Notes under the pieces: generated by a model | What the model was told of the DNA's origin: nothing | The model's database searches: none | Seen by the model: only the letters and a program-made list of their open reading frames with translations | Shown here: positions 1 to 64,000 of the stretch, one piece after another | Layout: each line of letters opens with the position of its first letter | Position numbering within the stretch: position 1 is the stretch's first letter | Assembly (NCBI RefSeq): GCF_019599465.1 | Contig: NZ_RKLR01000003.1 | Span: 124,001-188,000, forward strand | Source: Haloarcula rubra | GTDB lineage: Archaea; Halobacteriota; Halobacteria; Halobacteriales; Haloarculaceae | DNA: 64,000 nt | Direction: 5' to 3' | Made by a program: the position numbers and the translations under genes

Positions 1-22
1 GGGACGCCGCCTCGTCGGTACG

Positions 23-799
23 ATGGACGCTGTGATACTGGCGGCCGGTCAGGGCACCCGACTCCGTCCGCTCACGGACGACAAACCGAAGGGCATGGTC
101 GAAGTCGCGGGCAAGCCTATCCTCACGCACTGTTTCGAACAGGTCATAGAGCTCGGTGCCGAGGAACTGTACGTCGTCGTCGGCTACAAGAAACAGGTCA
201 TCATCGACTACTACGAGGACGAGTTCGAGGGCGTCCCCATCACGTACACCCACCAGCGCGAACAGAACGGCCTCGCGTCGGCCCTCCTCACCGTCGAAGA
301 GCACGTCGACGACGAGTTCATGTTGCTACTCGGCGACAACATCTTCGACGCCAACCTCGGCGACGTGATAACGCGCCAGCGCGAGGAGCGGGCCGACGCC
401 GCCTTCCTCGTCGAGGAAGTGCCGTGGGAGGAGGCCAGTAGGTACGGCGTCTGTGACACCAACAAGTACGGCGAGATAACCGATGTCGTCGAGAAACCCG
501 ACGACCCGCCGTCGAACCTGGTGATGACCGGCTTCTACACGTTCACCCCGGCCATCTTCCACGCCTGTCACCTCGTCCAGCCCTCCGACCGGGGCGAGTA
601 CGAACTGAGCGACGCCGTGGACCTGCTCATCGACTCGGGGCGAACCATCGACGCCATCCGCATGGACGGATGGCGCGTGGACGTGGGCTATCCCGAGGAC
701 CGCGACGCGGCCGAACAGCGGCTACAGGACGACGCCGTCACCGTCGCGGACGGGGTCGACGAGGAGACCACGTCTGCCGCCCAGTCCGGCAGCGAGTGA
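23..799 (+). CDS. Sugar-phosphate nucleotidyltransferase (RmlA/GlmU-N type)
   Basis: Makes an NDP-sugar from a sugar 1-phosphate and an NTP in the cytoplasm. The 258-residue protein opens with AVILAAGQGTRLRPLTDDKPK, the GxGxRLxPLT...KP signature of the family, and has the acceptor-site GLASAL and metal-site LGDNIF segments near residues 86-107. There is no C-terminal left-handed beta-helix, so it is a stand-alone transferase. It is first in a run of glycan genes, and its likely role is donor supply for surface polysaccharide or N-glycan. The exact sugar and base are not readable. Only 22 nt of upstream sequence are in the window, so its promoter is not visible. Confidence 0.9.
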   Translation: MDAVILAAGQGTRLRPLTDDKPKGMVEVAGKPILTHCFEQVIELGAEELYVVVGYKKQVIIDYYEDEFEGVPITYTHQREQNGLASALLTVEEHVDDEFMLLLGDNIFDANLGDVITRQREERADAAFLVEEVPWEEASRYGVCDTNKYGEITDVVEKPDDPPSNLVMTGFYTFTPAIFHACHLVQPSDRGEYELSDAVDLLIDSGRTIDAIRMDGWRVDVGYPEDRDAAEQRLQDDAVTVADGVDEETTSAAQSGSE

Positions 800-834
800 C
801 CGGGAACAGTCGCACCCACGACGTATTCTCTGTG

Positions 835-1794
835 TCACGACGTATTACCGTCGGCGACGGGCGTCGACTCCGCCCGTAGCGTCTGCCGTGCGACGTCGTA
901 CATCGTCTCGACCGTCAGGTCGCCGTCTTCGCGGCGTCGGTCGACGTGTTCCAGAATCGCGCGGAGGCGGTCCACGTCGCGGCGCTCGGTGACGTTGTTC
1001 GGGTGCAACCAGAGGTGGCAGACGCCGTCCTCGCTGGCCGCGGCGTCGACACCGAGACGGGCCTGTCTCACCACCGGGTCGCCGACCGTCGCCGAGAACA
1101 CCTGCCGGGCGACGCCCTCGAACTCGAAGAGGTACATCGACGCGGGGACGTTCACGAGGCCGTACTCGTCGACGGTGGGGGTCACGAGCGGCGGCGGCCG
1201 TTCGACCACCGTCGCCCGTGCGACCTTCCGGGCCGCGCCGAGGACGGGACCGTCGACCCCGGGCGACGGCGCGGTGCCCCGGTAGGAGGTGAACCCGGCG
1301 TTCGCGAGGGCCTCTCGGTGGCCGACGCGGTTGCGTGGGAAGACGAAGGAGTGTAGCGAGACGCCGGCGGCCTCGGCCGCTTCGACCGCTCGACGGCACT
1401 CCGCGTCGGCGAGTTCGGGCGTCGCGTAGTCGGCCCCGAACAGTACGTGCGAGTAGGTGTGACAGCCGACGTCGTGTGGCACCGGGCCGTCGACGAGCGA
1501 GCGAATCAGGTCCGGCGCGAAGCGGAACCGCTCGGGCATCGGGTCCGGCTCCCGCTCGTGGGCGAACCACCCCGGCGGCGACGGGTGGCCGACGTGTGCC
1601 CCGTTGCAGGAGTCCTCGAACAGGTGGCCGACGACGGCCCACGTCGCCGGGACCGCGAACTCCTCGAACAGGTCGACGAGGCGCTCCCACCCCCAGCGTG
1701 CCCGCTCGATGCGCTCGGTCGGGCGGTCCTCGGGCGGATAGTCGTGAAAGCCCCAGCCGAGTTCCGCGTCGACGGAGACGACGACAGTTCCCAT
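835..1794 (-). CDS. Polysaccharide deacetylase (NodB-type)
   Basis: Predicted carbohydrate esterase family 4-like enzyme of 319 residues. The N-terminal VVVSVDAELGWG carries the first catalytic/metal Asp, and GCHTYSHVLF near residue 110 is the HxxxH-type metal motif. A late WLHPNN segment supplies the usual third histidine region. No signal peptide is visible, so it probably acts in the cytoplasm on a lipid-linked or nucleotide-linked intermediate. It is divergent from the acyltransferase gene at 2028 and has its own CATAAC-type promoter. It is the most canonical of three deacetylase-fold proteins within 4.5 kb. Confidence 0.85.
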   Translation of the reverse strand: MGTVVVSVDAELGWGFHDYPPEDRPTERIERARWGWERLVDLFEEFAVPATWAVVGHLFEDSCNGAHVGHPSPPGWFAHEREPDPMPERFRFAPDLIRSLVDGPVPHDVGCHTYSHVLFGADYATPELADAECRRAVEAAEAAGVSLHSFVFPRNRVGHREALANAGFTSYRGTAPSPGVDGPVLGAARKVARATVVERPPPLVTPTVDEYGLVNVPASMYLFEFEGVARQVFSATVGDPVVRQARLGVDAAASEDGVCHLWLHPNNVTERRDVDRLRAILEHVDRRREDGDLTVETMYDVARQTLRAESTPVADGNTS

Positions 1795-1820
1795 TTGTTT
1801 CCGAGTCGGGGTCGCTCGTA

Positions 1821-1830
1821 TTGGTTATGC
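1821..1830 (-). promoter_or_regulatory. CATAACC promoter box for the deacetylase gene
   Basis: On the minus strand the bases read GCATAACCAA. The centre is about 31 nt before the ATG at 1794, which fits a leaderless haloarchaeal TATA position. The same CATAAC core recurs before other heads of this glycan locus. Confidence 0.5.
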
Positions 1831-1918
1831 GACGGTGACGGGTCGGTAAGCCGACTGTAGCATCAGGTTACGACCCGCCGACGGCGACCGGTAGCGGCCG
1901 CCGATTTCACAGGACGCC

Positions 1919-1926
1919 CATAACAA
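1919..1926 (+). promoter_or_regulatory. CATAACAA promoter-like box
   Basis: CATAACAA lies about 105 nt before the acyltransferase ATG at 2028, so a transcript from it would carry a leader of roughly 75 nt. A 22-codon ORF (1963-2031) starts in that leader and its TGA overlaps the ATG at 2028. Confidence 0.35.
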
Positions 1927-2027
1927 AGCCCGGAACTTGCTGAAATCTCCGACAGAGCACCGATGAACGGGACCCGCTGTGTCGACCGGTCCGAGACGTA
2001 CCGTTCCCCTCCGCGGAGGCCGGGCGC

Positions 2028-2609
2028 ATGAGTAAGTGTCAACTTGGGAGTGGATGTCGCATCGCCGAGTCGGCACAGATTCTCCCACCGGAGGGCGAGC
2101 AGACGCCTGCGAGCATCGGCGACGACGGCGTCGTCCGCTCCGGGACGGTGATATACCCCGACGTCGTCGTCGGCGACGGGTTACAGACGGGGCACAACGC
2201 GGTGATTCGGGAGGAGACGACGGTCGGACACGACGTGGTCGTCGGAACGCAGTCGGTCATCGACGGACAGACCGATGTCGGCGACGACGTGAGCATGCAG
2301 ACCGGGGTGTACGTCCCGCCGAAGACAGTCGTCGGCGACCGAGTGTTCCTCGGCCCGCGGGCGACGCTGACGAACGACCCGTACCCCCTCCGCATGGACG
2401 TCGATCTCGTCGGCCCGACGCTCGAAGACGACGTCTCGATCGGCGCGAACGCGACGCTCCTGCCGGGCGTCACCGTGGGCGAGCGCTCGTTCGTCGCGGC
2501 CGGTGCCGTCGTCACCGACGACGTGCCGCCCCGGACGCTGGCGGTCGGGACGCCCGCGAAACACCGCCCACTGCCGGAGCACCTCGACGCCGCCAACGCC
2601 TACCGATGA
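2028..2609 (+). CDS. Hexapeptide-repeat acyltransferase (WbpD/NeuD-like LbH)
   Basis: Predicted sugar O- or N-acetyltransferase of 193 residues built almost wholly of left-handed beta-helix hexapeptide repeats. Runs such as GTVIYPDVVVGDG, AVIREETTVGHD and ATLLPGVTVGER spaced through residues 40-170 show the [LIV]-G-x4 periodicity. The C-terminal AVVTDDVPPRTLAVGTPAK is the usual ending of WbpD-type N-acetyltransferases. That is of interest because WbpE/WbpB/WbpA-like genes lie at 18-22 kb. Its stop overlaps the next ATG by 4 nt, so the two are translationally coupled. Confidence 0.85.
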   Translation: MSKCQLGSGCRIAESAQILPPEGEQTPASIGDDGVVRSGTVIYPDVVVGDGLQTGHNAVIREETTVGHDVVVGTQSVIDGQTDVGDDVSMQTGVYVPPKTVVGDRVFLGPRATLTNDPYPLRMDVDLVGPTLEDDVSIGANATLLPGVTVGERSFVAAGAVVTDDVPPRTLAVGTPAKHRPLPEHLDAANAYR

Positions 2610-3379
2610 CGCGTGACTTCACCGACGACGCCTACGCAGCGTTACTGGACACCGCGCTCGACGCGGGCTACGACTTTCTGACGGTCCGTGAGTACGTCCG
2701 GCGCGAGTCCCTGCCCGACCGGTTCCTGATTCTCCGCCACGACGTGGACCGCAAGCCCGAGAACTCGGTCCGGTTCGCGCGTATCGAAGCCGAACGCGAC
2801 GTCTCCAGCACGTACTACGTCCGCACCATCGAGAAAGTGTTCGACCCCGAGAAGATCGAACGTCTCGAAGCGCTCGGTCACGAGGTCGGCTACCACTACG
2901 AGGACCTGGACCGCGCCGACGGCGACGTCGAGGCTGCCAGAGCGTCGTTCGCCGACCACCTCGCCCGTCTGCGCGAGTACGCCACCGTCGACACCGTCTG
3001 CATGCACGGGAACCCGTTGACGCCCCACGACAACCGCGACATGTGGGCCGACCCCACCGACCTCGAACCGTACGGCCTCGTCGGCGAGGCGTACCTCTCG
3101 ATGGACTTCACGGACGTGACCTACTTCTCCGACACCGGGCGGACGTGGCGCGACGGCGCGCTCAAGATCAAGGACCACACGATGGGCGAGGGCGAGAAAC
3201 GGGTCGGTGCCGACTCGACGGCGGACCTCCGGGCGCTCCTGCGGAGCCACCGGGTCGACCGGGCCTGCCTGCTGACACACCCCAACCGGTGGGCGGACTC
3301 GACGCCGGAACTGGTCGCCGAGGCGGCGAAAGACGCCATCACGAACGTCGGGAAACGGGGGCTGACACTCCTGCGATGA
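2606..3379 (+). CDS. Polysaccharide deacetylase-like protein (HDVD type)
   Basis: A 257-residue deacetylase-fold protein. FLILRHDVDRKPENS near residue 45 resembles the NodB Asp motif, and VGYHYEDLDRADG near residue 92 stands where the HxxxH motif would be but lacks the second His. That suggests altered metal binding or a non-hydrolytic role. CMHGNPLTPHD and a late LLTHPNRW supply more histidines. ATG at 2606 overlaps the preceding stop and its TGA overlaps the next ATG, so it lies inside a tightly coupled operon. The longer reading frame starting upstream is out of keeping with the overlap and was not used. Confidence 0.75.
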   Translation: MTRDFTDDAYAALLDTALDAGYDFLTVREYVRRESLPDRFLILRHDVDRKPENSVRFARIEAERDVSSTYYVRTIEKVFDPEKIERLEALGHEVGYHYEDLDRADGDVEAARASFADHLARLREYATVDTVCMHGNPLTPHDNRDMWADPTDLEPYGLVGEAYLSMDFTDVTYFSDTGRTWRDGALKIKDHTMGEGEKRVGADSTADLRALLRSHRVDRACLLTHPNRWADSTPELVAEAAKDAITNVGKRGLTLLR

Positions 3380-4413
3380 ACGTCCACTTCGAGGTAGGGC
3401 ACCCGGCCCACGTCCACCTGTTCAAACACGCCATCTGGGAGTTTCAGGACCGCGGCCACGAGACGCTCGTCACCGCCCGCGAGAAGGAGGTGACGACGGA
3501 CCTGCTGGACGCCTACGACATCGACTACGAGGTGTTGTCGACGCAGGCGGACTCGACGCCGCGGCTGATTCTCGAGTGGGCGTTGCGGGAACTGAAACTC
3601 ATCCGAGCCATCCGCGCGTTCGATTCGGACGTCGTCGTGAGCCACCTCAGCCCCGTCGCCGCGCAGGCGGCCCGCCTGACCGGGACGCCCAGCGTCACGT
3701 TCACCGACGACGAGGTGGAGACGCGCTCGCTCCGGCGGTTCACCCTCCCGTTCACCTCCCGCATCTGTACGCCGGCGGGGTTCGAGTTGGACCTCGGCGA
3801 GAAACACCGCCGCTACGACGGCTATCACGAACTCGCCTACCTCCACCCGGAGCGCTTCGACCCCGACCCGTCGAGCCTTCGCGACCACGGCGTCGCCGTG
3901 GACGAACCGTACTACGTCCTGCGGTTCGTCTCGTGGGCGGCCCACCACGACGTCGGCCGTTCGGGGTTCAGTCGCGACGCCAAGCGGACCCTCGTCGACT
4001 ACCTCTCGGAGCGGGGCACGGTGTACATCACCAGCGAGTCCGAACTCCCGCCCGAGTTCGAGCGCCATCGGCTCCCTATCCCGCCGGAGGACATCCACGA
4101 CCTGTTGTACTACGCCGACGGCTACGTCGGCGACTCCCAGACCATGGCGCTGGAGGCCGCATTCCTCGGGACGCCGTCGGTCCGGTCGAACTCCTTCGTC
4201 GGCGACGACGACATCTCGATGTTCCGCGAACTGGACGACCGGGGCCTCATCGTCAACGTTGCCGACGAGGAGGAGGCGATAGCCCGGGTGAGAGACATCG
4301 TCGAGAGCCCAGAGTCGGCCGCCCAGTGGGACCACCGCCGGGAGCGACTGCTGGCCGAACGCGTCGACGTCACCGACGTCGTCGTCGAAGAGACGCTGGA
4401 CGTGGGCCGATGA
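3376..4413 (+). CDS. DUF354 family protein (GT-B glycosyltransferase-like)
   Basis: A 345-residue member of the archaeal DUF354 family, which has a GT-B-like fold related to UDP-GlcNAc 2-epimerase and MurG-type enzymes. The N-terminus MNVHFEVGHPAHVHLFKH is diagnostic. GDSQTMALEAAFLGTPSVR near residue 255 resembles the donor-binding loop of GT-B enzymes (S/TxxxEAxxxGxP). Its function in the family is not established; context argues for glycan assembly. The start ATG at 3376 overlaps the previous stop, and the stop overlaps ATG 4410. Confidence 0.8.
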   Translation: MNVHFEVGHPAHVHLFKHAIWEFQDRGHETLVTAREKEVTTDLLDAYDIDYEVLSTQADSTPRLILEWALRELKLIRAIRAFDSDVVVSHLSPVAAQAARLTGTPSVTFTDDEVETRSLRRFTLPFTSRICTPAGFELDLGEKHRRYDGYHELAYLHPERFDPDPSSLRDHGVAVDEPYYVLRFVSWAAHHDVGRSGFSRDAKRTLVDYLSERGTVYITSESELPPEFERHRLPIPPEDIHDLLYYADGYVGDSQTMALEAAFLGTPSVRSNSFVGDDDISMFRELDDRGLIVNVADEEEAIARVRDIVESPESAAQWDHRRERLLAERVDVTDVVVEETLDVGR

Positions 4414-5303
4414 GTGACCGTCTCACCGGGACAGAGTGGGTGCCGGACGGACACGAGTTCGCACTCTGTCTCACCCACGACGTCGACCGGCCGTACAAGA
4501 CCTACCAGTCGTTGTTCTACGCGCTCACTCGCCGGGACCCGAGTCACCTGCTGGACCTCGCGCCGAGTCGGACGCCGTACTGGACCTTCGACGACCTCCT
4601 CGACTTCGAGCGAGGGGAGGGGGTCCGCTCGGCGTTCTACGTCCTCGACGAGCAATCGCTGTTCACCGACCGGTCGCCGAGCGAGTGGCTGACGATGGAG
4701 GGCTGGCAACTGTACGCCGGCCGGTACGACATCGAGGACGAGCGGATACGGGACCTCCTCCAGACGCTCCGGTCCGGTGGGTGGGAGGTCGGTCTGCACG
4801 GCTCCTACGAGTCCGTCGACGACCGGGAACGCCTCCGCTCGGAGAAGGAACACCTCGAATCGGTGCTGGGCGAACCGGTGCTCGGCGGGCGACAGCACTA
4901 CCTCCGGCTGGAGCGCCCGGAGACGTGGGAACACTACCGGGCCATCGGCCTGCAGTACGACACGACGCTCGGCAGTCCGACCGAGTACGGGTTCACCGAC
5001 GGCTACCACCCGTTCCGACCGTTCGACGACGAGTTCGTCGTCTTCCCGCTGACGGCGATGGAGGCCGCACTCCCCGACCCGGCGGACTCGTTCGACCGGG
5101 CGTGGGCCGCGTGCCAGTCGCTCCTCGACGAGGCCGAGGCGAACGACGCCGTCATGACGGTGCTGTGGCACCCGCGGTACTTCAGCCGCGACCACCCGGG
5201 GTACGACCGTCTCTACCGGCGGGTCGTCCGGGCCGCGCTCGACCGGGGCGCGTGGGTCGGTCCACCCGGCGACCTCTACACCGAGCGCGTAGGAACCAGA
5301 TAA
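4410..5303 (+). CDS. Polysaccharide deacetylase-like protein
   Basis: A 297-residue deacetylase-fold protein, third of its kind in the locus. CLTHDVDRPYKTYQS near residue 20 is the Asp motif, and VGLHGSYESVDD near residue 130 occupies the HxxxH position with HGSY, a variant seen in EPS-linked deacetylases. LWHPRYFSRDHPGY near residue 252 adds C-terminal histidines. It has no signal peptide. Four-nucleotide overlap with the DUF354 gene implies coupled translation. Activity cannot be assumed because the canonical second metal histidine is absent. Confidence 0.75.
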   Translation: MSDRLTGTEWVPDGHEFALCLTHDVDRPYKTYQSLFYALTRRDPSHLLDLAPSRTPYWTFDDLLDFERGEGVRSAFYVLDEQSLFTDRSPSEWLTMEGWQLYAGRYDIEDERIRDLLQTLRSGGWEVGLHGSYESVDDRERLRSEKEHLESVLGEPVLGGRQHYLRLERPETWEHYRAIGLQYDTTLGSPTEYGFTDGYHPFRPFDDEFVVFPLTAMEAALPDPADSFDRAWAACQSLLDEAEANDAVMTVLWHPRYFSRDHPGYDRLYRRVVRAALDRGAWVGPPGDLYTERVGTR

Positions 5304-5309
5304 CCAATA
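5299..5309 (+). promoter_or_regulatory. GATAACCAATA promoter box
   Basis: The box is centred about 34 nt before ATG 5338 and closely matches the GCATAACCAATA sequence in front of the deacetylase gene at 1794. Its position favours ATG 5338 over GTG 5320, which would lie upstream of the expected transcript start. Confidence 0.5.
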
Positions 5310-5337
5310 CCGTCGACAGGTGACTCGGGACCGCAAG

Positions 5338-6342
5338 ATGCGAGTCGAACGACTGACACTCCCAGAGTGGGGGGACGCACTGCCGTCGAGCGGGTACGAG
5401 GTCTTCCATCTCCCAGCGGCGCTGTCGGCTATCGAGACGCACGTCGACGGCGACCTCGTCCTCTTCGGCGGGTTCAAGGGACAGGAACCCGTCGGCCTGC
5501 TCCCCATCGTCGAGACGCGTCGGACCGTGGGCCGGACGCTCATGTCCCCGCCGCCCGGTATGAACATCCCCCGACTCGGTCCCATCGTGATGCCGACCAG
5601 CCCCAAACAGCGCAAGCGCGAGCGCGTGAACAAACAGTTCGTCGAGGCCGTCCTCGACGACCTCGGGGCGACGAGGGCGCTGTCCCTCGTCCGCCTCCTG
5701 ACACCACGCCACTACGGCGACCCTCGCCCCTTCCAGTGGGCCGACTTCGACCTCTCGACGCAGTTCACGTACGTCGTCGACCTCGCCGACACGGACCCGG
5801 ACAGCGTCCTCCGGTCGTTCAGCAAGAGCCTCCGCCGGGACATCCGCCGGGGACGGGAGAGCGACGTGACCGTCTCCGTCGAAGGCCTCGACGCCATCAG
5901 GGAGGTGTACGAGACGACTCGCGAGCGGTACGTCGACCAGGACCGCGGCTTCCCGCTCACGTGGGCCTACGTCCGCGACCTCGTCACGGGCCTCGGCGAC
6001 CGGGCCAGAGCGTACGTCGCGCGAGACGGCGGCGGGGAGTTCGTCTCGGGAGTGACGGTCCTGTACGGCCCGGACACCGCGTACTTCTGGCAGGGGGGTG
6101 CGCGCACCGAACACGACGGCGTCAGCGTCAACAGCCTCGTCCACTGGCGGGTCATCGAGGACGTCCTCACCGACCCGGCCTTCGAGGCCATCACCGAGTA
6201 CGACCTGATGGGCGCGAACACGAGACGCCTCTGTGACTACAAGGGCAAGTTCGCCGGCGAACTGGTCCCCTACTACGCTATCGAGACGGACAGCGCGGCG
6301 ATGAACATCGCGAAATCGGCCTTCACGGCGGTGACACGGTGA
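5338..6342 (+). CDS. FemAB/GNAT-fold acyltransferase (BioF2-like)
   Basis: A 334-residue protein with the two-lobed GNAT organisation of FemAB or 'acetyltransferase 6' proteins. An aminoacyl- or acyl-transfer core covers residues 140-310, with SFSKSLRRDIRRG near 160, the FWQGGARTEHDGVSVNSL segment near 255 and YDLMGANTRRLCDYKGKF near 285. The last is the typical D-x-x-G...FK[GK]KF ending of the family. In bacteria such genes sit in exopolysaccharide/exosortase loci with deacetylases and ATP-grasp ligases, as here. An amino acid or acyl addition to a surface glycan is the likely job. ATG 5338 is chosen from the promoter spacing. Confidence 0.75.
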   Translation: MRVERLTLPEWGDALPSSGYEVFHLPAALSAIETHVDGDLVLFGGFKGQEPVGLLPIVETRRTVGRTLMSPPPGMNIPRLGPIVMPTSPKQRKRERVNKQFVEAVLDDLGATRALSLVRLLTPRHYGDPRPFQWADFDLSTQFTYVVDLADTDPDSVLRSFSKSLRRDIRRGRESDVTVSVEGLDAIREVYETTRERYVDQDRGFPLTWAYVRDLVTGLGDRARAYVARDGGGEFVSGVTVLYGPDTAYFWQGGARTEHDGVSVNSLVHWRVIEDVLTDPAFEAITEYDLMGANTRRLCDYKGKFAGELVPYYAIETDSAAMNIAKSAFTAVTR

Positions 6343-7292
6343 CCACGATTCGGGTCCTCAACCTCGTCACGAACAAGGACGCCCAGTTCTTCCGGGCGCA
6401 GGTACAGGAGCTAGAGCGCCGCGGCGTCGACCTGACCACCCTGTCGGTCCCCGGTCGGAACCGCTCTGAGTCTATCGACGCCGACGAGGACGGCAAGCGC
6501 TCCATCCTCGACTACGCGAAGTTCTACCCGTCGGTGCTGGCGAACTCGCTCGACGACTACGACCTCATCCACGCGAACTACGGCCTGACCGCGCCCATGG
6601 CCGTCGCGCAACCGACTCTCCCGGTCGTCCTCTCGCTGTGGGGGTCGGACCTCATGGGGAGGTACGGGCCGGTCACACAGCAGTTCGCCCGCTTCTGTGA
6701 CGAGGTCATCGTCATGTCCGAGGGGATGGCGGAGATATACGACGGCGAGTGTCTGGTCATCCCACACGGCGTCGACCTCTCCGTCTTCCGACCCATGGAC
6801 CAGTCGACGGCCCGCGAGGAGTTGGGCTGGCCGGACGAGGAACGCATCGTCCTCTTCCCGTACCCGCCGAAACGAGACGTGAAGAACTATCCACGCGCCG
6901 AACGCGTCGTCGACAGTGCCCGGGACCGCGTCGACGCCGACGTGTCGCTCCGCACGGCGACCGGCGTCCCGCACCACCGGATGCCGTACTACCTGAACGC
7001 CGCGGACGCGATGCTGATGACCTCGCGCCGCGAAGGGTCGCCGAACACGGTGAAGGAGGCGATGGCCTGTAATCTGCCCGTCGTCTCGACGGACGTCGGC
7101 GACGTCCGCACGCGGTTGTCCCCGGTCGAACCGAGTGCCGTCAGCGACGACGACGCCGCGTTGGCCGACGCACTGGCCGAGATTCTGGGCGAGAGCGAAC
7201 GGTCGGACGGCCGCGAGTACGCCGACGCCATCGCGCTTGAGCGGATGGGCGAACGCATCGTCGGTGTCTACGAAGACGTGATAGACGAATGA
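6339..7292 (+). CDS. Glycosyltransferase family 4
   Basis: Retaining GT-B glycosyltransferase of 317 residues. It starts at GTG 6339, overlapping the preceding TGA. The N-terminal acceptor domain runs to about residue 140 (WGSDLMGRYG, IPHGVDLSVFRP). The C-terminal donor domain has the E-x7-E signature in SRREGSPNTVKEAMACNLPVV near residue 230. It probably adds one sugar to a lipid-linked glycan on the cytoplasmic face. It is the only clear classical glycosyltransferase in the locus, so others must be encoded elsewhere or be represented by DUF354. Confidence 0.88.
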   Translation: MTTIRVLNLVTNKDAQFFRAQVQELERRGVDLTTLSVPGRNRSESIDADEDGKRSILDYAKFYPSVLANSLDDYDLIHANYGLTAPMAVAQPTLPVVLSLWGSDLMGRYGPVTQQFARFCDEVIVMSEGMAEIYDGECLVIPHGVDLSVFRPMDQSTAREELGWPDEERIVLFPYPPKRDVKNYPRAERVVDSARDRVDADVSLRTATGVPHHRMPYYLNAADAMLMTSRREGSPNTVKEAMACNLPVVSTDVGDVRTRLSPVEPSAVSDDDAALADALAEILGESERSDGREYADAIALERMGERIVGVYEDVIDE

Positions 7293-7325
7293 CCAGAAAC
7301 CCGGACATACCGTTCACAGACAGAC

Positions 7326-7338
7326 CATAACAATGGCT
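7326..7338 (+). promoter_or_regulatory. CATAACAATGGCT promoter-like box
   Basis: CATAACAATGGCT is identical over 13 nt to the element at 18182-18194 and is centred about 42 nt before ATG 7371. It is likely the TATA region of the membrane-protein/flippase operon. Confidence 0.5.
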
Positions 7339-7370
7339 GAACACCCCCCAGCAGGTTCCAGATAGCCGTC

Positions 7371-9200
7371 ATGTCCTCGAAACGTCGCCGTCACGTCGCC
7401 GCCCTCCTCGTCGGCTATATCGCCTTCACCGTCGGAGTCACCGTGGCCGCGAGCCACGTCCCGACCGGCTACGAGATATCCATCTACAGCGCGACGCCGA
7501 CGCCGTTCTGGGTGGGGGTAGCCCTCGCCTTCGTCACCGCCATCCTCGTCAGTCTGAACGCACCGGTCGCGACGGCGCGCCACCGGCTCGCGCTCCTCCT
7601 CGGGACGCTCGTCGGCCTCTCCGTGACGCTCCTGCCGATGATTCGCGACTACTACTACTACGGCGTCGGGGACGCGCTCAGCTACCTCGGCTGGACGCGG
7701 ATGATAGCCGAGGGGTCGCTCAACCCTGTCAACTTCCTCTATCCGGGCATCCACAGCACGGCCGTCACCCTGACGAGCGTCTCGGGGCTGCCGCCGCGCC
7801 GCTCGCTCCAGTTGATCGTCCTCTTCTTCGTCGGCCTCTACGTCCTCTTCACCGCACTCTGTGTCGCCCGCATCGCCGCTCGCTCGAACGCCGTCGCCGT
7901 CGGGACGTTCTTCGCCCTGCTCTTTCTGCCCATCAACAACATCCACACCTTCATCTTCCCGTACCCGACGAGCGAGGCCATCTTCTTCACGCCGTTCGCG
8001 CTGTACGTCCTCCTCCGGTACCTCGGCGATAGGGAGTCGCTGCTGACCGCTCAGGGGGTCCGTATCGTCACGCCGCTGGGTGTCGTGCTGACGCTGGTCG
8101 GCGTTTCGGCCATCCTGATCCACCCACAGGCCGGGTCGAACGTCCTGCTCGTCATCGTCGCCGGGCTGGGACTGCAGGTGCTCGCGCAACTGTACGGCCA
8201 CGTCCAGTTCGAGGACCGCATCACTGGCCACCGGTCGCTCGCCCCGCAGGCGGTCGTCGTCGGCCTGTTCTTCGCGCTGTGGACGCCCCGGTTCGAACGT
8301 GCGACGGGGACGATGGGGGCCGTCGTCAGCGGCCTGTTGTACGGTGCGAACCCTGCCGACGAGATATCTCAGTCCAGCAGTTCTCTGTCGGCCATCGGGA
8401 GCGGAATCGGCATCCTGTTCGCCAAGGTGTTCCTCGTCAGCACCGTCCTCTCGATAGTCGCCGGCCTCGTGATGCTCGCCGCGATGTCCGACCGACTCGA
8501 CGACCGGTACCCCGACCGGAACGCGATGCTGCGCTACCTCACCTTCGGGTTCGTGCCGGTGTTCATGCTGTTCGGCATCTTCTTCGTCACGAGCGTCACC
8601 CGTCAGCCGTTCCGCTACCTCGGCTTCATGATGGTGTTCGTCACCATCCTCGCCGCGGTGGCCGTCGCCGACGGCATCCCGTTCGGACTGGACTTCTCGA
8701 CGGAGAACTGGCGGGCCGCCGTCGCCGTCGTCCTCGTCCTCCTCGTGGTGCCACAGGCCATGATTCTCCACCAGTCCCCGCACATCTACAAGGACTCCGA
8801 CCACGTCCCGGAGACGTACTACGAGGGACACGTCACCACCTTCGAGAACCGCGACCCGTCGGTGTGGTTCGCGGGGCCGCGCGGTGGCCCGCGCCGGTTC
8901 GTCGACGCCTACTACGGGACGACCTACTCCGACTACACGCCGACCGGCGAGCACTTCCCCGGGAAGGAGGATAAGATACCGTTCGCGGTGTTCGGCAACA
9001 ACGAGTCGACCCACTACTCCCACTGTCGGTACGTCCCGCTGACCTCCAAGGACTACCAGAAGGAGATCGGCCTGTACGAGGGCTTCCGCTACTCCGCCGA
9101 GGCGTTCCGCTCCTTCCGGCAGAACCCCGACGTCTACCGAGTCCAGTCGAACGGCGACTACCGACTCTACTTCGTCAGGGGTGAGGACTGCCTCCGATGA
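7371..9200 (+). CDS. Large polytopic membrane protein of glycan locus
   Basis: A 609-residue protein whose first roughly 455 residues contain about eleven to twelve hydrophobic helices, followed by a soluble C-terminal part of about 130 residues ending near the next gene. Early YYYYGVGDALSYLGWTRMI lies after the third helix in an extracytoplasmic loop, as in GT-C glycosyltransferases and Wzy-type polymerases, but no proven DxD or DE catalytic motif is certain. Gene order, with a 4-nt overlap to the flippase, suggests a polymerase or lipid-linked sugar transferase. I do not recognise the family with certainty. Confidence 0.7.
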   Translation: MSSKRRRHVAALLVGYIAFTVGVTVAASHVPTGYEISIYSATPTPFWVGVALAFVTAILVSLNAPVATARHRLALLLGTLVGLSVTLLPMIRDYYYYGVGDALSYLGWTRMIAEGSLNPVNFLYPGIHSTAVTLTSVSGLPPRRSLQLIVLFFVGLYVLFTALCVARIAARSNAVAVGTFFALLFLPINNIHTFIFPYPTSEAIFFTPFALYVLLRYLGDRESLLTAQGVRIVTPLGVVLTLVGVSAILIHPQAGSNVLLVIVAGLGLQVLAQLYGHVQFEDRITGHRSLAPQAVVVGLFFALWTPRFERATGTMGAVVSGLLYGANPADEISQSSSSLSAIGSGIGILFAKVFLVSTVLSIVAGLVMLAAMSDRLDDRYPDRNAMLRYLTFGFVPVFMLFGIFFVTSVTRQPFRYLGFMMVFVTILAAVAVADGIPFGLDFSTENWRAAVAVVLVLLVVPQAMILHQSPHIYKDSDHVPETYYEGHVTTFENRDPSVWFAGPRGGPRRFVDAYYGTTYSDYTPTGEHFPGKEDKIPFAVFGNNESTHYSHCRYVPLTSKDYQKEIGLYEGFRYSAEAFRSFRQNPDVYRVQSNGDYRLYFVRGEDCLR

Positions 9201-10666
9201 CGCTCCGGGAGCGCATCGCCAAGGGGTTCAAAGCGACGCTGTTCTCTCGGGTCGTCCACGCCGTCGCCAACGGGGCGCTCCTCCTCGTCTTCACGCGGTA
9301 CCTCCTCGCCCCCGAGCAGTACGGACTGCTCTACTTCGCCGTCTCGGTGGTCGGCGTGGCCGAACTGTTCGGCACGCTCGGGCTGACGAAGGCGACGGCC
9401 CGATACGTCAACGAGTACCTCGAGAAGGACGAGACGCAGGTCCGCCACATCATGCGGTGGTCGTTCTACGGCGTCCTCGCGATGGCCGTCGGCGTCTCGG
9501 CGGCAATCTCGCTCGCCAGCGCACCGCTCGCGGCCCTGCTCAACCGGCCCGAGGTGGCACCCGTCCTGACCGTCGGCGGCTTCTACGTCGCCGGCCGCTC
9601 GTTCATCAGCTACGAGCGGTCCGTGTTCCAAGCGTTCAACGCAGTCACGTACAGTGCCGTCCTCACCGCGACGAACAGCGTCGTCAGACTGTGTGCGGCC
9701 GTGGCGCTGGTCGTCCTCGGCTACGGCGTCGTCGGCGCGATGGCGGGCTACGTCCTCGGGTTCGGTCTGACCGCGATGCTGGGGTTCGTGCTCCTGTACA
9801 CGCGATTCTACCGGGGACTCCCGAGGACCGAGGACGCCGAAACCGGTCTCCGGCGCCGACTGCTCCGGTACAGCGTCCCGACGGCGGCCACGCGGGCGAG
9901 CGTCGTCCTCGACAGCAAGATAGACACCGTCCTCGTCGGGATGCTGTCGACGCCGGTGGCCGTGGCGTTCTACACGCTCGCCCGACAGGTCGCCGACCTC
10001 TGCATCGTCCCCGCCCAGTCGCTGGGGTACGCCGTCACGCCGACGCTCGGGGAGCAGTCAGCCGCGGAGAACCGCGACCGGGCGGCGAACATCTACGAGC
10101 AGTCGCTCCGGAACATCCTCCTGCTGTACGTCCCGGCCGCCGCCGGCCTCCTCGTCGTCGCCGAACCGATGGTCCGGTTCGTCGTCGGGCCCGACTACCT
10201 CGGCGCAGTTCCGCTGATTCAACTGTACGGCGTCTTCGTCATCATGCGCGCGATAGAGAAGATAACCGCGAACACGCTCGACTACCTCGGCCTCGCCCGC
10301 GTGCGGGCCGTGGCCCGCGGGACCAGCGCCGTCGGCAACGTCGGCCTGAACCTCGTGCTCATCCCACCACTCGGAGCGCTCGGCGCGGGCATCGCGACAG
10401 TCCTCACGTACTCCGGGTACGGCCTCGTCAACATGTACTACCTCCACCGGGAACTCCCGTTCGACGCGGCGGCCGTCGGGAACCACCTCGCTCGCGTCAC
10501 CGCCATCGCCGTCGTGATGGGCGGCGTCGTCTACACCGTGATGCCGTACGTCACGGGCCTGTTCACGCTCGCGGGCGCCATCCTGCTCGGCGGGGCCATC
10601 TGGGCGGCGCTCTCGGTCGCCAGCGGCCTGCTCGAACCCCGCGCCGTCTTGTCCTTCATCACCTGA
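9197..10666 (+). CDS. Wzx-type oligosaccharide flippase (MOP superfamily)
   Basis: A 489-residue integral membrane protein with about fourteen helices. It begins with the amphipathic RERIAKGFKATLFSRVV and the FTRYLLAPEQYGLLYFAVSV segment typical of polysaccharide_synt exporters. YSVPTAATRASVVLDSKID near residue 230 is the second-half repeat motif. It would flip the completed lipid-linked oligosaccharide to the outer membrane face. ATG 9197 overlaps the stop of the preceding membrane protein. Confidence 0.88.
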   Translation: MTLRERIAKGFKATLFSRVVHAVANGALLLVFTRYLLAPEQYGLLYFAVSVVGVAELFGTLGLTKATARYVNEYLEKDETQVRHIMRWSFYGVLAMAVGVSAAISLASAPLAALLNRPEVAPVLTVGGFYVAGRSFISYERSVFQAFNAVTYSAVLTATNSVVRLCAAVALVVLGYGVVGAMAGYVLGFGLTAMLGFVLLYTRFYRGLPRTEDAETGLRRRLLRYSVPTAATRASVVLDSKIDTVLVGMLSTPVAVAFYTLARQVADLCIVPAQSLGYAVTPTLGEQSAAENRDRAANIYEQSLRNILLLYVPAAAGLLVVAEPMVRFVVGPDYLGAVPLIQLYGVFVIMRAIEKITANTLDYLGLARVRAVARGTSAVGNVGLNLVLIPPLGALGAGIATVLTYSGYGLVNMYYLHRELPFDAAAVGNHLARVTAIAVVMGGVVYTVMPYVTGLFTLAGAILLGGAIWAALSVASGLLEPRAVLSFIT

Positions 10667-10675
10667 CAGGCACTC

Positions 10676-10688
10676 CATAACTACGGCT
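10676..10688 (+). promoter_or_regulatory. CATAACTACGGCT promoter box
   Basis: This member of the CATAAC series is centred about 31 nt before ATG 10710, compatible with a leaderless transcript of the formyltransferase gene. Confidence 0.5.
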
Positions 10689-10709
10689 CCCGTTGGGCTA
10701 GGACGGCCC

Positions 10710-11567
10710 ATGCCTTCGGTCGCGTTCATGGGGAGCCACCCCCTCGGCGAACGATGCCTCGAACTACTCACCGGCGACGACGACTTCCGCGTGAAACTGG
10801 TGGTCACCTACGGCCCCGACGAGGACACGTGGTGGGACGGGTGTCTGTACGACCGGGCCGAACGCCTCGGTCACACGGTCGTCACGCGCGCGGACGAGCG
10901 CGACGTCCTCGATTACGACGTCGACTACCTCCTCAGCGTCTACTACCCGAACATCCTCGGCGAGGAACTCCTCGACCACCCGAACGTCGCACCGCTGAAC
11001 CTCCACCAGGCCGAACTCCCCCGCTACCGGGGGAGCAACGTCTTCAGCCACGCCATCATGAACGCCCGGGAGGACGACCACTGGAAGTACGGCACGACGT
11101 TCCACGTCATGGCACCGGACGTCGACGCCGGCGACGTCCTCGCCCGCGACTTCGTCCCCATCCGTGAGACGGACACCGCCCGCACGCTGTACGACCGCGT
11201 CACCGAGGCGTCGGTCGCCATGTTCCGCGAACACCTCCAGACGCTGAAAGACGGGCAGGTCCACCAGCTCGCGACGCCGCAGGCGGCCTACGAGGGCGAG
11301 CGCTACTTCTACACCAAAGAGAGTCTCGACGGCGAGAAGCTGATTCCGCCGGAGCGACTGGCGGCCGACGACGAGGCGACGCAACTGGCGGTGTACGACA
11401 AGATTCGCGCACTCGACTTCCCGCCGTTCCAGCCGGCTTATACCGAACTGGGCGGCCACCGCGTCCAGTTGACGGCCGCCTCGTACACGGACATCTTCGA
11501 CGACGCATCCGTCCCGGAGTTCGACGTCGAGCGGGAAGCGACGTCGACGGCCCTCGCACAGGACTAG
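10710..11567 (+). CDS. Sugar N-formyltransferase-like protein (Fmt fold)
   Basis: A 285-residue protein of the methionyl-tRNA formyltransferase fold. NLHQAELPRYRGSNVFSHAI near residue 95 is the HxSxLPxYRG motif with the catalytic Asn-His pair, and APDVDAGDVL near residue 132 carries the conserved Asp. Archaea do not formylate initiator Met-tRNA, so a sugar target (as with WbkC, VioF or FdtF-type enzymes) is far more likely. It stands next to an aminotransferase/dehydrogenase pair that could supply an amino sugar. The cofactor would be 10-formyl-tetrahydrofolate or an analogue. Confidence 0.8.
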   Translation: MPSVAFMGSHPLGERCLELLTGDDDFRVKLVVTYGPDEDTWWDGCLYDRAERLGHTVVTRADERDVLDYDVDYLLSVYYPNILGEELLDHPNVAPLNLHQAELPRYRGSNVFSHAIMNAREDDHWKYGTTFHVMAPDVDAGDVLARDFVPIRETDTARTLYDRVTEASVAMFREHLQTLKDGQVHQLATPQAAYEGERYFYTKESLDGEKLIPPERLAADDEATQLAVYDKIRALDFPPFQPAYTELGGHRVQLTAASYTDIFDDASVPEFDVEREATSTALAQD

Positions 11568-11610
11568 GGGAGGCTCTCGGACGGCTTCGAGTAGCGTACG
11601 GTCTGGCCCA

Positions 11611-11808
11611 CTACTCCCAGCCGCTGGGACCGATACCGAGTCGCACGACGACCGGACGGTACGCGAAGACGATGACGACGATGACGGCCAACTCGGTCCA
11701 GAAACCGATTTCGCCCACCAACGCGCGAACGACTGCGAGTACCAGAAACACCAGCACGAACATCGCGACGTAGTGGGGCGCGAGTTCCTTCAGCCGATTC
11801 GTATCCAT
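11611..11808 (-). CDS. Small two-helix membrane protein
   Basis: A 65-residue protein with a charged start MDTNRLKEL, two hydrophobic helices (about residues 12-29 and 38-52) and a short polar tail ending GPSGWE. It resembles a conserved haloarchaeal unknown. It is convergent with the formyltransferase gene and upstream of nothing in the same direction. No function is inferred. Confidence 0.65.
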   Translation of the reverse strand: MDTNRLKELAPHYVAMFVLVFLVLAVVRALVGEIGFWTELAVIVVIVFAYRPVVVRLGIGPSGWE

Positions 11809-11918
11809 ACGTCCCTCTATGGGCAGACGTACTCAAACCCTTCCCCTCGTGGCTCGCTCGACCCGCTCTACCGACCGAGGCCGAAGGTGCCAGCCCCCGA
11901 TGGCGTCTCCGGGGCCAC

Positions 11919-12923
11919 TCAGAACTGGGTCGCGAGTCCGGGCCGGTCGACGGTGACGACCTCGTTCTTCGCCGCGGAGCGCTCGGCGTGTTCCAGCGTC
12001 TCGACGGCGCGGGCTCCGACCGCGCCGCTCGCGGGCGGGTGCTCGCCGGACTCGCAGGCGTCGACGAACGCCTCGACTTCGGTCTTCAGCGGTTCCTCGT
12101 CGTCCGTCGTGTGGACGATAGCGCCGTCGTTGCGCGACTTCAGGCCGTCCTCGGGGTCGGAGAACACTTCGGCGTCGAACAGTTCCAGTTTCGTGTTCTC
12201 GAGATAGTCGATGTACGCCGACCGGTTCGACCCGACGACGACGAGGTCACGCGTCTTGTCGAAGACGGGAATCTGCCACGACGAGTTGATGACGCCGGTG
12301 ACGTTACCGTACCCGAGCGTGAGCGTCGACGTCTCGACGATGCCCTCGCGGACGAACGAGTCGAACCGGCCGTGGACCGTGTCCGGGCGCGCGTCCAGCA
12401 GGTAGTCGTAGACGTCGACGTCGTGGACGGCCAGCGAGTACAGCACGCCGGTCGTCCGGCGGGGCACGCGGAAGGAGAACCGCCGCGTCTGGAGGTACTT
12501 GATGCGGCCGAGTTCGCCGCGGTCGACGCGGCGTTTCAGCGCCCGGAGCGCCGGGTGGTAGCGGAAGATGTGCCCGACGCCCAGCGAACAGCCGTTGTCC
12601 TCGGCCGTCTCGACGAGATGCCAGGCGTCCTCGGCGTTCAGTGCGAGCGGTTTCTCGACGAGGAGGTCGATGCCGCGTTCCAGCATGTCCGTCCCGATGG
12701 CGCGGTGGGTCGTCGAGGGGGTCGCCACCGTCGCGGCGTCGACGTCCATCTCCGCGACGTCGGTGACGTAGGGGAGGTCGTAGGAGTCGGCCAGCGACTC
12801 GACGCGGCGCTCGTCCGTGTCGCAGATGACCACCTCGTCCAGTCGGCCCTCGTCCAGTAGCTCTCGGGCCACGCGGACGTGGTTCTTCCCCCAGTAGCCC
12901 GTGCCGACCACGCCGTACCTCAT
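11919..12923 (-). CDS. Gfo/Idh/MocA oxidoreductase (sugar-nucleotide 3-dehydrogenase-like)
   Basis: NAD(P)-dependent sugar dehydrogenase of 334 residues. It opens with YGVVGTGYWGKNHVR (Rossmann GxGxxG) and has LLVEKPLAL near residue 94, the EKP catalytic motif. The GYWGKNHVRV form is typical of WbpB/WlbA-like enzymes that oxidise C3 of UDP-sugars. Its start overlaps the end of the upstream aminotransferase by 4 nt, so the two should act in sequence: 3-keto sugar, then 3-amino sugar. Confidence 0.85.
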   Translation of the reverse strand: MRYGVVGTGYWGKNHVRVARELLDEGRLDEVVICDTDERRVESLADSYDLPYVTDVAEMDVDAATVATPSTTHRAIGTDMLERGIDLLVEKPLALNAEDAWHLVETAEDNGCSLGVGHIFRYHPALRALKRRVDRGELGRIKYLQTRRFSFRVPRRTTGVLYSLAVHDVDVYDYLLDARPDTVHGRFDSFVREGIVETSTLTLGYGNVTGVINSSWQIPVFDKTRDLVVVGSNRSAYIDYLENTKLELFDAEVFSDPEDGLKSRNDGAIVHTTDDEEPLKTEVEAFVDACESGEHPPASGAVGARAVETLEHAERSAAKNEVVTVDRPGLATQF

Positions 12924-14020
12924 CCGTAGTACCCCCGGATGGCCTCGCAGACGCGGTCTATCTCCTCGTCCGTGATGCGGGGGTGCATCGGGAGGGAGAC
13001 GATTCGCTCACAGACCCGTTCCGTCTCGGGGAGGGAGGGAACCTCGGCGAGGTGGTCCCGCATCGCCGGCGTCAGGTGGACCGGCGGGTCGTAGTGGATG
13101 CCGGTCTGGATGCCCTCGTCGTCCAGATAGGCCCGGAGCCCGTCCCGGTCGGGCACCTGCACGACGAACAGGTGATAGACGTGTGTGACATCTTCGCGTT
13201 CGACCGGGAGTTCGACGGCGTCGACGTCGGCCAGTCGCTCGCGGTAGCGGTCCGCGGCGGCGGCCCGGTCGGCGTTCCAGTCGGCCAGATGGGAGAGTTG
13301 CTCCAGACCTGCGGCCGCACTGACCTCGTCGAGACGGTGGTTCAGGCCGAGTCGGACGTGGTTGCCGTCGCCGTCGCGGCCGTGGTTGCGCAACTCGCGG
13401 GCCGTCCGTGCGATGTCCGCGTCGTCGGTGACGAGGATGCCGCCGTCGCCCGCGACGGTCATGTTCTTCGACGGGTAGAAACTGAAGCAGGCGACGTCGC
13501 CGAGGCTCCCGACGGGGTCGCCCCGGTACGTCGCGCCGTGAGCCTGACAGGCGTCCTCTACGATGGTCAGGTCGTGTGCGTCGGCGACGCTCTTGACCGT
13601 CTCCATCTCGACCGGGTGGCCGTAGAGATGGACCGGGACCACGGCCGACGCGTCGTCGGCGTCGGACGCCTTACGCGCGAGGTCCGTCCCGCTCATCGTG
13701 TACGTCTGCGGGTCGACGTCGACGAAGACCGGGTCGGCACCGAGTTCGAGGACGGGGCTGACCGTCGCGAAGAAGGTGTGGCCGGGGACCAGCACCTCGT
13801 CGCCCTCGCCGATGCCGGCGCTCTTCATCGCCAGATACAGTGCGGCCGTCCCGCTACTGACGCCGACGGCGTGGTCGACGCCGCACGTCTCGGCGAACTG
13901 TGCTTCGAGTTCCTCGACTCGCGGGCCCTTGACGTAGCGCCGCGATTCGAGCGTCTCGACGACGCTGTCGACGATGTCGTCGTCGACGTAGACGTCCGTG
14001 AACGGGACCTGTTCCGTCAT
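12920..14020 (-). CDS. DegT/DnrJ/EryC1/StrS aminotransferase
   Basis: PLP-dependent sugar-nucleotide aminotransferase of 366 residues. GVSSGTAALYLAM near residue 53 is the cofactor phosphate loop, VEDACQAHGA near 155 carries the PLP-ring Asp, and FYPSKNM places the Schiff-base Lys at residue 185. It is transcribed before the Gfo/Idh gene at 11919. Together with the nearby formyltransferase it could make an N-formylated amino sugar; this is inference from position. The promoter lies at 14043-14055. Confidence 0.9.
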   Translation of the reverse strand: MTEQVPFTDVYVDDDIVDSVVETLESRRYVKGPRVEELEAQFAETCGVDHAVGVSSGTAALYLAMKSAGIGEGDEVLVPGHTFFATVSPVLELGADPVFVDVDPQTYTMSGTDLARKASDADDASAVVPVHLYGHPVEMETVKSVADAHDLTIVEDACQAHGATYRGDPVGSLGDVACFSFYPSKNMTVAGDGGILVTDDADIARTARELRNHGRDGDGNHVRLGLNHRLDEVSAAAGLEQLSHLADWNADRAAAADRYRERLADVDAVELPVEREDVTHVYHLFVVQVPDRDGLRAYLDDEGIQTGIHYDPPVHLTPAMRDHLAEVPSLPETERVCERIVSLPMHPRITDEEIDRVCEAIRGYYG

Positions 14021-14042
14021 CAGCGACGACTTTCAGAGTGAC

Positions 14043-14055
14043 AGTCATTGTTATA
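14043..14055 (-). promoter_or_regulatory. TATAACAATGACT promoter box
   Basis: On the minus strand the box reads TATAACAATGACT, matching CATAACAATGGCT elsewhere in the locus at 11 of 13 positions. It is centred about 32 nt before ATG 14020. Confidence 0.55.
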
Positions 14056-14154
14056 CTCTCCGTTCGCGCGAACGCGTGCGCAGACCGTCGGTTGCCGGCG
14101 CCGAACACACCGGGGGGCGACCCGTAGGCACACCCAACACACCGTTCGTCACCG

Positions 14155-14160
14155 CATAAC
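14155..14160 (+). promoter_or_regulatory. CATAAC promoter box for the epimerase gene
   Basis: CATAAC followed by TTACG lies about 34 nt before ATG 14192. It supports that ATG over a start farther upstream, which would place 48 extra residues lying across this promoter and the intergenic region. Confidence 0.5.
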
Positions 14161-14191
14161 TTACGCCGAGTCCACGCACGCACCGGTCGAG

Positions 14192-15118
14192 ATGGCAGTG
14201 GACTCGCTCAGCGAACGGGAGGTCCTAGTCACGGGCGGCGCGGGGTTCGTCGGGAGCCACCTCGTCGCCGCGCTCGCGCCGACGAACGACGTGACCGTCC
14301 TCGACGACTTCTCGACGGGGTCACGCGACTACCTCCCCGACGACGTCACCGTCGTCGAGGGTGACGTCCGAGACGAATCGACCGTCGACGAGGCGATGGC
14401 CGGGGCCGACGTGGTGTTCCACGAAGCCGCGATGGTCAGCGTCCCCGAGTCCGTCGAGCGACCGGTCGCCTGTCACGACCTGAACGGGTCGGCGACCCTC
14501 GGCGTCCTCGACTGCGCGCGCCGCCACGACGCCCGTGTCGTACTGGCCTCCAGCGCCGCCGTCTACGGGGACCCGGAGTCGGTCCCCGTCTCGGAAGACG
14601 CCCCGGTCGACCCCGCCTCGCCCTACGGCTTCGAGAAGCGCCTCAACGAGCAGTACGCCGCGTTCTACTCCGAGACGTACGGCTTGCCGACGGTCCCGCT
14701 CCGGTACTTCAACGTCTACGGGCCGCGGGGCCTCGACGGGGAGTACGCGGGCGTCATCGGCACGTTCGTCAGGCAGGCACAGGCCGGTGACCCGCTGACC
14801 GTCGAGGGCGACGGCGACCAGACGCGCGACTTCGTCTACGTCGGCGATGTCGTCCGGGCGAACCTGCGGGCGGCGACGACAGACACCGTCGGCCGCCCGT
14901 TCAACGTCGGTACGGGCGAGAGCGTCACCATCAACCGCCTCGCAGAGACGGTCCGGGCGGTGGTCGGTGCCGACGTCCCCGTCGAACACGTCCCGCCGCG
15001 GGAGGGCGATATCGACAGGAGCGAGGCCGACGTGGATGCCGCTCGTGACCACCTCGACTTCGAGGCGTCGGTGACGCTCCGGGACGGCCTCGCACTCACG
15101 CTCGCGTCCGACGAGTGA
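14192..15118 (+). CDS. NAD-dependent sugar-nucleotide epimerase/dehydratase
   Basis: Extended-SDR enzyme of 308 residues, likely a UDP-glucose/UDP-GlcNAc 4-epimerase. VTGGAGFVGSHLV at residues 13-25 is the GxxGxxG site. SSAAVYGDP near 124 and the YGFEKRLNEQY segment near 149 give the Ser and YxxxK catalytic pair. PFNVGTGESVTINRLAE near 235 is typical of the family. ATG 14192 removes an unlikely Arg-rich upstream extension and fits the promoter. It is divergent from the aminotransferase operon, sharing a 171-nt regulatory gap. Confidence 0.88.
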   Translation: MAVDSLSEREVLVTGGAGFVGSHLVAALAPTNDVTVLDDFSTGSRDYLPDDVTVVEGDVRDESTVDEAMAGADVVFHEAAMVSVPESVERPVACHDLNGSATLGVLDCARRHDARVVLASSAAVYGDPESVPVSEDAPVDPASPYGFEKRLNEQYAAFYSETYGLPTVPLRYFNVYGPRGLDGEYAGVIGTFVRQAQAGDPLTVEGDGDQTRDFVYVGDVVRANLRAATTDTVGRPFNVGTGESVTINRLAETVRAVVGADVPVEHVPPREGDIDRSEADVDAARDHLDFEASVTLRDGLALTLASDE

Positions 15119-15160
15119 CCGAGACGGCCGGAACGTGGCGCTTACGGCCGATACGGTACT

Positions 15161-15170
15161 GTTTACTTTC
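15161..15170 (+). promoter_or_regulatory. Promoter-like GTTTACTTTC box
   Basis: An AT-rich stretch centred about 30 nt before ATG 15194 of the ATP-grasp gene, in the position expected of a haloarchaeal TATA box. It does not match the CATAAC series. Confidence 0.4.
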
Positions 15171-15193
15171 GATAGTCGCACCGATGACGCGGT

Positions 15194-16405
15194 ATGGAGG
15201 ACTCTGGGATGCGAGGCAGTGCTGTCGTCGTCTCGAACACTTCGGCCGCACCGCTGAGTATCGTTCGAGCGCTCGGCCGCCGTGGCATCAGGACGATAGC
15301 CGCCTCGGAGCAGGCGCATCCACCGGTCTACGCCTCGAAGTACGTCGACGAGCGCGTCTCGCTGCCCGACCCGCAAACCGACCTGCACGGCTACCGCGAT
15401 ACGTTACTCGACCTGGTGGCCCGGCCGTCGGTCGAGACCGTCGCACCCGTGCGAGAGGAGGACGTCTTCGTCCTCTCGAAGTACCGGGACGCGTTCGCCG
15501 AGCACCTCCGGCCGGTCTGGCCGGACATAGAGACGCTGGGCGTCGCACACGACAGGGTCGAACTCGTGGCGGCGGCTGAACGGGCCGGCGTCGACGTCCC
15601 CGAGACGTGGCTCCTCGACGACGTGCCGGAGTGGGACCGCCCGCTCATCGCGAAGGCACGGTACGGGCTGGTTACCGGCCACTACGTCGAGGGGATGGAA
15701 CCCGGTGCGGTCCACCCGACGCCGAACACCCAGTACATCGAACCCGGTGACCGGCCGGACGTCGAGGACCTGACCGAACGCATGGGCCACGTCCCGATAG
15801 TCCAGGAGTACGTGCCCGGAACCGAGTACACCGTCCGTGCGCTCTACGACGAGGGTGAACCGGTCCTGACGACACAGAAGGCGCTCCGGCGCGGCTACAA
15901 GTACCCGCGCGGGCCGAGCATCTACCACGAGGCCGTCGACATCCCCGACCTTCGGGCGGCCGCGCTGGCCTTGCTCGACGAACTGGAGTGGCACGGCCCG
16001 GCCTCGGTCGGGTTCATCCGCGACGAGGAGACGGGCGCGTTCAAGATGCTCGAGATAAACCCCCGGTTCTGGTCGTCGATGCCCTGTGACCACCACGCCG
16101 GCGTCGACTACCCGCTCTACTACTGGCACCTCGCCAACGGGGTGACCGGTCCGTTCGACCCGGAGTACACTCCGGGGACGGCGTCGCACCTCCTGCGTGG
16201 GGAAGCGGTCCACCTCCTCAGCGTCGCCACCGAGTCGTACCCGTTCGTCCCCAAACCGTCGCTGACGCGGACGGCCGTGGACGTACTCTCGTCGCTGGCC
16301 ACCCAGCCTCGCTTCGACGTACTCAGCAGCGACGACCCCGGCCCGTTCGCTCGGGACCTGTGGAACACGGTACGCTCGGCTTTCCCGATTCCCACCGATC
16401 GGTGA
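15194..16405 (+). CDS. ATP-grasp ligase (carbamoyl-phosphate-synthase-like)
   Basis: A 403-residue ATP-grasp protein. The N-terminal pre-ATP-grasp domain (SNTSAAPLSIVRALGRRGI) is followed by the nucleotide-binding part (PLIAKARYGLVTG near 155, VPIVQEYVPGTEYTVRAL near 200) and the Mg-binding FKMLEINPRFWSSM near residue 282. Such ligases join a carboxylate to an amine. Homologues occur in bacterial exopolysaccharide loci beside FemAB proteins, as here, so attachment of an amino acid to a uronic acid or peptide-like decoration is possible. The substrate is unknown. Confidence 0.85.
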   Translation: MEDSGMRGSAVVVSNTSAAPLSIVRALGRRGIRTIAASEQAHPPVYASKYVDERVSLPDPQTDLHGYRDTLLDLVARPSVETVAPVREEDVFVLSKYRDAFAEHLRPVWPDIETLGVAHDRVELVAAAERAGVDVPETWLLDDVPEWDRPLIAKARYGLVTGHYVEGMEPGAVHPTPNTQYIEPGDRPDVEDLTERMGHVPIVQEYVPGTEYTVRALYDEGEPVLTTQKALRRGYKYPRGPSIYHEAVDIPDLRAAALALLDELEWHGPASVGFIRDEETGAFKMLEINPRFWSSMPCDHHAGVDYPLYYWHLANGVTGPFDPEYTPGTASHLLRGEAVHLLSVATESYPFVPKPSLTRTAVDVLSSLATQPRFDVLSSDDPGPFARDLWNTVRSAFPIPTDR

Positions 16406-16436
16406 ACAGTTCGAACACTTACAGATACAGCAAAAA

Positions 16437-16450
16437 ACATATATATCAAT
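16437..16450 (+). promoter_or_regulatory. Strong AT-rich TATA box
   Basis: ACATATATATCAAT is the most AT-rich promoter-like sequence of the region, centred about 25 nt before ATG 16468, as expected of a leaderless gene. Confidence 0.55.
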
Positions 16451-16467
16451 ACTGTGTGCCGTTTCGT

Positions 16468-16728
16468 ATGGAGATGTGTGACACTGAGGGGGTCGGTGAC
16501 ACGTTCGAGTTTCGGCCACAAGAGGCCGTCAGCACCACAGTTGCGCGACGGCTCGCGTCGACTATCGGAAAAAGTCCAGTGGAGATGACACCACTGGCGG
16601 AGTCTATCGATCCGGACGCACTCGACAAGTTGTTCCAGAACGGTGACACGGACGTCGAGTTCCGGTTCGAACACGAGGGGGCCACCGTCCGCGTCTCCGA
16701 AGCGGGCATCACCGTCCAGCAGAACTGA
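16468..16728 (+). CDS. HalOD1-type output-domain protein
   Basis: An 86-residue protein that looks like a stand-alone HalOD1 domain, a haloarchaeal putative signal-output module. FRPQEAVSTTVARRLASTIGKSP..PLAESIDPDALDKLF and the beta-strand tail VEFRFEHEGATVRVSEAG are characteristic. ATG 16468 is chosen because the TATA box sits 25 nt before it; an upstream frame extension would begin inside the preceding gene. Its partner is unknown, but it lies near two DNA-binding proteins. Confidence 0.7.
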   Translation: MEMCDTEGVGDTFEFRPQEAVSTTVARRLASTIGKSPVEMTPLAESIDPDALDKLFQNGDTDVEFRFEHEGATVRVSEAGITVQQN

Positions 16729-16811
16729 CGCGTCACCGGTGGCGGAAAGCACCACTTTCTCGCCCTAACCGACGAATTACGAAGTCGGCGTGGTGGTCAC
16801 TAACACACTGC

Positions 16812-16955
16812 ATGAGTGGTCATCTGACGTCGGACGAGTGGCAACGCATCACGGAGTTCGCGCGGACGCCCAAGCATCGGCGGCGCCCGGAACAGTTACT
16901 CCCGGACGAAGCGATGACGGACCCCGAGGGAGACGCGAATTCGGCGACCGACTGA
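16812..16955 (+). CDS. Small polar protein (47 residues)
   Basis: A short ORF encoding a 47-residue hydrophilic peptide starting MSGHLTSDEWQRITEFART and ending acidic. The segment HLTSDEWQRI...FA looks like a helix followed by a basic PKHRRRP patch. Codon use (GC-rich third positions) matches neighbours. It ends 5 nt from the convergent winged-helix gene. Function is unknown; the ORF is too short to be certain. Confidence 0.45.
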   Translation: MSGHLTSDEWQRITEFARTPKHRRRPEQLLPDEAMTDPEGDANSATD

Positions 16956-16960
16956 ATCGC

Positions 16961-17242
16961 TCACAGCATGTTCTCTGTCTCGATGGTGTTCCAGACGTCG
17001 AGGCCCGGGTCCGTGATTCCGTAGACCCGTCCCTTCCGGCGGTCTTCGGAGACGAGCAGCGTCACGAGGTCGGCGTCCCGTAGCTCCTGCAGCGCCCGCG
17101 AGACGTGGGCGATACTCAGGTCAGTCTCGTCGGCGATGAGCGACGGCGTCGCCGGCCCCTCCGCCAACCGGCGGAGGGTCTCGACGCGATACCGGGAGCT
17201 GATGACGTAGCTGACCTCGTCCCACGGGTCCGAGTCAGCCAT
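16961..17242 (-). CDS. Winged-helix transcriptional regulator (ArsR/MarR-like)
   Basis: A 93-residue winged-helix DNA-binding protein. Helix-turn-helix residues lie in GPATPSLIADETDLSIAHVSRAL (about 29-52), followed by the wing VTLLVSEDRRKGRVYGITDPG. The opening DEVSYVISSRYRVETLRRL is typical of small haloarchaeal HTH proteins. There is no ligand domain. It may act locally; its target is unknown. Confidence 0.8.
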   Translation of the reverse strand: MADSDPWDEVSYVISSRYRVETLRRLAEGPATPSLIADETDLSIAHVSRALQELRDADLVTLLVSEDRRKGRVYGITDPGLDVWNTIETENML

Positions 17243-17407
17243 CGGTTCGCACCTCGTGGGTCCACACGGACGCCCCGGTCGGACGCCTCCCGGTGTGTCG
17301 TCGGTCGTCGCGCGGTGCCGTTCGCCTGCGTCGCCCGGGCGCGGACGGTCGTTCGTCGGTGTCGACTCTCCTGTGTGACCCGGTCCGGTGCGTGTTGTGT
17401 CGTGACA

Positions 17408-17953
17408 TTAGTGTTCTCTGAGTTCGGGGGGACGGGCGCTGCTGCGCCGTCTGTGGTCGGCGTACTGTGCGACTGTGACCGAGAGCAAGACGAGGACTAC
17501 GGCACCGCCGACGGTGTACGGCGACAGCGCCGTCAGGACGCCGACGTCGGCGGCCGACGCGAGGAACGTCGTTCCAGCGGCGAGGGAGACGATACCGTTG
17601 AGTCGCGGCCAGTGTACCGCGGGCGGGACGGGGCCGAGATAGCGGTCTATCTCGGCCGTCGCCGGCGTCTCCATCACCGAGCGCGCCTCCTCGTCGTACT
17701 CGACGAACCCGGCGGCCTCCAGTTTCGGGATGTGTGACTGGTAGAGGGAGACGTAGACGCGCTTCTCCTCGCTCGCGCTTATCTCCGAGGGCGAGACGTC
17801 GTCTTCGTGCGCCCCGATGAGTCTGGCGAGACGGCTCACCGATATCGGTGACCCGCGCCGTCTGAGCGTCGCCAGGATGAATCGCCGACGGCTGTTGCTC
17901 AGCACCTCGAACACGGTATCGCGAGAGAGCCGCTGGTGCTGTCCCGTCATCAC
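17408..17953 (-). CDS. DUF7344 membrane-anchored HTH protein
   Basis: A 181-residue protein with an N-terminal DUF7344 winged-helix domain (VFEVLSNSRRRFILATLRRRG at residues 14-34; KRVYVSLYQSHIPKLEAAGFVEYD near 64-87) and two hydrophobic helices near residues 118-160, ending in a basic tail. Family members are haloarchaeal putative regulators tethered to the membrane. It is divergent from the aminotransferase operon at 18284 and paralogous to the protein at 22018 on the other side of that operon. Confidence 0.8.
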   Translation of the reverse strand: MMTGQHQRLSRDTVFEVLSNSRRRFILATLRRRGSPISVSRLARLIGAHEDDVSPSEISASEEKRVYVSLYQSHIPKLEAAGFVEYDEEARSVMETPATAEIDRYLGPVPPAVHWPRLNGIVSLAAGTTFLASAADVGVLTALSPYTVGGAVVLVLLSVTVAQYADHRRRSSARPPELREH

Positions 17954-18283
17954 TCCCTCCGGGTATGACTACGTCGGGGGCGCGAGCGTCTGGGTCGTGA
18001 GGCCACTGTTGGGTGACCATCACAGGCACCGGCCTTTGTTACGTATCACATATCATACGGAGGTCGGTCGGTATCCCGGGCGAAACGACTGGGTAGCCAC
18101 GTGGTATCCACGCTGCAGAATCGGCGGAGACGGCCACACCCGGGTGTCTGTGAAGTCTGCGCCTTCGTGACACAGGGCGCGCATAACAATGGCTTCACTT
18201 TGCTTGCCGCAAACCGTGATAGCTGTACAACCGAAGCCGACCGAGCGGCGTCGGCACCCGTCCCTCGACGGCGGTGAGCGGAC
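17954..18283. other. Divergent 330-nt intergenic region
   Basis: Separates the DUF7344 gene from the aminotransferase operon. It holds the CATAACAATGGCT element at 18182-18194. A 32-codon ORF from ATG 18189 ends in a TGA overlapping the GTG at 18284, but its codon use is unlike neighbours. No other gene is seen. Confidence 0.6.
18182..18194 (+). promoter_or_regulatory. CATAACAATGGCT element
   Basis: Identical over 13 nt to 7326-7338. It lies about 99 nt before GTG 18284, so if it is a TATA box the transcript has a leader of about 70 nt. Confidence 0.4.
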
Positions 18284-19387
18284 GTGACCGACGCCCACTC
18301 TATCGACGTCTCGATGTCGATAGCGGCACCGGACGTCGGTGAGGCCGAGTTGCGACGCATCAGGGCCGTCCTCGACTCCGGTCGGTTGAGTGGCGGCGAC
18401 GAGGTCGAAGCCTTCGGCGAGGAGTTCGCGACGTACTGTACAGTTTCCCACGGCGTGCCGACGAGCAACGGCACCACGGCGCTCCACGCCGCCCTCGAGG
18501 CGCTGGACGTCGGCGACGGCGACACCGTCCTCACCACGCCCTTCTCCTTCGTGGCGACGGCCAACGCCGTCAGGCACGCCGGCGCGACGCCGGTGTTCGC
18601 CGACATCGACCCGGCGACGTACAACCTGGACCCCGCGAGCGTCGCGGCGACGGCCGACGCGGTCGGTGGCGTCGACGCCATCCTCGCCGTCCACCTCTAC
18701 GGCTGTCCCGCCCCGATGGACGAGTTGCGAGCCATCGCCGACCGGCACGACGCCGCACTCGTCGAGGACGCGGCACAGGCCCACGGGGCGACGTACCACG
18801 GCGACCCCGTCGGCAGCCTCGGCGACGCCGCCTGCTTCAGTTTCTACCCGACGAAGAACATGACGACCGGGGAAGGTGGCATCGTCGTCACCGACGACGA
18901 CGACGTCGCCGACCGTCTCTGGCAGTTCATCGACCACGGCCGCGACGGCGAGGGGAACCACGCGACCGTCGGGCACAACTTCCGGATGACCGACGTCTGC
19001 GCGGCCATCGGCCGCGCCCAGCTAGCGAAACTCGACGAGTACGTCGCGGCGCGACGCGACCACGCTAGAGCCCTCGACGACGCCGTCGCGGACACCGACC
19101 TCGTCGCGCCCGTCGAACCCGACGGCTGTCGCCACTCCTACCACCAGTACACGGTCCGCTGTCCCGACCGCGACGCCCTTCGGGCACACCTCGACGACTA
19201 CGGCGTGCCCTCGGCCGTGTACTACCCGACGCCGATTCACGAGGAACCGGCCTACGACGACGTGGACGCGTCCCTCCCCGAAGCGGAACGGGCCGCCGAG
19301 GAGGTCCTGTCGCTCCCGGTCCATCCGGGCCTGTCCCCGCGGGACGTTCGCGCCGTCACCCTCGCTCTCACCGAATTCAGACAATGA
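18284..19387 (+). CDS. DegT/DnrJ/EryC1/StrS aminotransferase (WbpE-like)
   Basis: PLP-dependent aminotransferase of 367 residues. PTSNGTTALHAAL near residue 59 is the phosphate loop, VEDAAQAHGA near 160 has the PLP Asp, and FYPTKNM gives the Schiff-base Lys at 191. The start is GTG 18284; ATG 18314 would give MSIAAPDVGEAEL and is an equally plausible start for the family. It is followed after 25 nt by a Gfo/Idh oxidoreductase and then a UDP-sugar 6-dehydrogenase. That is the WbpE-WbpB-WbpA set, so it likely makes a 3-amino-3-deoxy UDP-uronate. Confidence 0.88.
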   Translation: MTDAHSIDVSMSIAAPDVGEAELRRIRAVLDSGRLSGGDEVEAFGEEFATYCTVSHGVPTSNGTTALHAALEALDVGDGDTVLTTPFSFVATANAVRHAGATPVFADIDPATYNLDPASVAATADAVGGVDAILAVHLYGCPAPMDELRAIADRHDAALVEDAAQAHGATYHGDPVGSLGDAACFSFYPTKNMTTGEGGIVVTDDDDVADRLWQFIDHGRDGEGNHATVGHNFRMTDVCAAIGRAQLAKLDEYVAARRDHARALDDAVADTDLVAPVEPDGCRHSYHQYTVRCPDRDALRAHLDDYGVPSAVYYPTPIHEEPAYDDVDASLPEAERAAEEVLSLPVHPGLSPRDVRAVTLALTEFRQ

Positions 19388-19412
19388 CTATCGCCCTCAG
19401 AGAGGTCCCACG

Positions 19413-20414
19413 ATGAACAGCACAGAACCGCTCGCCGCCGGCGTCGTCGGCGTCGGCAGTATGGGCACGCACCACGCCCGCGTGTACAACGAGATACCGG
19501 GCGTCGACCTCGTCGGCGTCGCGGACGCCGACCCCGTCTCCGCCGCCGAGACGGCCGCGGAGTACGGCACCTCGGTCGCCGACCCGTCGGACTTACTCGA
19601 GGTCGTCGACCTCGTCTCCGTCGCCGTCCCGACGCGGTTCCACTACGACGTCGCAATGGAGGCCATCGAGGCTGGCGTCTCGGTCCTCATCGAGAAGCCG
19701 TTCGTCCGCGACCCGGTGAAGGGTCAGGAACTCATCGACCGCGCCGCCGAGATGGGCGTCCAGTTACAGGTCGGCCACATCGAGCGGTTCAACCCCGTCG
19801 TCGACGTGTTGCAGGACGTGTTGGCGGACCTCGACCCGATAGCCGCCTCCGCGCGTCGCCTCGGTCCGCCAGTCTCGCGGGACGTCGACGACGACGTGGT
19901 GATGGACTTGATGATACACGACATCGACGTGGTCTGCTCGCTGTTCGACGACGAAGTGGACGGCGTCACCGCCGTCGGTGCCTGCGACGGGGACTACGCG
20001 GACGCCCAGATGAAGTTCGCCGGGGGCACCGTCTGCTCGCTGACCGCCAGCAGAATCACGCAGGAACGCATCAGGGACCTCTCCGTGACCACCCGCGAGT
20101 GCCACGTCGCCGTCGACTTCATGGACCAGTCGATGCGCATCTACCGCCACACGGACCCGTCCTACCACACCGAGAACGGCGACGTCCGGTACACACAGGA
20201 GAGCATCATCGAGCGGCCGGCCGTCGAGAGTGACGAGCCGCTCAAACGCGAGCTCCGGTCGTTCGTCGAGTGCGTCACCGCCGGGTCGACGCCACGCGTC
20301 ACCGGCGAGGAGGGGCTCCGGGCGCTGTCGATAGCCCGCGACATCAGCGACCTCGCCACCTCCCGGGACCTCGGTCTAGCGGAGGTGAGCGTCAGTGACG
20401 GCAGTACGACCTGA
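19413..20414 (+). CDS. Gfo/Idh/MocA oxidoreductase (WbpB-like)
   Basis: NAD-dependent dehydrogenase of 333 residues. GVVGVGSMGTHHARVY near residue 10 is the Rossmann loop, VLIEKPFVRD near 89 the EKP motif, and VGHIERFNPVV near 115 the region expected to bind substrate. The GHIERFNP form is common in WbpB/WlbA-type UDP-GlcNAcA 3-dehydrogenases. It overlaps the next gene by 20 nt, so expression is coupled with the 6-dehydrogenase that would make its substrate. Confidence 0.88.
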   Translation: MNSTEPLAAGVVGVGSMGTHHARVYNEIPGVDLVGVADADPVSAAETAAEYGTSVADPSDLLEVVDLVSVAVPTRFHYDVAMEAIEAGVSVLIEKPFVRDPVKGQELIDRAAEMGVQLQVGHIERFNPVVDVLQDVLADLDPIAASARRLGPPVSRDVDDDVVMDLMIHDIDVVCSLFDDEVDGVTAVGACDGDYADAQMKFAGGTVCSLTASRITQERIRDLSVTTRECHVAVDFMDQSMRIYRHTDPSYHTENGDVRYTQESIIERPAVESDEPLKRELRSFVECVTAGSTPRVTGEEGLRALSIARDISDLATSRDLGLAEVSVSDGSTT

Positions 20415-21765
20415 GAGCGCGGTCTACGCCGCCGACAGCGGTGGCCCGGCGCTCCGCGAGGCGTTCGTCACCGGCGACGTTCCGGTCGCCGTGTACGGCC
20501 TCGGGAAGATGGGACTGCCGTTGGCGGCCGTCCTCGCCGACGTCACCGGGAACGTCGTCGGTGCGGACATCGACCCGGAGGTGGTCGCCGCCGTCGAACG
20601 GGGCGAGTCCCCCGTCGAGGGCGAACCGGGACTCGCCGAGTTGGTCGCCGAGACGACCGCCGCCGGCTCGCTCCGGGTGACGGGTGACCCGGTGGACGCG
20701 GCCGCCGACGGGCGGTTCCACGTCGTCATCGTTCCGACGCTGTTGGACGACCGGAACGACCCGGACCTCTCCGCGTTGCTCGCGGCCGTCGACGCCATCG
20801 CCGAGGGCCTCTCGCCGGGCGACCTCGTGGTCGTCGAGTCGACGGTCCCCCCCGGGACGACGCGCGACGTGGTCGCGCCGCGACTCGCCGAGCGCAGCGG
20901 ACTGGATCCCGAGGAGTTCGGCGTCGCGTTCTGCCCGGAGCGGACGGCCAGCGGCCGAGCACTGCGAGACATCCGCGGAGCCTACCCGAAGGTCGTCGGC
21001 GGCGTGGACGCGGAGAGCGAGCGCGTCGCGAGCCTGCTCTACGACGAGGTGACGAGCAACGAGGTCGTCCGGGCCGGCGACGCCACGAGCGCCGAGTGCG
21101 TGAAAGTGTTCGAGGGCGTCTACCGCGACGTCAACGTCGCGCTGGCGAACGAACTCGCGCGCGTGGCGGACCCCCTCGACGTCGACGTCCGGCGGGCCAT
21201 CGAGGTGGCGAACACCCAGCCGTTCTGTCACATCCACGACCCCGGACCCGGCGTCGGCGGGCACTGTATCCCGCTGTACCCGCACTTCCTCACCTCGCAG
21301 GTCGAGACGGACCTCCCGCTGATAGAGACGAGTCGGTCGGTCAACGACGCGATGCCGGCCTTCGTCACGAGTTCGGTGGTCAAGTTGCTCGGCGACGAGG
21401 GCACCGACGTCGCGGACGCCGACGTGTTGTTGCTCGGCGTCGCCTACCGCGCGGGCGTCGACGAGACGCGCAAGGCACCGGCCCGGCCCATCGCGCGCGC
21501 TCTCTCCAAACTCGGTGCCGACGTGTACGCGACGGACCCGGTGGTCGACGTCGGCGAGGTCCCCGACCTCGAAGCGACGCCGCTCGACCACGACGACATC
21601 GAGTCGGCCGCGTCGCAGTTCGACGCGGTGGTCCTCGTCACGGCCCACGAGGACTACGAGACGGTGGCGTTCGACGCGTTCGAGAACGGCGTGGTGGTCG
21701 ATACGCGCGACGTCGTCGAGGACGATTCGCCCGCCGTCTACACTATCGGAAGTGGGCGTTCGTAG
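20395..21765 (+). CDS. UDP-N-acetyl-sugar 6-dehydrogenase (WecC/WbpA type)
   Basis: Nucleotide-sugar dehydrogenase of 456 residues that oxidises C6 of a UDP-HexNAc twice to the uronate. VAVYGLGKMGLPLAAVLAD at residues 31-49 is the NAD loop. ESTVPPGTT near 148 and the catalytic Cys291 in GVGGHCIPLYP are canonical. The IPLYPHFL continuation points to the UDP-ManNAc/GlcNAc subgroup rather than UDP-glucose. The start is GTG 20395, giving an N-terminal extension of about 28 residues before the Rossmann fold. It is last in the aminotransferase/Gfo-Idh operon. Confidence 0.9.
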   Translation: MTAVRPESAVYAADSGGPALREAFVTGDVPVAVYGLGKMGLPLAAVLADVTGNVVGADIDPEVVAAVERGESPVEGEPGLAELVAETTAAGSLRVTGDPVDAAADGRFHVVIVPTLLDDRNDPDLSALLAAVDAIAEGLSPGDLVVVESTVPPGTTRDVVAPRLAERSGLDPEEFGVAFCPERTASGRALRDIRGAYPKVVGGVDAESERVASLLYDEVTSNEVVRAGDATSAECVKVFEGVYRDVNVALANELARVADPLDVDVRRAIEVANTQPFCHIHDPGPGVGGHCIPLYPHFLTSQVETDLPLIETSRSVNDAMPAFVTSSVVKLLGDEGTDVADADVLLLGVAYRAGVDETRKAPARPIARALSKLGADVYATDPVVDVGEVPDLEATPLDHDDIESAASQFDAVVLVTAHEDYETVAFDAFENGVVVDTRDVVEDDSPAVYTIGSGRS

Positions 21766-21877
21766 CGTGAGTGAGCGATAACTCAACAATCGTTCGCTAC
21801 CGCGGTTAAGGAGAGCATCCAGAACCTGTGCCGCTCCTAACAAGTATCAGATTCAATAAGTAACAAAGTATTAAGTG

Positions 21878-21909
21878 CCAAAAGCGTGTCTGATTTGACA
21901 CGCTCTTGG
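21878..21909. repeat. 13-nt inverted repeat upstream of DUF7344 gene
   Basis: Arms CCAAAAGCGTGTC and GACACGCTCTTGG match at 12 of 13 positions around a TGATTT loop. It is directly downstream of an AT-rich promoter-like tract (GTAACAAAGTATTAAG at 21860-21875) and 109 nt before ATG 22018. It could be an operator, an RNA hairpin in the leader, or a terminator for the glycan operon. Confidence 0.55.
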
Positions 21910-22017
21910 GTTCGGACGGGCGCACCTGTCGCGGCTGCATCTGGGGGTGCGGCCATCGCGCTGCCGTCGTCGCGGTCGACACCGCCGCCCGAATGCCGGG
22001 CCGAGGAGGGCTTGAAC

Positions 22018-22638
22018 ATGAGCACGCAGGACCAACCCACCACCGGTGCTGGAATAGAGGATCCGACTCCCACGGACTCGGAGTCGGTGGAGACAGCGGC
22101 GAGCGACGCCGAGACAGAACAGAGTGAACCAGAGGACTTGTCGTTAGACCTGATATTCGAGATACTGAAGAACAGTCGCCGACGAGAGGTACTCCACTAT
22201 CTCCGCGACCTAGAGGACGACGAGCGAGTCTCGCTCGGGGAACTGGCCGAACACGTCGCCGCGATAGAGAACGACACGACGACCGACGCCCTGACGTCGA
22301 GTCAGCGCAAGCGCGTCTACGTCGGCCTCTACCAGTGTCACCTCCCGAAGATGGACGACATGGGTGTCGTCGACTTCAATCAGGACCGCGGGCACGTCCG
22401 TCTGGCACCGGCCGCGGAGCACCTGATGGAGTATCTGGACCGGCCGAGCGACGAGGCCGTCGTCGACTGGCACCACTACTACGCCGTCGTGTCGGGCATC
22501 GGCGTCGCCATCCTCGGCCTGTCGGCCGTCATGGGTTTCAGCGGCGGCGTACTGCTGACGCTGTTGGGGCTGGTGGTCGCGACGTTCGCGTTCTGTTCTG
22601 GCGTGCACTGGCTGGTCGACGCCCGAGCCGAGGCCTGA
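22018..22638 (+). CDS. DUF7344 membrane-anchored HTH protein
   Basis: A 206-residue paralogue of the 17408 gene. An acidic, Ser/Thr-rich stretch (residues 1-40) is followed by the DUF7344 winged helix (LIFEILKNSRRREVLHYLRDL; KRVYVGLYQCHLPKMDDMG) and two hydrophobic helices near residues 150-200. ATG 22018 is preferred because a GGAGGG ribosome-binding sequence lies about 10 nt before it. An upstream GTG (21886) would start inside the inverted repeat and add a sequence unlike the family. It probably senses or regulates at the membrane, possibly the adjacent operon. Confidence 0.8.
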   Translation: MSTQDQPTTGAGIEDPTPTDSESVETAASDAETEQSEPEDLSLDLIFEILKNSRRREVLHYLRDLEDDERVSLGELAEHVAAIENDTTTDALTSSQRKRVYVGLYQCHLPKMDDMGVVDFNQDRGHVRLAPAAEHLMEYLDRPSDEAVVDWHHYYAVVSGIGVAILGLSAVMGFSGGVLLTLLGLVVATFAFCSGVHWLVDARAEA

Positions 22639-23149
22639 GACGAAAGTGTTCGGCACCGGACCGGCGTCCGACCAGCTCTCCCGTCCATCTACAATCGAAC
22701 ATTCCGTGCGTAGCGGCGGGGAAGGCGTCGTCGACGGGCACGCTGGTCAGTGGTCCACGAGACAGTACGGCCCTCTGGTCGTGGGGGTACGGTGCGGTGA
22801 AAATGGGGGTGGCCAGCACGTTCGGTACGAGTCGGATGGGGTACACGGGCTGGCTGGCCGCCCCTCAGTGGTCTGCGTCGGACACAAGTGGATGGTGTAC
22901 CGTTCGGGTGGTGTTCTCAGGTTGGCCGACCGATAGCGCACCGGCGAACCGGTGCGAAACCGTGCCGGCATCACAGCCGATGAGAGCTATCGGTATTGTA
23001 AAAAACTGCTTACAGATATCAAGCCGACCCCTGTGACGGCGCCACAGACCGGGACCGGAACCGGCGAGCGACCGACTGGAACCCGGCGCTGTCTTGCAGT
23101 AGGATAGTCTTACGCCGCCCGTGAACGGTCCGCCGAGTCCGTCGACCAG
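22639..23149. other. 511-nt convergent intergenic region, no gene seen
   Basis: Lies between two convergent genes. Frames here are short, Arg-rich and without family motifs. An AT-rich patch (22990-23015, with a run TAAAAAACTG) is promoter-like but leads to no ORF. Nothing further can be supported. Confidence 0.6.
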
Positions 23150-24484
23150 TCAGACATCGGGAACGACGACGACCACGACGTCGTTGACGTTCGTTCCGGT
23201 CGGGCCGGTGTGGAGCGTCGCACCGACGGCGTCGAGGTAGCCCCCGGCGTCGTGTGTATCCAGCGCGTCGGTCGCGCGTCGGCGCTCTTCCTCGGGCACC
23301 GTCTCCCGGTCGACGAGAGCGCCCGCGGCGTCGGAACTGCCGTCCTCGCCGTCCGTGTCGACGGCGGCGAGCACCGACGGGCCGGTCAGTTCCACAGCGG
23401 CGGCCAGCGCGAGTTCCTGATTCGGGCCGCCGCGACCGCCCTCGCCGTCGACGGTGACCGTCGTCTCACCGCCGGCGACGACGACGGCGGGCGGCGACAC
23501 CGGGTGCCCCGTCGCCGCTATCTCCTCGGCGATCGAGTGGACCACGGGCCCGACGTGTCGGGCCGGCCCGCGGAGCCGCGACGTCAGTCGGAGGGGGGTG
23601 TAGCCGGCGTCCGCGGCCGACTGTTCGGCCGCGTCTAACGCCACTGCGTTCGTACCGACGAGGTGGGTCGTCGCCCGGTCGAAGGCGGGGTCGTCGGGGC
23701 CGGGCGTCTCCCGAATCTCGCCCGCCGCGCCGGCTTCGAGGTGCGTCTCGACGGCGTCGGGGACGGTGACGTTGTAGCGGTCGAGCACGTCCAGCGCGTC
23801 CGCGTAGGTCGTCTCGTCCGGGACGGTCGGCCCGCTCCCGACGACCGAGAGGTCGTCGCCGACGACGTCGCTGAGCGCCAGCGTCGCGACGGTCGCCGGC
23901 GTTGCGAGGCGAGCGAGTTGGCCGCCCTTGCTGGCCGAGAGGTGCTTGCGGACGGCGTTGATGGCCGCTATCGGCGCGCCGCTCTCGAGTAGTCCCGTCG
24001 TCGTCTCGCGGAGGGCCGCGAGCGGGAGGTCGCCCGCCGGCGCCGTCAACAGGGCGCTCGCCCCGCCGGTCACGACGAACAGGACGAGCGTCGACTCGTC
24101 GGCGGCCCGGACCGTCTCTAGCACTGTCGCCGTCGCCTCGACGGTGCGCTCGGACGGGACCGGGTGGTCGCCGACGCGCACCGAGACGGTGTCGAGCGTC
24201 TCCGCGTGTTCGGCCACGACGACGCCGTCCGTGAGTCGGTCACCGATGACGTCTTCGAGCGCCCGTGCGACGCCGACGCTCGCCTTCCCGCCGCCGACCA
24301 CGACCACTTCGCGATACTCGGTGAGGTCGTACTCGGACTCACCGACACGAAGCGTGTCGCCGTCCCGCGTGACTGCCGCTCGAACCGCCCTGTCCGGCGC
24401 GGCCGCCTCGATGGCCGCTTCGAGGCAGTCCAGCGCGACGGCGTGGTGTGCAGTCCGTGCCAGCGACGACCGGTCGGCGAACAT
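23150..24484 (-). CDS. Glycerate 2-kinase (DUF4147/MOFRL family)
   Basis: ATP-dependent kinase of 444 residues converting glycerate to 2-phosphoglycerate, feeding glycolysis. VVVGGGKASVGVARALE near residue 68, VTGGASALLTAPAGDL near 140 and the C-terminal MOFRL-like VVVAGGETTVTVDGEGGRGGPNQ are diagnostic. TGPTGTNVND ends the active-site region. ATG 24484 is used rather than a longer frame, because the 48 extra residues are not family-like. It is isolated on the minus strand and could serve serine or hydroxypyruvate metabolism or sugar breakdown. Confidence 0.88.
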   Translation of the reverse strand: MFADRSSLARTAHHAVALDCLEAAIEAAAPDRAVRAAVTRDGDTLRVGESEYDLTEYREVVVVGGGKASVGVARALEDVIGDRLTDGVVVAEHAETLDTVSVRVGDHPVPSERTVEATATVLETVRAADESTLVLFVVTGGASALLTAPAGDLPLAALRETTTGLLESGAPIAAINAVRKHLSASKGGQLARLATPATVATLALSDVVGDDLSVVGSGPTVPDETTYADALDVLDRYNVTVPDAVETHLEAGAAGEIRETPGPDDPAFDRATTHLVGTNAVALDAAEQSAADAGYTPLRLTSRLRGPARHVGPVVHSIAEEIAATGHPVSPPAVVVAGGETTVTVDGEGGRGGPNQELALAAAVELTGPSVLAAVDTDGEDGSSDAAGALVDRETVPEEERRRATDALDTHDAGGYLDAVGATLHTGPTGTNVNDVVVVVVPDV

Positions 24485-25376
24485 ACCCGGACGTCGAGCG
24501 CCACCGGCAAAAACCTGTGTCGAGTCCGTGCTCGACGTTCTGGTTCGGGAAGAACAGAGCCTCGCAGACGTGGGTGGTCTCCACCTGACGTGTCGGCCCG
24601 ACAGTGTAGCGGTGCCGCCGTGTGTCACTGTGTCGCCGCCGCTCGGTGGAAAACGGTGTGGTCACCGACGGTCCGTGAGGGCTACGCCGCCGGAAAAGCG
24701 GTGGTACGTTCGGACCGGAGACTCCCAGGTTCCCGGCCCCGACTTGGGTTCGGACGTGCACCACGCGCTCCGCTTCGGCCGTCGAGACTCCGACCCGCCG
24801 AGGGTCGGGAGTATCGCTCTCGTCGCGACGCGGGCGAGGGACAGGACCAGTGGAGGCCTCGACCCTGGCCGCGACGCCCCTACCTTGTTCGTACACCAAT
24901 ATCACCATACGCGGGTTACTGCCTTCGACGGCACGGTAAGGGGGCGGCAGTCGGGACGGCCGGCGGCGGATGCTCCGGTAAGATGCCGTTTGTCCCGATA
25001 CTGGCGCTTCAGGCGGTACGTCGCCCCTATACGGGTGAAGACGGCCGCTACTCGGCACCTCGGCGCCCGACTCGGACCCGTTCGAACCAGACCCGTCGAA
25101 CGGACTGTACCGACAGATTCTCTGTATCGGATACGAGCGGTCGGTAACTGGCGCTGTACTGGCGGCTCTGTGGAGAGCTAGACCCTGTCGCCGACTGAAT
25201 GTAGCTGATCAGTACTGTCGGTCGCCGTTCTATGCTCGACTGACCCGCGTTCGTACTCGGACGAAGCCGTGAGGACCGTCACCACACTTTGCATCTCGAC
25301 AGCGCCCGGCAAAGCGCGCTCGAACTGCGTCGCGTGCGTGTGCGACTGAGAGAGAGACAGCGGTTCCTGTCGGTCG
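24485..25376. other. 892-nt gap without a recognisable gene
   Basis: Lies between glycerate kinase and YjbQ genes. Reading frames of up to about 240 codons occur, but they are low-complexity, Arg/Pro-rich and without motifs. GC is high throughout. I see no tRNA-like T-loop, transposase motif or repeat. It may be remnant DNA. Confidence 0.55.
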
Positions 25377-25769
25377 TTACGACGAGGTCACGGTGACGTC
25401 CACAGCGCGCGTGCGCGGACCGTCACACTCCACGAACAGGACCGACTGCCACGTTCCCAGTGCGAGGTCGCCGTCGCGAACCGGCACGGAGACGCTCGAC
25501 CCGAGGAGCATCGCCCGTAGATGGGCGTCGGCGTTGCCGTCGAGTCTGTCGTGGTCGTACCCGCCGTCGGTCGGCACGAGACGTTCGAGCGCGTTCTCGA
25601 CGTCGGTGAGCAACCGCTGTTCGGCTTCGTTGACACAGACGCCGGCGGTGGTGTGGCGAACGAACACCGTACAGACGCCAGCCTCGACGTCTTCCGGGAC
25701 GGCTTCGGCCACGTCGTCGGTGACATCCACGACCGTCACGCGTTCGTCGGTGTCTATCTGGAGACGCAT
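25377..25769 (-). CDS. YjbQ/UPF0047 family protein
   Basis: A 130-residue UPF0047 protein, whose members have reported weak thiamine-phosphate synthase activity but unclear physiological role. FVRHTTAGVCVNE near residue 40, GNADAHLRAMLLGSS near 80 and LALGTWQSVLFVECDGPR near 103 are the signature blocks, with conserved His and Asn likely binding metal. ATG 25769 matches the family N-terminus. It follows the CapA-like gene by 31 nt on the same strand and is probably co-transcribed. Confidence 0.9.
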   Translation of the reverse strand: MRLQIDTDERVTVVDVTDDVAEAVPEDVEAGVCTVFVRHTTAGVCVNEAEQRLLTDVENALERLVPTDGGYDHDRLDGNADAHLRAMLLGSSVSVPVRDGDLALGTWQSVLFVECDGPRTRAVDVTVTSS

Positions 25770-25800
25770 AGCCCTCGATACACCAGCCCCGGTGATGAAG

Positions 25801-26796
25801 CTATCCGCCGAGCCTACAGACGAGGGCCTCGCCCTCACGGTCGAACGTGGTGCCGAACGGGGCAGACAGCTCGCACATCCTGTCGCGACTCCACGAGGCC
25901 GCCTCGTCGCCGGCCGCGTGGACGGCGAAGTCGGCTATCTCGGTCGGGGAGAGGCGCAGTTCGACGGGCGTCCCCGAGGGCGTCAGCGTCACCTCGAACA
26001 GGAAACTCCGGTCGTTCCGCAGCGACGGGTCGACGGCGTAATCGTCGACGAAGTCGCCGGTGTCGTAGAGAATCGGACACCCGTCGTACACCTCGACCCC
26101 CTGAAAGACGTGGGCGCTGTGGCCGTGGACGACTTCGACGCCCTCGTCGACGAGCCAGTGGGCGAACCGCCGGAACGCCTCGGGTGGCTCCGTCTCCATG
26201 TTCGGCCCCCAGTGGAGCGAGGCAATCACGAGGTCCGGGTCCCGGGCGAGCGCCTGCCCGAGCGCCGTCTCTACGGTCCGGCGCGTCCCGGCGTCCTCGA
26301 CGTCTATCTCGACGTACGCCGTCCCGGGCGTGGTCGCAGTCGCGGCGTACTCGGGCGTGTTGTCGGTCAGGGCGACCACGGCGACGGAACAGTCACCGAC
26401 GGCGACGGAGGCGGGGGTCAGCGCAGCACTCTCGGTCGCTCCCGCGCCGGCGTGGGCGATGCCCGCGCCGTCTAGTTCGTCGAGCGTGTCCCGGAGCGCC
26501 GGTTCCTCGTAGTCGAGGACGTGGTTGTTCGCCAGCGCACAGCAGTCCACGCCGGCGGCCTCCAGCGCGGGTATCGCCCACTCCGGTGCCGCCCGGAAGT
26601 GGAACGGCCGCCGGGTGCGTCGCCACTGCCGGCCCCGCGTGGAGAGACAGCATTCGAGGTTGATGCAGAGGCCGTCGAGCGACCGAAGCCTCTCCAGTAG
26701 GTCACCCCACACCGCCGTCACCGACCGGTGCAGCTGCTGTTCGTCGACGAGACGACCGAGCATCACGTCGCCGGTCAGACCGAGTCGGAGCGTCAT
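25801..26796 (-). CDS. CapA/PgsA-family metallophosphatase-like protein
   Basis: A 331-residue calcineurin-fold protein of the CapA family, named after poly-gamma-glutamate capsule synthesis. LTGDVMLGR near residue 7, INLECCLSTRG near 45, LANNHVLDY near 87, SLHWGPNMETEP near 190 and HGHSAHVFQG near 220 supply the metal ligands. No CapB or CapC gene is adjacent, so a capsule role is not supported; a cytoplasmic phosphodiesterase is equally possible. It leads a two-gene operon with yjbQ. Confidence 0.85.
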   Translation of the reverse strand: MTLRLGLTGDVMLGRLVDEQQLHRSVTAVWGDLLERLRSLDGLCINLECCLSTRGRQWRRTRRPFHFRAAPEWAIPALEAAGVDCCALANNHVLDYEEPALRDTLDELDGAGIAHAGAGATESAALTPASVAVGDCSVAVVALTDNTPEYAATATTPGTAYVEIDVEDAGTRRTVETALGQALARDPDLVIASLHWGPNMETEPPEAFRRFAHWLVDEGVEVVHGHSAHVFQGVEVYDGCPILYDTGDFVDDYAVDPSLRNDRSFLFEVTLTPSGTPVELRLSPTEIADFAVHAAGDEAASWSRDRMCELSAPFGTTFDREGEALVCRLGG

Positions 26797-26817
26797 AGAC
26801 CCGTCCCGTCGGTCCGG

Positions 26818-26925
26818 TCACTCCTGTGGGCCGCCTCCGGTCTGGGCCTCCCGTGCCTCGCTCCACCCGCCGGCGTCGACGAGTTCGAATCGAGGGTACG
26901 AGAGATAGTCAATGGCGTGGGTCAC
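26818..26925 (-). CDS. Candidate 35-residue ORF downstream of UspA
   Basis: A GTG-started ORF directly after the stop of the stress-protein gene, with good GC-rich third positions and a non-repetitive sequence (THAIDYLSYPRFELVDAGG...). It resembles no family I know. It may be a real small protein or a remnant of a longer C-terminus. Confidence 0.25.
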   Translation of the reverse strand: MTHAIDYLSYPRFELVDAGGWSEAREAQTGGGPQE

Positions 26926-26930
26926 CTGAC

Positions 26931-27356
26931 TCAGGGTTGGGGTGCCGCTTCGACGATGAGGACCTCGCGGTCTGCTTGCTCGGTGACTCTCCGGCCGACG
27001 CCCGAGAAGTGTGCCTCGTGTGAGCCGTGTTCGCCGATGACGATAGTGCTCGCGTCCACCTCGTCGGCGTAGTCGAGGATGACCTCCTGGGGCAGGCCGT
27101 GCCGGGTGACGCCTTCGACCTCCACGCCGGAGTCTTCGGCCATCTCGCGCACGTCGGCCACACACATGTGCGCGTGGTCCTCGGCGAAGATGGTGGCCAG
27201 TTCGGCGGAACTGAGCGCCGGTTCGTTGAACCGCCGTTCGTCGACGACGCAGATGACGTGCAACCGCGCTCCCTCCTCGGCCGCGACGTCGATGGCGCGT
27301 TCGGCGGCCGCACGCGCGTACTCGCTCCCGTCCGTGGCTAACAGGATGCTCTCCAT
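26931..27356 (-). CDS. Universal stress protein (UspA family)
   Basis: A 141-residue single-domain Usp. The N-terminal LLATDGSEYARAAAERA contains the first strand and helix, DASTIVIGEHGSH near residue 102 is near the G-x2-G-x9-G-[ST] nucleotide loop, and VGRRVTEQADREVLIVEA closes it. The GxGxxG-like loop ends VGRRVTEQ, so ATP binding is possible. A TATA box at 27381-27390 lies about 29 nt before the ATG. Confidence 0.88.
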   Translation of the reverse strand: MESILLATDGSEYARAAAERAIDVAAEEGARLHVICVVDERRFNEPALSSAELATIFAEDHAHMCVADVREMAEDSGVEVEGVTRHGLPQEVILDYADEVDASTIVIGEHGSHEAHFSGVGRRVTEQADREVLIVEAAPQP

Positions 27357-27380
27357 AGTCGGAGTTCGCGCCGACGATAG

Positions 27381-27390
27381 TTATAATTTT
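27381..27390 (-). promoter_or_regulatory. TATA box of UspA gene
   Basis: The minus strand reads AAAATTATAA, centred about 29 nt before ATG 27356, consistent with a leaderless transcript. Confidence 0.6.
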
Positions 27391-27479
27391 GTCACTTTCT
27401 CGCGGTCGCCCGAGTCCGGACCCCGCGGTGTCGGCGGGAGCCCCGCAGTTATACCACGGTGGCGGTCGAACGGCCGTCT

Positions 27480-28004
27480 ATGCCCGACACAGACCGCATC
27501 GCCATCCTCGGTGGGACGTTCACCCCGTTGCACAACGGCCACCGTGCGCTCCTCCACAGCGCCTTCCAGACGGCGAGTCACGACGGCGAGGGCGACGGCC
27601 ACGTCCTCGTCGGCCTCACCTCCACCGACCTCGCGAGCGAGACGCGGAGCGACCCCGCACACGCCGACCTCCTCGGGTCGTTCGGCGAGCGACGGGACGC
27701 CCTCGCGGAGACGCTGGACCGGGTCGCTGGCGCCTACACCGCGAGCCACGAGATAGTGAAGATTACCGACACCTTCGGCCCCGCGGCGACGCGGGAGGAC
27801 GCCGACGCACTCGTCGTCGCACCGGAGGGCAAGGCCCAGCAACGGGCTCACGAACTCAACAACGCTCGAATCGAGCGCGGGTATCGACCGCTCGAAATTC
27901 ACACTTCCCCGTTCGTCGTCGCCGAGGACGGCAAGCGAATCAGTAGCACCCGGATTCGAAACGGCGAGATAGACGTCCACGGCCGGTTGCTCGACGGCGA
28001 CTGA
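27480..28004 (+). CDS. coaD: Phosphopantetheine adenylyltransferase, archaeal type
   Basis: Nucleotidyltransferase of 174 residues, assigned to the archaeal form of the CoA pathway step that adenylates 4'-phosphopantetheine. AILGGTFTPLHNGH at residues 8-21 is the T/HxGH motif and ISSTRIRNGEID near 152 is the second nucleotide site. The long SHDGEGDGHVLVGLTSTDLA segment is typical of the archaeal group. ATG 27480 is chosen because the first-strand motif follows at once; a frame beginning 7 codons earlier adds nothing. A TTATA box lies at about 27448-27453. Confidence 0.88.
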   Translation: MPDTDRIAILGGTFTPLHNGHRALLHSAFQTASHDGEGDGHVLVGLTSTDLASETRSDPAHADLLGSFGERRDALAETLDRVAGAYTASHEIVKITDTFGPAATREDADALVVAPEGKAQQRAHELNNARIERGYRPLEIHTSPFVVAEDGKRISSTRIRNGEIDVHGRLLDGD

Positions 28005-28042
28005 GAGAGACCGCTGGCGGTCTCCCCGGTTCCATCTCGTAC

Positions 28043-28465
28043 TCAGTAGGGCGGCGACTCCGCCTCGATGACGCCGGCGAGGTTGTCCAGTTCGTCGGTG
28101 AGCAACACGACGATGTCGTCCAGCGTCACGATTCCCGTGAGGTTGCCCTCACCGTCGACGACCGGCAGTCTGCGAACGACGTGTTCGAACATCGCCGCCG
28201 TCGCCTCGAAGACCCCGGCGTCGGTGTGTACCGTCACCGGCGTCTCGGTCATCACCTCCTCGGCAGTGACGTCGGCGGGGTCGGCCCGCGGTTCGACGAC
28301 GTGCAGTGTCAGGTCCCGGTCGGTGACGATACCGACCGGCTGGCGGTCCTCGACGACGACGACGCTCCCGACGTCTTCTTCCTTCATCACCGTGGCCAGA
28401 TTCCCGGTCGTCTGGTCGCGCTGTGCAGTCATTACCGCCGTCCGTGCGATGTCCTGAACGGTCAT
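28043..28465 (-). CDS. Two-CBS-domain protein
   Basis: A 140-residue protein of two tandem CBS motifs. The first (about residues 1-62) includes VGSVVVVEDRQPVGIVTDRDLTL, the second (about 70-130) RRLPVVDGEGNLTGIVTLDDIVV. Such pairs bind adenine nucleotides and act as energy sensors or subunits. No effector domain is fused, and its partner is unknown. Confidence 0.85.
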   Translation of the reverse strand: MTVQDIARTAVMTAQRDQTTGNLATVMKEEDVGSVVVVEDRQPVGIVTDRDLTLHVVEPRADPADVTAEEVMTETPVTVHTDAGVFEATAAMFEHVVRRLPVVDGEGNLTGIVTLDDIVVLLTDELDNLAGVIEAESPPY

Positions 28466-28527
28466 GATGCAACAGTAACACGTTGGCCGGGCCAGCTAAT
28501 AAGCCTACGTCCCCACCGAGGCGTCCG

Positions 28528-28782
28528 TCACTCCGGGGTCGGCCCGGTGTCGGGTTCGGCGAACGTCTCCGTGAGGCCGTCGTCCCTGACCATCGTCGAG
28601 ACGTACTCCGAGAGCGTCTGTGACCGGCCCTCGCCGTCGACGCCGATTTCTCGGGAGACCGAGGCGTCCTGTGTCTGTTCTTCGACCAGTTTCTCGGTCC
28701 CGGTCACGTTCACGAAGATGGCTTCGAGGTGGTCGTGACGGGTCGCGTCCTCGCGCTCCGGCGCCGACTGCCTCCCCGTCAT
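28528..28782 (-). CDS. Small acidic haloarchaeal protein, unknown
   Basis: An 84-residue acidic soluble protein. HLEAIFVNVTGTEKLVEEQ at residues 18-36 and a C-terminal DDGLTETFAEPDTGP resemble a widespread set of short haloarchaeal unknowns. It has no membrane helix or Cys cluster. It lies 62 nt after the CBS gene on the minus strand, with an AT-rich promoter-like stretch farther upstream. Confidence 0.6.
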   Translation of the reverse strand: MTGRQSAPEREDATRHDHLEAIFVNVTGTEKLVEEQTQDASVSREIGVDGEGRSQTLSEYVSTMVRDDGLTETFAEPDTGPTPE

Positions 28783-29106
28783 CGGTCACCACCCGAACGT
28801 CGCCACCACGGTCGTTCCACGGTATCACACACCATGACACGCCGCACACGGGACCAAGTATTTAGTATGCACACCCGACGACCGGATAGGCCGGCCTTAC
28901 GTGTCGTTCTCGAATCGACCGTTCGACGTAGCGAACGTATACTCGGCCTTCCGCCAACCGACCATCGGTCCCCGTCGCTGTCGACCCCGTCTAGGCCTCG
29001 CTTTGTTCCGCAGGCGCCCGCGACGGCGGTCGGCCGGCGGCCCGCCCCGTCGACTCGGGGTCACTCTCGACGTTCGTACGGACGCCGTATGGAACCGGCC
29101 GGTCGC
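28783..29106. other. 324-nt intergenic region
   Basis: Upstream of the small acidic gene and downstream of RdfA, both minus strand. AAGTATTTAGTATG at about 28856-28870 is AT-rich. No gene or structure is seen. Confidence 0.55.
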
Positions 29107-29730
29107 TCACTCGTCGTCCCGGAGACAGTCACAGCCACCGTTGTCGATGAACTCCGTGACGGCGTACTGCGTGCCACAGCGCTGACAGAGGACTTGCGCG
29201 TCGACGAACACCTCGAACTCCTCGACGTCGATGCGGTCCGTGTCACGAAGCTTCTCGATGCGGTCTTCGGTCACCGAGAGTGTGCGCGTGAGTAGCCGCT
29301 GGATGCTCTCGCGGTCGTTCGCTCGCTTCTCCTCGTCAGACGGTTGCTGGTACTCCGCGCCGCGCCACTCCTTGAGGTACGACCGTATCGCCTGATAGGT
29401 GACGAAGTCCCGTTCGAGCGACTCGACGTCGAGTCCCTCCCGTTCCAGTCGCGTTCGCGTGTCGGTCCGGACCCCGGTGCTGACGTCGTCGTCCGTGAGG
29501 TTCCGATACGTCGTCTCCACGTCGCTGTCGAGGGCGGCCTGCCCCGCGTCCCGGAGCGCCTGTTCGAGGAGTCGCTTGTTGAAGTAGTCGGCGAGGTCTC
29601 TGAGACTCATCCGCTCGTAGCCGTCGCCGGTCCACCGTCGCTCTAACTCCCTGCCGAACTCCTCGAGGCCGTACTCGTCGAGGAGGCGCGCCACCTTGCT
29701 CGACGGACGGTCGTCGGTGTCTGAACTCAT
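29107..29730 (-). CDS. rdfA: Rod-determining factor RdfA
   Basis: A 207-residue protein matching the haloarchaeal RdfA family, which in Haloferax volcanii is required for rod-shaped cells. KVARLLDEYGLEEFGRELERRW at residues 12-33, SLRDLADYFNKRLLEQAL near 42-59 and the NLTDDDVSTGVR block are hallmarks. The C-terminus CQRCG...CDC looks like a zinc-binding cluster. It lies 44 nt downstream of the SMC-like gene, an arrangement also known in Haloferax, so the two probably form a shape-control operon. Confidence 0.85.
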   Translation of the reverse strand: MSSDTDDRPSSKVARLLDEYGLEEFGRELERRWTGDGYERMSLRDLADYFNKRLLEQALRDAGQAALDSDVETTYRNLTDDDVSTGVRTDTRTRLEREGLDVESLERDFVTYQAIRSYLKEWRGAEYQQPSDEEKRANDRESIQRLLTRTLSVTEDRIEKLRDTDRIDVEEFEVFVDAQVLCQRCGTQYAVTEFIDNGGCDCLRDDE

Positions 29731-29774
29731 TCTCTACCGTCTCTTCGCAACTCGGCCTCAAAAGGCTACTGGGC

Positions 29775-31739
29775 TCAGATGGTCGTGACGCGGGTGTAGT
29801 CGTCGTCGAGGGCCTGCGCGTCCTCTTCGAGCAACGCGATGACGAGGAACTCTGCGGCGTCGGCGAAGTAGTCGACGAGCGCGGCGATGCGGTCGGCGTC
29901 GATGGCCTCCAGCGAGTCCAGCAGCATGAACGGGACCGTCTCGTGCAGGTCGTGGACGAGGTAGCCGGCCAGCGCGAAGATGAGGCCGACGACCTCGCGT
30001 TCGCTCTCGCTGAGGTGGTCGATGGTGTCCTCGTAGGCAGCCCCGTTCTCCGTGCTGCGGACGATGTGGAGTTCGAAGGCGCTCTTGTCGACCTTGCGCC
30101 GCCCCTCCCGGACCGTGCGCTCGATGCGCTCTATCCAGATGCGGTCGAGGTTCTCGTATCCGAGGATGTCGAGGACGGCGTCCATGTGCTCGTTGAACGC
30201 CTCGACGGCCTCGGTCTCTATCTGGCCGACCTTCGTTCGCTTGTCGGTGAGTTCGTCGACGAGTTCGTCGCGTTCCTCGCGGAGGTCGTCGGCGCGTTCG
30301 ACCATCTCCTCTATCTCCTCTATCTCCTCACTGACGTCGTCGAGGTCGGACTCGAGCCGGTCGATGTCGAACTCTAGCTGGTTGGCCTCGCGGTGGAGTT
30401 CGAGGATGTCCTCGAAGTCCTCCGACTCCAGTTCCTCGACGGCCGACTCCAGTTCCTCGACCTCTTCGGTGAGCTCTTCGCGCTGGTCTTTCAGCGAGTC
30501 GACCTGTTCGGTCCGCTGTTCGAGTTCGCTCTCGACGTCGGCGAGTTTCCGTTCGACCTCCTCGCGTCGGCGCTGTTTCTGCTCTGCCTCGCGCTTGTCG
30601 CTCTTGAGGTCCTCGAGGTCGTCCTTTATTTCGGAGAGTTCGTTCAGTTTCTCCTCGCGGAGGCGCTGGAGGCGGTCGACAGTCTCCTCTATCTGATCGC
30701 GCTCTACCGAGGAGCCACAGGTCCAGCAGACGACCGTCTCGTCGTCGCCGTCGAGGAGTTGCTCCGTGACCGACCCGTTGGCGTCCTCTGCCTCGGCCTC
30801 GCCCTCGATGGAGCCGAGTACCTCGTAGTCCTCGGATTCGAGCCGTTCCTCGTTGTACTGAATCAGGCTCTGGAGGTCCGAGATGTCGTTGTTGATGCTC
30901 TGGCGCTGCTCCCGGAGCCGCTCGATTTCGCTCTCGAGGTGGTCCATGTCCCCCATCGGGGTCTCGGGGAGCTCCTCCAGTTCGTCCTCCAGTTCGCTTC
31001 GCTCCTGTTTGAGCGAGCGGATACTCTCCTCTCTGGACTCGATTCGCTGTCGGAGCGATTCGAGGTCCGACCGGGTACTCCGCAGGTCGTCGAGGCGCTC
31101 TTCGAGTTTCTCCTGTTCCCGACGGCTCTCCTGGATATCGTGACTGCTCTCGTCTATCTCCTCCTCCTTCGCTGCGAGTTCGTCACGCTTCTCCGCTATC
31201 TGCTCGCGCAGGGAGTTGCGCTCCTGTTCGAGGTCTGGGAGGTCCCGCTTCCGGGACTCGATGTTGGCGAGTTCGTCGTTGATGTCGTCTTTCTCCTGTT
31301 CGAGGCGTCGTATCTCCTCTTTGATAGCCTCCGTGTCGACCGGGCGCATGATGACGTCGCGGAGGTCGTCGCCGCGGGCGACGGACTGTCTCGCTTCGTT
31401 GGTCTCTAGGAGGAAGGCGAAGAGGTCGGCGACTTCGGAGTCGTCGAGGTAGCCCTCGCCCGAGAACTGGATGCTGTCGCCGGTACGCTTCAGCGTCCGT
31501 TCGTACACCTCGTCTTCGTACTCGAAGGTGACGCTCCCCTCGTCGGCGTCGCCCTTGAGTGTCGCCTGTCGGCTGCCCATCGCGGCCATGATGGACTGCA
31601 GGAACGACGTCCTGTTGGTCGCGTTCTTGCCCGAGAGGATGGTGACTCCGGGAGAGATGTCGAGTTCGGCCTCGTCTATACCGCCGATATTCTCGACGGA
31701 GAACCGAGCCGTATTAGTAATTTCTTCTGGCGTCGCCAT
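29775..31739 (-). CDS. Archaea-specific SMC-related protein (Sph3-like)
   Basis: A 654-residue SMC/Rad50-like ATPase. The Walker A is the variant GKNATNRTS at residues 37-45, diagnostic of this haloarchaeal family rather than of Smc or Rad50. A heptad-rich coiled coil of about 135-550 is broken by a zinc-hook-like CWTC (Cys338, Cys341). The C-terminal LSESEREVVGLIFA and PFMLLDSLEAID are the signature and Walker B. ATG 31739 is preferred: a TATA box is 27 nt upstream, whereas a longer frame would run over the promoter. It is co-transcribed with rdfA. Confidence 0.88.
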   Translation of the reverse strand: MATPEEITNTARFSVENIGGIDEAELDISPGVTILSGKNATNRTSFLQSIMAAMGSRQATLKGDADEGSVTFEYEDEVYERTLKRTGDSIQFSGEGYLDDSEVADLFAFLLETNEARQSVARGDDLRDVIMRPVDTEAIKEEIRRLEQEKDDINDELANIESRKRDLPDLEQERNSLREQIAEKRDELAAKEEEIDESSHDIQESRREQEKLEERLDDLRSTRSDLESLRQRIESREESIRSLKQERSELEDELEELPETPMGDMDHLESEIERLREQRQSINNDISDLQSLIQYNEERLESEDYEVLGSIEGEAEAEDANGSVTEQLLDGDDETVVCWTCGSSVERDQIEETVDRLQRLREEKLNELSEIKDDLEDLKSDKREAEQKQRRREEVERKLADVESELEQRTEQVDSLKDQREELTEEVEELESAVEELESEDFEDILELHREANQLEFDIDRLESDLDDVSEEIEEIEEMVERADDLREERDELVDELTDKRTKVGQIETEAVEAFNEHMDAVLDILGYENLDRIWIERIERTVREGRRKVDKSAFELHIVRSTENGAAYEDTIDHLSESEREVVGLIFALAGYLVHDLHETVPFMLLDSLEAIDADRIAALVDYFADAAEFLVIALLEEDAQALDDDYTRVTTI

Positions 31740-32306
31740 ACCGAAACTCTGCCTCCGTAGTGTAATAAATCTTCTCTGTTCGAACAACCGTCCGTCGCTC
31801 GCCGGTTGTCGCCGTCGAACGAATTGGATAACACGCGTACTATTGTGATTGTTTACGTACGGTCACAGCGACGCTCTGACGACCGCCACGAGCGACCACC
31901 CGGCCGGACCCGCTTCGTCGAGTAATCACCGACCCGCCACAGTAGTCGCGACGCTCGGCGTCGTCCACCGCGGGTACTTGCGCCCGTCGACTCCACGGCG
32001 GTATTCGGGGGCGGTCCCATCGTCTCAGGGCGACCACCGCTCGCCTGTCGCCCGACAGAGAGGCACGGTCTGTTCGAAATCACGAACGACGTTGTTGGGA
32101 ACTCCGAGGGTTATTTCTAACAGAAGTATCGCTGTTACGAAGTTTCGAACCGCCGACACGCTGCCTGCCCGTCACGAGGCCGGTGGCGCGTGGGCGACAA
32201 GACGTGGGCGGACTGGCCGGCCGATTCGATATAGCGACATATGATTTACGAGTCGGACGTCGGCCAGTATCTCGTCGTTCTAGCAACAACAGAATACGGC
32301 GGCCAA
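31740..32306. other. 567-nt gap between recombinase and SMC operon
   Basis: Holds the SMC operon promoter. The rest has no convincing ORF. A plus-strand frame beginning at 32241 reads through into the antisense of the recombinase and is not supported. AT-rich patches near 32095-32140 (GGTTATTTCTAACAG) may be regulatory. Confidence 0.5.
31763..31770 (-). promoter_or_regulatory. TATA box of SMC-like/rdfA operon
   Basis: The minus strand reads ATTTATTA, centred 27 nt before ATG 31739, the classical leaderless spacing. Confidence 0.6.
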
Positions 32307-33344
32307 CTACAACAGACCGTAGATGTTGGCCGTGTAGACGTCTCTGACGCGGTCGCCCCACTCGTGCGTGTAGGTGTCGATGACGTCCTGTGCGACGTCG
32401 CCGCGGAGGTACTTCACGACGCCACGGTCCCCGGTTCGGTCCCGGAGGTGCGTGGTGAAGAAGTGCCGGAAGTAGTGGGGCGTGACGTTCTCCTCGGCGC
32501 CGCCGCCGTCGCGGTACCACCCGTGGGCTCGAGCGTGTGTCTCGACGACGTGGTGGACCATGTCCGGCGTCAAGCGCTGGCCCCAGTCCCCGCTGGTCGA
32601 GACGAACAGCGGCGTGGCCGGCGATCGCGTGTCCGGCCGTATCGCGAGCCACCGCCGCAGGACGGCGGCCAACTCGTCGTCGACGGGGACGGTCGTGTCT
32701 CGCTTTCGTTTGTTCGAGGCCGTCCGCTCCTCGCCGTTGACGACGTCCCCGCGGGTCGGCGCCGCCGACACGTACAGTGAATCGGGCCGGCCGTCCAATC
32801 CCGCACGGATGGGCACGTCGGGTCGTAGACCGGCGTCTGCGAGGTTCAGGTCCCGCACGTCGAGGTTGCAGAGTTCGCCGACACGCATTCCGGTCTTGAG
32901 TAGCGTGACGACGACGGCCCGTTCGAGGGGGTGGGTGACGTCGGCGACGAACGACCGCATCGCCGGGAGGCCTATCTCGCGCCGTGTCGGATCGGTGTTG
33001 ATGGACTCGTCCATCTCCTCCATCACCAGCGTCATCGGATTCGAGTCGAAGGTTCCGACCTGCGTCATGTACGCGTAGAACCGGTGGAGGTAGGAGGCGT
33101 ACGTGGCGACCGTGCTCTCGCTCTTCCCCCCGCGGAGTCCGTGGACGTACGCCATGCAGTCGCGGTGTGACGCCTCCGCGACGGGAATCGGTCGCCCACC
33201 CTCGGAGAGGAAGGACTCGAAGTCACGGAGGACGCGCTCGTAGAACGACCGCGTCCGGTCGCTCTTGCCGTGATACGTGATGTCGTCGAGGAAGTACCCG
33301 ACCGGGTCCTCGCTCGCGTCGGGCGCGGCGGCGTCGGAACTCAT
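32307..33344 (-). CDS. Tyrosine recombinase (XerC/D-like integrase)
   Basis: Site-specific recombinase of 345 residues. An N-terminal SAM-like core-binding domain (SFYERVLRDFESFLSEGG near 29-46) precedes the catalytic domain. KTGMRVGELCNLDVRDL near 170 holds catalytic Arg, TPHYFRHFFTTHL near 290 gives HxxR, and VIDTYTHEW near 325 gives the nucleophilic Tyr. The residue usually His or Trp between them is Asp or Val in YLRGDVAQD. ATG 33344 overlaps the preceding DUF5805 stop by 4 nt. It has no neighbouring phage or plasmid genes and no att site is evident, so a chromosome-resident role is possible. Confidence 0.85.
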   Translation of the reverse strand: MSSDAAAPDASEDPVGYFLDDITYHGKSDRTRSFYERVLRDFESFLSEGGRPIPVAEASHRDCMAYVHGLRGGKSESTVATYASYLHRFYAYMTQVGTFDSNPMTLVMEEMDESINTDPTRREIGLPAMRSFVADVTHPLERAVVVTLLKTGMRVGELCNLDVRDLNLADAGLRPDVPIRAGLDGRPDSLYVSAAPTRGDVVNGEERTASNKRKRDTTVPVDDELAAVLRRWLAIRPDTRSPATPLFVSTSGDWGQRLTPDMVHHVVETHARAHGWYRDGGGAEENVTPHYFRHFFTTHLRDRTGDRGVVKYLRGDVAQDVIDTYTHEWGDRVRDVYTANIYGLL

Positions 33345-33763
33345 TCGTCCAGCACGTACCCCCCGTGCCGACCGCTGTATCGAACCCGGCCCGACGACTG
33401 GAGTTCCTGTAACGTCTCGTCCAGTCGCTGTTCGATGTCGTCGGTGAGCTCCGCGAGCAACTCGTCCCAGTCGTAGTGGTCGCCGTCGGAGAGAACCTCC
33501 TGCACCCGGGTCTTCAGGCCGTCGACCCCAGGGGTTGCGTCCGAGGAAGTGGGTTCCGACTGGCCGCCGCCGTTCGGGGCGTCGCCCGTCGACGTCGGTT
33601 CGGCGGGTTCGAACCCGCTCCGGCCCGCCTGTACCATCGTACGGACGAATTCGCTCTGACTCATGTCGAGTTCCGACGCGTGTTCGCGCCACTGCTCTTT
33701 CTGATAGGCCGGCACGTACGTCCGGACCGACGTCCGTTCGGTCCCATCACTGTCCGCTGTCAT
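33341..33763 (-). CDS. DUF5805 protein with ribbon-helix-helix-like start
   Basis: A 140-residue haloarchaeal DUF5805 protein. RTSVRTYVPAYQKEQWREHA and LDMSQSEFVRTMVQAGRSGF (residues 10-49) resemble a ribbon-helix-helix DNA-binding fold. A Gly/Ser-rich linker leads to a winged-helix-like C-terminus (LLAELTDDIEQRLDETLQELQSSGRV). It probably controls or assists the coupled recombinase. ATG 33775 four codons earlier is also possible; two AT-rich boxes (33788-33799, 33811-33820) leave the choice open. Confidence 0.75.
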   Translation of the reverse strand: MTADSDGTERTSVRTYVPAYQKEQWREHASELDMSQSEFVRTMVQAGRSGFEPAEPTSTGDAPNGGGQSEPTSSDATPGVDGLKTRVQEVLSDGDHYDWDELLAELTDDIEQRLDETLQELQSSGRVRYSGRHGGYVLDE

Positions 33764-35214
33764 ATCTACTGCCACTCACCCCGGCCACTTCAAAGTAGTC
33801 CTACCTTACCGGATAAAGACATTTATCTGTGTGCTTGGCTCCGTAAAAGAGCCGATACTAGTCATAGATATACGCATCTGTTGGATATGCGCCCCGGATT
33901 CGGTAACAGTGGCTGGATAGATTCACGGATAAAAAATATCGCCGCTCCACTCGACTTGGTCTTCCCGACACCATCCCGTTCGGCTATCACGCTCCTTCGT
34001 CCCGAGTCCTTTCCAGATTCACCTGCCGGTACTCGTCGGCGAGAAACCGAGGCTATCGCGTCGAGGAAATTGGGGCCATCCCGGTGGTGCCTCCTTCGCC
34101 GTATCCCGACAGTAGTATGGGTGCCCGTTCATCGACGACCGAAGACGTGGCTGTTCCTCACCGGATGTCTCGGTCCCGACAGGCCGGCAGTGGCTCGAGT
34201 CCTCGACGTTCCAGCCCCAGGAACCGACCAGTCGTCCGAACACGAGCAGCGTTTCGACAGATGGAGACACCTCTGGCCGACCGACTAGTGACGTGCTCGG
34301 TCGGTCACCTGTCCCGAACGCCGGCATTCGACGTACGGAGCACACCGTGTGCTTCGACGACTGCGAGGCGGTGACACTGGTCTCCTGGAGACGCTGTCGA
34401 CCCGCGCACCACCACGGTCGAGTACGGAGCCGTCGCCACCGAGGCTGCCGCAAACGTGCTCAATCCGGTGTCTCGGACCCTTCCTGTCCCGGTCGTCCCA
34501 CTCCGGTTCGCGCGCCTGACGGAGGCCTCTGCGGCGCCGTGTCCGGTGCTGTCTCCTCGACAGGGGGCCGCAGTTCCGTGAAGATGGAAGTCGGCCCCGG
34601 CTGCGCCTCGTGCTTCGCGACAGCGATGGTAGCTCGACTCGGTCCGCCGCGGTCGACTGTCACGTCGTCGCCGTCGTCGACGGTATCCTCACATGTGCGG
34701 GGGTCCTCGTCGTCGGTAGCAGTACCGTCGAGGCCCGATAGGCGTGTGTGCAGGGACACCACCGTAGACGCTCTTCCTGACGGTTTGCACGCTCTGGGCC
34801 CGTTAGATAGCGTCTGCGTCACGGTCACGAGGAATCTCGTCGATCGAATCAGTTGTCATCAGCGCGCTCTACGCCCGACTCGTCGCCATGCCTGCTGGTC
34901 GAAGAAGGTGAATCAGGGCTGCGTCTCTTGGGGTTCCGCTCCGGGCGCGGCATCTATCACGGCTACACTTCCGAGAGTCGATCGCGGATGGTCTCCGTAA
35001 GTCGAAACGATGTCTCGCCTCAAGACCCGATAGAGTCCACTCTCGTGACCAGTGCCCTGTGACGAGAAGTGCCGGTGTACTGCCGGCCAGCGAAGAGACC
35101 GACGCCGGGACGAACACGAAGTCCCAATCCAAAACGGCTTGACGCTGGGTTGGCTTGTGGCGAGTATGAACCGGGCTCCGAAGGACCACCTGCTACACAG
35201 AGGGCGCCCGTAGG
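33764..35214. other. 1.45-kb gap, no recognisable gene
   Basis: The first 200 nt are AT-rich, with promoter-like ATTTATCTG and GGATAAAAAATATCGCC and a small hairpin GGCTC-CGTAAAA-GAGCC (33836-33852). The rest is GC-rich with mixed frames. A minus-strand frame 34460-34828 (122 codons) has fair codon use in its middle but no family motif. No tRNA, transposase or repeat was found. Confidence 0.5.
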
Positions 35215-35337
35215 ATGGCAGACCCCGGTCTCGTCCGCCTGTTCATGGCCCTCATCGTCGTCGCGGTGATGCTCGTGAGTCTCGTCGTCTCGATGTACCT
35301 CGTGAAGTACCTCGTCGAGTACACCTTCGAATCCTGA
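35215..35337 (+). CDS. 40-residue single-helix membrane peptide
   Basis: A short ORF, too short for usual gene calling. It encodes MADPGLVRLFMALIVVAVML followed by VSLVVSMYLVKYLVEYTFES, that is, one transmembrane helix (about residues 9-29) with a charged C-terminus. Codon use is that of a real haloarchaeal gene. The start follows GTAGG. Small membrane proteins of this kind are common in haloarchaea and usually of unknown function. Confidence 0.6.
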   Translation: MADPGLVRLFMALIVVAVMLVSLVVSMYLVKYLVEYTFES

Positions 35338-35538
35338 ATCCGCACCTATCTGCGACGATAGATGTACCCGATACTGTCAAAAATATCATAATTGGGGTTG
35401 CTCGAAATCCCACCCGTAAACCGCATGTCGCTATACACAATTTCCCGCTGTCCGCACTCATCGGCCAACCACCGGGTTCGGGATAGCACCCCTGTGAGAG
35501 ACGCTGTGTGTCGGTTCGGGCGACGTCTCCCCTCCGCT

Positions 35539-35550
35539 CGAAACTTTATA
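35539..35550 (+). promoter_or_regulatory. BRE/TATA promoter of LUD operon
   Basis: CGAAACTTTATA is a near-ideal haloarchaeal BRE (CGAAA) plus TATA (TTTATA), centred about 31 nt before ATG 35579. Confidence 0.65.
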
Positions 35551-35578
35551 CCCGTGTGTTCCGTGTGTCCAGACATCG

Positions 35579-36100
35579 ATGCCCACGGACACGCTGGCTA
35601 CCTTCGAGTCATCGCTCGCCGAGTACGACGTGCCGGTGACACGCACCGACCGAGCGGCAGTCGCGACGACGGTGGCCGAAGTCGCCGACCCACCGGCCGT
35701 CGGCGTCGCACTCGACGAGACGTTCGGTGACGACGCCTTCTCGCTCACCGACACCGACGTTACCGTCGACCCCACGCCTGCGGAACTGCAGGCGGCGCTG
35801 ACGGGCGTGACTGGCGCGCGTCTCGGCGTGGGCGACTACGGGACGGTCGCGCTCGACCAGACCGAGCGCGGGAGCGAACTGGTGAGTCTCTTCGTCGACA
35901 CCCACGTCGTGGTCGTGCGGGAGGCCGACCTCGTCGCTGAGATGGAGACAGCTATCGAGTCGCTGGGGGACGCTGTGGAGGAATCGCGGGGGAGCACGAT
36001 ACTCGCGACCGGCCCGAGCGCGACGGCTGACATGGGTGCGCTCGTCCGCGGGGCCCACGGGCCGAAAGACGTCCACGTCGTCGTCACGGAGGACGGGTGA
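35579..36100 (+). CDS. lutC: LUD-domain protein (LutC type)
   Basis: A 173-residue LutC-like subunit of the L-lactate oxidation complex LutABC. GARLGVGDYGTVALDQTERGSELVSLF near residues 79-105 and GPSATADMGALVRGAHGP near 140-157 match the LUD fold. Its stop TGA overlaps by one base with the following ATG at 36100, so it is translationally coupled to the Fe-S subunit. It is driven by a strong consensus promoter. Lactate use is the family role; D- or L-specificity is not readable. Confidence 0.85.
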   Translation: MPTDTLATFESSLAEYDVPVTRTDRAAVATTVAEVADPPAVGVALDETFGDDAFSLTDTDVTVDPTPAELQAALTGVTGARLGVGDYGTVALDQTERGSELVSLFVDTHVVVVREADLVAEMETAIESLGDAVEESRGSTILATGPSATADMGALVRGAHGPKDVHVVVTEDG

Positions 36101-38313
36101 TGTCGCGGGCCGACGACATCCGCGACCTGATGCGGACGGAGGGGGCCGCCATCGCCGAGAACACGCAGGGGTTCAACGAGGGCCGCTACGCGTCGGTCGC
36201 GGACTTAGCGGACTACGAAGAGCTCAAGAGCGAGGCCAGAGCCATCAAGGAGGACGCTATCGAGCGCTTGCCCGAACTCGTCGACCAGTTGGAGACGGCG
36301 GTCACGGAGAACGGCGGCACGGTGTACCTCGCCGAGGACGCCGCCGACGCCAACGAGTACATCCGGTCGGTCGTAGCCGAACGCGACGCCGACCGCGTCG
36401 TCAAGAGCAAGTCGATGACGACCGAGGAACTGGAAGTCAACGAGGCGCTGGAAGCCGACGGCGTGGACGTGCTGGAGACCGACCTCGGGGAGTGGGTCCT
36501 CCAGTTGGCCGAGGAAGCGCCCTCACACATCGTCGCGCCGGCCATCCACAAGTCCCGCGAGTCCATCGCGGACCTGTTCGAGGAACTGTTCGACCCCGAG
36601 GAACCGCTGGAGACGGCCGAGGAGCTGACACGGTTCGCGCGGGCGGAACTGGGCGAGCGCATCGTCGACAGCGAGGTCGGCATCACGGGGGCGAACTTCC
36701 TCGCCGCCGAGTCGGGGACGATGGCGCTCGTGACGAGCGAGGGCAACGCCCGGAAGACGGTGGCGGCGACGGACACCCACGTCGCCGTGGCCGGCGTCGA
36801 GAAGGTCGTCCCGAGCGTCGCCGACTTCCAGCCGTTCGTCGAACTCATCGGTCGGTCGGGTACCGGTCAGGACATCACCTCGTACGTCTCACTGTTGACG
36901 CCGCCCGTCGAGACGCCCGTGGTCGACTTCGCCGACGACGAGACGCCCCTCTCCGAGTTCGAACACGACCGGGACTTCCACCTGGTGCTGGTCGACAACG
37001 GCCGGATGGCGATGCGGGACGACGACCAGTTGCGCGAGACGCTGTACTGCATCCGCTGCTCGGCGTGTGCGAACTCGTGTGCCAACTTCCAGAGCGTCGG
37101 CGGGCACGCCTTCGGCGGCGAGACGTACTCGGGCGGCATCGCCACGGGGTGGGAAGCCGGCATCGAGGGCCTCGACACCGCCGCCGAGTTCAACGACCTC
37201 TGTACGGGGTGCACCCGGTGTGTCGACGCCTGTCCGGTCGGAATCGACATCCCGTGGATAAACACAGTCGTCCGGGACCGCATCAACCGCGAGGGAGAGC
37301 GACCCGCGGACTGGCTGGTCGACGGCTTGACACCCGACGAGGAAGACGAGGGGGCACCCCTCCAGAAGCGTTTCTTCGGTAACTTTGCCACCGTCGCGAG
37401 ACTCGGCAGTGCGACGGCACCCGTCTCGAACTGGCTGGCCGACACGCAGACCGCGCGGTGGCTACTGGACTGGGTACTGGGTGTTGACCCGCGCCGGGAC
37501 CTCCCGCAGTTCCAGCGCGAGACGTTCGTCGAGTGGTTCGCGGACCGGGAATCGACCGTCGAGAACCCCCGCCGGCGGGCCGTCGTGTATCCGGACCTCT
37601 ACACCGACCACGTGCAGGTCGACCGCGGGCGGGCGACCGTCGAAGTCCTCGAAGCCCTCGGCGTCGACGTCGTGGTCCCGTCCGTTCCCTCCAGCGGTCG
37701 CGCGCCGTTCTCGCAGGGGATGGTCACGACGGCGACGGACCACGCCGAACGCGTCCACGAGACGCTGGAACCCTACATTCGAGACGGGCGAGACGTCGTC
37801 GTCATCGAACCGAGCGACCACGCGATGTTCGTCTCGGAGTACGAGAAACTGGTCGACGAGTCCTCCTTCGAGACGCTCGCGGAGCACAGCTACGAGGTCA
37901 TGGAGTACGTCTACGGACTGCTCGAAGGCGGTGCGGACGAGGGCGCGTTGGCCGGCGTCGACACCGGGGAGATCGCCTACCACGCCCACTGCCAACAGCG
38001 GACGCTCGGTCTCGAAGCCCACACCGTCGCCGTCCTCGAACGACTGGGCTACGACGTGGCCGTCTCCGACGTCGAGTGCTGTGGGATGGCGGGGAGTTTC
38101 GGCTACAAGAGCGACTACTACGAACTCAGCGTGGACGTGGGCGAACGGTTGGCCGACCAGCTAGAGACCGAGGACGTCGCAGAGCGGCCGGTGGTCGCCA
38201 GCGGTACCTCCTGTCTCGAACAGATAGACGCGCTCCTGGAGCGCAAGCCGCGCCATCCCGTCGAACTGCTGGCACCGGATACGGACGGTGAACCCGGCGA
38301 GCGGCCTCAGTAG
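36100..38313 (+). CDS. Fused LutB-LutA iron-sulfur lactate oxidation protein
   Basis: A 737-residue fusion. The N-terminal LUD/LutB part (about 1-300, GITGANFLAAESGTMALVTS near 194) is followed by two 4Fe-4S motifs, C317-x2-C-x2-C-x3-C and C368-x2-C-x2-C-x3-C, and a LutA-like CCG domain in the C-terminus (VECCGMAGSFGYK at 658-670). The first CCG copy appears degenerate, since VYPDLYTD lacks cysteines. It would pass electrons from lactate to the respiratory chain. ATG 36100, not GTG 36097, is the better start. The stop overlaps the converging aldehyde dehydrogenase stop by 7 nt. Confidence 0.85.
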   Translation: MSRADDIRDLMRTEGAAIAENTQGFNEGRYASVADLADYEELKSEARAIKEDAIERLPELVDQLETAVTENGGTVYLAEDAADANEYIRSVVAERDADRVVKSKSMTTEELEVNEALEADGVDVLETDLGEWVLQLAEEAPSHIVAPAIHKSRESIADLFEELFDPEEPLETAEELTRFARAELGERIVDSEVGITGANFLAAESGTMALVTSEGNARKTVAATDTHVAVAGVEKVVPSVADFQPFVELIGRSGTGQDITSYVSLLTPPVETPVVDFADDETPLSEFEHDRDFHLVLVDNGRMAMRDDDQLRETLYCIRCSACANSCANFQSVGGHAFGGETYSGGIATGWEAGIEGLDTAAEFNDLCTGCTRCVDACPVGIDIPWINTVVRDRINREGERPADWLVDGLTPDEEDEGAPLQKRFFGNFATVARLGSATAPVSNWLADTQTARWLLDWVLGVDPRRDLPQFQRETFVEWFADRESTVENPRRRAVVYPDLYTDHVQVDRGRATVEVLEALGVDVVVPSVPSSGRAPFSQGMVTTATDHAERVHETLEPYIRDGRDVVVIEPSDHAMFVSEYEKLVDESSFETLAEHSYEVMEYVYGLLEGGADEGALAGVDTGEIAYHAHCQQRTLGLEAHTVAVLERLGYDVAVSDVECCGMAGSFGYKSDYYELSVDVGERLADQLETEDVAERPVVASGTSCLEQIDALLERKPRHPVELLAPDTDGEPGERPQ

Positions 38314-39749
38314 TTCAGGTACACCGTCTTCGAGAGGGTGTAGAAGTCGAGGCCGGCGTCGCCCTGTTCGCGGTACGTCTCGCTGGAGGAGTCCTTCATG
38401 CCGCCGAAGGGAACGTGGAGTTCGAGTCCGGTCGTCTTCTCGTTGACCTTCACGACGCCGGACTCGGACTCGTCGACGAAGTCGTGGGCCTCCGAGAGGT
38501 CCTGCGTGACGATACTCGCGGAGAGGCCGTAGCGTACGTCGTTGGCCACCTGGAGACCTTCCTCGTAGCTACCGACCGGGATGACTGCGAGGACCGGGCC
38601 GAATATCTCTTCCTGTGCGATACGCATGTCCGGGTCTACGTCGGAGAACACCGCCGGTTCGACGAAGAACCCGTCGCCGGCGTCGACTTCACCGCCGCCG
38701 GTTGCGAGCGTCGCACCCTCGGACTCCCCGATGTCGACGTACTCCAGCGTGCTGTCGAGTTCGCTCTGGTTGACCTGCGGGCCCATGTCCGCACCCGCCA
38801 GACCGGGACCGACCTCGATGGCCTCTGCGGCCGCCACGACGCCCTCGACGAACTCGTCGTAGACGTCCTCGTGGACGATGGCTCGCGAGGTGGCCGTACA
38901 GGCCTGCCCGGTGACGCCGAACGCGCCGCTGGCAGCGATGTCGACGGCCTCGTCGACGTCGGCGCTGTCCATCACGACCACGGGGTTCTTTCCGCCCATC
39001 TCCAACTGGACGCGCTTGCCCGTCTCGTTGGCCTGTTCGCCGACGGTGTTCCCGACGGCCGAACTCCCGGTGAAGGAGACGGCGTCGATGGCCTCGTGCG
39101 TCGAGAACGTCTTGCCGACGGCGCTCCCCGGCCCGGTCACGTAGTTGAGGGCGCCGTCCGGGAGACCCGCCTCGTCGAGACACTCGACGAGTTTCCGGGC
39201 GACGTTCGGCGCGGCGGAGGCGGGCTTGAACGCGACGGTCGTCCCCGTCGCCAGCGCCGGCGCTATCTTCCACGCCGGGATGGCGATGGGGTAGTTCCAC
39301 GGCGTGATGAGGCCGGCGACGCCGACGGGTTCGTTCACCGTGTACAGCGTCGTGTCGCGACTGCTCGAGGACTTGACCGTCCCGCCGATGTCGCTGGCCT
39401 TCGCCCCGTAGTACGAGAAGATGTCGATGGCTCGCTGAACCTCGCCGGCGGCCTCGGGCCGGGCCTTCCCTTCCTCGCGGACGAGCGTCTCTGTCAGTTC
39501 GTCCTTGCGCGCTTCGAGGGCCTGTGACGAAGCCCGCAGAATCGCCCCGCGCTCTGGGCCCGGTGTGTCGGCCCACTCGTCGCTCGCGGCGGCCGCGGCC
39601 TCGACGGCGCGTTCGGCGTCCTCCACGCCGGACTGCTGGAACGCGCCGACGACGTCGCTCCGGTCGGCGGGGTTGCGGTTCTCGAACGTCTCGCCCGTCT
39701 CGGCGGCTACCCACTCGCCGTCGACGTAGTTGTGGTACGTATCGACCAT
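38307..39749 (-). CDS. xacF: Aldehyde dehydrogenase (2-oxoglutarate semialdehyde type)
   Basis: NAD(P)-dependent aldehyde dehydrogenase of 480 residues. LITPWNYPIAIPAWKIAPAL near 140, LEMGGKNPVVV with the catalytic Glu near 250 and GQACTATSRAIV with nucleophilic Cys near 284 are canonical. Divergent pairing with the KdaD/XacE-type gene suggests it oxidises the 2-oxoglutarate semialdehyde produced there to 2-oxoglutarate. ATG 39749 is preferred because an ACTTTATCG TATA box (39776-39785) sits about 32 nt before it; GTG 39764 would be too close. Confidence 0.82.
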   Translation of the reverse strand: MVDTYHNYVDGEWVAAETGETFENRNPADRSDVVGAFQQSGVEDAERAVEAAAAASDEWADTPGPERGAILRASSQALEARKDELTETLVREEGKARPEAAGEVQRAIDIFSYYGAKASDIGGTVKSSSSRDTTLYTVNEPVGVAGLITPWNYPIAIPAWKIAPALATGTTVAFKPASAAPNVARKLVECLDEAGLPDGALNYVTGPGSAVGKTFSTHEAIDAVSFTGSSAVGNTVGEQANETGKRVQLEMGGKNPVVVMDSADVDEAVDIAASGAFGVTGQACTATSRAIVHEDVYDEFVEGVVAAAEAIEVGPGLAGADMGPQVNQSELDSTLEYVDIGESEGATLATGGGEVDAGDGFFVEPAVFSDVDPDMRIAQEEIFGPVLAVIPVGSYEEGLQVANDVRYGLSASIVTQDLSEAHDFVDESESGVVKVNEKTTGLELHVPFGGMKDSSSETYREQGDAGLDFYTLSKTVYLNY

Positions 39750-39775
39750 CGAATCAACCGACACGCCCGGGCTAC

Positions 39776-39785
39776 GATAAAGTTT
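39776..39785 (-). promoter_or_regulatory. TATA box of aldehyde dehydrogenase gene
   Basis: The minus strand reads AACTTTATCG, about 32 nt before ATG 39749. It lies in the divergent gap with the dehydratase gene. Confidence 0.55.
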
Positions 39786-39834
39786 TGGTGGGTCACCGGA
39801 ACCGACAAGAGCCCCCGGCGTGCAGTAGACACGT

Positions 39835-40698
39835 ATGCGCTACTACCGCACAGTCGCGGGCGGAGAGCCACGACTCGTCGCGCGGGACGGCGACGACGCC
39901 TACGACCTCACCGCCGCCCGGTCCAGCGTGACGGCGTTCACCGACCTCGCGCACGTCGCGGACGTCGCCGGCGAATCTCCCGACGCCGTGGCACGTGGGT
40001 TGTTCGAGGACGCCGTCGCAGTCGACCGACCCGACGCCGCCGACTGCGCCGCCCCGCGGGTCGACGAGGTGTGGGCCGCCGGCGTCACCTACGAGATAAG
40101 CGAGCAGGCCCGCGAGGCCGAGAGCGGGATGCCCGAGATGTACCTCGACGTGTACGAGGCCGAGCGGCCGGAGATTTTCTTCAAGGCGACGCCGAGCCGG
40201 ACGGTCGGCCCCGACGAGGCGGTCGGTATCCGCGGCGACTCCGAGTGGGACGTCCCGGAACCGGAACTCGGTATCGTCCTCCACGAGGGCGACATCGTGG
40301 GATACACCGTCGGCAACGACGTGAGCAGTCGCTCTATCGAAGGCGAGAACCCGCTGTATCTCCCGCAGGCGAAGATCTACGACCGCGCCTGCTCGCTCGG
40401 GCCCTGCGTCGCGACGCCGGCGGCCGTCGGCGACCCCCACGACCTGGAGATGACGATGACCGTCGACCGCGACGACGAGCGCGTGTACCAGGGCGTCACG
40501 TCGACGGGAGAGATGGTCCGGACGTGCGAGGAACTCGTCTCGTTTCTCACCCGCCACAACAGGATTCCGGAGACGACGGTGTTGCTGACCGGGACGTCGC
40601 TGGTCCCCGAAGAGGGGTTCACGCTCCAGCAGGGCGACCGCATCGACGTCCACATCGAGAGTATCGGTCGCCTCTCGAACTCGGTGACGGTGGTCTGA
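39835..40698 (+). CDS. xacE: 2-keto-3-deoxy-pentonate dehydratase (KdaD/XacE, FAH fold)
   Basis: A 287-residue fumarylacetoacetase-fold protein. ERPEIFFKATPSRTVGPDE near residue 102, WDVPEPELGIVLHEGDIVGYTVGNDVSSR near 138-166 and ENPLYLPQAKIYDRACSLGP near 171 follow the KdaD pattern of 2-keto-3-deoxy-arabinonate/xylonate dehydratases. The carboxylate metal ligands are the E of EPE and the D of GNDV. The product, 2-oxoglutarate semialdehyde, is the presumed substrate of the divergently encoded dehydrogenase. A diketo-acid hydrolase of the rhamnose pathway has the same fold and is the main alternative. Confidence 0.78.
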   Translation: MRYYRTVAGGEPRLVARDGDDAYDLTAARSSVTAFTDLAHVADVAGESPDAVARGLFEDAVAVDRPDAADCAAPRVDEVWAAGVTYEISEQAREAESGMPEMYLDVYEAERPEIFFKATPSRTVGPDEAVGIRGDSEWDVPEPELGIVLHEGDIVGYTVGNDVSSRSIEGENPLYLPQAKIYDRACSLGPCVATPAAVGDPHDLEMTMTVDRDDERVYQGVTSTGEMVRTCEELVSFLTRHNRIPETTVLLTGTSLVPEEGFTLQQGDRIDVHIESIGRLSNSVTVV

Positions 40699-40941
40699 GT
40701 CGGTGCCGACACGACCGCCAGCGTCCGTCGTCGGTCTCCCAGCAGCCCTCTCACTGTCCGCAGAGCCCGTCCGGACGGGCGAGACAACTGTTCGGTCCTG
40801 CGGAACGCAGTGGCGGGCGTGGAAAACGCTCACGACCACGTATCCTAACGAACGTACGTATGTTACACTCACGAGAATCCGGCGGGAGCGGTGACGCTAC
40901 GTGTCGTTCACTCTAGCTGAACGACTGGACGGGTGGGTCGG

Positions 40942-41208
40942 TCAGGACACCACCGGTGGCGAGAACGAGAACCGGGTCGTCTCGCCGACAGTCTCGCCCC
41001 CGCGCACCGCCGTCACGGTGAGCGTCACGGCCGTCGTCGTCCCGCACCCGTCGTTGACGACTTCGTCCCACTCGTCACCGACGGCAACCGTACCCGACTT
41101 CGACCGCCGGAGGTACTGCTGAAAGGTCTCGTTACGTAGTGACGCCGCGACGCCGGCCGAATCGCTCGCTCTGTACGTCAGCGTGACCACGTCGGCGTCG
41201 TCGTCCAT
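40942..41208 (-). CDS. Small beta-rich protein, unknown
   Basis: An 88-residue acidic protein, probably all beta plus a helix, with no Cys cluster or membrane helix. VVTLTYRASDSAGVAASLRNETFQQYLRRSK at 6-36 is followed by strands VTLTVTAVRGGE and TRFSFSPP. I do not recognise the family. ATG 41208 is used; an in-frame ATG 15 nt upstream is possible. It is convergent with the dehydratase gene, with a 243-nt gap holding no other gene. Confidence 0.55.
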   Translation of the reverse strand: MDDDADVVTLTYRASDSAGVAASLRNETFQQYLRRSKSGTVAVGDEWDEVVNDGCGTTTAVTLTVTAVRGGETVGETTRFSFSPPVVS

Positions 41209-41301
41209 ACCGGCCGTTCGCATTCAGGGCAGAAAAACGACGCGACTGGACAGAGAGAAACGCTGTTCACTTCTGCGGAACAGGTTTTCCCACGGACTCG
41301 G

Positions 41302-42399
41302 TCACCACGACGTGATGGTCACGTCCCTGAGCGGCCGGTCCAGCGGGATAGACACCTGTCCACCGGTGTAGTGCGAGATGTAGAACCCGGCGATTATCTC
41401 CAGCGACCGGGTGGCTTCTTCGCCCGTCGACGGGTTCGAGCGGTCGCCGTCGAGGACGCGGACGACGTCGCCGGCCGCGTTCGCGAACGCGTCCCGGTAG
41501 TCCTCGTCCCACGTCCACGCGCCCTCGATGCCCGGCAGCGACGCCTCGACGTGGTCGCCGTCCTCCAGGCGCCAGTAGCGCCACTCGCCGTCGTCGTTGT
41601 TGAGGTAGAGCTTGCCCTCGCTGCCGACGAACTGGAGCGTCATCGACGACTCCGCCCGGGGGATGGTGCAGTCGATAGTGACGAAGGTGCCGTCGTCCAT
41701 CACGACGAACCCGCCGCCGCCGGCGTCGTCGACCCGTTCGGCCGCTTCCAGCGAGTCGACGGCCTCGTTCTCGCCGGTGATGTACCCGGAGACGGTGTCG
41801 GCCCGGTCGTCCAACAGGTAGACGAGCGTATCCAGCAGGTGTGTGGAGTTGCGGAGCAGTTCCATCCGGAACTGGGTCGCGACCGAGTGCACGTCGCCGA
41901 TGATGTCCTCGTCCTGCACGAGGTCGCGGAGTCGCTGGAGTTTGGTCGTGAAGCGAAAGGAGTGGTTCACGAGCAGTTCGGTGTCCGTCTCCGCACAGAC
42001 GTCGACCATCTCCTCGGCGTCGGTCACCGAGGAGGCGATGGGTTTCTCGCACCAGACGAGCGACGGGTCGGCCGCCGACCGGGCCGCGTCGACGACGTGG
42101 TCGGCGTGGAGATACGACGGCGTGCACACCGAGACGACGTCTAGATCCTCGGCGTCGAGCATCGCCTCGTGGCCGACGTACCGCCGGTCCGCGGGGACGT
42201 CCCAGGCCTCGCCGAACCGGGTCAGTTTCTCCTCGTCGACGTCGGCCACGGCGACGAGTTCGATGCCCTCCGTGGCGTCGTAGCCGCCCGCGTGACTGGC
42301 TCTGACCTTCTTCTGCCCGATGTCTTCCTCGTCGTGCATCCCGAGGATGCCCATCCCTGCGATACCGCCCGTTCCGATGATACCGGCTCTGTACGTCAT
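41302..42399 (-). CDS. Gfo/Idh/MocA oxidoreductase
   Basis: NAD(P)-dependent sugar dehydrogenase of 365 residues. AGIIGTGGIAGMGILGMH opens the Rossmann fold, but a long insert follows (residues 20-45). LVWCEKPIASSV near 113 is the EKP motif and LLVNHSFRFTTKL near 140 a substrate loop. It begins one base after the stop of the enolase-superfamily gene, so the two form one operon and likely act on the same sugar or its acid. Substrate is unknown. Confidence 0.85.
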   Translation of the reverse strand: MTYRAGIIGTGGIAGMGILGMHDEEDIGQKKVRASHAGGYDATEGIELVAVADVDEEKLTRFGEAWDVPADRRYVGHEAMLDAEDLDVVSVCTPSYLHADHVVDAARSAADPSLVWCEKPIASSVTDAEEMVDVCAETDTELLVNHSFRFTTKLQRLRDLVQDEDIIGDVHSVATQFRMELLRNSTHLLDTLVYLLDDRADTVSGYITGENEAVDSLEAAERVDDAGGGGFVVMDDGTFVTIDCTIPRAESSMTLQFVGSEGKLYLNNDDGEWRYWRLEDGDHVEASLPGIEGAWTWDEDYRDAFANAAGDVVRVLDGDRSNPSTGEEATRSLEIIAGFYISHYTGGQVSIPLDRPLRDVTITSW

Positions 42400-42400
42400 C

Positions 42401-43576
42401 TCACTCGTAGGTGTGCCGACTTCCGGTCTGGTTGTCCTCGATGTAGTCCCAGTCGTAGTCGACGCCCAGTCCCGGCCCGTCCGGGACTTCGACCATGCCG
42501 TTCTCGTCGACGGTGTCTATCATGTCGGAGTAGTCGCCCTCGTACACCGGCGGTTGCGTGTTGGGACAGTCCGGGTGGACCAGCGCGAGTTCGTAGTAGT
42601 TCGTGTTGCGGATGGCCGCGATGCAGTGGCGCTGGGCGGGGCCGGGCGCGTGGAACTCCACGTCGAGGCCGAACCCCTCTGCGACGCTGGCCCGCTTCAT
42701 CGCCCCGGTGATGCCGGCGTCGTACTCCGGGTCCGCACGCAGGAAGTCCGTCGCCTCGTTGGCGACGAAGTCCGTCGCCGGTTCGAGGCCGCGGACGTGT
42801 TCGGTCTGGAGGATGGGCGTGTCCAGCGCCTGCCGGAGTTTGCGGTGGCCGTGCTGTGAGATGCCGCCGTCCCGGTACGGGTCCTCGTACCAGAAGAAGC
42901 CCACCTCGTCCAGCGCACGGCCGAGTTTCAGCGCGTCGGCGAACGTCTCCAGTTCGCAGGCCGGGTCGTGCATCAGATCCATCTCGTCGCCGACCCGGTC
43001 CCCGACGGCGTGGACCGCCGCTATCTCTCTGTCGAGGTCACGCGCGCCCTCGCTCCCGCCCCAGCCGTGAATCTTGAACGCGCCGTAGCCCAGTTCCAGA
43101 CACTCCTCGGCGAAGTCCGCGAAGGCTTCGGGCGTGTCGAGGCCGCCGTTCTCGTCGCCGTGATACGTCGACGCGTAGGCGGGGAACTTCTCTCGGTAGG
43201 TGCCCAGCAGTTCGTGGATGGGTGCGTCGTGGTACTTCCCGGCGAAGTCCCAGAGGGCGATGTCGATGGGCCCCATCCCCATCCGGTCGTACTTCCGGAG
43301 CGCTCGCTTCACTTCGCTCCAGTGTTTCTCCCGTTCCAGCGGGTTCTTCCCCACGAGGTAGTTCGCGAACGTGTTTATCTGGGCCGCGCCCGGCGAGTTA
43401 CCGCCGACGTACTCGCCCGTGATGCCCTCGTCCGTGTGAATCTTGAGACCGAACAGCTTTCGTTCGGTCACCGACCCGGGTTCGTAGACGAGGTTGAACC
43501 CGTGTTGGTCTGTGCCCACGTCCTCGATAGGATAGGAGAACTCCACTGACTCGATGCTGGTAATCTCCGGCGCCAT
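42401..43576 (-). CDS. Enolase-superfamily sugar-acid dehydratase (mandelate racemase type)
   Basis: A 391-residue MR/MLE-type protein. The barrel has K168-x-H170 in place of KxK. Likely metal ligands are D204, E231 (WYEDPYRDGG) and E259 (LQTEHVRG), with D282 and H309 (VEFHAPG) after. Such enzymes dehydrate aldonic acids to 2-keto-3-deoxy acids. The paralogue at 45466 shares every one of these blocks. ATG 43576 fits the TATA box at 43601-43610. Candidate substrates are xylonate/arabinonate or a deoxyhexonate; I cannot choose from sequence. Confidence 0.85.
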   Translation of the reverse strand: MAPEITSIESVEFSYPIEDVGTDQHGFNLVYEPGSVTERKLFGLKIHTDEGITGEYVGGNSPGAAQINTFANYLVGKNPLEREKHWSEVKRALRKYDRMGMGPIDIALWDFAGKYHDAPIHELLGTYREKFPAYASTYHGDENGGLDTPEAFADFAEECLELGYGAFKIHGWGGSEGARDLDREIAAVHAVGDRVGDEMDLMHDPACELETFADALKLGRALDEVGFFWYEDPYRDGGISQHGHRKLRQALDTPILQTEHVRGLEPATDFVANEATDFLRADPEYDAGITGAMKRASVAEGFGLDVEFHAPGPAQRHCIAAIRNTNYYELALVHPDCPNTQPPVYEGDYSDMIDTVDENGMVEVPDGPGLGVDYDWDYIEDNQTGSRHTYE

Positions 43577-43600
43577 ACAGGTACCATCAGATACCATCAC

Positions 43601-43610
43601 AATAAACGTG
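43601..43610 (-). promoter_or_regulatory. TATA box of enolase-family/Gfo-Idh operon
   Basis: The minus strand reads CACGTTTATT, about 28 nt before ATG 43576. Confidence 0.55.
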
Positions 43611-43734
43611 CGTGCTCCCCCGGGCGATTGCCGCCACGCGGTGGCCGGCCGCGGCCGTCACAGACGACCGTGCAGCCAGTCTGGCCGCTCTCACCGGTGG
43701 ATTCATGCCGTCGTGGTGAGACGATTACTGTGTC

Positions 43735-44541
43735 ATGGTAGGGCACACCGAGTACGACTACACCGGCGAGTCCGCTATCGTCACCGGGTCGACGAAGGGC
43801 ATCGGCCGGGGCATCGCCGAGGGACTCGCCGACGCCGGGGCGAACGTCGTCGTCAACGCCCGGGACGAGAACGAGGTGACCGACGCCGCCGACGAACTGG
43901 CCGACCGCGGGCCGGGCGACGCTGTCGGCGTCGCGGCGGACGTCGGCGACCCGGCGGCCATCGAGCGACTCGTCGAGACGGCCGTCGACGCCTTCGGGGA
44001 GATAGACCTCCTCGTCAACAACGCGGCGACGTGGCCCCGCGAGGACTCGCTCGTCGAGTCGACGCTGGACCAGTGGAACCGGACGATGGACGTCAACGTC
44101 CGGTCGCAGTACTACGCGGCGAAACTCGTCGCCGAGCACATGATAGCCGAGGGTGTCGAGGGGTGTATCGTCAACCACACGAGTCAGGCGGGCGACCGGC
44201 GCACCGGCCCGTTCGGCCTGTACGGCATCTCGAAGACGTCGATAAACGGGCTGACGTGGCGGATGGCACAAGAACTGGCCGAGCACGGTATCAGGATGAA
44301 CGCCGTCTCGACGGACGTCACGGAGACGGCCCAGACCCGCTACGAGGCCGAGGTGGAAGCGAGGGACGACCCGGACCGGACGGCCGAGGAGATACTCCGG
44401 GAGCGCGGCGAGAAACGGCCGCTCGGCCGACTCGGCCAACCCGAGGACCTCGCGGACGCGGTGCTGTGGCTGGCCAGCGACCGGGCCGACTACGTGGTCG
44501 GCGACGTCGTCAGAGTGAGCGGCGGGGGGAATCTGGAGTGA
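43735..44541 (+). CDS. SDR-family sugar dehydrogenase
   Basis: Short-chain dehydrogenase of 268 residues. VTGSTKGIGRGIAEGLADAG at 16-35 is the cofactor site, LLVNNAATWPRED near 92 the NNAG-equivalent, and YGISKTSINGL near 163 gives the YxxxK pair. It lies 4 nt before the amidohydrolase gene. With an enolase-type dehydratase on each side, it is a candidate for oxidising an aldose (L-rhamnose, L-fucose or a pentose) to its lactone, or a 2-keto-3-deoxy acid. Confidence 0.85.
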   Translation: MVGHTEYDYTGESAIVTGSTKGIGRGIAEGLADAGANVVVNARDENEVTDAADELADRGPGDAVGVAADVGDPAAIERLVETAVDAFGEIDLLVNNAATWPREDSLVESTLDQWNRTMDVNVRSQYYAAKLVAEHMIAEGVEGCIVNHTSQAGDRRTGPFGLYGISKTSINGLTWRMAQELAEHGIRMNAVSTDVTETAQTRYEAEVEARDDPDRTAEEILRERGEKRPLGRLGQPEDLADAVLWLASDRADYVVGDVVRVSGGGNLE

Positions 44542-44545
44542 TTCG

Positions 44546-45415
44546 ATGCGATTCGTAGACACGCACACGCATACGTGGGGCCCCGACACCGAGGAACTGC
44601 CGTGGCCGGTCGACATCCTGCCGCCGGGCTGGGAGGGCGCGTACACCGCTCACGACCTGATAGCCGACATGGACGCCGCCGGCGTCGAGGAGAGCGTCGT
44701 GGTCACGACGCCGCTGTACGGCCGCGGCGTGCGTGCCAACGAGTACACGATGCGGTCCATCGAGGCCTATCCCGACCGGCTGTGGGGCGTCGGCCTGATG
44801 GACTTCTACGGTGACCCCGAACAGGTCCGGGCGGACCTCCGGCGCGTCGTCGGCCACGACCGGATGCTCGGCGTCAGGATGCACGCCTGTCTGGCCTACG
44901 AGGAACACTCGACGGAACTGGACCGGACCGCCGACTGGATACTCGACGACGCCCTCGAACCCGTCTGGGACGAGGCCGCCGCGCAGGATACCGCGGTGTT
45001 CGTCTTCCCGAAGGCCGACCAGATTTCGATGCTCGCGACGCTGGCAGAGCGGTACCCGGACGTTCAGATAGTCGTCGACCACATGGCCTACCCCGACGAG
45101 ACGACCGACCCGGACGAGGCACCGTGGACCGACTTCGAATCGCTGGCCGACCACGACAACGTCGCCGTCAAGGTGAGTTCGCTCCCCCGGTCGAGCGACG
45201 AGTCGTGGCCCTACGAGGACCTCTGGGACTACGTCCGACACCTCGCGGACTGGTTCGGGACCGAGCGGCTGATGCTCGGGTCGGACTACCCGTGGATGGA
45301 CGACTGGGCCGACTACGAGGCCTGTCTCTCGTGGGTAGAGGAGGCCCCGTTCCTCTCGGCCCGGGACTACTCGTACATGGCCCACCGGACGTTCGAGGCC
45401 GTTCACGAGCGGTAG
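44546..45415 (+). CDS. Amidohydrolase-family lactonase-like protein
   Basis: TIM-barrel amidohydrolase_2 protein of 289 residues. The first strand has FVDTHTHTWGP, the usual HxH metal pair. IVVDHMAYP near 173 and LMLGSDYPWMDDW near 247-259 supply later ligands. Family members hydrolyse sugar lactones (L-fucono- or L-rhamnono-lactone) or decarboxylate. Placement directly after an SDR and before an enolase-type dehydratase favours the lactonase role of an oxidative sugar pathway. Confidence 0.82.
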   Translation: MRFVDTHTHTWGPDTEELPWPVDILPPGWEGAYTAHDLIADMDAAGVEESVVVTTPLYGRGVRANEYTMRSIEAYPDRLWGVGLMDFYGDPEQVRADLRRVVGHDRMLGVRMHACLAYEEHSTELDRTADWILDDALEPVWDEAAAQDTAVFVFPKADQISMLATLAERYPDVQIVVDHMAYPDETTDPDEAPWTDFESLADHDNVAVKVSSLPRSSDESWPYEDLWDYVRHLADWFGTERLMLGSDYPWMDDWADYEACLSWVEEAPFLSARDYSYMAHRTFEAVHER

Positions 45416-45435
45416 ACTAGTTACTCACCCTAGAT

Positions 45436-45442
45436 GTTTATC
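45436..45442 (+). promoter_or_regulatory. TATA box before second enolase-family gene
   Basis: GTTTATC is centred 27 nt before ATG 45466, so the dehydratase gene has its own leaderless promoter despite the upstream same-strand genes. Confidence 0.55.
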
Positions 45443-45465
45443 CTGCCACTGCGTCTTACGTCGGT

Positions 45466-46632
45466 ATGGCCGCGACGATAGAGCGCATCGAGACCGTCGA
45501 GTTCAGCTACGACTTGCCGGACGTGGGGACGCCGCCGGGCGGGTTCGACGTCGTCTACGACCCCGGCAACGTGATGCAGCGCCGTCTGTTCGCCGTGAGA
45601 ATCACGGTTAGCGACGGACTAACCGGGGAGTACGTCGGTAGCAACTCGCCGGGTGCGGCCCAGATAAACACCGTCGCCGACTATCTCCTCGGCCGCGACC
45701 CGACGCGGCGCGAACACCACTGGTCGGAACTGAAACGGGCGCTCCGGAAGTACGACCGGATGGGCATCGGCCCGCTGGACATCGCCCTCTGGGACTACGC
45801 GGGCCAGAAGCACGGCGCGCCGATTCACGAGTTGCTGGGGAGCTATCGCGAGCGACTGCCGGCCTACGCGTCGACGTATCAGGGCGACCGGAGCGGGGGG
45901 CTGGACTCGCCGGCGGCCTACGCCGACTTCGCCGAGGCGTGTCTGGAGATGGGGTACCCGGGGTACAAGGTCCACGGCTGGGACGGCGACTGGCGCGACC
46001 CGGACCTGTTGGAAGCCACGGTGCGCGCCGTCGGGGACCGGGTCGGCGACGAGATGGACCTGATGGTCGACCCGGCGTGTGACCTCGACACCTTCGCCGA
46101 GGCCCTGCAGGTCGGCCGGGCCTGTGACGACCACGGCTACCTCTGGTACGAGGACCCGTACCGGGACGGCGGCATCTCACAGCACGGCCACCGGAAGCTA
46201 CGCCAACAAATAGACACGCCGCTCCTCCAGACCGAGCACGTTCGTGGACTGGAACCCCACACCGACTTCGTGGCGACGGAGGCGACGGATTTCGTCCGGG
46301 CGGACCCGGAGTACGACGCCGGCATCACCGGGGCGACGAAGATTGCGAACGTCGCAGAGGGGTTCGGGCTGGACGTGGAGTTCCACGCGCCTGGCCCGGC
46401 ACAGCGTCACTGCATGGCTGCGACGCGGAACGCGAACTACTACGAGATGGCGCTGGTCCACCCCGACGCACCGAACACGACGCCGCCGGTGTATCGGGGC
46501 GACTACCGCGACGAGATAGACGCCGTCGACGACGCGGGTACCGTGCCCGTCCCGGACGGCCCGGGGCTGGGCGTCGACTACGACTGGGACTACATCGAGG
46601 CCAACGAGACGGGACGGCGAGTGTACGAGTGA
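45466..46632 (+). CDS. Enolase-superfamily sugar-acid dehydratase, paralogue
   Basis: A 388-residue close paralogue of the 42401 protein, sharing blocks such as SPGAAQIN, RALRKYDRMG, WYEDPYRDGGISQHGHRKLR and VEFHAPGPAQRHC. K168-x-H170, D202, E229 and E257 are the catalytic/metal positions. They differ mostly in surface loops and at GTPPGGFDVVYDP versus GTDQHGFNLVYEP near residue 21, a loop that in this superfamily contacts substrate. The two may process related acids from different sugars. It converges with the ATPase gene at 46648. Confidence 0.85.
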   Translation: MAATIERIETVEFSYDLPDVGTPPGGFDVVYDPGNVMQRRLFAVRITVSDGLTGEYVGSNSPGAAQINTVADYLLGRDPTRREHHWSELKRALRKYDRMGIGPLDIALWDYAGQKHGAPIHELLGSYRERLPAYASTYQGDRSGGLDSPAAYADFAEACLEMGYPGYKVHGWDGDWRDPDLLEATVRAVGDRVGDEMDLMVDPACDLDTFAEALQVGRACDDHGYLWYEDPYRDGGISQHGHRKLRQQIDTPLLQTEHVRGLEPHTDFVATEATDFVRADPEYDAGITGATKIANVAEGFGLDVEFHAPGPAQRHCMAATRNANYYEMALVHPDAPNTTPPVYRGDYRDEIDAVDDAGTVPVPDGPGLGVDYDWDYIEANETGRRVYE

Positions 46633-46647
46633 GCGCCGTCCACGGGG

Positions 46648-47445
46648 TCAGAGGTCGGCCGTCTGTTCGCCACGCTCCGCGTCGGGCTGCCCGGCGACCA
46701 TGCGCTTGACGATTTCGTCCTGGTCGAACTCGTCGGCGTCGATGATGCCGGCACTGCGACCCTGATGGAGGACGTGGACGCGGTCCGCGGCCCGCCTGAT
46801 GTAGTCGAGGTTGTGGGAGATGAGGACGATGGAGATGCCCTGACTCTGCATCCGGTCGATAAGTTGGAGGACCCTGTCGGCACCCTCGACCGAGAGGGCG
46901 CTCGTCGGTTCGTCCATGATGACGATTTTCGGGTCCGAGAGGAGCGTCCGCGAGATGCTGACGAGTTGCCGTTCGCCGCCCGAGAGGTTCGACACTTTCT
47001 CGGCGACGTCGACGTGTATCTCGAGGTCGTCGAGCAGTTCCTGTGCGCGCTCGCGCATCGCCGACTTGTCGAGCACGCCGAAGAGGCTGTCGGGCCCGCT
47101 GACCGACTCGCGGCCGAGAAAGATGTTCTGTGTGACAGTGAGGTTGCCGGCGACGGCGAGGTCCTGAAACGTCGTCTCGATGCCCAAATCCTTCGCGACG
47201 CGTGGGTTCGGAATCTCGACGCGCTCCCCGTCGACGTGAATCGTCCCCGAATCCGGCTGGAGCGCCCCGGCCAGACACTTGATGAGGGTCGACTTCCCGG
47301 CGCCGTTGTCGCCCGCCAGCGCGAGAATCTCGTTGCGTCGGAGGCGGAACGTGACGTCTTCCAGCGCTACCACCTCGCCGAACGTCTTCGTTATCCCCTC
47401 CATCTCGACGATGTGGTCGACGTCGCGCTGAGTCGCCTCGGCCAT
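46648..47445 (-). CDS. ABC sugar importer ATPase, single domain (CUT2 type)
   Basis: A 265-residue nucleotide-binding subunit. Walker A GDNGAGKST near 45, signature LSGGERQ near 145 and Walker B VIMDEPTSAL near 164 are intact. CUT2 transporters of the ribose type usually have a double-length ATPase (about 500 residues), so this is the single-domain form, which would work as a homodimer. It faces away from its permease and binding-protein genes. ATG 47445 fits a TATA box at 47468-47474. Confidence 0.88.
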   Translation of the reverse strand: MAEATQRDVDHIVEMEGITKTFGEVVALEDVTFRLRRNEILALAGDNGAGKSTLIKCLAGALQPDSGTIHVDGERVEIPNPRVAKDLGIETTFQDLAVAGNLTVTQNIFLGRESVSGPDSLFGVLDKSAMRERAQELLDDLEIHVDVAEKVSNLSGGERQLVSISRTLLSDPKIVIMDEPTSALSVEGADRVLQLIDRMQSQGISIVLISHNLDYIRRAADRVHVLHQGRSAGIIDADEFDQDEIVKRMVAGQPDAERGEQTADL

Positions 47446-47467
47446 GGCTGTGAAATGTCGGTGGGAC

Positions 47468-47474
47468 AATAAAA
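47468..47474 (-). promoter_or_regulatory. TATA box of ATPase gene
   Basis: The minus strand reads TTTTATT, 26 nt before ATG 47445. Confidence 0.55.
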
Positions 47475-47530
47475 GCGTTCGCCCCGACGGGGCCGGGAGT
47501 GAGCGGCGGCAGACCTGTCAACTGTGCCAA

Positions 47531-47540
47531 AGTTATAATA
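47531..47540 (+). promoter_or_regulatory. TATA box of permease gene
   Basis: AGTTATAATA is centred about 28 nt before ATG 47565, forming a divergent promoter pair with the ATPase gene. Confidence 0.6.
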
Positions 47541-47564
47541 CCGCGACGGCAGAACCGATACGGC

Positions 47565-48551
47565 ATGGCGCGCACGGCCGTCGACTTCGGCGCTGCCCGG
47601 GAGCAGGTGACGCTCGAACAGCTAGGCCAGTACGGGCCGATACTCGGTCTCGTCGGCCTCTACGTCGCGTTCACCGTCCTGAACGACCGGTTCCTCACCG
47701 TGGGCAATCAGGTGAACGTCCTCCAACAGGTGTCGATTATCGGCATCATGGCCATCGGCGTCACCTTCCCGATTCTCTGTGCGGAGATCGACCTGAGCAT
47801 CGCACAGGTGATGGAGATATCGGGGCTCACCATCGCGACGCTCGCCGTCGGCGCTCGCCTGTTCGAGGGCTTCGCAATCCCCGTCGTAGCGGCCATCGTC
47901 GTCGGCCTGTCGCTGGGCGGGACGTTCGGCGCCGTCTCGGGGTTCGTCACCGCCCGGTTCGGCGTCCCCTCCTTCATGACGACGTTGGCGATGCTGTTCC
48001 TCGCCGACGGGCTCGGCCTCATCGTCTCGGGGAACCGCCCCATCATCGGACTACCGCCGTCGCTGACCGCACTGGGCGGGTCGCGAGTGTTCGGCTTCCC
48101 CAGCATCGTCGTCGTCTTCCTCACGTTACTCGTCGTCTCCCAGTTGCTCCTCTCGTACACCAAGTTCGGCCTCTACATCTACGCTATCGGGGGCGACAGG
48201 CAGGCCGCAGAACGCATGGGTATCAACGTCCCGGTGGTGCGCCTCGGGACGCTGGTCATCTCCGGCGTGTTCGCGGGCATCGCTGGCCTCGTCACCCTCG
48301 GCCGTCTCGGGAGCGCCATCCCGACGATGGGGTCCGGACTCCTCCTCCCGCCCATCGCAGCCGTCATCCTCGGGGGCGCGAACCTCTTCGGCGGGTCCGG
48401 GAACATGGTCGGAACGCTCGTCGGGGTCCTCATCCTCGGCGTCCTCCAGAACGGCCTGAACCTCATGGGCGTCGGACCCTCGGGCCAACTCGTCGCGCAG
48501 GGCATCGTCCTGATGCTGGCCGTCCTCGCGAACGTCGTCGGACAGGACTGA
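47565..48551 (+). CDS. ABC sugar importer permease (RbsC/CUT2 type)
   Basis: A 328-residue permease with eight to ten hydrophobic helices. TFPILCAEIDLSIAQVMEISGL near residue 65 and IGGDRQAAERMGINV near 210 are the family's conserved loops, the second being the coupling-helix region for the ATPase. GGANLFGGSGNMVGTLVG near 270 is also typical. ATG 47565 fits the TATA box. Its partners are the divergent ATPase at 46648 and the binding protein at 48624. Confidence 0.88.
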   Translation: MARTAVDFGAAREQVTLEQLGQYGPILGLVGLYVAFTVLNDRFLTVGNQVNVLQQVSIIGIMAIGVTFPILCAEIDLSIAQVMEISGLTIATLAVGARLFEGFAIPVVAAIVVGLSLGGTFGAVSGFVTARFGVPSFMTTLAMLFLADGLGLIVSGNRPIIGLPPSLTALGGSRVFGFPSIVVVFLTLLVVSQLLLSYTKFGLYIYAIGGDRQAAERMGINVPVVRLGTLVISGVFAGIAGLVTLGRLGSAIPTMGSGLLLPPIAAVILGGANLFGGSGNMVGTLVGVLILGVLQNGLNLMGVGPSGQLVAQGIVLMLAVLANVVGQD

Positions 48552-48623
48552 TTCCTGATAACTGAAATAACCTTCATTTCCACCGATACTTCTTTCACAC
48601 CGCGTGTCGAACTGTGGTAGTGT

Positions 48624-49700
48624 ATGTCACGCGACATTCCCAGACGGCGGTTTATCCGTACCGGAGCGATTGTAGGGACGGCGCTCGTCGCTGGCTGTGG
48701 TGGTGACGGCGGCGACGGCGGCGGTGACGGTGGCGGAACGACCGAGACGACCGCTAGCGACGGTGGCGACGGTGGTGACGGTGGCGGTGACGGCGATGAC
48801 GGCGAGCAGACGACGACCGAGAGCGGACCGCCCTCCGTCGCGCTCTCGGTCCCGTCGCTGGAGTTCACGTTCTTCGCCCGGATGCAGAACGCGTTCGACG
48901 CCGCCAAGAGCGAAGGGACCGTCGCCTCGGACTCCACGTTCTACGACGCCGGGAACTCACAGAGCACGCAGGTCTCCGACGTCGAGACGGCCATCTCGAA
49001 CGAGGTAGACCTCCTGCTCATCTCGGCCATCACGGCCGAGGGCGTCATCAGCGCTATCCGACAGGCCAACGACGCCGGCATCCCCGTCGTCGCCATCGAC
49101 CGGAACGTCGCCGAGGGGGATACCGTGAGTTACGTCGCCTCCGACAACGTCCAACTCGGCCGCCGGTCGACGGAGCTCTGTCTCTCCTTCATGCAGGAGA
49201 TGGGCCAGCAGGACACCTACAACGTCGTCCAGCTGGAGGGCACCCCCGGCGCGAGCGTGACCAACGACCGGGGCGAAGGGTTCAGCAACGCCGTCAGCGA
49301 GAACGACAGTCTGAACCGCCTCGCGAGCCAGACTGGCGAGTTCTCCACCCAGAACGCCCTGAGCGTCATGGAGGACTTCATCACCCAGTACGGCGACGAG
49401 ATAGACGGCGTGTTCTGCCAGAACGACCTGATGGCGCTCGGCGCCCATCGGGCGCTCCAGAACGCGAACATGTCGGTGCCAGTCACCGGCATCGACGGTA
49501 CGGAGGCGTGGGTGCAGTTGTTCTCGGACAACCAGTTCTACGGGACCATCGCACAGTTGCCCGAGGAGATGGTCGACACCGCCATCGAGACGGGGAAGGC
49601 CCACCTCGCCGGGGACGACGTCGAGGACACCATCGTCATCGAAGGGCTCGAAGTCACTCAAGCGAACGCCTCCGACTACCTCGGCCAGTACTTCGGCTGA
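48624..49700 (+). CDS. Tat-exported sugar-binding lipoprotein (RbsB-like)
   Basis: A 358-residue periplasmic-binding-protein-like lipoprotein. Twin arginines in PRRRFIRTG precede a hydrophobic stretch and a lipobox ending at Cys25 (LVAGC), so it is folded before export and lipid-anchored. A Gly/Asp linker (residues 26-60) leads to the ligand domain, with AIDRNVAEGDTVSYVASDN near 160 and the VTGIDGTEAW hinge near 290. It belongs to the type I ribose/galactose-binding fold. It is the ligand receptor of the transporter encoded upstream. Confidence 0.88.
   Translation: MSRDIPRRRFIRTGAIVGTALVAGCGGDGGDGGGDGGGTTETTASDGGDGGDGGGDGDDGEQTTTESGPPSVALSVPSLEFTFFARMQNAFDAAKSEGTVASDSTFYDAGNSQSTQVSDVETAISNEVDLLLISAITAEGVISAIRQANDAGIPVVAIDRNVAEGDTVSYVASDNVQLGRRSTELCLSFMQEMGQQDTYNVVQLEGTPGASVTNDRGEGFSNAVSENDSLNRLASQTGEFSTQNALSVMEDFITQYGDEIDGVFCQNDLMALGAHRALQNANMSVPVTGIDGTEAWVQLFSDNQFYGTIAQLPEEMVDTAIETGKAHLAGDDVEDTIVIEGLEVTQANASDYLGQYFG
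48699..48803. repeat. Gly/Asp-rich low-complexity linker coding repeat
   Basis: Encodes a GGDGGDGGGD-type stretch with a Thr/Ser break at about residues 39-45. It is a flexible acidic spacer between lipid anchor and ligand domain, common in haloarchaeal lipoproteins. DNA is a degenerate GGCGAC/GGTGAC repeat. Confidence 0.7.
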
Positions 49701-49802
49701 ACGCGGCCGTCGGCGGCGTTCGACTGTTCCCGGACAGTCCGGCCCGCCGCGGTAGTCGGTCACTACTGCGAACGGACAGCCGACCGAACACGACCACCAC
49801 AC

Positions 49803-50663
49803 ATGACACAGGACACGATTCACGCGACGTGGGGGGATTGGCTCGCCGAGGAGATAGCGCAGGCCACGCCCGACGGGGTCGCCGTCTGGTACCTCGGCTG
49901 TAACGGCTTCGTCCTGAAGTCGGCGACGACGACGCTGTACGTCGACCCGTACTTCGGTGACGGCGACCCGCCGAAACTCGTCCGGATGATTCCGGTCCCG
50001 ATGGACTCCGCAGACGGGACGGCCGACGCCGTCCTCGTCACGCACGAACACATCGACCACATGCACCCGCCGTCGTACGGACCGCTCCTCGACGACGGCG
50101 GGACGCTCCACGCTCCGCAAGCGTCGTACGACGCGCCCGACTACGACGGCCACCTGCGAGTCGACGAGGACCAGCGCTCGGTCGTCGACGAGGGCGACTC
50201 GTTCACCGTCGGGGACTTCACGGTCCACGTCAGAGGCGCCGACGACGGCGACGCCATCGAACCGGTCTCCTACGTCGTCGAACACGACGCGGGGACGTTC
50301 TTCCATCCGGGGGACAGCAAACCGGCCGACGCCTTCGCAGGAATCGGCGAGGCGTTCGACGTCGACCTCGGCGTCCTCGCGTTCGGCACCGTCGGCCGCA
50401 TCCACCACACCGAGGACGGCGAGACGCGACCGACGAAGTGGTACATGTCCGAGAACGAGGTGGTCGAGGCCGCGAACGACCTGCAACTGGACCGCCTCCT
50501 GCCGTCGCACTTCGACATGTGGAAGGGCGTCGCCGGTGACCCGAAGGTCCTGCACGAACACGTCGCGTCCTACGAGTATCCCCGCACGCTGGAGGTGGTC
50601 CGCGTCGGCGACCGGGTCGACGTCGGGTCCTCGGGCGTCGTCCCGCCGTCGACGCACCGCTGA
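49803..50663 (+). CDS. Metallo-beta-lactamase-fold hydrolase (UlaG-like)
   Basis: A 286-residue MBL-fold enzyme related to UlaG-type lactonases. VLVTHEHIDHMHP near residue 80 is the HxHxDH metal site. FFHPGDSKPADAF near 163 supplies the bridging Asp and a late LPSHFDMWKG the final His. No signal peptide is present. It follows a sugar-importer operon by about 100 nt, so lactone or phosphodiester opening in sugar breakdown is likely. The exact substrate is unknown. Confidence 0.85.
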   Translation: MTQDTIHATWGDWLAEEIAQATPDGVAVWYLGCNGFVLKSATTTLYVDPYFGDGDPPKLVRMIPVPMDSADGTADAVLVTHEHIDHMHPPSYGPLLDDGGTLHAPQASYDAPDYDGHLRVDEDQRSVVDEGDSFTVGDFTVHVRGADDGDAIEPVSYVVEHDAGTFFHPGDSKPADAFAGIGEAFDVDLGVLAFGTVGRIHHTEDGETRPTKWYMSENEVVEAANDLQLDRLLPSHFDMWKGVAGDPKVLHEHVASYEYPRTLEVVRVGDRVDVGSSGVVPPSTHR

Positions 50664-50666
50664 GAC

Positions 50667-51749
50667 CTAGCCGAGTTCGACGACGCGCCCGTCCTCGGCG
50701 GCCTCGTAGACGCCCTTGAGCGCCCGGATGTCGACCAGTCCGTGTTCCCCGTCGGCGTACGGGTCCTCGCCGGTCAGCAGGCAGTGCGAGAAGTACTCGA
50801 ACTCCTCTTCCATCTGGTCTATCTGCTCGAAGGAGACGTCGATGTCCGACCCGCCGTGGGAGACGTGGAGTCGCCGCTCGTCCCACGGGTAGAAGGCCGG
50901 TTCGACGCGGACTTCCCCCTCCGTGCCGGTCACTCTGATGTGACTCGCCATCGCGGCGTTCTGACTGGCCGTGCAGACGGCGAACGTGTGGTCCGGGAAG
51001 TCGACCTGGAAGGCGGCGTGTTCGTCCGGGACGTCGTCGAACTCCGGTCGTACGGACGCGACCGACCCCTGCACGCGCACCGGGTCGGCGTCTAACAGGA
51101 ACCGAGCGGTGTTGAGCGAGTAGATGCCGATGTCCATCGTCGCACACCCGCCGGACAACTCCCAGTCGAGCCGCCACTGGTCCGGGTCCGGGACGAGTTC
51201 GAGGATGGGTTCGCTCATGTTGCCGTGGACGAACACCGGGTCGCCGACGTACCCCGCGTCGACGACGTCCTTGGCCCGCCGGACGGCCGGTTCGGTGTGC
51301 ATCCGGTAGGCGACCATCAGCGTCACGTCGTGTTCGTTACACGCCGCGACCATCTGCTCGGCACGGTCGACGGTCGCCTCCATCGGCTTCTCGCAGAGGA
51401 CGTCCTTCCCGAGTTCGGCAGCCGTCTCGACGAACGGCAGGTGCCGGGCGTTCGGCGTGACGACGTAGACGGCGTCGTAGGCCTCGCTGGCGGCGCCGTC
51501 GTGGAACTCCTCGTAGGTGACGGCGTGGTCGACCGTCGCCGAGTCGGCGGCGACGGACTCGGCTTTCTCCCGGTCGCCGCTGACCAGCACCGTCGTCTCA
51601 CAGAGGTCACCCGACGCGACGGCCGGCATCGCCTGCTCCCGGGTCCACCAGCCGAGCCCCACCATCGCGAACCTGACGGGGTCGTCCGTCTCGGTCACGT
51701 GCTGCCAGTCGCGTCGGTCGAACTCGTCTGTCAGCGCGGTCAGTTCCAT
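50667..51749 (-). CDS. xacA: D-xylose 1-dehydrogenase (NADP+), Gfo6 type
   Basis: A 360-residue Gfo/Idh/MocA enzyme. DEFDRRDWQ...[21 protein letters not shown] at the N-terminus and [17 protein letters not shown] closely follow the haloarchaeal Gfo6/XacA pattern. [18 protein letters not shown] near 115 is the EKP motif. It converts D-xylose (and L-arabinose) to the lactone, the first step of the oxidative pentose pathway. It lies 48 nt after the HpcH/HpaI-type aldolase gene on the same strand. Confidence 0.85.
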
Positions 51750-51797
51750 ACCGGTCGTTCAGTCCCGGTGACAAAAGAGCTACCGCCGGCGTCGGGA

Positions 51798-52556
51798 CTA
51801 GCCGGTCACCGCCTCAACGACGTCTTCGAAGGCGCGGGTGAGGACGGCCCCGTCGACGCCGATGGCGACGTACTGTGCGCCCGCGGCTATCCACTGCCGG
51901 GCCATCTCGGGGTCGTCGGCGTACGTCCCGACGACCGTCCCCGCGTCCGCCGCCCGGTCGCACACCTCCTGCATCAGGGCTTCGACGCGGTCGTCCCGCA
52001 CCTGCCCCGGGATGCCGAGCGACTGTGACATGTCGTACGGGCCGAGGAACAACACGTCGATGCCGTCGACGGCGACGATGTCGTCGAGGTTCTCCACGCC
52101 TCGCTCGCCCTCGATGTGGACGACGACAGCCGTCGTCTCGTTCTGCCGGTCGGTGTAGTCGTCGCCCCCGGTGTACCCTCCGGCGCGGACGTACGGGGAG
52201 AACCCGCGGGACCCGAGCGGGTCGAAGCGTGCGTGGTCGACGGCCGCCCGGGCGTCCGCGCCCGTCTCGACCTGTGGAATCTCGACGCCCGCCGCGCCGA
52301 TGTCGAGCGCTCGCTGTATCTCGGCTTCAGAGTTGTTCCGGACTCGAACGACGGGGGCGGCACCGGCGCGCTCCGCGGCCGCACACATGCCGACGCAGGA
52401 CTCGGCGGTCAGCGGCCCGTGTTCCTGGTCGAGGATGGTGAAGTCGAACCCGGCGACGCCGGCTATCTCGGCGGCCATCGGCGAGTCGATGAGTTGGAAC
52501 GTCCCGAGGAGCGTCTCGCCGTCCAGTAACCGCGCTCTCAGCGACGGTGAGGCCAT
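51798..52556 (-). CDS. HpcH/HpaI-type 2-keto-3-deoxy-acid aldolase
   Basis: A class II aldolase of 252 residues, metal-dependent, cleaving 2-keto-3-deoxy acids to pyruvate and an aldehyde. ILDQEHGPLTAES near residue 42, the Glu ligand in VEIPQVETG near 99 and FLGPYDMSQSLGIPGQ near 162 are family motifs. Together with XacA it would offer an alternative branch yielding pyruvate and glycolaldehyde. ATG 52556 is favoured by an AGTTAGTTTCAAG box centred 29 nt before it. Confidence 0.85.
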   Translation of the reverse strand: MASPSLRARLLDGETLLGTFQLIDSPMAAEIAGVAGFDFTILDQEHGPLTAESCVGMCAAAERAGAAPVVRVRNNSEAEIQRALDIGAAGVEIPQVETGADARAAVDHARFDPLGSRGFSPYVRAGGYTGGDDYTDRQNETTAVVVHIEGERGVENLDDIVAVDGIDVLFLGPYDMSQSLGIPGQVRDDRVEALMQEVCDRAADAGTVVGTYADDPEMARQWIAAGAQYVAIGVDGAVLTRAFEDVVEAVTG

Positions 52557-52682
52557 ACCGTACGTCGGTCGTCGTGTCACTTGAAACTAACTTCTGCTCC
52601 AAGGTCCGACAGTCCTCGTCACGGGAATCAGATTGAGAGTGTCCGCCCTCCCGAACGGCCGGTCGCCCGTCCAGTGGCCCGT

Positions 52683-53444
52683 CTACGAGTACGCCATGTT
52701 GATTTCGATGACGTTGGCCGAGGAGCGGAGCAGTTCCGGAATCTCCTCGTGGAACAGGTCGCCTTTGATGCGGGTCGTCGGGCCGGAGACGCTGAGGGCC
52801 GCGACGACGCGCCCGTCCTCGGAGACGACCGGTGCGGCCACACACCGGAGGCCCGGGAGCCGTTCCTCGCGGTCGTACGCGTACCCCCGGTCACGGATGG
52901 CGTCGAGTTCCGCCTTCAGTTCGTCCGGGTCGGTGATGGTGTTCTCCGTCCGTTCCGGGAGGCCGTGGGTCTCGATGATTTCGTCGACGCGGTCCTCGGG
53001 GAGTTCGGCGAGAATCGTCTTCCCGAGGGCGGTGCAGTGGAGTTTCACGCGCTTGCCGGCGTAGGTGTCGACGCTGACGGCTTCCGTCCCTTCGGCCCGC
53101 GTGATGTAGACGCCCGTCCCGTGTTCCTCGACGGCGGCGTTGGCCATCTCGCCCGTCTCCTCGGCCAGTGCGAGCACCTCTGGACGAGCCTTCTCGTAGA
53201 TGTCCATCCTGTTTCGCGTGTACTCCCCGAGTTCCAGAAAGCGCAGGCCGACACGGTAGACACCGTCCTCGCAGTTGATGTACTCCTCTTCCGTGAGCGT
53301 CTGGAGGTGGTTGTGGACGGTACTCTTCGCGATACCGAGTTCGTCCGCGACGGTCGTGACCCCCGCCCCGTCGAGGCGTTTCAGTTCCTCGATGATTCGC
53401 AACGACGTCTTGGTCGCGTCGATGGTGTTGTTCTGACCGGCCAT
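52683..53444 (-). CDS. IclR-family transcriptional regulator
   Basis: A 253-residue IclR protein. The N-terminal winged helix (TKTSLRIIEELKRL, GVTTVADELGIAKSTVHNHLQTL at about 11-52) is followed by the ligand-binding GAF-like domain, with ALGKTILAELPEDRV near 142 and SVSGPTTRI near 222. Haloarchaeal XacR, controller of xylose and arabinose genes, is of this family, so a role over this island is likely. ATG 53444 lies in the middle of an 18-bp palindrome. Confidence 0.88.
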   Translation of the reverse strand: MAGQNNTIDATKTSLRIIEELKRLDGAGVTTVADELGIAKSTVHNHLQTLTEEEYINCEDGVYRVGLRFLELGEYTRNRMDIYEKARPEVLALAEETGEMANAAVEEHGTGVYITRAEGTEAVSVDTYAGKRVKLHCTALGKTILAELPEDRVDEIIETHGLPERTENTITDPDELKAELDAIRDRGYAYDREERLPGLRCVAAPVVSEDGRVVAALSVSGPTTRIKGDLFHEEIPELLRSSANVIEINMAYS

Positions 53445-53453
53445 ATGGCCGGT
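53436..53453. promoter_or_regulatory. 18-bp perfect palindrome at IclR start
   Basis: ACCGGCCATATGGCCGGT is its own reverse complement and spans the IclR start codon. A TATA-like CTATATG at about 53465-53472 places the transcript start inside it, so it is a candidate operator for autoregulation. Confidence 0.6.
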
Positions 53454-53516
53454 ACGGAACCCTCGCATATAGATGTGTTCACCACGGCGGAACAGGTGTG
53501 CGCCTATCCGGGACGA

Positions 53517-54488
53517 CTAGGCGGCCCACGGAATCTCGTCGTGGAACCGCCGTATCTGTTCGAACCCGGTCAGCGCCGACACGGCACCCGCTTGCGTCGT
53601 GGCGACGGCCCCCGCCGCGTTCGCCAGCGAGAGGGCGTCGTCGGCGTCTCGGACCCCGTTGGTCAGCGCGGCGATGAACGCCGCGAGGAACGCGTCCCCG
53701 GCCCCCGTCGTGTCGACGACGTCGACGTCGTAGCCGGGGTGGCGAGCAACGCCCTGCACGGGGCTCGCGTCGGTTCCGTAGCACAGCGCCCCCGCGTCCC
53801 CCATCGTCAACACGACGGTGTGCGGGCCGTAGTCGGTGACGGCCCGGGCGAGGCGTTCGGGGTCGTCGTGCTCGAATCCGGCCGCGGCGAGGTCCTCTGG
53901 CGTGGCTTTGACCACGTCGACGGCCTCCAGCGACCCGCGAACGACCGCGCGGAACTCGTGGTGACTCTCCCACATCTCCGGTCGCCAGTTCGGGTCGAGC
54001 GAGACGGTACAGTGCTCGCTCGCTCGCTGTTGGAGTTCCAGCGTCGCTGACCGACTGGGTTCGACGCTCTCGGTGACGCCCGTCGTGTGGACCCACGACA
54101 CTGCGTCCAGCGTCTCGTCGGGGACGGTACCGGTCTGGAAGCGCGTGTCCGCACCGCCCTCGCGGTAGAAGGTGAACGACCGGTCGCCGTCGGCGTCGTG
54201 GGTGACGACGGCCAGCGTGGTCCGGGCCTCGGGGTCCGTGACGACGAACGAGTCGGGAATCGCCGAGTCGTCGAGGTGCGAGCGCAGGAAGGCACCGAAG
54301 TCGTCCGTCGCCAGTCGCGTCCAGAACAACGGCGGGACGCCGATGCGGTCGAGGGCGAGGGCGACGTTCGCCCCCGACCCGCCGAACTTCGGCCGATAGC
54401 CCCCGGCGTCTCCCGGCGGACCCGGCCGCTCGGGGACGAAGTCGACGAGCGTATCGCCTGCCACCAGCACTGTCGGGTCGGACGTCAT
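53517..54488 (-). CDS. PfkB-family sugar kinase (KDG kinase/fructokinase-like)
   Basis: ATP-dependent ribokinase-fold kinase of 323 residues. GGSGANVALALDRIG near 36-50 is the first PfkB signature, and VVDTTGAGDAFLAAFIAAL near 256 holds the catalytic Asp. Its N-terminus VLVAGDTLVDFVPERPG is fructokinase-like, while context suggests 2-keto-3-deoxy-gluconate or another sugar. It is transcribed toward IclR and could share regulation. Substrate is not decided by sequence. Confidence 0.85.
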   Translation of the reverse strand: MTSDPTVLVAGDTLVDFVPERPGPPGDAGGYRPKFGGSGANVALALDRIGVPPLFWTRLATDDFGAFLRSHLDDSAIPDSFVVTDPEARTTLAVVTHDADGDRSFTFYREGGADTRFQTGTVPDETLDAVSWVHTTGVTESVEPSRSATLELQQRASEHCTVSLDPNWRPEMWESHHEFRAVVRGSLEAVDVVKATPEDLAAAGFEHDDPERLARAVTDYGPHTVVLTMGDAGALCYGTDASPVQGVARHPGYDVDVVDTTGAGDAFLAAFIAALTNGVRDADDALSLANAAGAVATTQAGAVSALTGFEQIRRFHDEIPWAA

Positions 54489-54529
54489 AGCACAGGATTC
54501 ACCGGCCCGCTACTTAGCTACTGCTCCGC

Positions 54530-55186
54530 TCACTCCTCCAGCGGACTCCCTCTGTCGCCCCACGCCGCCGCGAACCCAGCGACGCCCTCGTCGGTCTTCG
54601 GGTGCGGGACGTGGTCGTAGAGGACGTCGGGCGACAGCGTCACCGCGTCGACGCCGGCCTCGTACAGCGCGACGGCCTGCGTGGTGTTGCGGATGCTCGC
54701 GGCCAACACGTCTGTCTCGAAGCCGTAGGTGTCGTACATCGACTGGATTCGACGGACCGTCTCGACGCCGTCCTCGCCGGCGTCGTCGAGTCGGCCCACG
54801 TACGGCGCGACGAACGAGGCGTCGTTCTTCGCCGCCAAGACGGCCTGTTCGACGGAGAACACGACTGTCGTGCCGGCGGGCACGCCCGCCTCGCGGAGGC
54901 GGGCGAGCGCTTCGAACCCCTGACGGGTCGCCGGAATCTTCGCGACGACGTCGTCGGCCCACTCCTGATAGCCGCGCGCCTCGCGGACCATCCCGTCCAC
55001 GTCGTCGGCGACGACCTGTGCGAACACCGGCCCCTCGACGAGGTCGGCGATAGCGGTGACCGCCTCACGGTACTCCAGTCCGGCCTCCGCCACGATGGAC
55101 GGGTTGGTGGTGACACCGTCTACGACGCCGAGTGCGACGGCGTCGGCGATACGGTCGCGGTCCGCCGTGTCGATGTACAGGTTCAC
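54530..55186 (-). CDS. Transaldolase-like protein (fructose-6-phosphate aldolase type)
   Basis: A 218-residue Schiff-base aldolase of the FSA/TalC subfamily. NLYIDTADRDRIADAV at the N-terminus and VTTNPSIVAEAG near 26 are typical, VVAKIPATRQGFEAL near 78 contains the catalytic Lys, and VTLSPDVLYDHVPHPKTDEGV near 185 closes it. Start GTG 55186 gives a family-like MNLYIDTA N-terminus; a frame extending about 300 nt upstream is not credible. It could exchange C3 units, or cleave a phosphorylated sugar with the adjacent kinase. Confidence 0.82.
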   Translation of the reverse strand: MNLYIDTADRDRIADAVALGVVDGVTTNPSIVAEAGLEYREAVTAIADLVEGPVFAQVVADDVDGMVREARGYQEWADDVVAKIPATRQGFEALARLREAGVPAGTTVVFSVEQAVLAAKNDASFVAPYVGRLDDAGEDGVETVRRIQSMYDTYGFETDVLAASIRNTTQAVALYEAGVDAVTLSPDVLYDHVPHPKTDEGVAGFAAAWGDRGSPLEE

Positions 55187-55521
55187 GACTCCCACGTCCG
55201 CGACGTGACGAAAAGAAGCTACCGCCGCCGAGGGACCGCGTCGTCGTCCCGTGCAGAAGCGTGCAGGCCTGGCCCGAAACAATCCCGAATAATCGTTATT
55301 TACAATCTCGTCACAGATCGTCCGCCATGTTCGGACTGCTCTCTGTGACTTCGTTCCGACCGTTACTGGCTGGGTACGCACCCAGTTTTTGTTTAGTCCC
55401 CGAACGTGCAGAACGAACGACAATTCGATCACACTGGTCCGCCACAGCGTCGGTCGTTCCGTCGAGTCGCCGCCACGCCATCGGTCAGCCATTTGGCGAA
55501 ACGCGGTCCTGATTGGCTTCG

Positions 55522-55539
55522 CACGGCCACGCGGCCGTG
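55522..55539. repeat. 7-bp inverted repeat, possible operator
   Basis: CACGGCC and GGCCGTG are separated by ACGC. The element is about 20 nt upstream of the TATA box of the binding-protein gene, where an activator would bind. Confidence 0.45.
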
Positions 55540-55562
55540 TTTATCATGGTTTTTCGACAAGC

Positions 55563-55568
55563 TTTATG
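55563..55568 (+). promoter_or_regulatory. TATA box of second importer operon
   Basis: TTTATG preceded by TTCGACAAGC lies about 31 nt before ATG 55596. Confidence 0.5.
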
Positions 55569-55595
55569 TAGGTTCACTCTCAATCTCAGCCCTGT

Positions 55596-56822
55596 ATGGC
55601 AGATAATACCAGACGCAGATTTATCAAGGCGACCGGTGCTGCGATTACCACAGTCTCTATCGCCGGCTGTGGCGGAAACGGCGGCGACGGCGGCGACGGC
55701 GGCGGCGACGGTGGTGACGGCGGCAGCGACGGCGGCGACGGAGGCAACGGCGGCACCACCACCGGCGGAAACGGCGGCAGTGGCGGAAACACGCTGGAGA
55801 AAGTCGGGATGTCTGCGTACGTCCGCGGGGGATCGTGGATTACGGCGTACATCGAGGCCGCCGAGTTCTACGCCGAGGACCTCGGCATCGAACTCGACGT
55901 CCGACCGAACCAGCAGAGCGCCCAGAAACAGGTACAGGACATCCGCGACTTCACGAACGGGGACCACGACGCCATCCTCGTCGGCGTCTGGTCGACCGGT
56001 GCCGCGGAGGGCGCTATCAACGAGGCGATGAACGCCGGGAAGCCGGTGTTCGCGACCAACGCGGACACCTCCAGTTCGGAGATTCCGCTGTACGTCGGAT
56101 TCAGCAACTACGACGGCGGCGCGAGTTCGGCCGAGCAGATGGTCTCGGCACTCGACGAACAGTACCCGAACAAGGACAGCTACCGCGTCCTCAACGTCCG
56201 CGGGATTCAGGGCAACCAGTCGGCCAACCAGCGCTCGCAGGGCTTCCTCGACGTGATGGCCGAACAGGACAACATCGAAGTCGTCCAGACGCTCAACGGC
56301 GAGTACGCTCGTGACGTGGCCCAGTCCACGGTACAGGAGTGGGTCAACGCGAACGGCCGCGTCGACGGCATCTACTCCGGGAACCTCTCGATGGGGCTCG
56401 GCGTGGTGCAGGCACTCCGTAACCTCGACATGCTGGTGTCGAAAGGCGAGGAAGGACACATCGTCCTCACCCAGATGGACGGCAGTCCGGAGGTCAACCC
56501 GCTCGTCGGGGACGGCACCATCGACGCCGCCGTCGACCAGCCCAACTACTTCTACAACCCCATCGCCATGCAGTACATGAAACAGTACGTGGAGTCGGGG
56601 ATGGACGACAGCGTCATCCCCGAAGTCGGGTCGGAGGTCACCTCGGACCAGCTCACCATCGAACCGGGTCAACACAAGGGCGTGGAGATGTGGTCCGAAC
56701 CCATCTGGGAACCGGGCATCATGCGCGAGCAGAACGGCCACCCGTGGTTCCGGACCAACAGCATCGTCATCACCCAAGAGAACTACGACCAGCCGTTCCT
56801 CTGGGGTAACGTCTGGGGCTGA
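55596..56822 (+). CDS. Tat-exported sugar-binding lipoprotein (second importer)
   Basis: A 408-residue binding protein. Twin arginine TRRRFIKATG and a lipobox at Cys25 (SIAGC) are followed by a long Gly/Asp/Asn linker (26-65). The ligand domain starts at LEKVGMSAYVRGGSW and ends near a FLWGNVWG C-terminus. The type I binding-protein fold includes ILVGVWSTGAAEGAINEAMNAG near residue 127. It is related in layout to the 48624 protein but longer. It heads the permease/ATPase genes. Confidence 0.88.
   Translation: MADNTRRRFIKATGAAITTVSIAGCGGNGGDGGDGGGDGGDGGSDGGDGGNGGTTTGGNGGSGGNTLEKVGMSAYVRGGSWITAYIEAAEFYAEDLGIELDVRPNQQSAQKQVQDIRDFTNGDHDAILVGVWSTGAAEGAINEAMNAGKPVFATNADTSSSEIPLYVGFSNYDGGASSAEQMVSALDEQYPNKDSYRVLNVRGIQGNQSANQRSQGFLDVMAEQDNIEVVQTLNGEYARDVAQSTVQEWVNANGRVDGIYSGNLSMGLGVVQALRNLDMLVSKGEEGHIVLTQMDGSPEVNPLVGDGTIDAAVDQPNYFYNPIAMQYMKQYVESGMDDSVIPEVGSEVTSDQLTIEPGQHKGVEMWSEPIWEPGIMREQNGHPWFRTNSIVITQENYDQPFLWGNVWG
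55671..55790. repeat. Gly/Asp/Asn-rich low-complexity linker coding repeat
   Basis: Encodes about forty residues of GGDGG-, GGSDGG- and GGNGG-type repeats after the lipobox. DNA is a degenerate GGCGGC/GGCGAC repeat. Confidence 0.7.
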
Positions 56823-56858
56823 GCGCGGCATCTAACGACACTCCACTCCCCCTACACT

Positions 56859-57875
56859 ATGTCTACGGAACAAGGCTTCATCGGGCGAACGTTCGGCGAC
56901 AGAGACGACGTGATACTGACCCTGTTGGACAACATGATCTGGCCGATACTGGCCGTCGTCATCCTCGGCGTCCTCGTGTTCGTCCCGCAGACGCTCAGAA
57001 ACGTCCAGGCGATTCGCCTGGTCCTCTGGGCGGCCGTCCCAATCGGGTTGCTGGTCCTCGCGGAGAGCCTGTGTCTGCTGTCCGGGCACTTCGACCTCTC
57101 CATCGGGTCGATAGCGGGCTTCTCGGCGATGTTCACCGGCATGATTCTGGGCACCTGCCCGAGTTGCTGGGGCGTCACCACCAGTCCGTGGGCCGGGTTC
57201 GGCATCATCCTCGTGACGGGGGCGCTCATCGGCCTCGTCAACGGCATCATGATAGCGAAGGTCGGGCTCAACCCGTTCCTGCAGACGCTGGCCTTCCTCA
57301 TCATCTTCGAGGGTGGCAAGACGGCGATGCAGACGCAACCGGTGACGGGACTGCCGAGGCTCTACGTCGACGTCGGCGGCACCCCGGAGTTCGCCATCGC
57401 CGTGCTCCTGTTCGCCTTCCTCGTGTTCGGCCTGCTCATGCGCTTTACCACGTTCGGGCAGGCGGTGTACGCGCTGGGGAGTTCGGAGAAGTCGGCCCGG
57501 GAGGTCGGTATCGACACCGAACGGCTCATCATCGTCGTCTACACCATCAGCGGGCTGTTGGCGGCCATCGCGGGTCTGATGCTGACCGGGTTCGTCGGCG
57601 TCGTCCCCCCGCTCATCGGTGAAGGGCTGGTGTTCCAGGCCTTCGCCGGTGCGGTCATCGGCGGCATCAGCCTGTTCGGCGGGCGCGGGAAGATTACCGG
57701 CGCGCTCGGCGGCGTCGTCCTCATCCAGTTGGTGCAGTCGGCGCTGAACAACAGCCCCGCGGTCGGAGCGACCCAGATACAGATGGTCAACGGATTCGTG
57801 TTACTGGCGGCGATACTGCTGTACAGCACGCAGGCCAAACTTCGGGCTCGCATCCTCGCGAGTGGTGCGGTATGA
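56859..57875 (+). CDS. ABC sugar importer permease (RbsC/CUT2 type)
   Basis: A 338-residue permease with about ten hydrophobic helices. SLCLLSGHFDLSIGSIAGFSAMF near residue 70 and ALGSSEKSAREVGIDTERL near 205 are conserved in CUT2 permeases. An unusual GTCPSCWGVTTS loop with two Cys (near 104) suggests a disulfide or metal site outside the cell. Its stop overlaps the ATPase start by 4 nt, so the two are coupled. Confidence 0.88.
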   Translation: MSTEQGFIGRTFGDRDDVILTLLDNMIWPILAVVILGVLVFVPQTLRNVQAIRLVLWAAVPIGLLVLAESLCLLSGHFDLSIGSIAGFSAMFTGMILGTCPSCWGVTTSPWAGFGIILVTGALIGLVNGIMIAKVGLNPFLQTLAFLIIFEGGKTAMQTQPVTGLPRLYVDVGGTPEFAIAVLLFAFLVFGLLMRFTTFGQAVYALGSSEKSAREVGIDTERLIIVVYTISGLLAAIAGLMLTGFVGVVPPLIGEGLVFQAFAGAVIGGISLFGGRGKITGALGGVVLIQLVQSALNNSPAVGATQIQMVNGFVLLAAILLYSTQAKLRARILASGAV

Positions 57876-58702
57876 GCGTCGAGGACAGCGGGACGGCCGA
57901 GCAGGAGGCCGCCGGCAGTCCGGCCACCGACGAGGCCGGCGAGCCGAAACTCCGCGTCGAGAACATCACCAAACAGTTCGGGCGTATCGTCGCCGTCGAC
58001 GACGTGACGCTCGACATCCAGGAGTCCGAAATATTCGCCCTCGTGGGCGACAACGGCGCCGGGAAGTCGACGCTGATGAACGTCCTCAGCGGCGTCCACG
58101 CGCCCACGAAAGGGACCATCTACAAGGACGGCCGCGAGGTTCAGTTCTCGAACCCCTCGGACGCTCGCGACAACGGCATCGAGACGGTGTATCAGGACCT
58201 CGCGCTGATGGACGACCTCGACATCGCGACGAACATCTTCATGGGGCAGTTCCCCCGCCGGGGTTTCGGGCCCCTCTCCTTCATCGACTGGGAGACCACG
58301 TACGAGCGGTCCCGCCAGATAATGATGGACCAACTCGGCCGGGACGTCGACATCAAGACCGAAGTGGAGTTCCTCTCCGGCGGGCAGCGCCAACTCGTGG
58401 CCATCGGCCGCGCCCTCGCGTTCGACCCGGACGTCATCATCCTGGACGAACCGACGAGCGCGCTCTCCGTCGACGCGACCCGTCTCGTGCAGGACACCCT
58501 CGACAGACTGGCCGAAGAGGGAATCACCATCGTCATCGTCAGCCACAACATCGAGTCCGTCCTCGCACACGCCGACCGCATCGGCGTCCTCTATCAGGGC
58601 AGTCTCGTCGACATCAAGCAACCCGGGGAGACCGACCTCGAGGAGTTGAACGAACTGATGACGACGGGGACGCTGGACGCCGGCCTGCTGGACGACGACT
58701 GA
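57872..58702 (+). CDS. ABC sugar importer ATPase, single domain (CUT2 type)
   Basis: A 276-residue ATPase with an acidic N-terminal extension (about residues 1-28) before the ABC core. Walker A GDNGAGKST near 63, signature LSGGQRQ near 170 and Walker B VIILDEPTSAL near 190 are intact. Single-domain, like the 46648 protein, whereas bacterial RbsA-type ATPases are fused doubles. The last subunit gene of a binding protein-permease-ATPase operon. Confidence 0.9.
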   Translation: MSVEDSGTAEQEAAGSPATDEAGEPKLRVENITKQFGRIVAVDDVTLDIQESEIFALVGDNGAGKSTLMNVLSGVHAPTKGTIYKDGREVQFSNPSDARDNGIETVYQDLALMDDLDIATNIFMGQFPRRGFGPLSFIDWETTYERSRQIMMDQLGRDVDIKTEVEFLSGGQRQLVAIGRALAFDPDVIILDEPTSALSVDATRLVQDTLDRLAEEGITIVIVSHNIESVLAHADRIGVLYQGSLVDIKQPGETDLEELNELMTTGTLDAGLLDDD

Positions 58703-58720
58703 GACGCGGGCCGTTTCGGC

Positions 58721-58730
58721 GCATAATTTT
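58721..58730 (+). promoter_or_regulatory. Promoter box of SMP-30 gene
   Basis: GCATAATTTT, centred about 32 nt before ATG 58758, gives the lactonase gene its own leaderless start although it follows the importer operon. Confidence 0.5.
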
Positions 58731-58757
58731 ACGGGACACGGGGTCGGAGGGTAGTGT

Positions 58758-59654
58758 ATGCCGACACCCGAACTCGTCGTCGACGTCGCCTGTGAGACCG
58801 GAGAGGGACCGCTCTGGCATCCGGGCGACGAACTGCTGTACTGGGTCGACATCCCGCGGGGTCGCCTGTACAGCTACGACCCGGCGGCCGACGACCACGA
58901 ACTGGTCTACGAGGACACCGACGAGCGTATCGGGGGGTTCACCATCCAGACCGACGGGACGTTGCTCCTGTTTCAGGAGGCCGGCGCGGTCCGCCGACTC
59001 GACCAGCACTCGGGGACCGTCGACGCCGTCACGGACCCGGACCCAGACAGGTTCCACGAGCGGTTCAACGACGTCGTCGCCGACCCCGAGGGGCGCGTCT
59101 TCGCTGGCGTGATGCCCGACACGGACCGGGACCTGCCCGGACAACTGTACCGACTGGACACCGACGGGACCTTCGAACTCGTCCGCGAGGAGTGCGTCCT
59201 CCCCAACGGCATGGGGTTCACGCTCGACCAGTCCGGGTTCTACTTCACCGACACTGGCGAAGTCGACCCCGAGTGTCCGGGATACATCTACCGCTACGAC
59301 TACGACCGCGCCACGGGCGCCATCTCGAACCCCCAGACGGTCGTCGACGCCAGCGGCATCGAGGGACTGCCCGACGGGATGACCGTCGACGGCGAGGGCT
59401 ACCTCTGGTCGGCGTTCTGGGACGGCCACAAACTGATTCGGTTCAGCCCCGAGGGCACCCGTGTGGAGACGGTCCGGTTCGACCCCCGCAAGGTGTCGTC
59501 GGTGACCTTCGCCGGAGACGACTACGGGACGGCCTACGTGACGACGGCCTGCGTCGAGACGCGCGCCGTGGAGGGCGAGGGGGCCGGGAGCCTCTACCGC
59601 GTCGACCTCGGCGTGACCGGCCGCGAGGAGTTCCGGTCCGACGTCGAGGTGTGA
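58758..59654 (+). CDS. SMP-30/gluconolactonase-family lactonase
   Basis: A 298-residue six-bladed beta-propeller lactonase. ETGEGPLWHPGDELLYWVDI near 14-33 has the metal Glu, FNDVVADPEGRVFAG near 101-115 gives the Asn ligand, PNGMGFTLDQSGFYFTDTG near 153 the next Asn, and DGMTVDGEGYLWSAFWDG near 208-225 the catalytic Asp. It opens aldonolactones. With the xylose dehydrogenase at 50667 it is the most likely xylono- or arabinonolactonase of the pathway. Confidence 0.88.
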   Translation: MPTPELVVDVACETGEGPLWHPGDELLYWVDIPRGRLYSYDPAADDHELVYEDTDERIGGFTIQTDGTLLLFQEAGAVRRLDQHSGTVDAVTDPDPDRFHERFNDVVADPEGRVFAGVMPDTDRDLPGQLYRLDTDGTFELVREECVLPNGMGFTLDQSGFYFTDTGEVDPECPGYIYRYDYDRATGAISNPQTVVDASGIEGLPDGMTVDGEGYLWSAFWDGHKLIRFSPEGTRVETVRFDPRKVSSVTFAGDDYGTAYVTTACVETRAVEGEGAGSLYRVDLGVTGREEFRSDVEV

Positions 59655-59655
59655 G

Positions 59656-60621
59656 TCAGCGGTCCGCGCGCACTTGCTCGCGTAGTCCGCGCATGTAGCC
59701 GATGGCGAACAGCCGACCCTTCGTGTGGTAGCCCGGGTTCGAGTTGTCCTCGCCGGCCATCGTCGGGACGTGGTCGGGCCGCATCGGCACGTCGTCGCCG
59801 ACGTGGTCCTCGTAGGCACGCATCGCGGCCAGCATGTCCGTCGGGCCGGCGTCGTGCCACGTCTCGACGAACCGGTCGGCGTCGCCCTCCACGTCGCGGA
59901 AGTGGACGAAGTTGATGCGGTCGCCGAAGTGTTCGATGGCCGCTGGGATGTCGGCCCCCATCGCCGCGAAGTTCCCCTGACAGAAGGTCACGCCGTTGTG
60001 CTCGCTGTCGTAGGCCTCTAGCACCCGGTCGTAGGCCTCGACGCTGTCGACGATTCGCGGGGTGCCACGCAGGGACTCCCGGGGCGGGTCGTCCGGGTGG
60101 AGACCGAGTTTGACGCCCGCTTCCTCCGCGACGGGCGTCACCTCCCGCAGGAAGTACTCGATAGCCTCCCAGACGTCCTCGTGGGTCACGTCGTCGAACT
60201 GGGCGGGACCGCCCTGCACCTTCTCGACGTCGAACTCGGTGACGTAAGAGCCACCGCGGGACTGGACGTGGGCGGCGGTCCGCGCCCACCGCACGCCGGC
60301 CATCCAGTCGTAACAGACCACCGGGATACCGACCTCGCCGCAGTTCCTCAGGAACTGTTTGAACTCCTCGATGTCCTCGTCGCGGCCCTCACGTCCGAGT
60401 CTGATGCGGTCGGAGATAGGGACCGACCCTTCGAGCACGGCGAACTCGAGGCCGGCGTCGGTCAGCCAGTTGGCCAGTCCCTGCAGATCGTCGTAGGTCC
60501 AGTGGGTCCGACCGTCCCCGATTTCGAGCGGGTGGACGACCGCTTTCTCGACGCCCATCTGTCTGGCTAGCTGCCAGCGTTCGTCCGGCTCGTGCGGCAG
60601 GATGAGTGCAGGCGAGACCAT
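59656..60621 (-). CDS. uxuA: Mannonate dehydratase (UxuA)
   Basis: A 321-residue TIM-barrel dehydratase converting D-mannonate to 2-keto-3-deoxygluconate. GLHPDDPPRESLRGTPRI near residue 170, TFCQGNFAAMGAD near 208, INFVHFRDVEG near 232 and VPMRPDHVPTMAGE near 273 are the family's metal- and substrate-binding blocks, and GRLFAIGYMRGLRE closes it. ATG 60621 fits an AGTATTTGTACC box near 60646-60656. It feeds a KDG kinase/aldolase route; UxaC and UxuB are not in the window. Confidence 0.9.
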   Translation of the reverse strand: MVSPALILPHEPDERWQLARQMGVEKAVVHPLEIGDGRTHWTYDDLQGLANWLTDAGLEFAVLEGSVPISDRIRLGREGRDEDIEEFKQFLRNCGEVGIPVVCYDWMAGVRWARTAAHVQSRGGSYVTEFDVEKVQGGPAQFDDVTHEDVWEAIEYFLREVTPVAEEAGVKLGLHPDDPPRESLRGTPRIVDSVEAYDRVLEAYDSEHNGVTFCQGNFAAMGADIPAAIEHFGDRINFVHFRDVEGDADRFVETWHDAGPTDMLAAMRAYEDHVGDDVPMRPDHVPTMAGEDNSNPGYHTKGRLFAIGYMRGLREQVRADR

Positions 60622-60716
60622 AGCCCATCTCCCGTCGGCCCGGTACAAATACTCTCGGGGTCGTGCGGGTAGCGGCCGGCACAACACTCATTGAGACTGC
60701 CCGAGAGGTGTCGAAC

Positions 60717-61064
60717 ATGCCCGAGGATACCGAGCGAGCGGTGTACGTCCAGCGACTCGACCCCGACCAGCGGGAGGCGTACGTCGAGGCTCACGACGAC
60801 GTGCCCGAAGCGGTAACCGACGCGATGGACCGGGGCGGCGTCGAGGAGTTCGAACTGTACGTCCGGGACGACGTCGCCGTCTGCATTCTGGAGTGTGCGG
60901 ACCTAGACGCCTATCTCGACGCCGTCGACGGCGACGAGGCGGTCGCAGAGTGGGAACGGTACACGGGCCAGTTCAAGCAGTCGGGCGTCGACGCCGACGC
61001 GGACCCGGAGTCGGGCATCCCGTTCATGGAGTGCATCTGGCGGTTCGAACCGGAGGAGTCCTGA
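60717..61064 (+). CDS. rhaM: L-rhamnose mutarotase-like protein
   Basis: A 115-residue ferredoxin-like (alpha/beta) protein of the RhaM family, which interconverts sugar anomers. YVQRLDPDQREAYVEAHDDVPE at 10-31 carries the conserved His, and VEEFELYVRDDVAVCILECAD near 42-62 the central strands. The C-terminus IPFMECIWRFEPEE is typical. ATG 60717 is favoured over a frame start 54 nt upstream. It is divergent from uxuA and suggests L-rhamnose or a related deoxy sugar is among the substrates. Confidence 0.8.
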   Translation: MPEDTERAVYVQRLDPDQREAYVEAHDDVPEAVTDAMDRGGVEEFELYVRDDVAVCILECADLDAYLDAVDGDEAVAEWERYTGQFKQSGVDADADPESGIPFMECIWRFEPEES

Positions 61065-61121
61065 GCGCGCCGGTTCCGCCGACCGATGGTGTTTTTTCAC
61101 ACGCCGTCGAAGATGGCGGCG

Positions 61122-61583
61122 ATGGACCTCTCGTTCGACACCATCGTACTCGCTATCGGCCCGGAAGATGACGACCGACTCGACCAACTCGCACGCGTCT
61201 CGATGCAGGTCGCGAAGCCGACCGGCGCGACGGTCGTCCTCACGCACGTGTTCACCAGAGAGGAGTTCGACGAGGTGGCCGCGGAACTCGACTACCCGAG
61301 CGCGACTGCCGAGGACGTCGACGTCGTCCTCGAACGCCACCAGTCGGTCCAGTACCTCGGGGACGTCTTCGACGACCACGGCGTCGACTACGACGTCGAC
61401 GGCGTCGTCGGGAACGTCAGCGAGGGAATCGTCGAGACCGCCGAGAAGGCGGACGCCGACCGCGTCGTCATCTCCGGCGGGTCGCGGTCGCCCGTCGGTA
61501 AGGCCGTCTTCGGGAGCAACGCCCAGAACGTCCTCATCAACTCGCCGTGCCCGGTGACCTACGTCCGACCGCAGTCCGAGTGA
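61122..61583 (+). CDS. Universal stress protein (UspA family)
   Basis: A 153-residue Usp. LSFDTIVLAIGPEDDDRLDQLAR begins the fold, and ADRVVISGGSRSPVGKAVFGSNAQNVLINSP near 115-145 is the ATP-binding loop in which the G-x2-G-x9-GS pattern is visible. ATG 61122 is chosen from a TTTTTTC box centred 27 nt before it; ATG 61113 and ATG 61086 are alternatives. Its presence in the island may reflect a stress response, not sugar chemistry. Confidence 0.85.
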   Translation: MDLSFDTIVLAIGPEDDDRLDQLARVSMQVAKPTGATVVLTHVFTREEFDEVAAELDYPSATAEDVDVVLERHQSVQYLGDVFDDHGVDYDVDGVVGNVSEGIVETAEKADADRVVISGGSRSPVGKAVFGSNAQNVLINSPCPVTYVRPQSE

Positions 61584-61654
61584 CGGGTCGAATCGGCGCA
61601 GGACCGCGCGATACTTCCGCCCGTGCGCCGTTCGGTACCCCGATTCGGTCGTAG

Positions 61655-62665
61655 TTACTCTGCCCCGTGCGTCCGTAGCCGTACCGTCGACGCCTGCGTC
61701 TCGCCCGGGCCCAGCGTCTCGGCCGTGCCGTTCTCGACGGCCTCCGCGAGGCCCGCGTTCGGAATCGACGTGCACGGTTCGAGGCCGACGTTGTAGTTCC
61801 GCCCGAAGAACGGGGCCGACTCGAACCCGCCGAAGGCCTGCCAGTACCACAGGTACTCGTACAGGGACTCGGGGAACTCGACGGTCACGCCGAGGTCCAG
61901 TTCGGGGTTCGAGACGGTGTACCGGCCGTCGGAGAGGTCGGCGAGGGCCACGAGGTCGTGGACGCGGTCGCGTTTCGGCGGGAACTCCCGGAGGTCGACC
62001 GGCCCGTCGTCGGTCTCGCAGACCGGCCACTCGTACGTCTCGCCGGGCGGGAGTCGAGCGGTCGCCGCGGTCTGGTCTGGGTCGACGTGGACCGTCTCGC
62101 AGGGCACGGAGAGCGACGCCTCGGGGCCGACGAGCGGTTCGCCGAGCGCGACGTGTTGTAACCACGAGTAGTCGACCGGCACCTCGCCGGTGTTGGTGAC
62201 GCGCTCCGAGATTTCGACGGCCGACTCGTCCGCCGAGAGCGTCACGTCACGCTCCACGTCGAAGGGGTATCTGGTGAGCGAGGCGGTCAATCGGACCGAC
62301 GCTCGCTCGTCGGTGTCCGCGAGTATCTCCGTCTCGAAGGGGACGAGCGTCGACTCGCCGTGGAGTCCCAGCGGAGCGCCGTGGGCCTCCGAGGGGCCAC
62401 CCGCACCCGGCAGGACGCTCTGCCACCCGCCCGGGTAGTGGTCGAGGAACGAGAACGCACCGTCGGGAGCGCCGACGGGCCCGGCGGCCGGGGACCGCCA
62501 CTCGTGTGGCGCCTCGAACAGCACGTTCGTGTCCGTCCGCTTGTCGACGATGCGGGTGACGTCGCCGCCCTTGCCGGGGAGCAACTCCACACGGAGGTGG
62601 TCGTTCTCCAGAAACAGCGCGTCGATGCCGCGCCGTTCGTACTCGTCGGTGACGGTGCAGGCCAT
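61655..62665 (-). CDS. Aldose-1-epimerase-like protein (DUF4432 type)
   Basis: A 336-residue beta-sandwich of the galactose-mutarotase superfamily. LENDHLRVELLPGKGGDVTRIVDKRT near residues 19-44 and the late NYNVGLEPCTSIPNAGLAEAV near 290 are typical. PVDYSWLQHVALGEP near 175 carries the catalytic-type His. It likely interconverts anomers of an imported sugar. ATG 62665 fits a CTTATGTG box near 62688-62696. Confidence 0.8.
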   Translation of the reverse strand: MACTVTDEYERRGIDALFLENDHLRVELLPGKGGDVTRIVDKRTDTNVLFEAPHEWRSPAAGPVGAPDGAFSFLDHYPGGWQSVLPGAGGPSEAHGAPLGLHGESTLVPFETEILADTDERASVRLTASLTRYPFDVERDVTLSADESAVEISERVTNTGEVPVDYSWLQHVALGEPLVGPEASLSVPCETVHVDPDQTAATARLPPGETYEWPVCETDDGPVDLREFPPKRDRVHDLVALADLSDGRYTVSNPELDLGVTVEFPESLYEYLWYWQAFGGFESAPFFGRNYNVGLEPCTSIPNAGLAEAVENGTAETLGPGETQASTVRLRTHGAE

Positions 62666-62719
62666 GCCGCCGGTTCGGCGCTCCGACACATAAGCCTCGG
62701 TGCCCCGTCGGGCTGCCGG

Positions 62720-63721
62720 TCACTGGAACTGTGGCGCCACTTCGTCGCCGAACAGTTCCATCCCGTGCGTGTCGGGGAAGTCCAGAAACATCAACTGGAG
62801 TTTCTCGAATCCGAGGTCGCGGATACCCTCGATTTGGCTCGCCACCTGCGAGGGCGTCCCGATGAGCATACTCCCCTTCTGACGGGCGTCCTCGGCGTCG
62901 TCCAGCGTCTCGTCCATGTCGGACTCCTCGCCCCACGGGAGCGGGAAGATGTCGTCGACGGCCGCCTCGACGGCGGCCTCGTCCTCGCGGACGAGGACGT
63001 GGGCGAGCCACGACCGCTCGACGTCGTCCGGGTCACGTCCCTCGTTCTCGAGGTACTCGTCGAACTTCCTAACCTTGAACTCGATTGGTTTGCCACGCGC
63101 CCGGGCGCTGATTTCGACGTTCCACTCGTCGGCGTGGCGGGCGACGAGTCTGAGCATCTTCGGGCCGGCGCCGCCGACGACGATGGGCGGGTGCGGGTCG
63201 CTGACGGGTTTGGGGTTGTTCAGCGCCTCGTCGATGGTGAAGTGCTCGCCCTCGAAGGACGGCACGTCCTCGGTGAACATCGCCTTCACGACCTGTATGC
63301 CCTCCTCCAACATCTCGATGCGGGTCCCGATGTCGGGGAAGTCGTAGCCGTAAGCCCGGTGCTCGGCTTCGTGCCACCCGGCACCGAGGCCGAGGCGGAG
63401 GCGACCCTCCGAGAGGACGTCCACCGTCGTCGCCATCTTCGCGAGCAAGGCCGGGTTCCGGTACGTGACGGCACCGACGAGCGGACCGAGGTCAACGTCG
63501 TCGGTCCGTTCGGCCAGCGCGGAGAGGAGCGTCCACACCTCGTACTCCTCGGCTTTCGGACCCAGCATGAAGTGGTCGGGTGCCCAGAGCCCGTCCAGCC
63601 CCGTATCCACCGCGGTGTCGACGCCCTGCAGTACCGTCTCGCGGTCGACAGTGTCGAGCATCGGCGTGTCCCGGTGGACGCCGGCACCCGCGTAACACTG
63701 CACCATCCAGTCGAACTGCAT
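62720..63721 (-). CDS. LLM-class flavin/F420-dependent oxidoreductase
   Basis: A 333-residue TIM-barrel protein of the luciferase-like monooxygenase class, which in haloarchaea mostly uses F420. LLSALAERTDDVDLGPLVGAVTYRNPALLAK near residues 60-90 and LRLGLGAGWHEAEHRAYGYDFP near 108-129 are diagnostic. VVGGAGPKMLRLVARHADEWN near 180 closes the cofactor site. Substrate is unknown. A TATA-like AAACAATTATTCG at about 63745-63757 precedes it. Confidence 0.85.
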   Translation of the reverse strand: MQFDWMVQCYAGAGVHRDTPMLDTVDRETVLQGVDTAVDTGLDGLWAPDHFMLGPKAEEYEVWTLLSALAERTDDVDLGPLVGAVTYRNPALLAKMATTVDVLSEGRLRLGLGAGWHEAEHRAYGYDFPDIGTRIEMLEEGIQVVKAMFTEDVPSFEGEHFTIDEALNNPKPVSDPHPPIVVGGAGPKMLRLVARHADEWNVEISARARGKPIEFKVRKFDEYLENEGRDPDDVERSWLAHVLVREDEAAVEAAVDDIFPLPWGEESDMDETLDDAEDARQKGSMLIGTPSQVASQIEGIRDLGFEKLQLMFLDFPDTHGMELFGDEVAPQFQ

Positions 63722-63782
63722 AGGCTCACTGCGGTGGCGAGTCGAATAATTGTTTGGGCGCGACGGTCGGCGCCGCCCTCAC

Positions 63783-64000
63783 TCACAGGCCGCTGTGTGC
63801 CAGCCAGCCACCGTCGACCGGGAGGTTCGCGCCGGTGATGAACCCTGCCTCCTCGCTCGCGAGGAACACGGCCGCGTCGCCAACGTCCTCCGGCGTACCG
63901 AAGCGGGGGAGCAGGGTCTGCTCGCGTGACTTGGCCATGTCCTCCTCGGTGAGGATGTCCTGCAGCGGCGTCTCGACGTACCCGGGGTTGATGCAGTTGA
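63783..64000 (-). CDS. SDR oxidoreductase, 5' part missing at window end
   Basis: The C-terminal 71 residues of a short-chain dehydrogenase, cut by the window edge. The translation has [19 protein letters not shown], then [18 protein letters not shown] and [17 protein letters not shown], the usual SDR ending (PG...TP, GxPxDV, GxxxxVDGG). The catalytic and cofactor motifs lie outside the window. It could be another sugar dehydrogenase of the island. Confidence 0.85.

Follow-up and report, generated by a model that had tools for sequence, protein, structure and literature searches.

Results

The two enolase-superfamily dehydratases, E1 and E2, encoded in the 64,000-nucleotide stretch of Haloarcula rubra DNA analyzed here (the window) most likely serve two different sugars, one of the fucose/D-arabinose type and the other, less certainly, ribose, within an island to which we give an even chance of being two oxidative sugar-degradation modules fused on one shared end. 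Four intact genes, for E1, an SDR dehydrogenase, an Amidohydro_2 protein, and E2, occupy positions 42401-46632, confirming an earlier note on this DNA in which two such dehydratases were said to bracket an SDR and an amidohydrolase; the functional unit, at ∼35.6–61.1 kb, exceeds this interval (Table 1). E1 and E2 are not near-identical, as had been claimed, but 73% identical in amino acids over 387 residues and 77% in DNA over 1083 bases. The arrangement from E1 to E2 is found again in seven genomes of the genus and is not due to chance, and the extended block surrounds it in those of the seven that were read at length. The route that the note proposed (oxidative and non-phosphorylative, from aldose to 2-keto-3-deoxy acid) is supported, as is its suggestion of two sugars rather than one.

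Table 1. Genes of the island (positions in the window)
Feature	Position	Strand	Evidence and remarks
LutB partner	35579-36100		
LutB-type lactate-oxidation protein, LUD + Fe-S domains	36097..38313	+	Some E1-type loci have it too
2,5-Dioxovalerate (alpha-ketoglutarate semialdehyde) dehydrogenase (ALDH), shared step	38307..39764	-	NF052305, 834 bits (cut-off 750)
FAH-fold 2-keto-3-deoxypentonate dehydratase, shared step	39835..40698	+	Motif reading: hydrolase-type catalytic His replaced by Ser
GFO1, Gfo/Idh/MocA oxidoreductase	41302..42399	-	Pfam GFO_IDH_MocA; 1 nt downstream of E1
E1, K-x-H enolase-superfamily (mandelate-racemase type) acid-sugar dehydratase	42401..43576	-	Pfam MR_MLE_N/C; same tree clade as fucosidase-, mutarotase-, and GFO1-bearing loci; alternative upstream GTG start at 43600
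SDR dehydrogenase, predicted aldose 1-dehydrogenase (E1 module)	43735..44541	+	adh_short_C2; passes generic PRK07231 cut-off only
Amidohydro_2 protein, predicted aldono-lactonase	44546..45415	+	Pfam PF04909
E2, K-x-H enolase-superfamily dehydratase, separate lineage	45466..46632	+	MR_MLE_N + MR_MLE_C; fold; tree; synteny
ABC1 ATP-binding protein, monosaccharide type	46648..47469	-	NCBIfam; adjoins E2, conserved
ABC1 permease, nearest RbsC (ribose permease)	47499..48551	+	PRK09512, 196 bits, below cut-off 398
ABC1 substrate-binding protein, nearest RbsB (ribose-binding)	48624..49700	+	PRK10653, 170 bits, below cut-off 337
MBL-fold hydrolase, predicted pentonolactonase	49803..50663	+	Lactamase_B_2/3; context
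GFO2, Gfo6-type D-xylose/pentose 1-dehydrogenase	50667..51749	-	NF041392, 565 bits (cut-off 350)
HpcH/HpaI aldolase (GarL/HpaI-like)	51798..52580	-	PF03328; under every NCBIfam cut-off
IclR-family regulator	52683..53468	-	Recurs in related clusters
PfkB-family sugar kinase	53517..54488	-	
ABC2, second monosaccharide ABC transporter, three genes	55596..58702	+	Accompanies E1 cassettes without E2
RhaM-family mutarotase	60663..61064	+	PF05336, 50 bits; 62% to mutarotase of fucosidase-linked cluster

Both E1 and E2 carry MR_MLE_N and MR_MLE_C domains (Pfam), the pair K168-x-H170, acidic residues at all three sites where metal ligands are expected (D202/E229/E257), as well as D280/H307 (E2 numbering); their domains, metal ligands, and bases on both faces place them in the enolase superfamily as proteins of the mandelate racemase type. 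Neither has the K-x-K of the strict mandelate racemase subgroup (second barrel strand): K-x-H is invariant in 109/109 collected family members, including bacterial ones at 44–54% identity, and is also found in PDB 1RVK/4HCD. As a pattern shared by all these relatives and by the best PDB match, K-x-H identifies the family and is no novelty; the replacement of K-x-K, to which attention had been drawn earlier, is real in E1 and E2 but not peculiar to them. The AlphaFold2 model of E2 has a pLDDT of 87.9, and the best fold and sequence match (Z 41, 27–28% identity) is PDB 1RVK/4HCH, an Agrobacterium enolase-superfamily protein (4HCH title "D-glucarate dehydratase") that also has K-x-H but is too remote from E1 and E2 for its substrate to be transferred. 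Against the NCBIfam equivalogs for L-rhamnonate, galactonate, gluconate/galactonate, archaeal arabinonate, talarate/galactarate, and mannonate dehydratase, both proteins score below the curated cut-offs. A Haloarcula D-ribonate dehydratase is described, in a passage of PMC8551123 that cites Johnsen et al. (2020), as highly specific and as representing a novel enolase-superfamily family. Judging from synteny, the obvious candidate for this enzyme is the gene with K-x-H in the Gfo6-MBL-KGSADH cluster of Haloarcula (RDH), and on the literature and this gene identity the E1/E2 family most likely contains it; the K-x-H subgroup, earlier thought possibly uncharacterized, is on that report not wholly so.

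It is E1, rather than E2, that the SDR/amidohydrolase pair accompanies (loci L125 and L014 and, in part, L138). The combination of E1, GFO1, SDR, and Amidohydro_2 is also encountered where E2 is missing, and in other genomes it has an alpha-L-fucosidase and a mutarotase as neighbors. One locus (L120) has the order E-GFO1-mutarotase-amidohydrolase-alpha-L-fucosidase-ABC-SDR, and in H. halophila the E1 cassette comes with FAH and ALDH genes and without the E2 block. GH29 or RhaM genes are present in 12/72 loci outside the RDH and E2 clades, and in 0/15 RDH-clade loci. GFO1, found in 27 family loci without Gfo6, reaches 68 bits against the Gfo6 profile NF041392 (cut-off 350) and is predicted to act in the E1 module as a dehydrogenase of a sugar or of a keto-deoxy acid; the NCBIfam family nearest to the Amidohydro_2 protein is L-fucono-1,5-lactonase (NF052480), at 39 bits against a cut-off of 400. 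The best reading of this sequence context is that E1 is an L-fuconate/D-arabinonate dehydratase, the substrate being a prediction. It should be noted that FAH and GH29/RhaM genes hardly co-occur in GFO1 loci (10 GH29/RhaM loci are without FAH, and only the window has both), and hence that L-fucose itself may not be the E1 substrate here. No GH29 fucosidase was found in the genome to which the window belongs, and a search of the literature on haloarchaeal L-fucose degradation returned nothing relevant.

E2 is accompanied by an ABC transporter of the ribose type (ABC1), an MBL protein, and a Gfo6 pentose dehydrogenase (GFO2), which are 58–78% identical to their counterparts in the ribose-type clusters L057/L060 and share with them a divergent ABC layout; in Haloarcula ribose-type clusters, the MBL gene adjoins Gfo6 and a K-x-H dehydratase. 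GFO2 is 73–79% identical to the Gfo6 of RDH clusters, compared with 54% to the other copy in its own genome. Within the genus, E1 and E2 occur together in seven genomes, an RDH-clade gene is found in 0/7 of these and in 15 others, and, the seven being near relatives, its absence does not represent seven independent events. Against a ribose role, the E2 lineage has other contexts as well: sister copies are located among CoA and organic-acid genes, and the neighbors of an E2-type gene in locus L135 are uninformative. The best reading of E2, less sure than that of E1, is as the putative dehydratase of a ribose-type pentose module.

In the tree, E1 and RDH share one 29-row clade (support 100/92) and E2 is placed in another lineage; both E1 and E2 fall outside the clade of the Gfo6-MBL-KGSADH cluster gene, E1 in a neighboring clade. 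A bacterial outgroup was used, and its long branches leave the root position of the deep splits uncertain. A single E1+E2 clade is disfavored (p-AU 0.024, for groups named after the first tree was viewed), and a local tandem duplication is disfavored with it. The idea of a duplication around shared enzymes therefore gives way to one of two older lineages, with the SDR/amidohydrolase pair going with E1. For the contexts "GFO1" (27 loci) and "Gfo6" (13 loci), one change suffices on the tree. Since E1 is 80% and E2 69% identical to an RDH-clade protein, E1 could itself be the ribonate enzyme, in keeping with the clade it shares with RDH, and E2 would then act on another acid sugar; an E2-clade copy in H. 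mannanilytica (81% identical to E2) indeed has as neighbors genes resembling those for tartrate dehydrogenase and LarA and a UgpC-type transporter, in a genome that also has RDH. We consider this assignment of E1 and E2 unlikely: E1-type genes stay in loci with GFO1, SDR, and Amidohydro_2, a fucosidase being present in some of them; E1 and RDH coexist in one genome (G010); and in all cases seen in which the ribose-type ABC/Gfo6 block is joined to an E1 cassette E2 is present, except in locus L014, which retains ABC1-MBL-GFO2 without E2.

At the shared end of the island, the ALDH scores above the cut-off for haloarchaeal 2,5-dioxovalerate dehydrogenase. A different outcome for the E1 module, compatible with the best reading of E1, would be conversion of L-fucose to pyruvate and lactate by a diketo-hydrolase route, with GFO1 as the 4-dehydrogenase and LutBC burning the lactate; bacteria are known to degrade L-fucose in this way (PMC6336799), and LutB/LutC genes adjoin the island and also occur in certain E1-type loci. 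This is unlikely, however, as the one FAH protein encountered in the island is of the dehydratase type and no hydrolase-type FAH was found nearby: Ser replaces the hydrolase His in all 27 FAH relatives (motif reading), and the island's protein scores 54 bits against the 500 required for a 2,4-diketo-3-deoxy acid hydrolase (NF053535). The GarL-like aldolase was considered as a possible cleaving enzyme; it scores below every NCBIfam cut-off.

E1 and E2 might also be isoenzymes acting on one substrate in a single SDR-lactonase-dehydratase pathway, given that their predicted active-site residues are identical and that both adjoin the same SDR and lactonase-like genes. The existence of E1 cassettes without E2, the separateness and age of the two lineages, and substitutions fixed in 9/9 E2-clade members (e.g., D23P, N28D, H139Q, and G173D) make shared function quite improbable. 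The score of GFO2 above the D-xylose dehydrogenase cut-off and the Weimberg-type FAH and ALDH might suggest that both enzymes dehydrate D-xylonate/L-arabinonate in the manner known from Haloferax. This is very improbable, since a separate Gfo6/FAH/enolase-superfamily cluster lies on another contig of the same genome and E1 and E2 are the sole two members of their family there; the assignment of both to xylonate dehydratase, which the earlier note would have taken as its refutation, thus does not apply.

Discussion

Read in this way, the island is a reasonable variant of sugar-degradation routes already known from archaea and not a new kind of system. With the Haloarcula oxidative D-ribose pathway it has in common an enolase-superfamily dehydratase (K-x-H also in the candidate there), a Gfo6-type pentose dehydrogenase, a lactonase, a 2-keto-3-deoxypentonate dehydratase, and KGSADH, but it has two paralogues, neither of them in the RDH clade, and E1 is part of a fucose-like module. 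The Haloferax D-xylose/L-arabinose (Weimberg-type) pathway likewise has Gfo6, an FAH-type dehydratase, and KGSADH, whereas its pentonate dehydratase presumably belongs to another superfamily branch. Bacterial FucD uses K-x-K, and the island differs from the Xanthomonas FucD route in its K-x-H family and its dehydratase-type FAH. It nevertheless resembles the non-phosphorylative L-fucose/D-arabinose routes of that kind in combining a dehydrogenase, a lactonase, an enolase-superfamily dehydratase, and an FAH-family step (PMC6336799).

The observed families, catalytic residues, synteny, and phylogeny lead to the following predictions, which extend to every substrate, to the sequence in which the dehydrogenases act, and to the catalytic mechanism. 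In one module (SDR, Amidohydro_2 lactonase, E1, and GFO1, with the mutarotase and ABC2), an L-fucose-configured sugar, i.e., L-fucose and/or its pentose homologue D-arabinose, would be converted by the dehydrogenase to the lactone, by the lactonase to the aldonate, and by E1 to the 2-keto-3-deoxy acid. The other module (ABC1, GFO2, the MBL protein, and E2) would carry out the same steps on an aldopentose, most likely D-ribose. D-arabinonate and D-ribonate would yield a common product, 2-keto-3-deoxy-D-pentonate, in line with a 2-keto-3-deoxy intermediate common to all D-aldopentoses (PMC9795676), and FAH and ALDH would take it via alpha-ketoglutarate semialdehyde to alpha-ketoglutarate. E1 and E2 would probably follow the mandelate racemase mechanism, in which a base on the K-x-H strand, or the Asp-His pair, takes the C2 proton with the assistance of Mg2+ and the C3 hydroxyl is then lost. 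An L-fuconate dehydratase of the enolase type accepts D-arabinonate as well, part of which it epimerizes to D-ribonate, the two acids being linked via the enediolate (PMC6336799).

A more specific proposal, which we regard as possible but doubtful, is that one island has recruited two lineages of the K-x-H family to act on substrates that are C2 epimers (L-fuconate/D-arabinonate for E1 and D-ribonate for E2), and that E2 has taken the place of the usual Haloarcula ribonate dehydratase. Were this true, E1 would be, to our knowledge, the first K-x-H L-fuconate/D-arabinonate dehydratase, and E1 and RDH would form an ∼80% identical pair with opposite C2 stereochemistry in their substrates, close enough for the study of how C2 stereochemistry is switched. 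If right, the reading of the island would also supply a substrate for many haloarchaeal genes that RefSeq calls "mandelate racemase family protein" or "enolase C-terminal domain-like protein" and would predict the use of fucose/D-arabinose in archaea.

Two related dehydratases of separate lineages

E1 and E2, two dehydratases of the enolase superfamily (both MR_MLE_N + MR_MLE_C), flank an SDR and an Amidohydro_2 gene (Pfam assignments) in the 4.67-Mb genome of a haloarchaeon akin to Haloarcula (judged by genome-level comparison and the nearest named loci), and all four genes are intact and located as the earlier note claimed. E1 and E2, which it had called near-identical, are only related (73% protein and 77% DNA identity), and neither reaches the cut-off of any NCBIfam dehydratase model.

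Features of the region, in window positions
Feature	Position	Strand	Remarks
207-aa and 670-aa ORFs	29107-31787	minus	adjoining; 670-aa start resembles an SMC/Rad50-type ATPase (putative)
93-aa ORF	40942-41223	minus	no Pfam match; between FAH and GFO1; conserved at 55-69% in several E1 cassettes
E1	42401-43576	minus	intact; alternative GTG start 24 bases upstream
E2	45466-46632	plus	intact
SMP-30 lactonase-like gene	58758-59654	plus	adjoins ABC2
UxuA-type mannonate dehydratase	59656-60687	minus	passes NF003027 cut-off; adjoins ABC2

The K-x-H motif is really present, but the novelty ascribed to it is not: K168, H170, D202, E229, E257, D280, and H307 (E2 numbering) are invariant in 109/109 collected relatives, including bacterial ones (44-54% identity), and the nearest solved structures, 1RVK and 4HCD, have K-L-H in the alignments, so the motif marks a wider branch and nothing peculiar to this pair. 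The structure that AlphaFold2 predicts for E2 (mean pLDDT 87.9) gives Z 41 against both 4HCH and 1RVK, at 27-28% identity. Annotated bacterial relatives among those at L118, L116, and L117 (Paraburkholderia, Bosea, Marinovum; 44-54% to E2) adjoin sugar ABC transporters; transfer between domains is possible.

In a careful 82-row tree of the family, E1, E2, and RDH (the K-x-H dehydratases of Haloarcula Gfo6-MBL-KGSADH clusters) each have a single origin. A 29-row clade (support 100/92) unites E1 with RDH, and E2 falls in a 13-row clade (100/90) among sequences from other gene contexts. The similarity of E1 and E2 and the position of E2 gave the impression of a local duplication around the SDR and amidohydrolase; forcing both into one group costs 64.6 log-likelihood units (p-AU 0.024), which, with the separate clades, makes such a recent duplication unlikely.

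Module A and the shared end

E1 lies with GFO1, a Gfo/Idh/MocA oxidoreductase, and is of the "GFO1 without Gfo6" kind (27 family loci; 13 are "Gfo6 without GFO1/SDR"), and one change on the tree suffices for the two. Mutarotase, amidohydrolase, SDR, and alpha-L-fucosidase accompany its relatives of that kind (L120; L044, L047, L064, L067). Haloarcula halophila has the cassette E1-GFO1-SDR-amidohydrolase-FAH-ALDH-IclR-PfkB-ABC2 without E2 and without the ABC1-MBL-GFO2 block. The UxuA-type and SMP-30-like genes travel with E1 cassettes (L121, L125, L138). Haloferax denitrificans (L012:10001-20194) pairs E1-GFO1 with PdxA, a four-carbon acid-sugar kinase (SBD_N/NBD_C), two galactarate/altronate-dehydratase-family genes, IclR, and FAH, a set predicted to form another pathway using the family.

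The type of pathway that the earlier note proposed, from aldose to 2-keto-3-deoxy acid, is supported as a prediction from sequence, and ALDH scores above the 2,5-dioxovalerate dehydrogenase cut-off. On chemical grounds, the keto-deoxy acid of L-fucose would be dehydrated to a ketone, which ALDH cannot oxidise, so L-fucose could not feed this end; because, in addition, FAH and GH29 (the fucosidase)/RhaM (mutarotase) are nearly mutually exclusive in GFO1 loci, D-arabinose is no less probable a substrate of module A here than L-fucose. D-arabinonate, D-ribonate, and D-xylonate yield a common product, 2-keto-3-deoxy-D-pentonate (PMC9795676), and modules A and B could therefore both feed FAH and ALDH. 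In all 27 FAH relatives (27/27), the segment TYxxSxxAR carries Ser at the hydrolase-type catalytic His position, in a register that is our own motif reading, aided by the His/Glu pair described in PMC6336799. A Xanthomonas enolase-type L-fuconate dehydratase also accepts D-arabinonate and partly epimerises it to D-ribonate (PMC6336799), by analogy with which a single family having both L-fuconate/D-arabinonate and D-ribonate members is plausible.

Module B and the origin of E2

According to PMC8551123, oxidative D-ribose breakdown in Haloarcula species relies on a pentose dehydrogenase that is promiscuous, a pentonolactonase, and a ribonate dehydratase of high specificity, the last forming a novel family within the enolase superfamily. 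At five Haloarcula loci (L051, L052, L055, L075, L080) a K-x-H gene adjoins a Gfo6-type dehydrogenase, an MBL protein, and KGSADH, and from this synteny we infer that it is the dehydratase described there.

Seven genomes of the genus carry both the E1 cassette and E2; in those read over longer stretches, E2 is joined by ABC1 and GFO2 and often by MBL and aldolase genes. E2 is read as the predicted dehydratase of a ribose-type module because ABC1 most resembles a ribose permease and ribose-binding protein (both below cut-offs), GFO2 shares 73-79% identity with the Gfo6 proteins in RDH clusters (54% with the other copy in its own genome), and the RDH-clade gene is found in 0/7 of these genomes and in 15 others of the genus, an absence that counts for less than the number implies, the seven being relatives. 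The earlier note's proposal of two sugars is supported, both sugars being predictions.

The genome that contains the window has a second Gfo6 (602 bits) with FAH, an enolase-superfamily paralogue, and a glucose-type ABC (L143, G000:C33:156000-175900), likely its xylose/arabinose cluster.

Haloarcula mannanilytica, which has RDH elsewhere, carries an E2-clade gene (81%) with a LarA-like gene and with UgpC-type ABC and tartrate-dehydrogenase-like proteins that are 71% identical to counterparts beside a Haladaptatus relative; other sister copies neighbour CoA and organic-acid genes, and L014 retains ABC1-MBL-GFO2 without E2. Such contexts suggest that E2 may have been recruited to the island from another acid-sugar pathway. 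E2-related genes at L010:2054-11164, L149, L148, and L027 repeatedly occur with UgpC-type ABC, tartrate-dehydrogenase-like, SDR, and LarA-like (lactate racemase) genes, which we read as a predicted haloarchaeal acid-sugar route.

The substrates of both modules are predictions; the island itself is a real, conserved, and understandable composite, a variation on known haloarchaeal oxidative sugar pathways.
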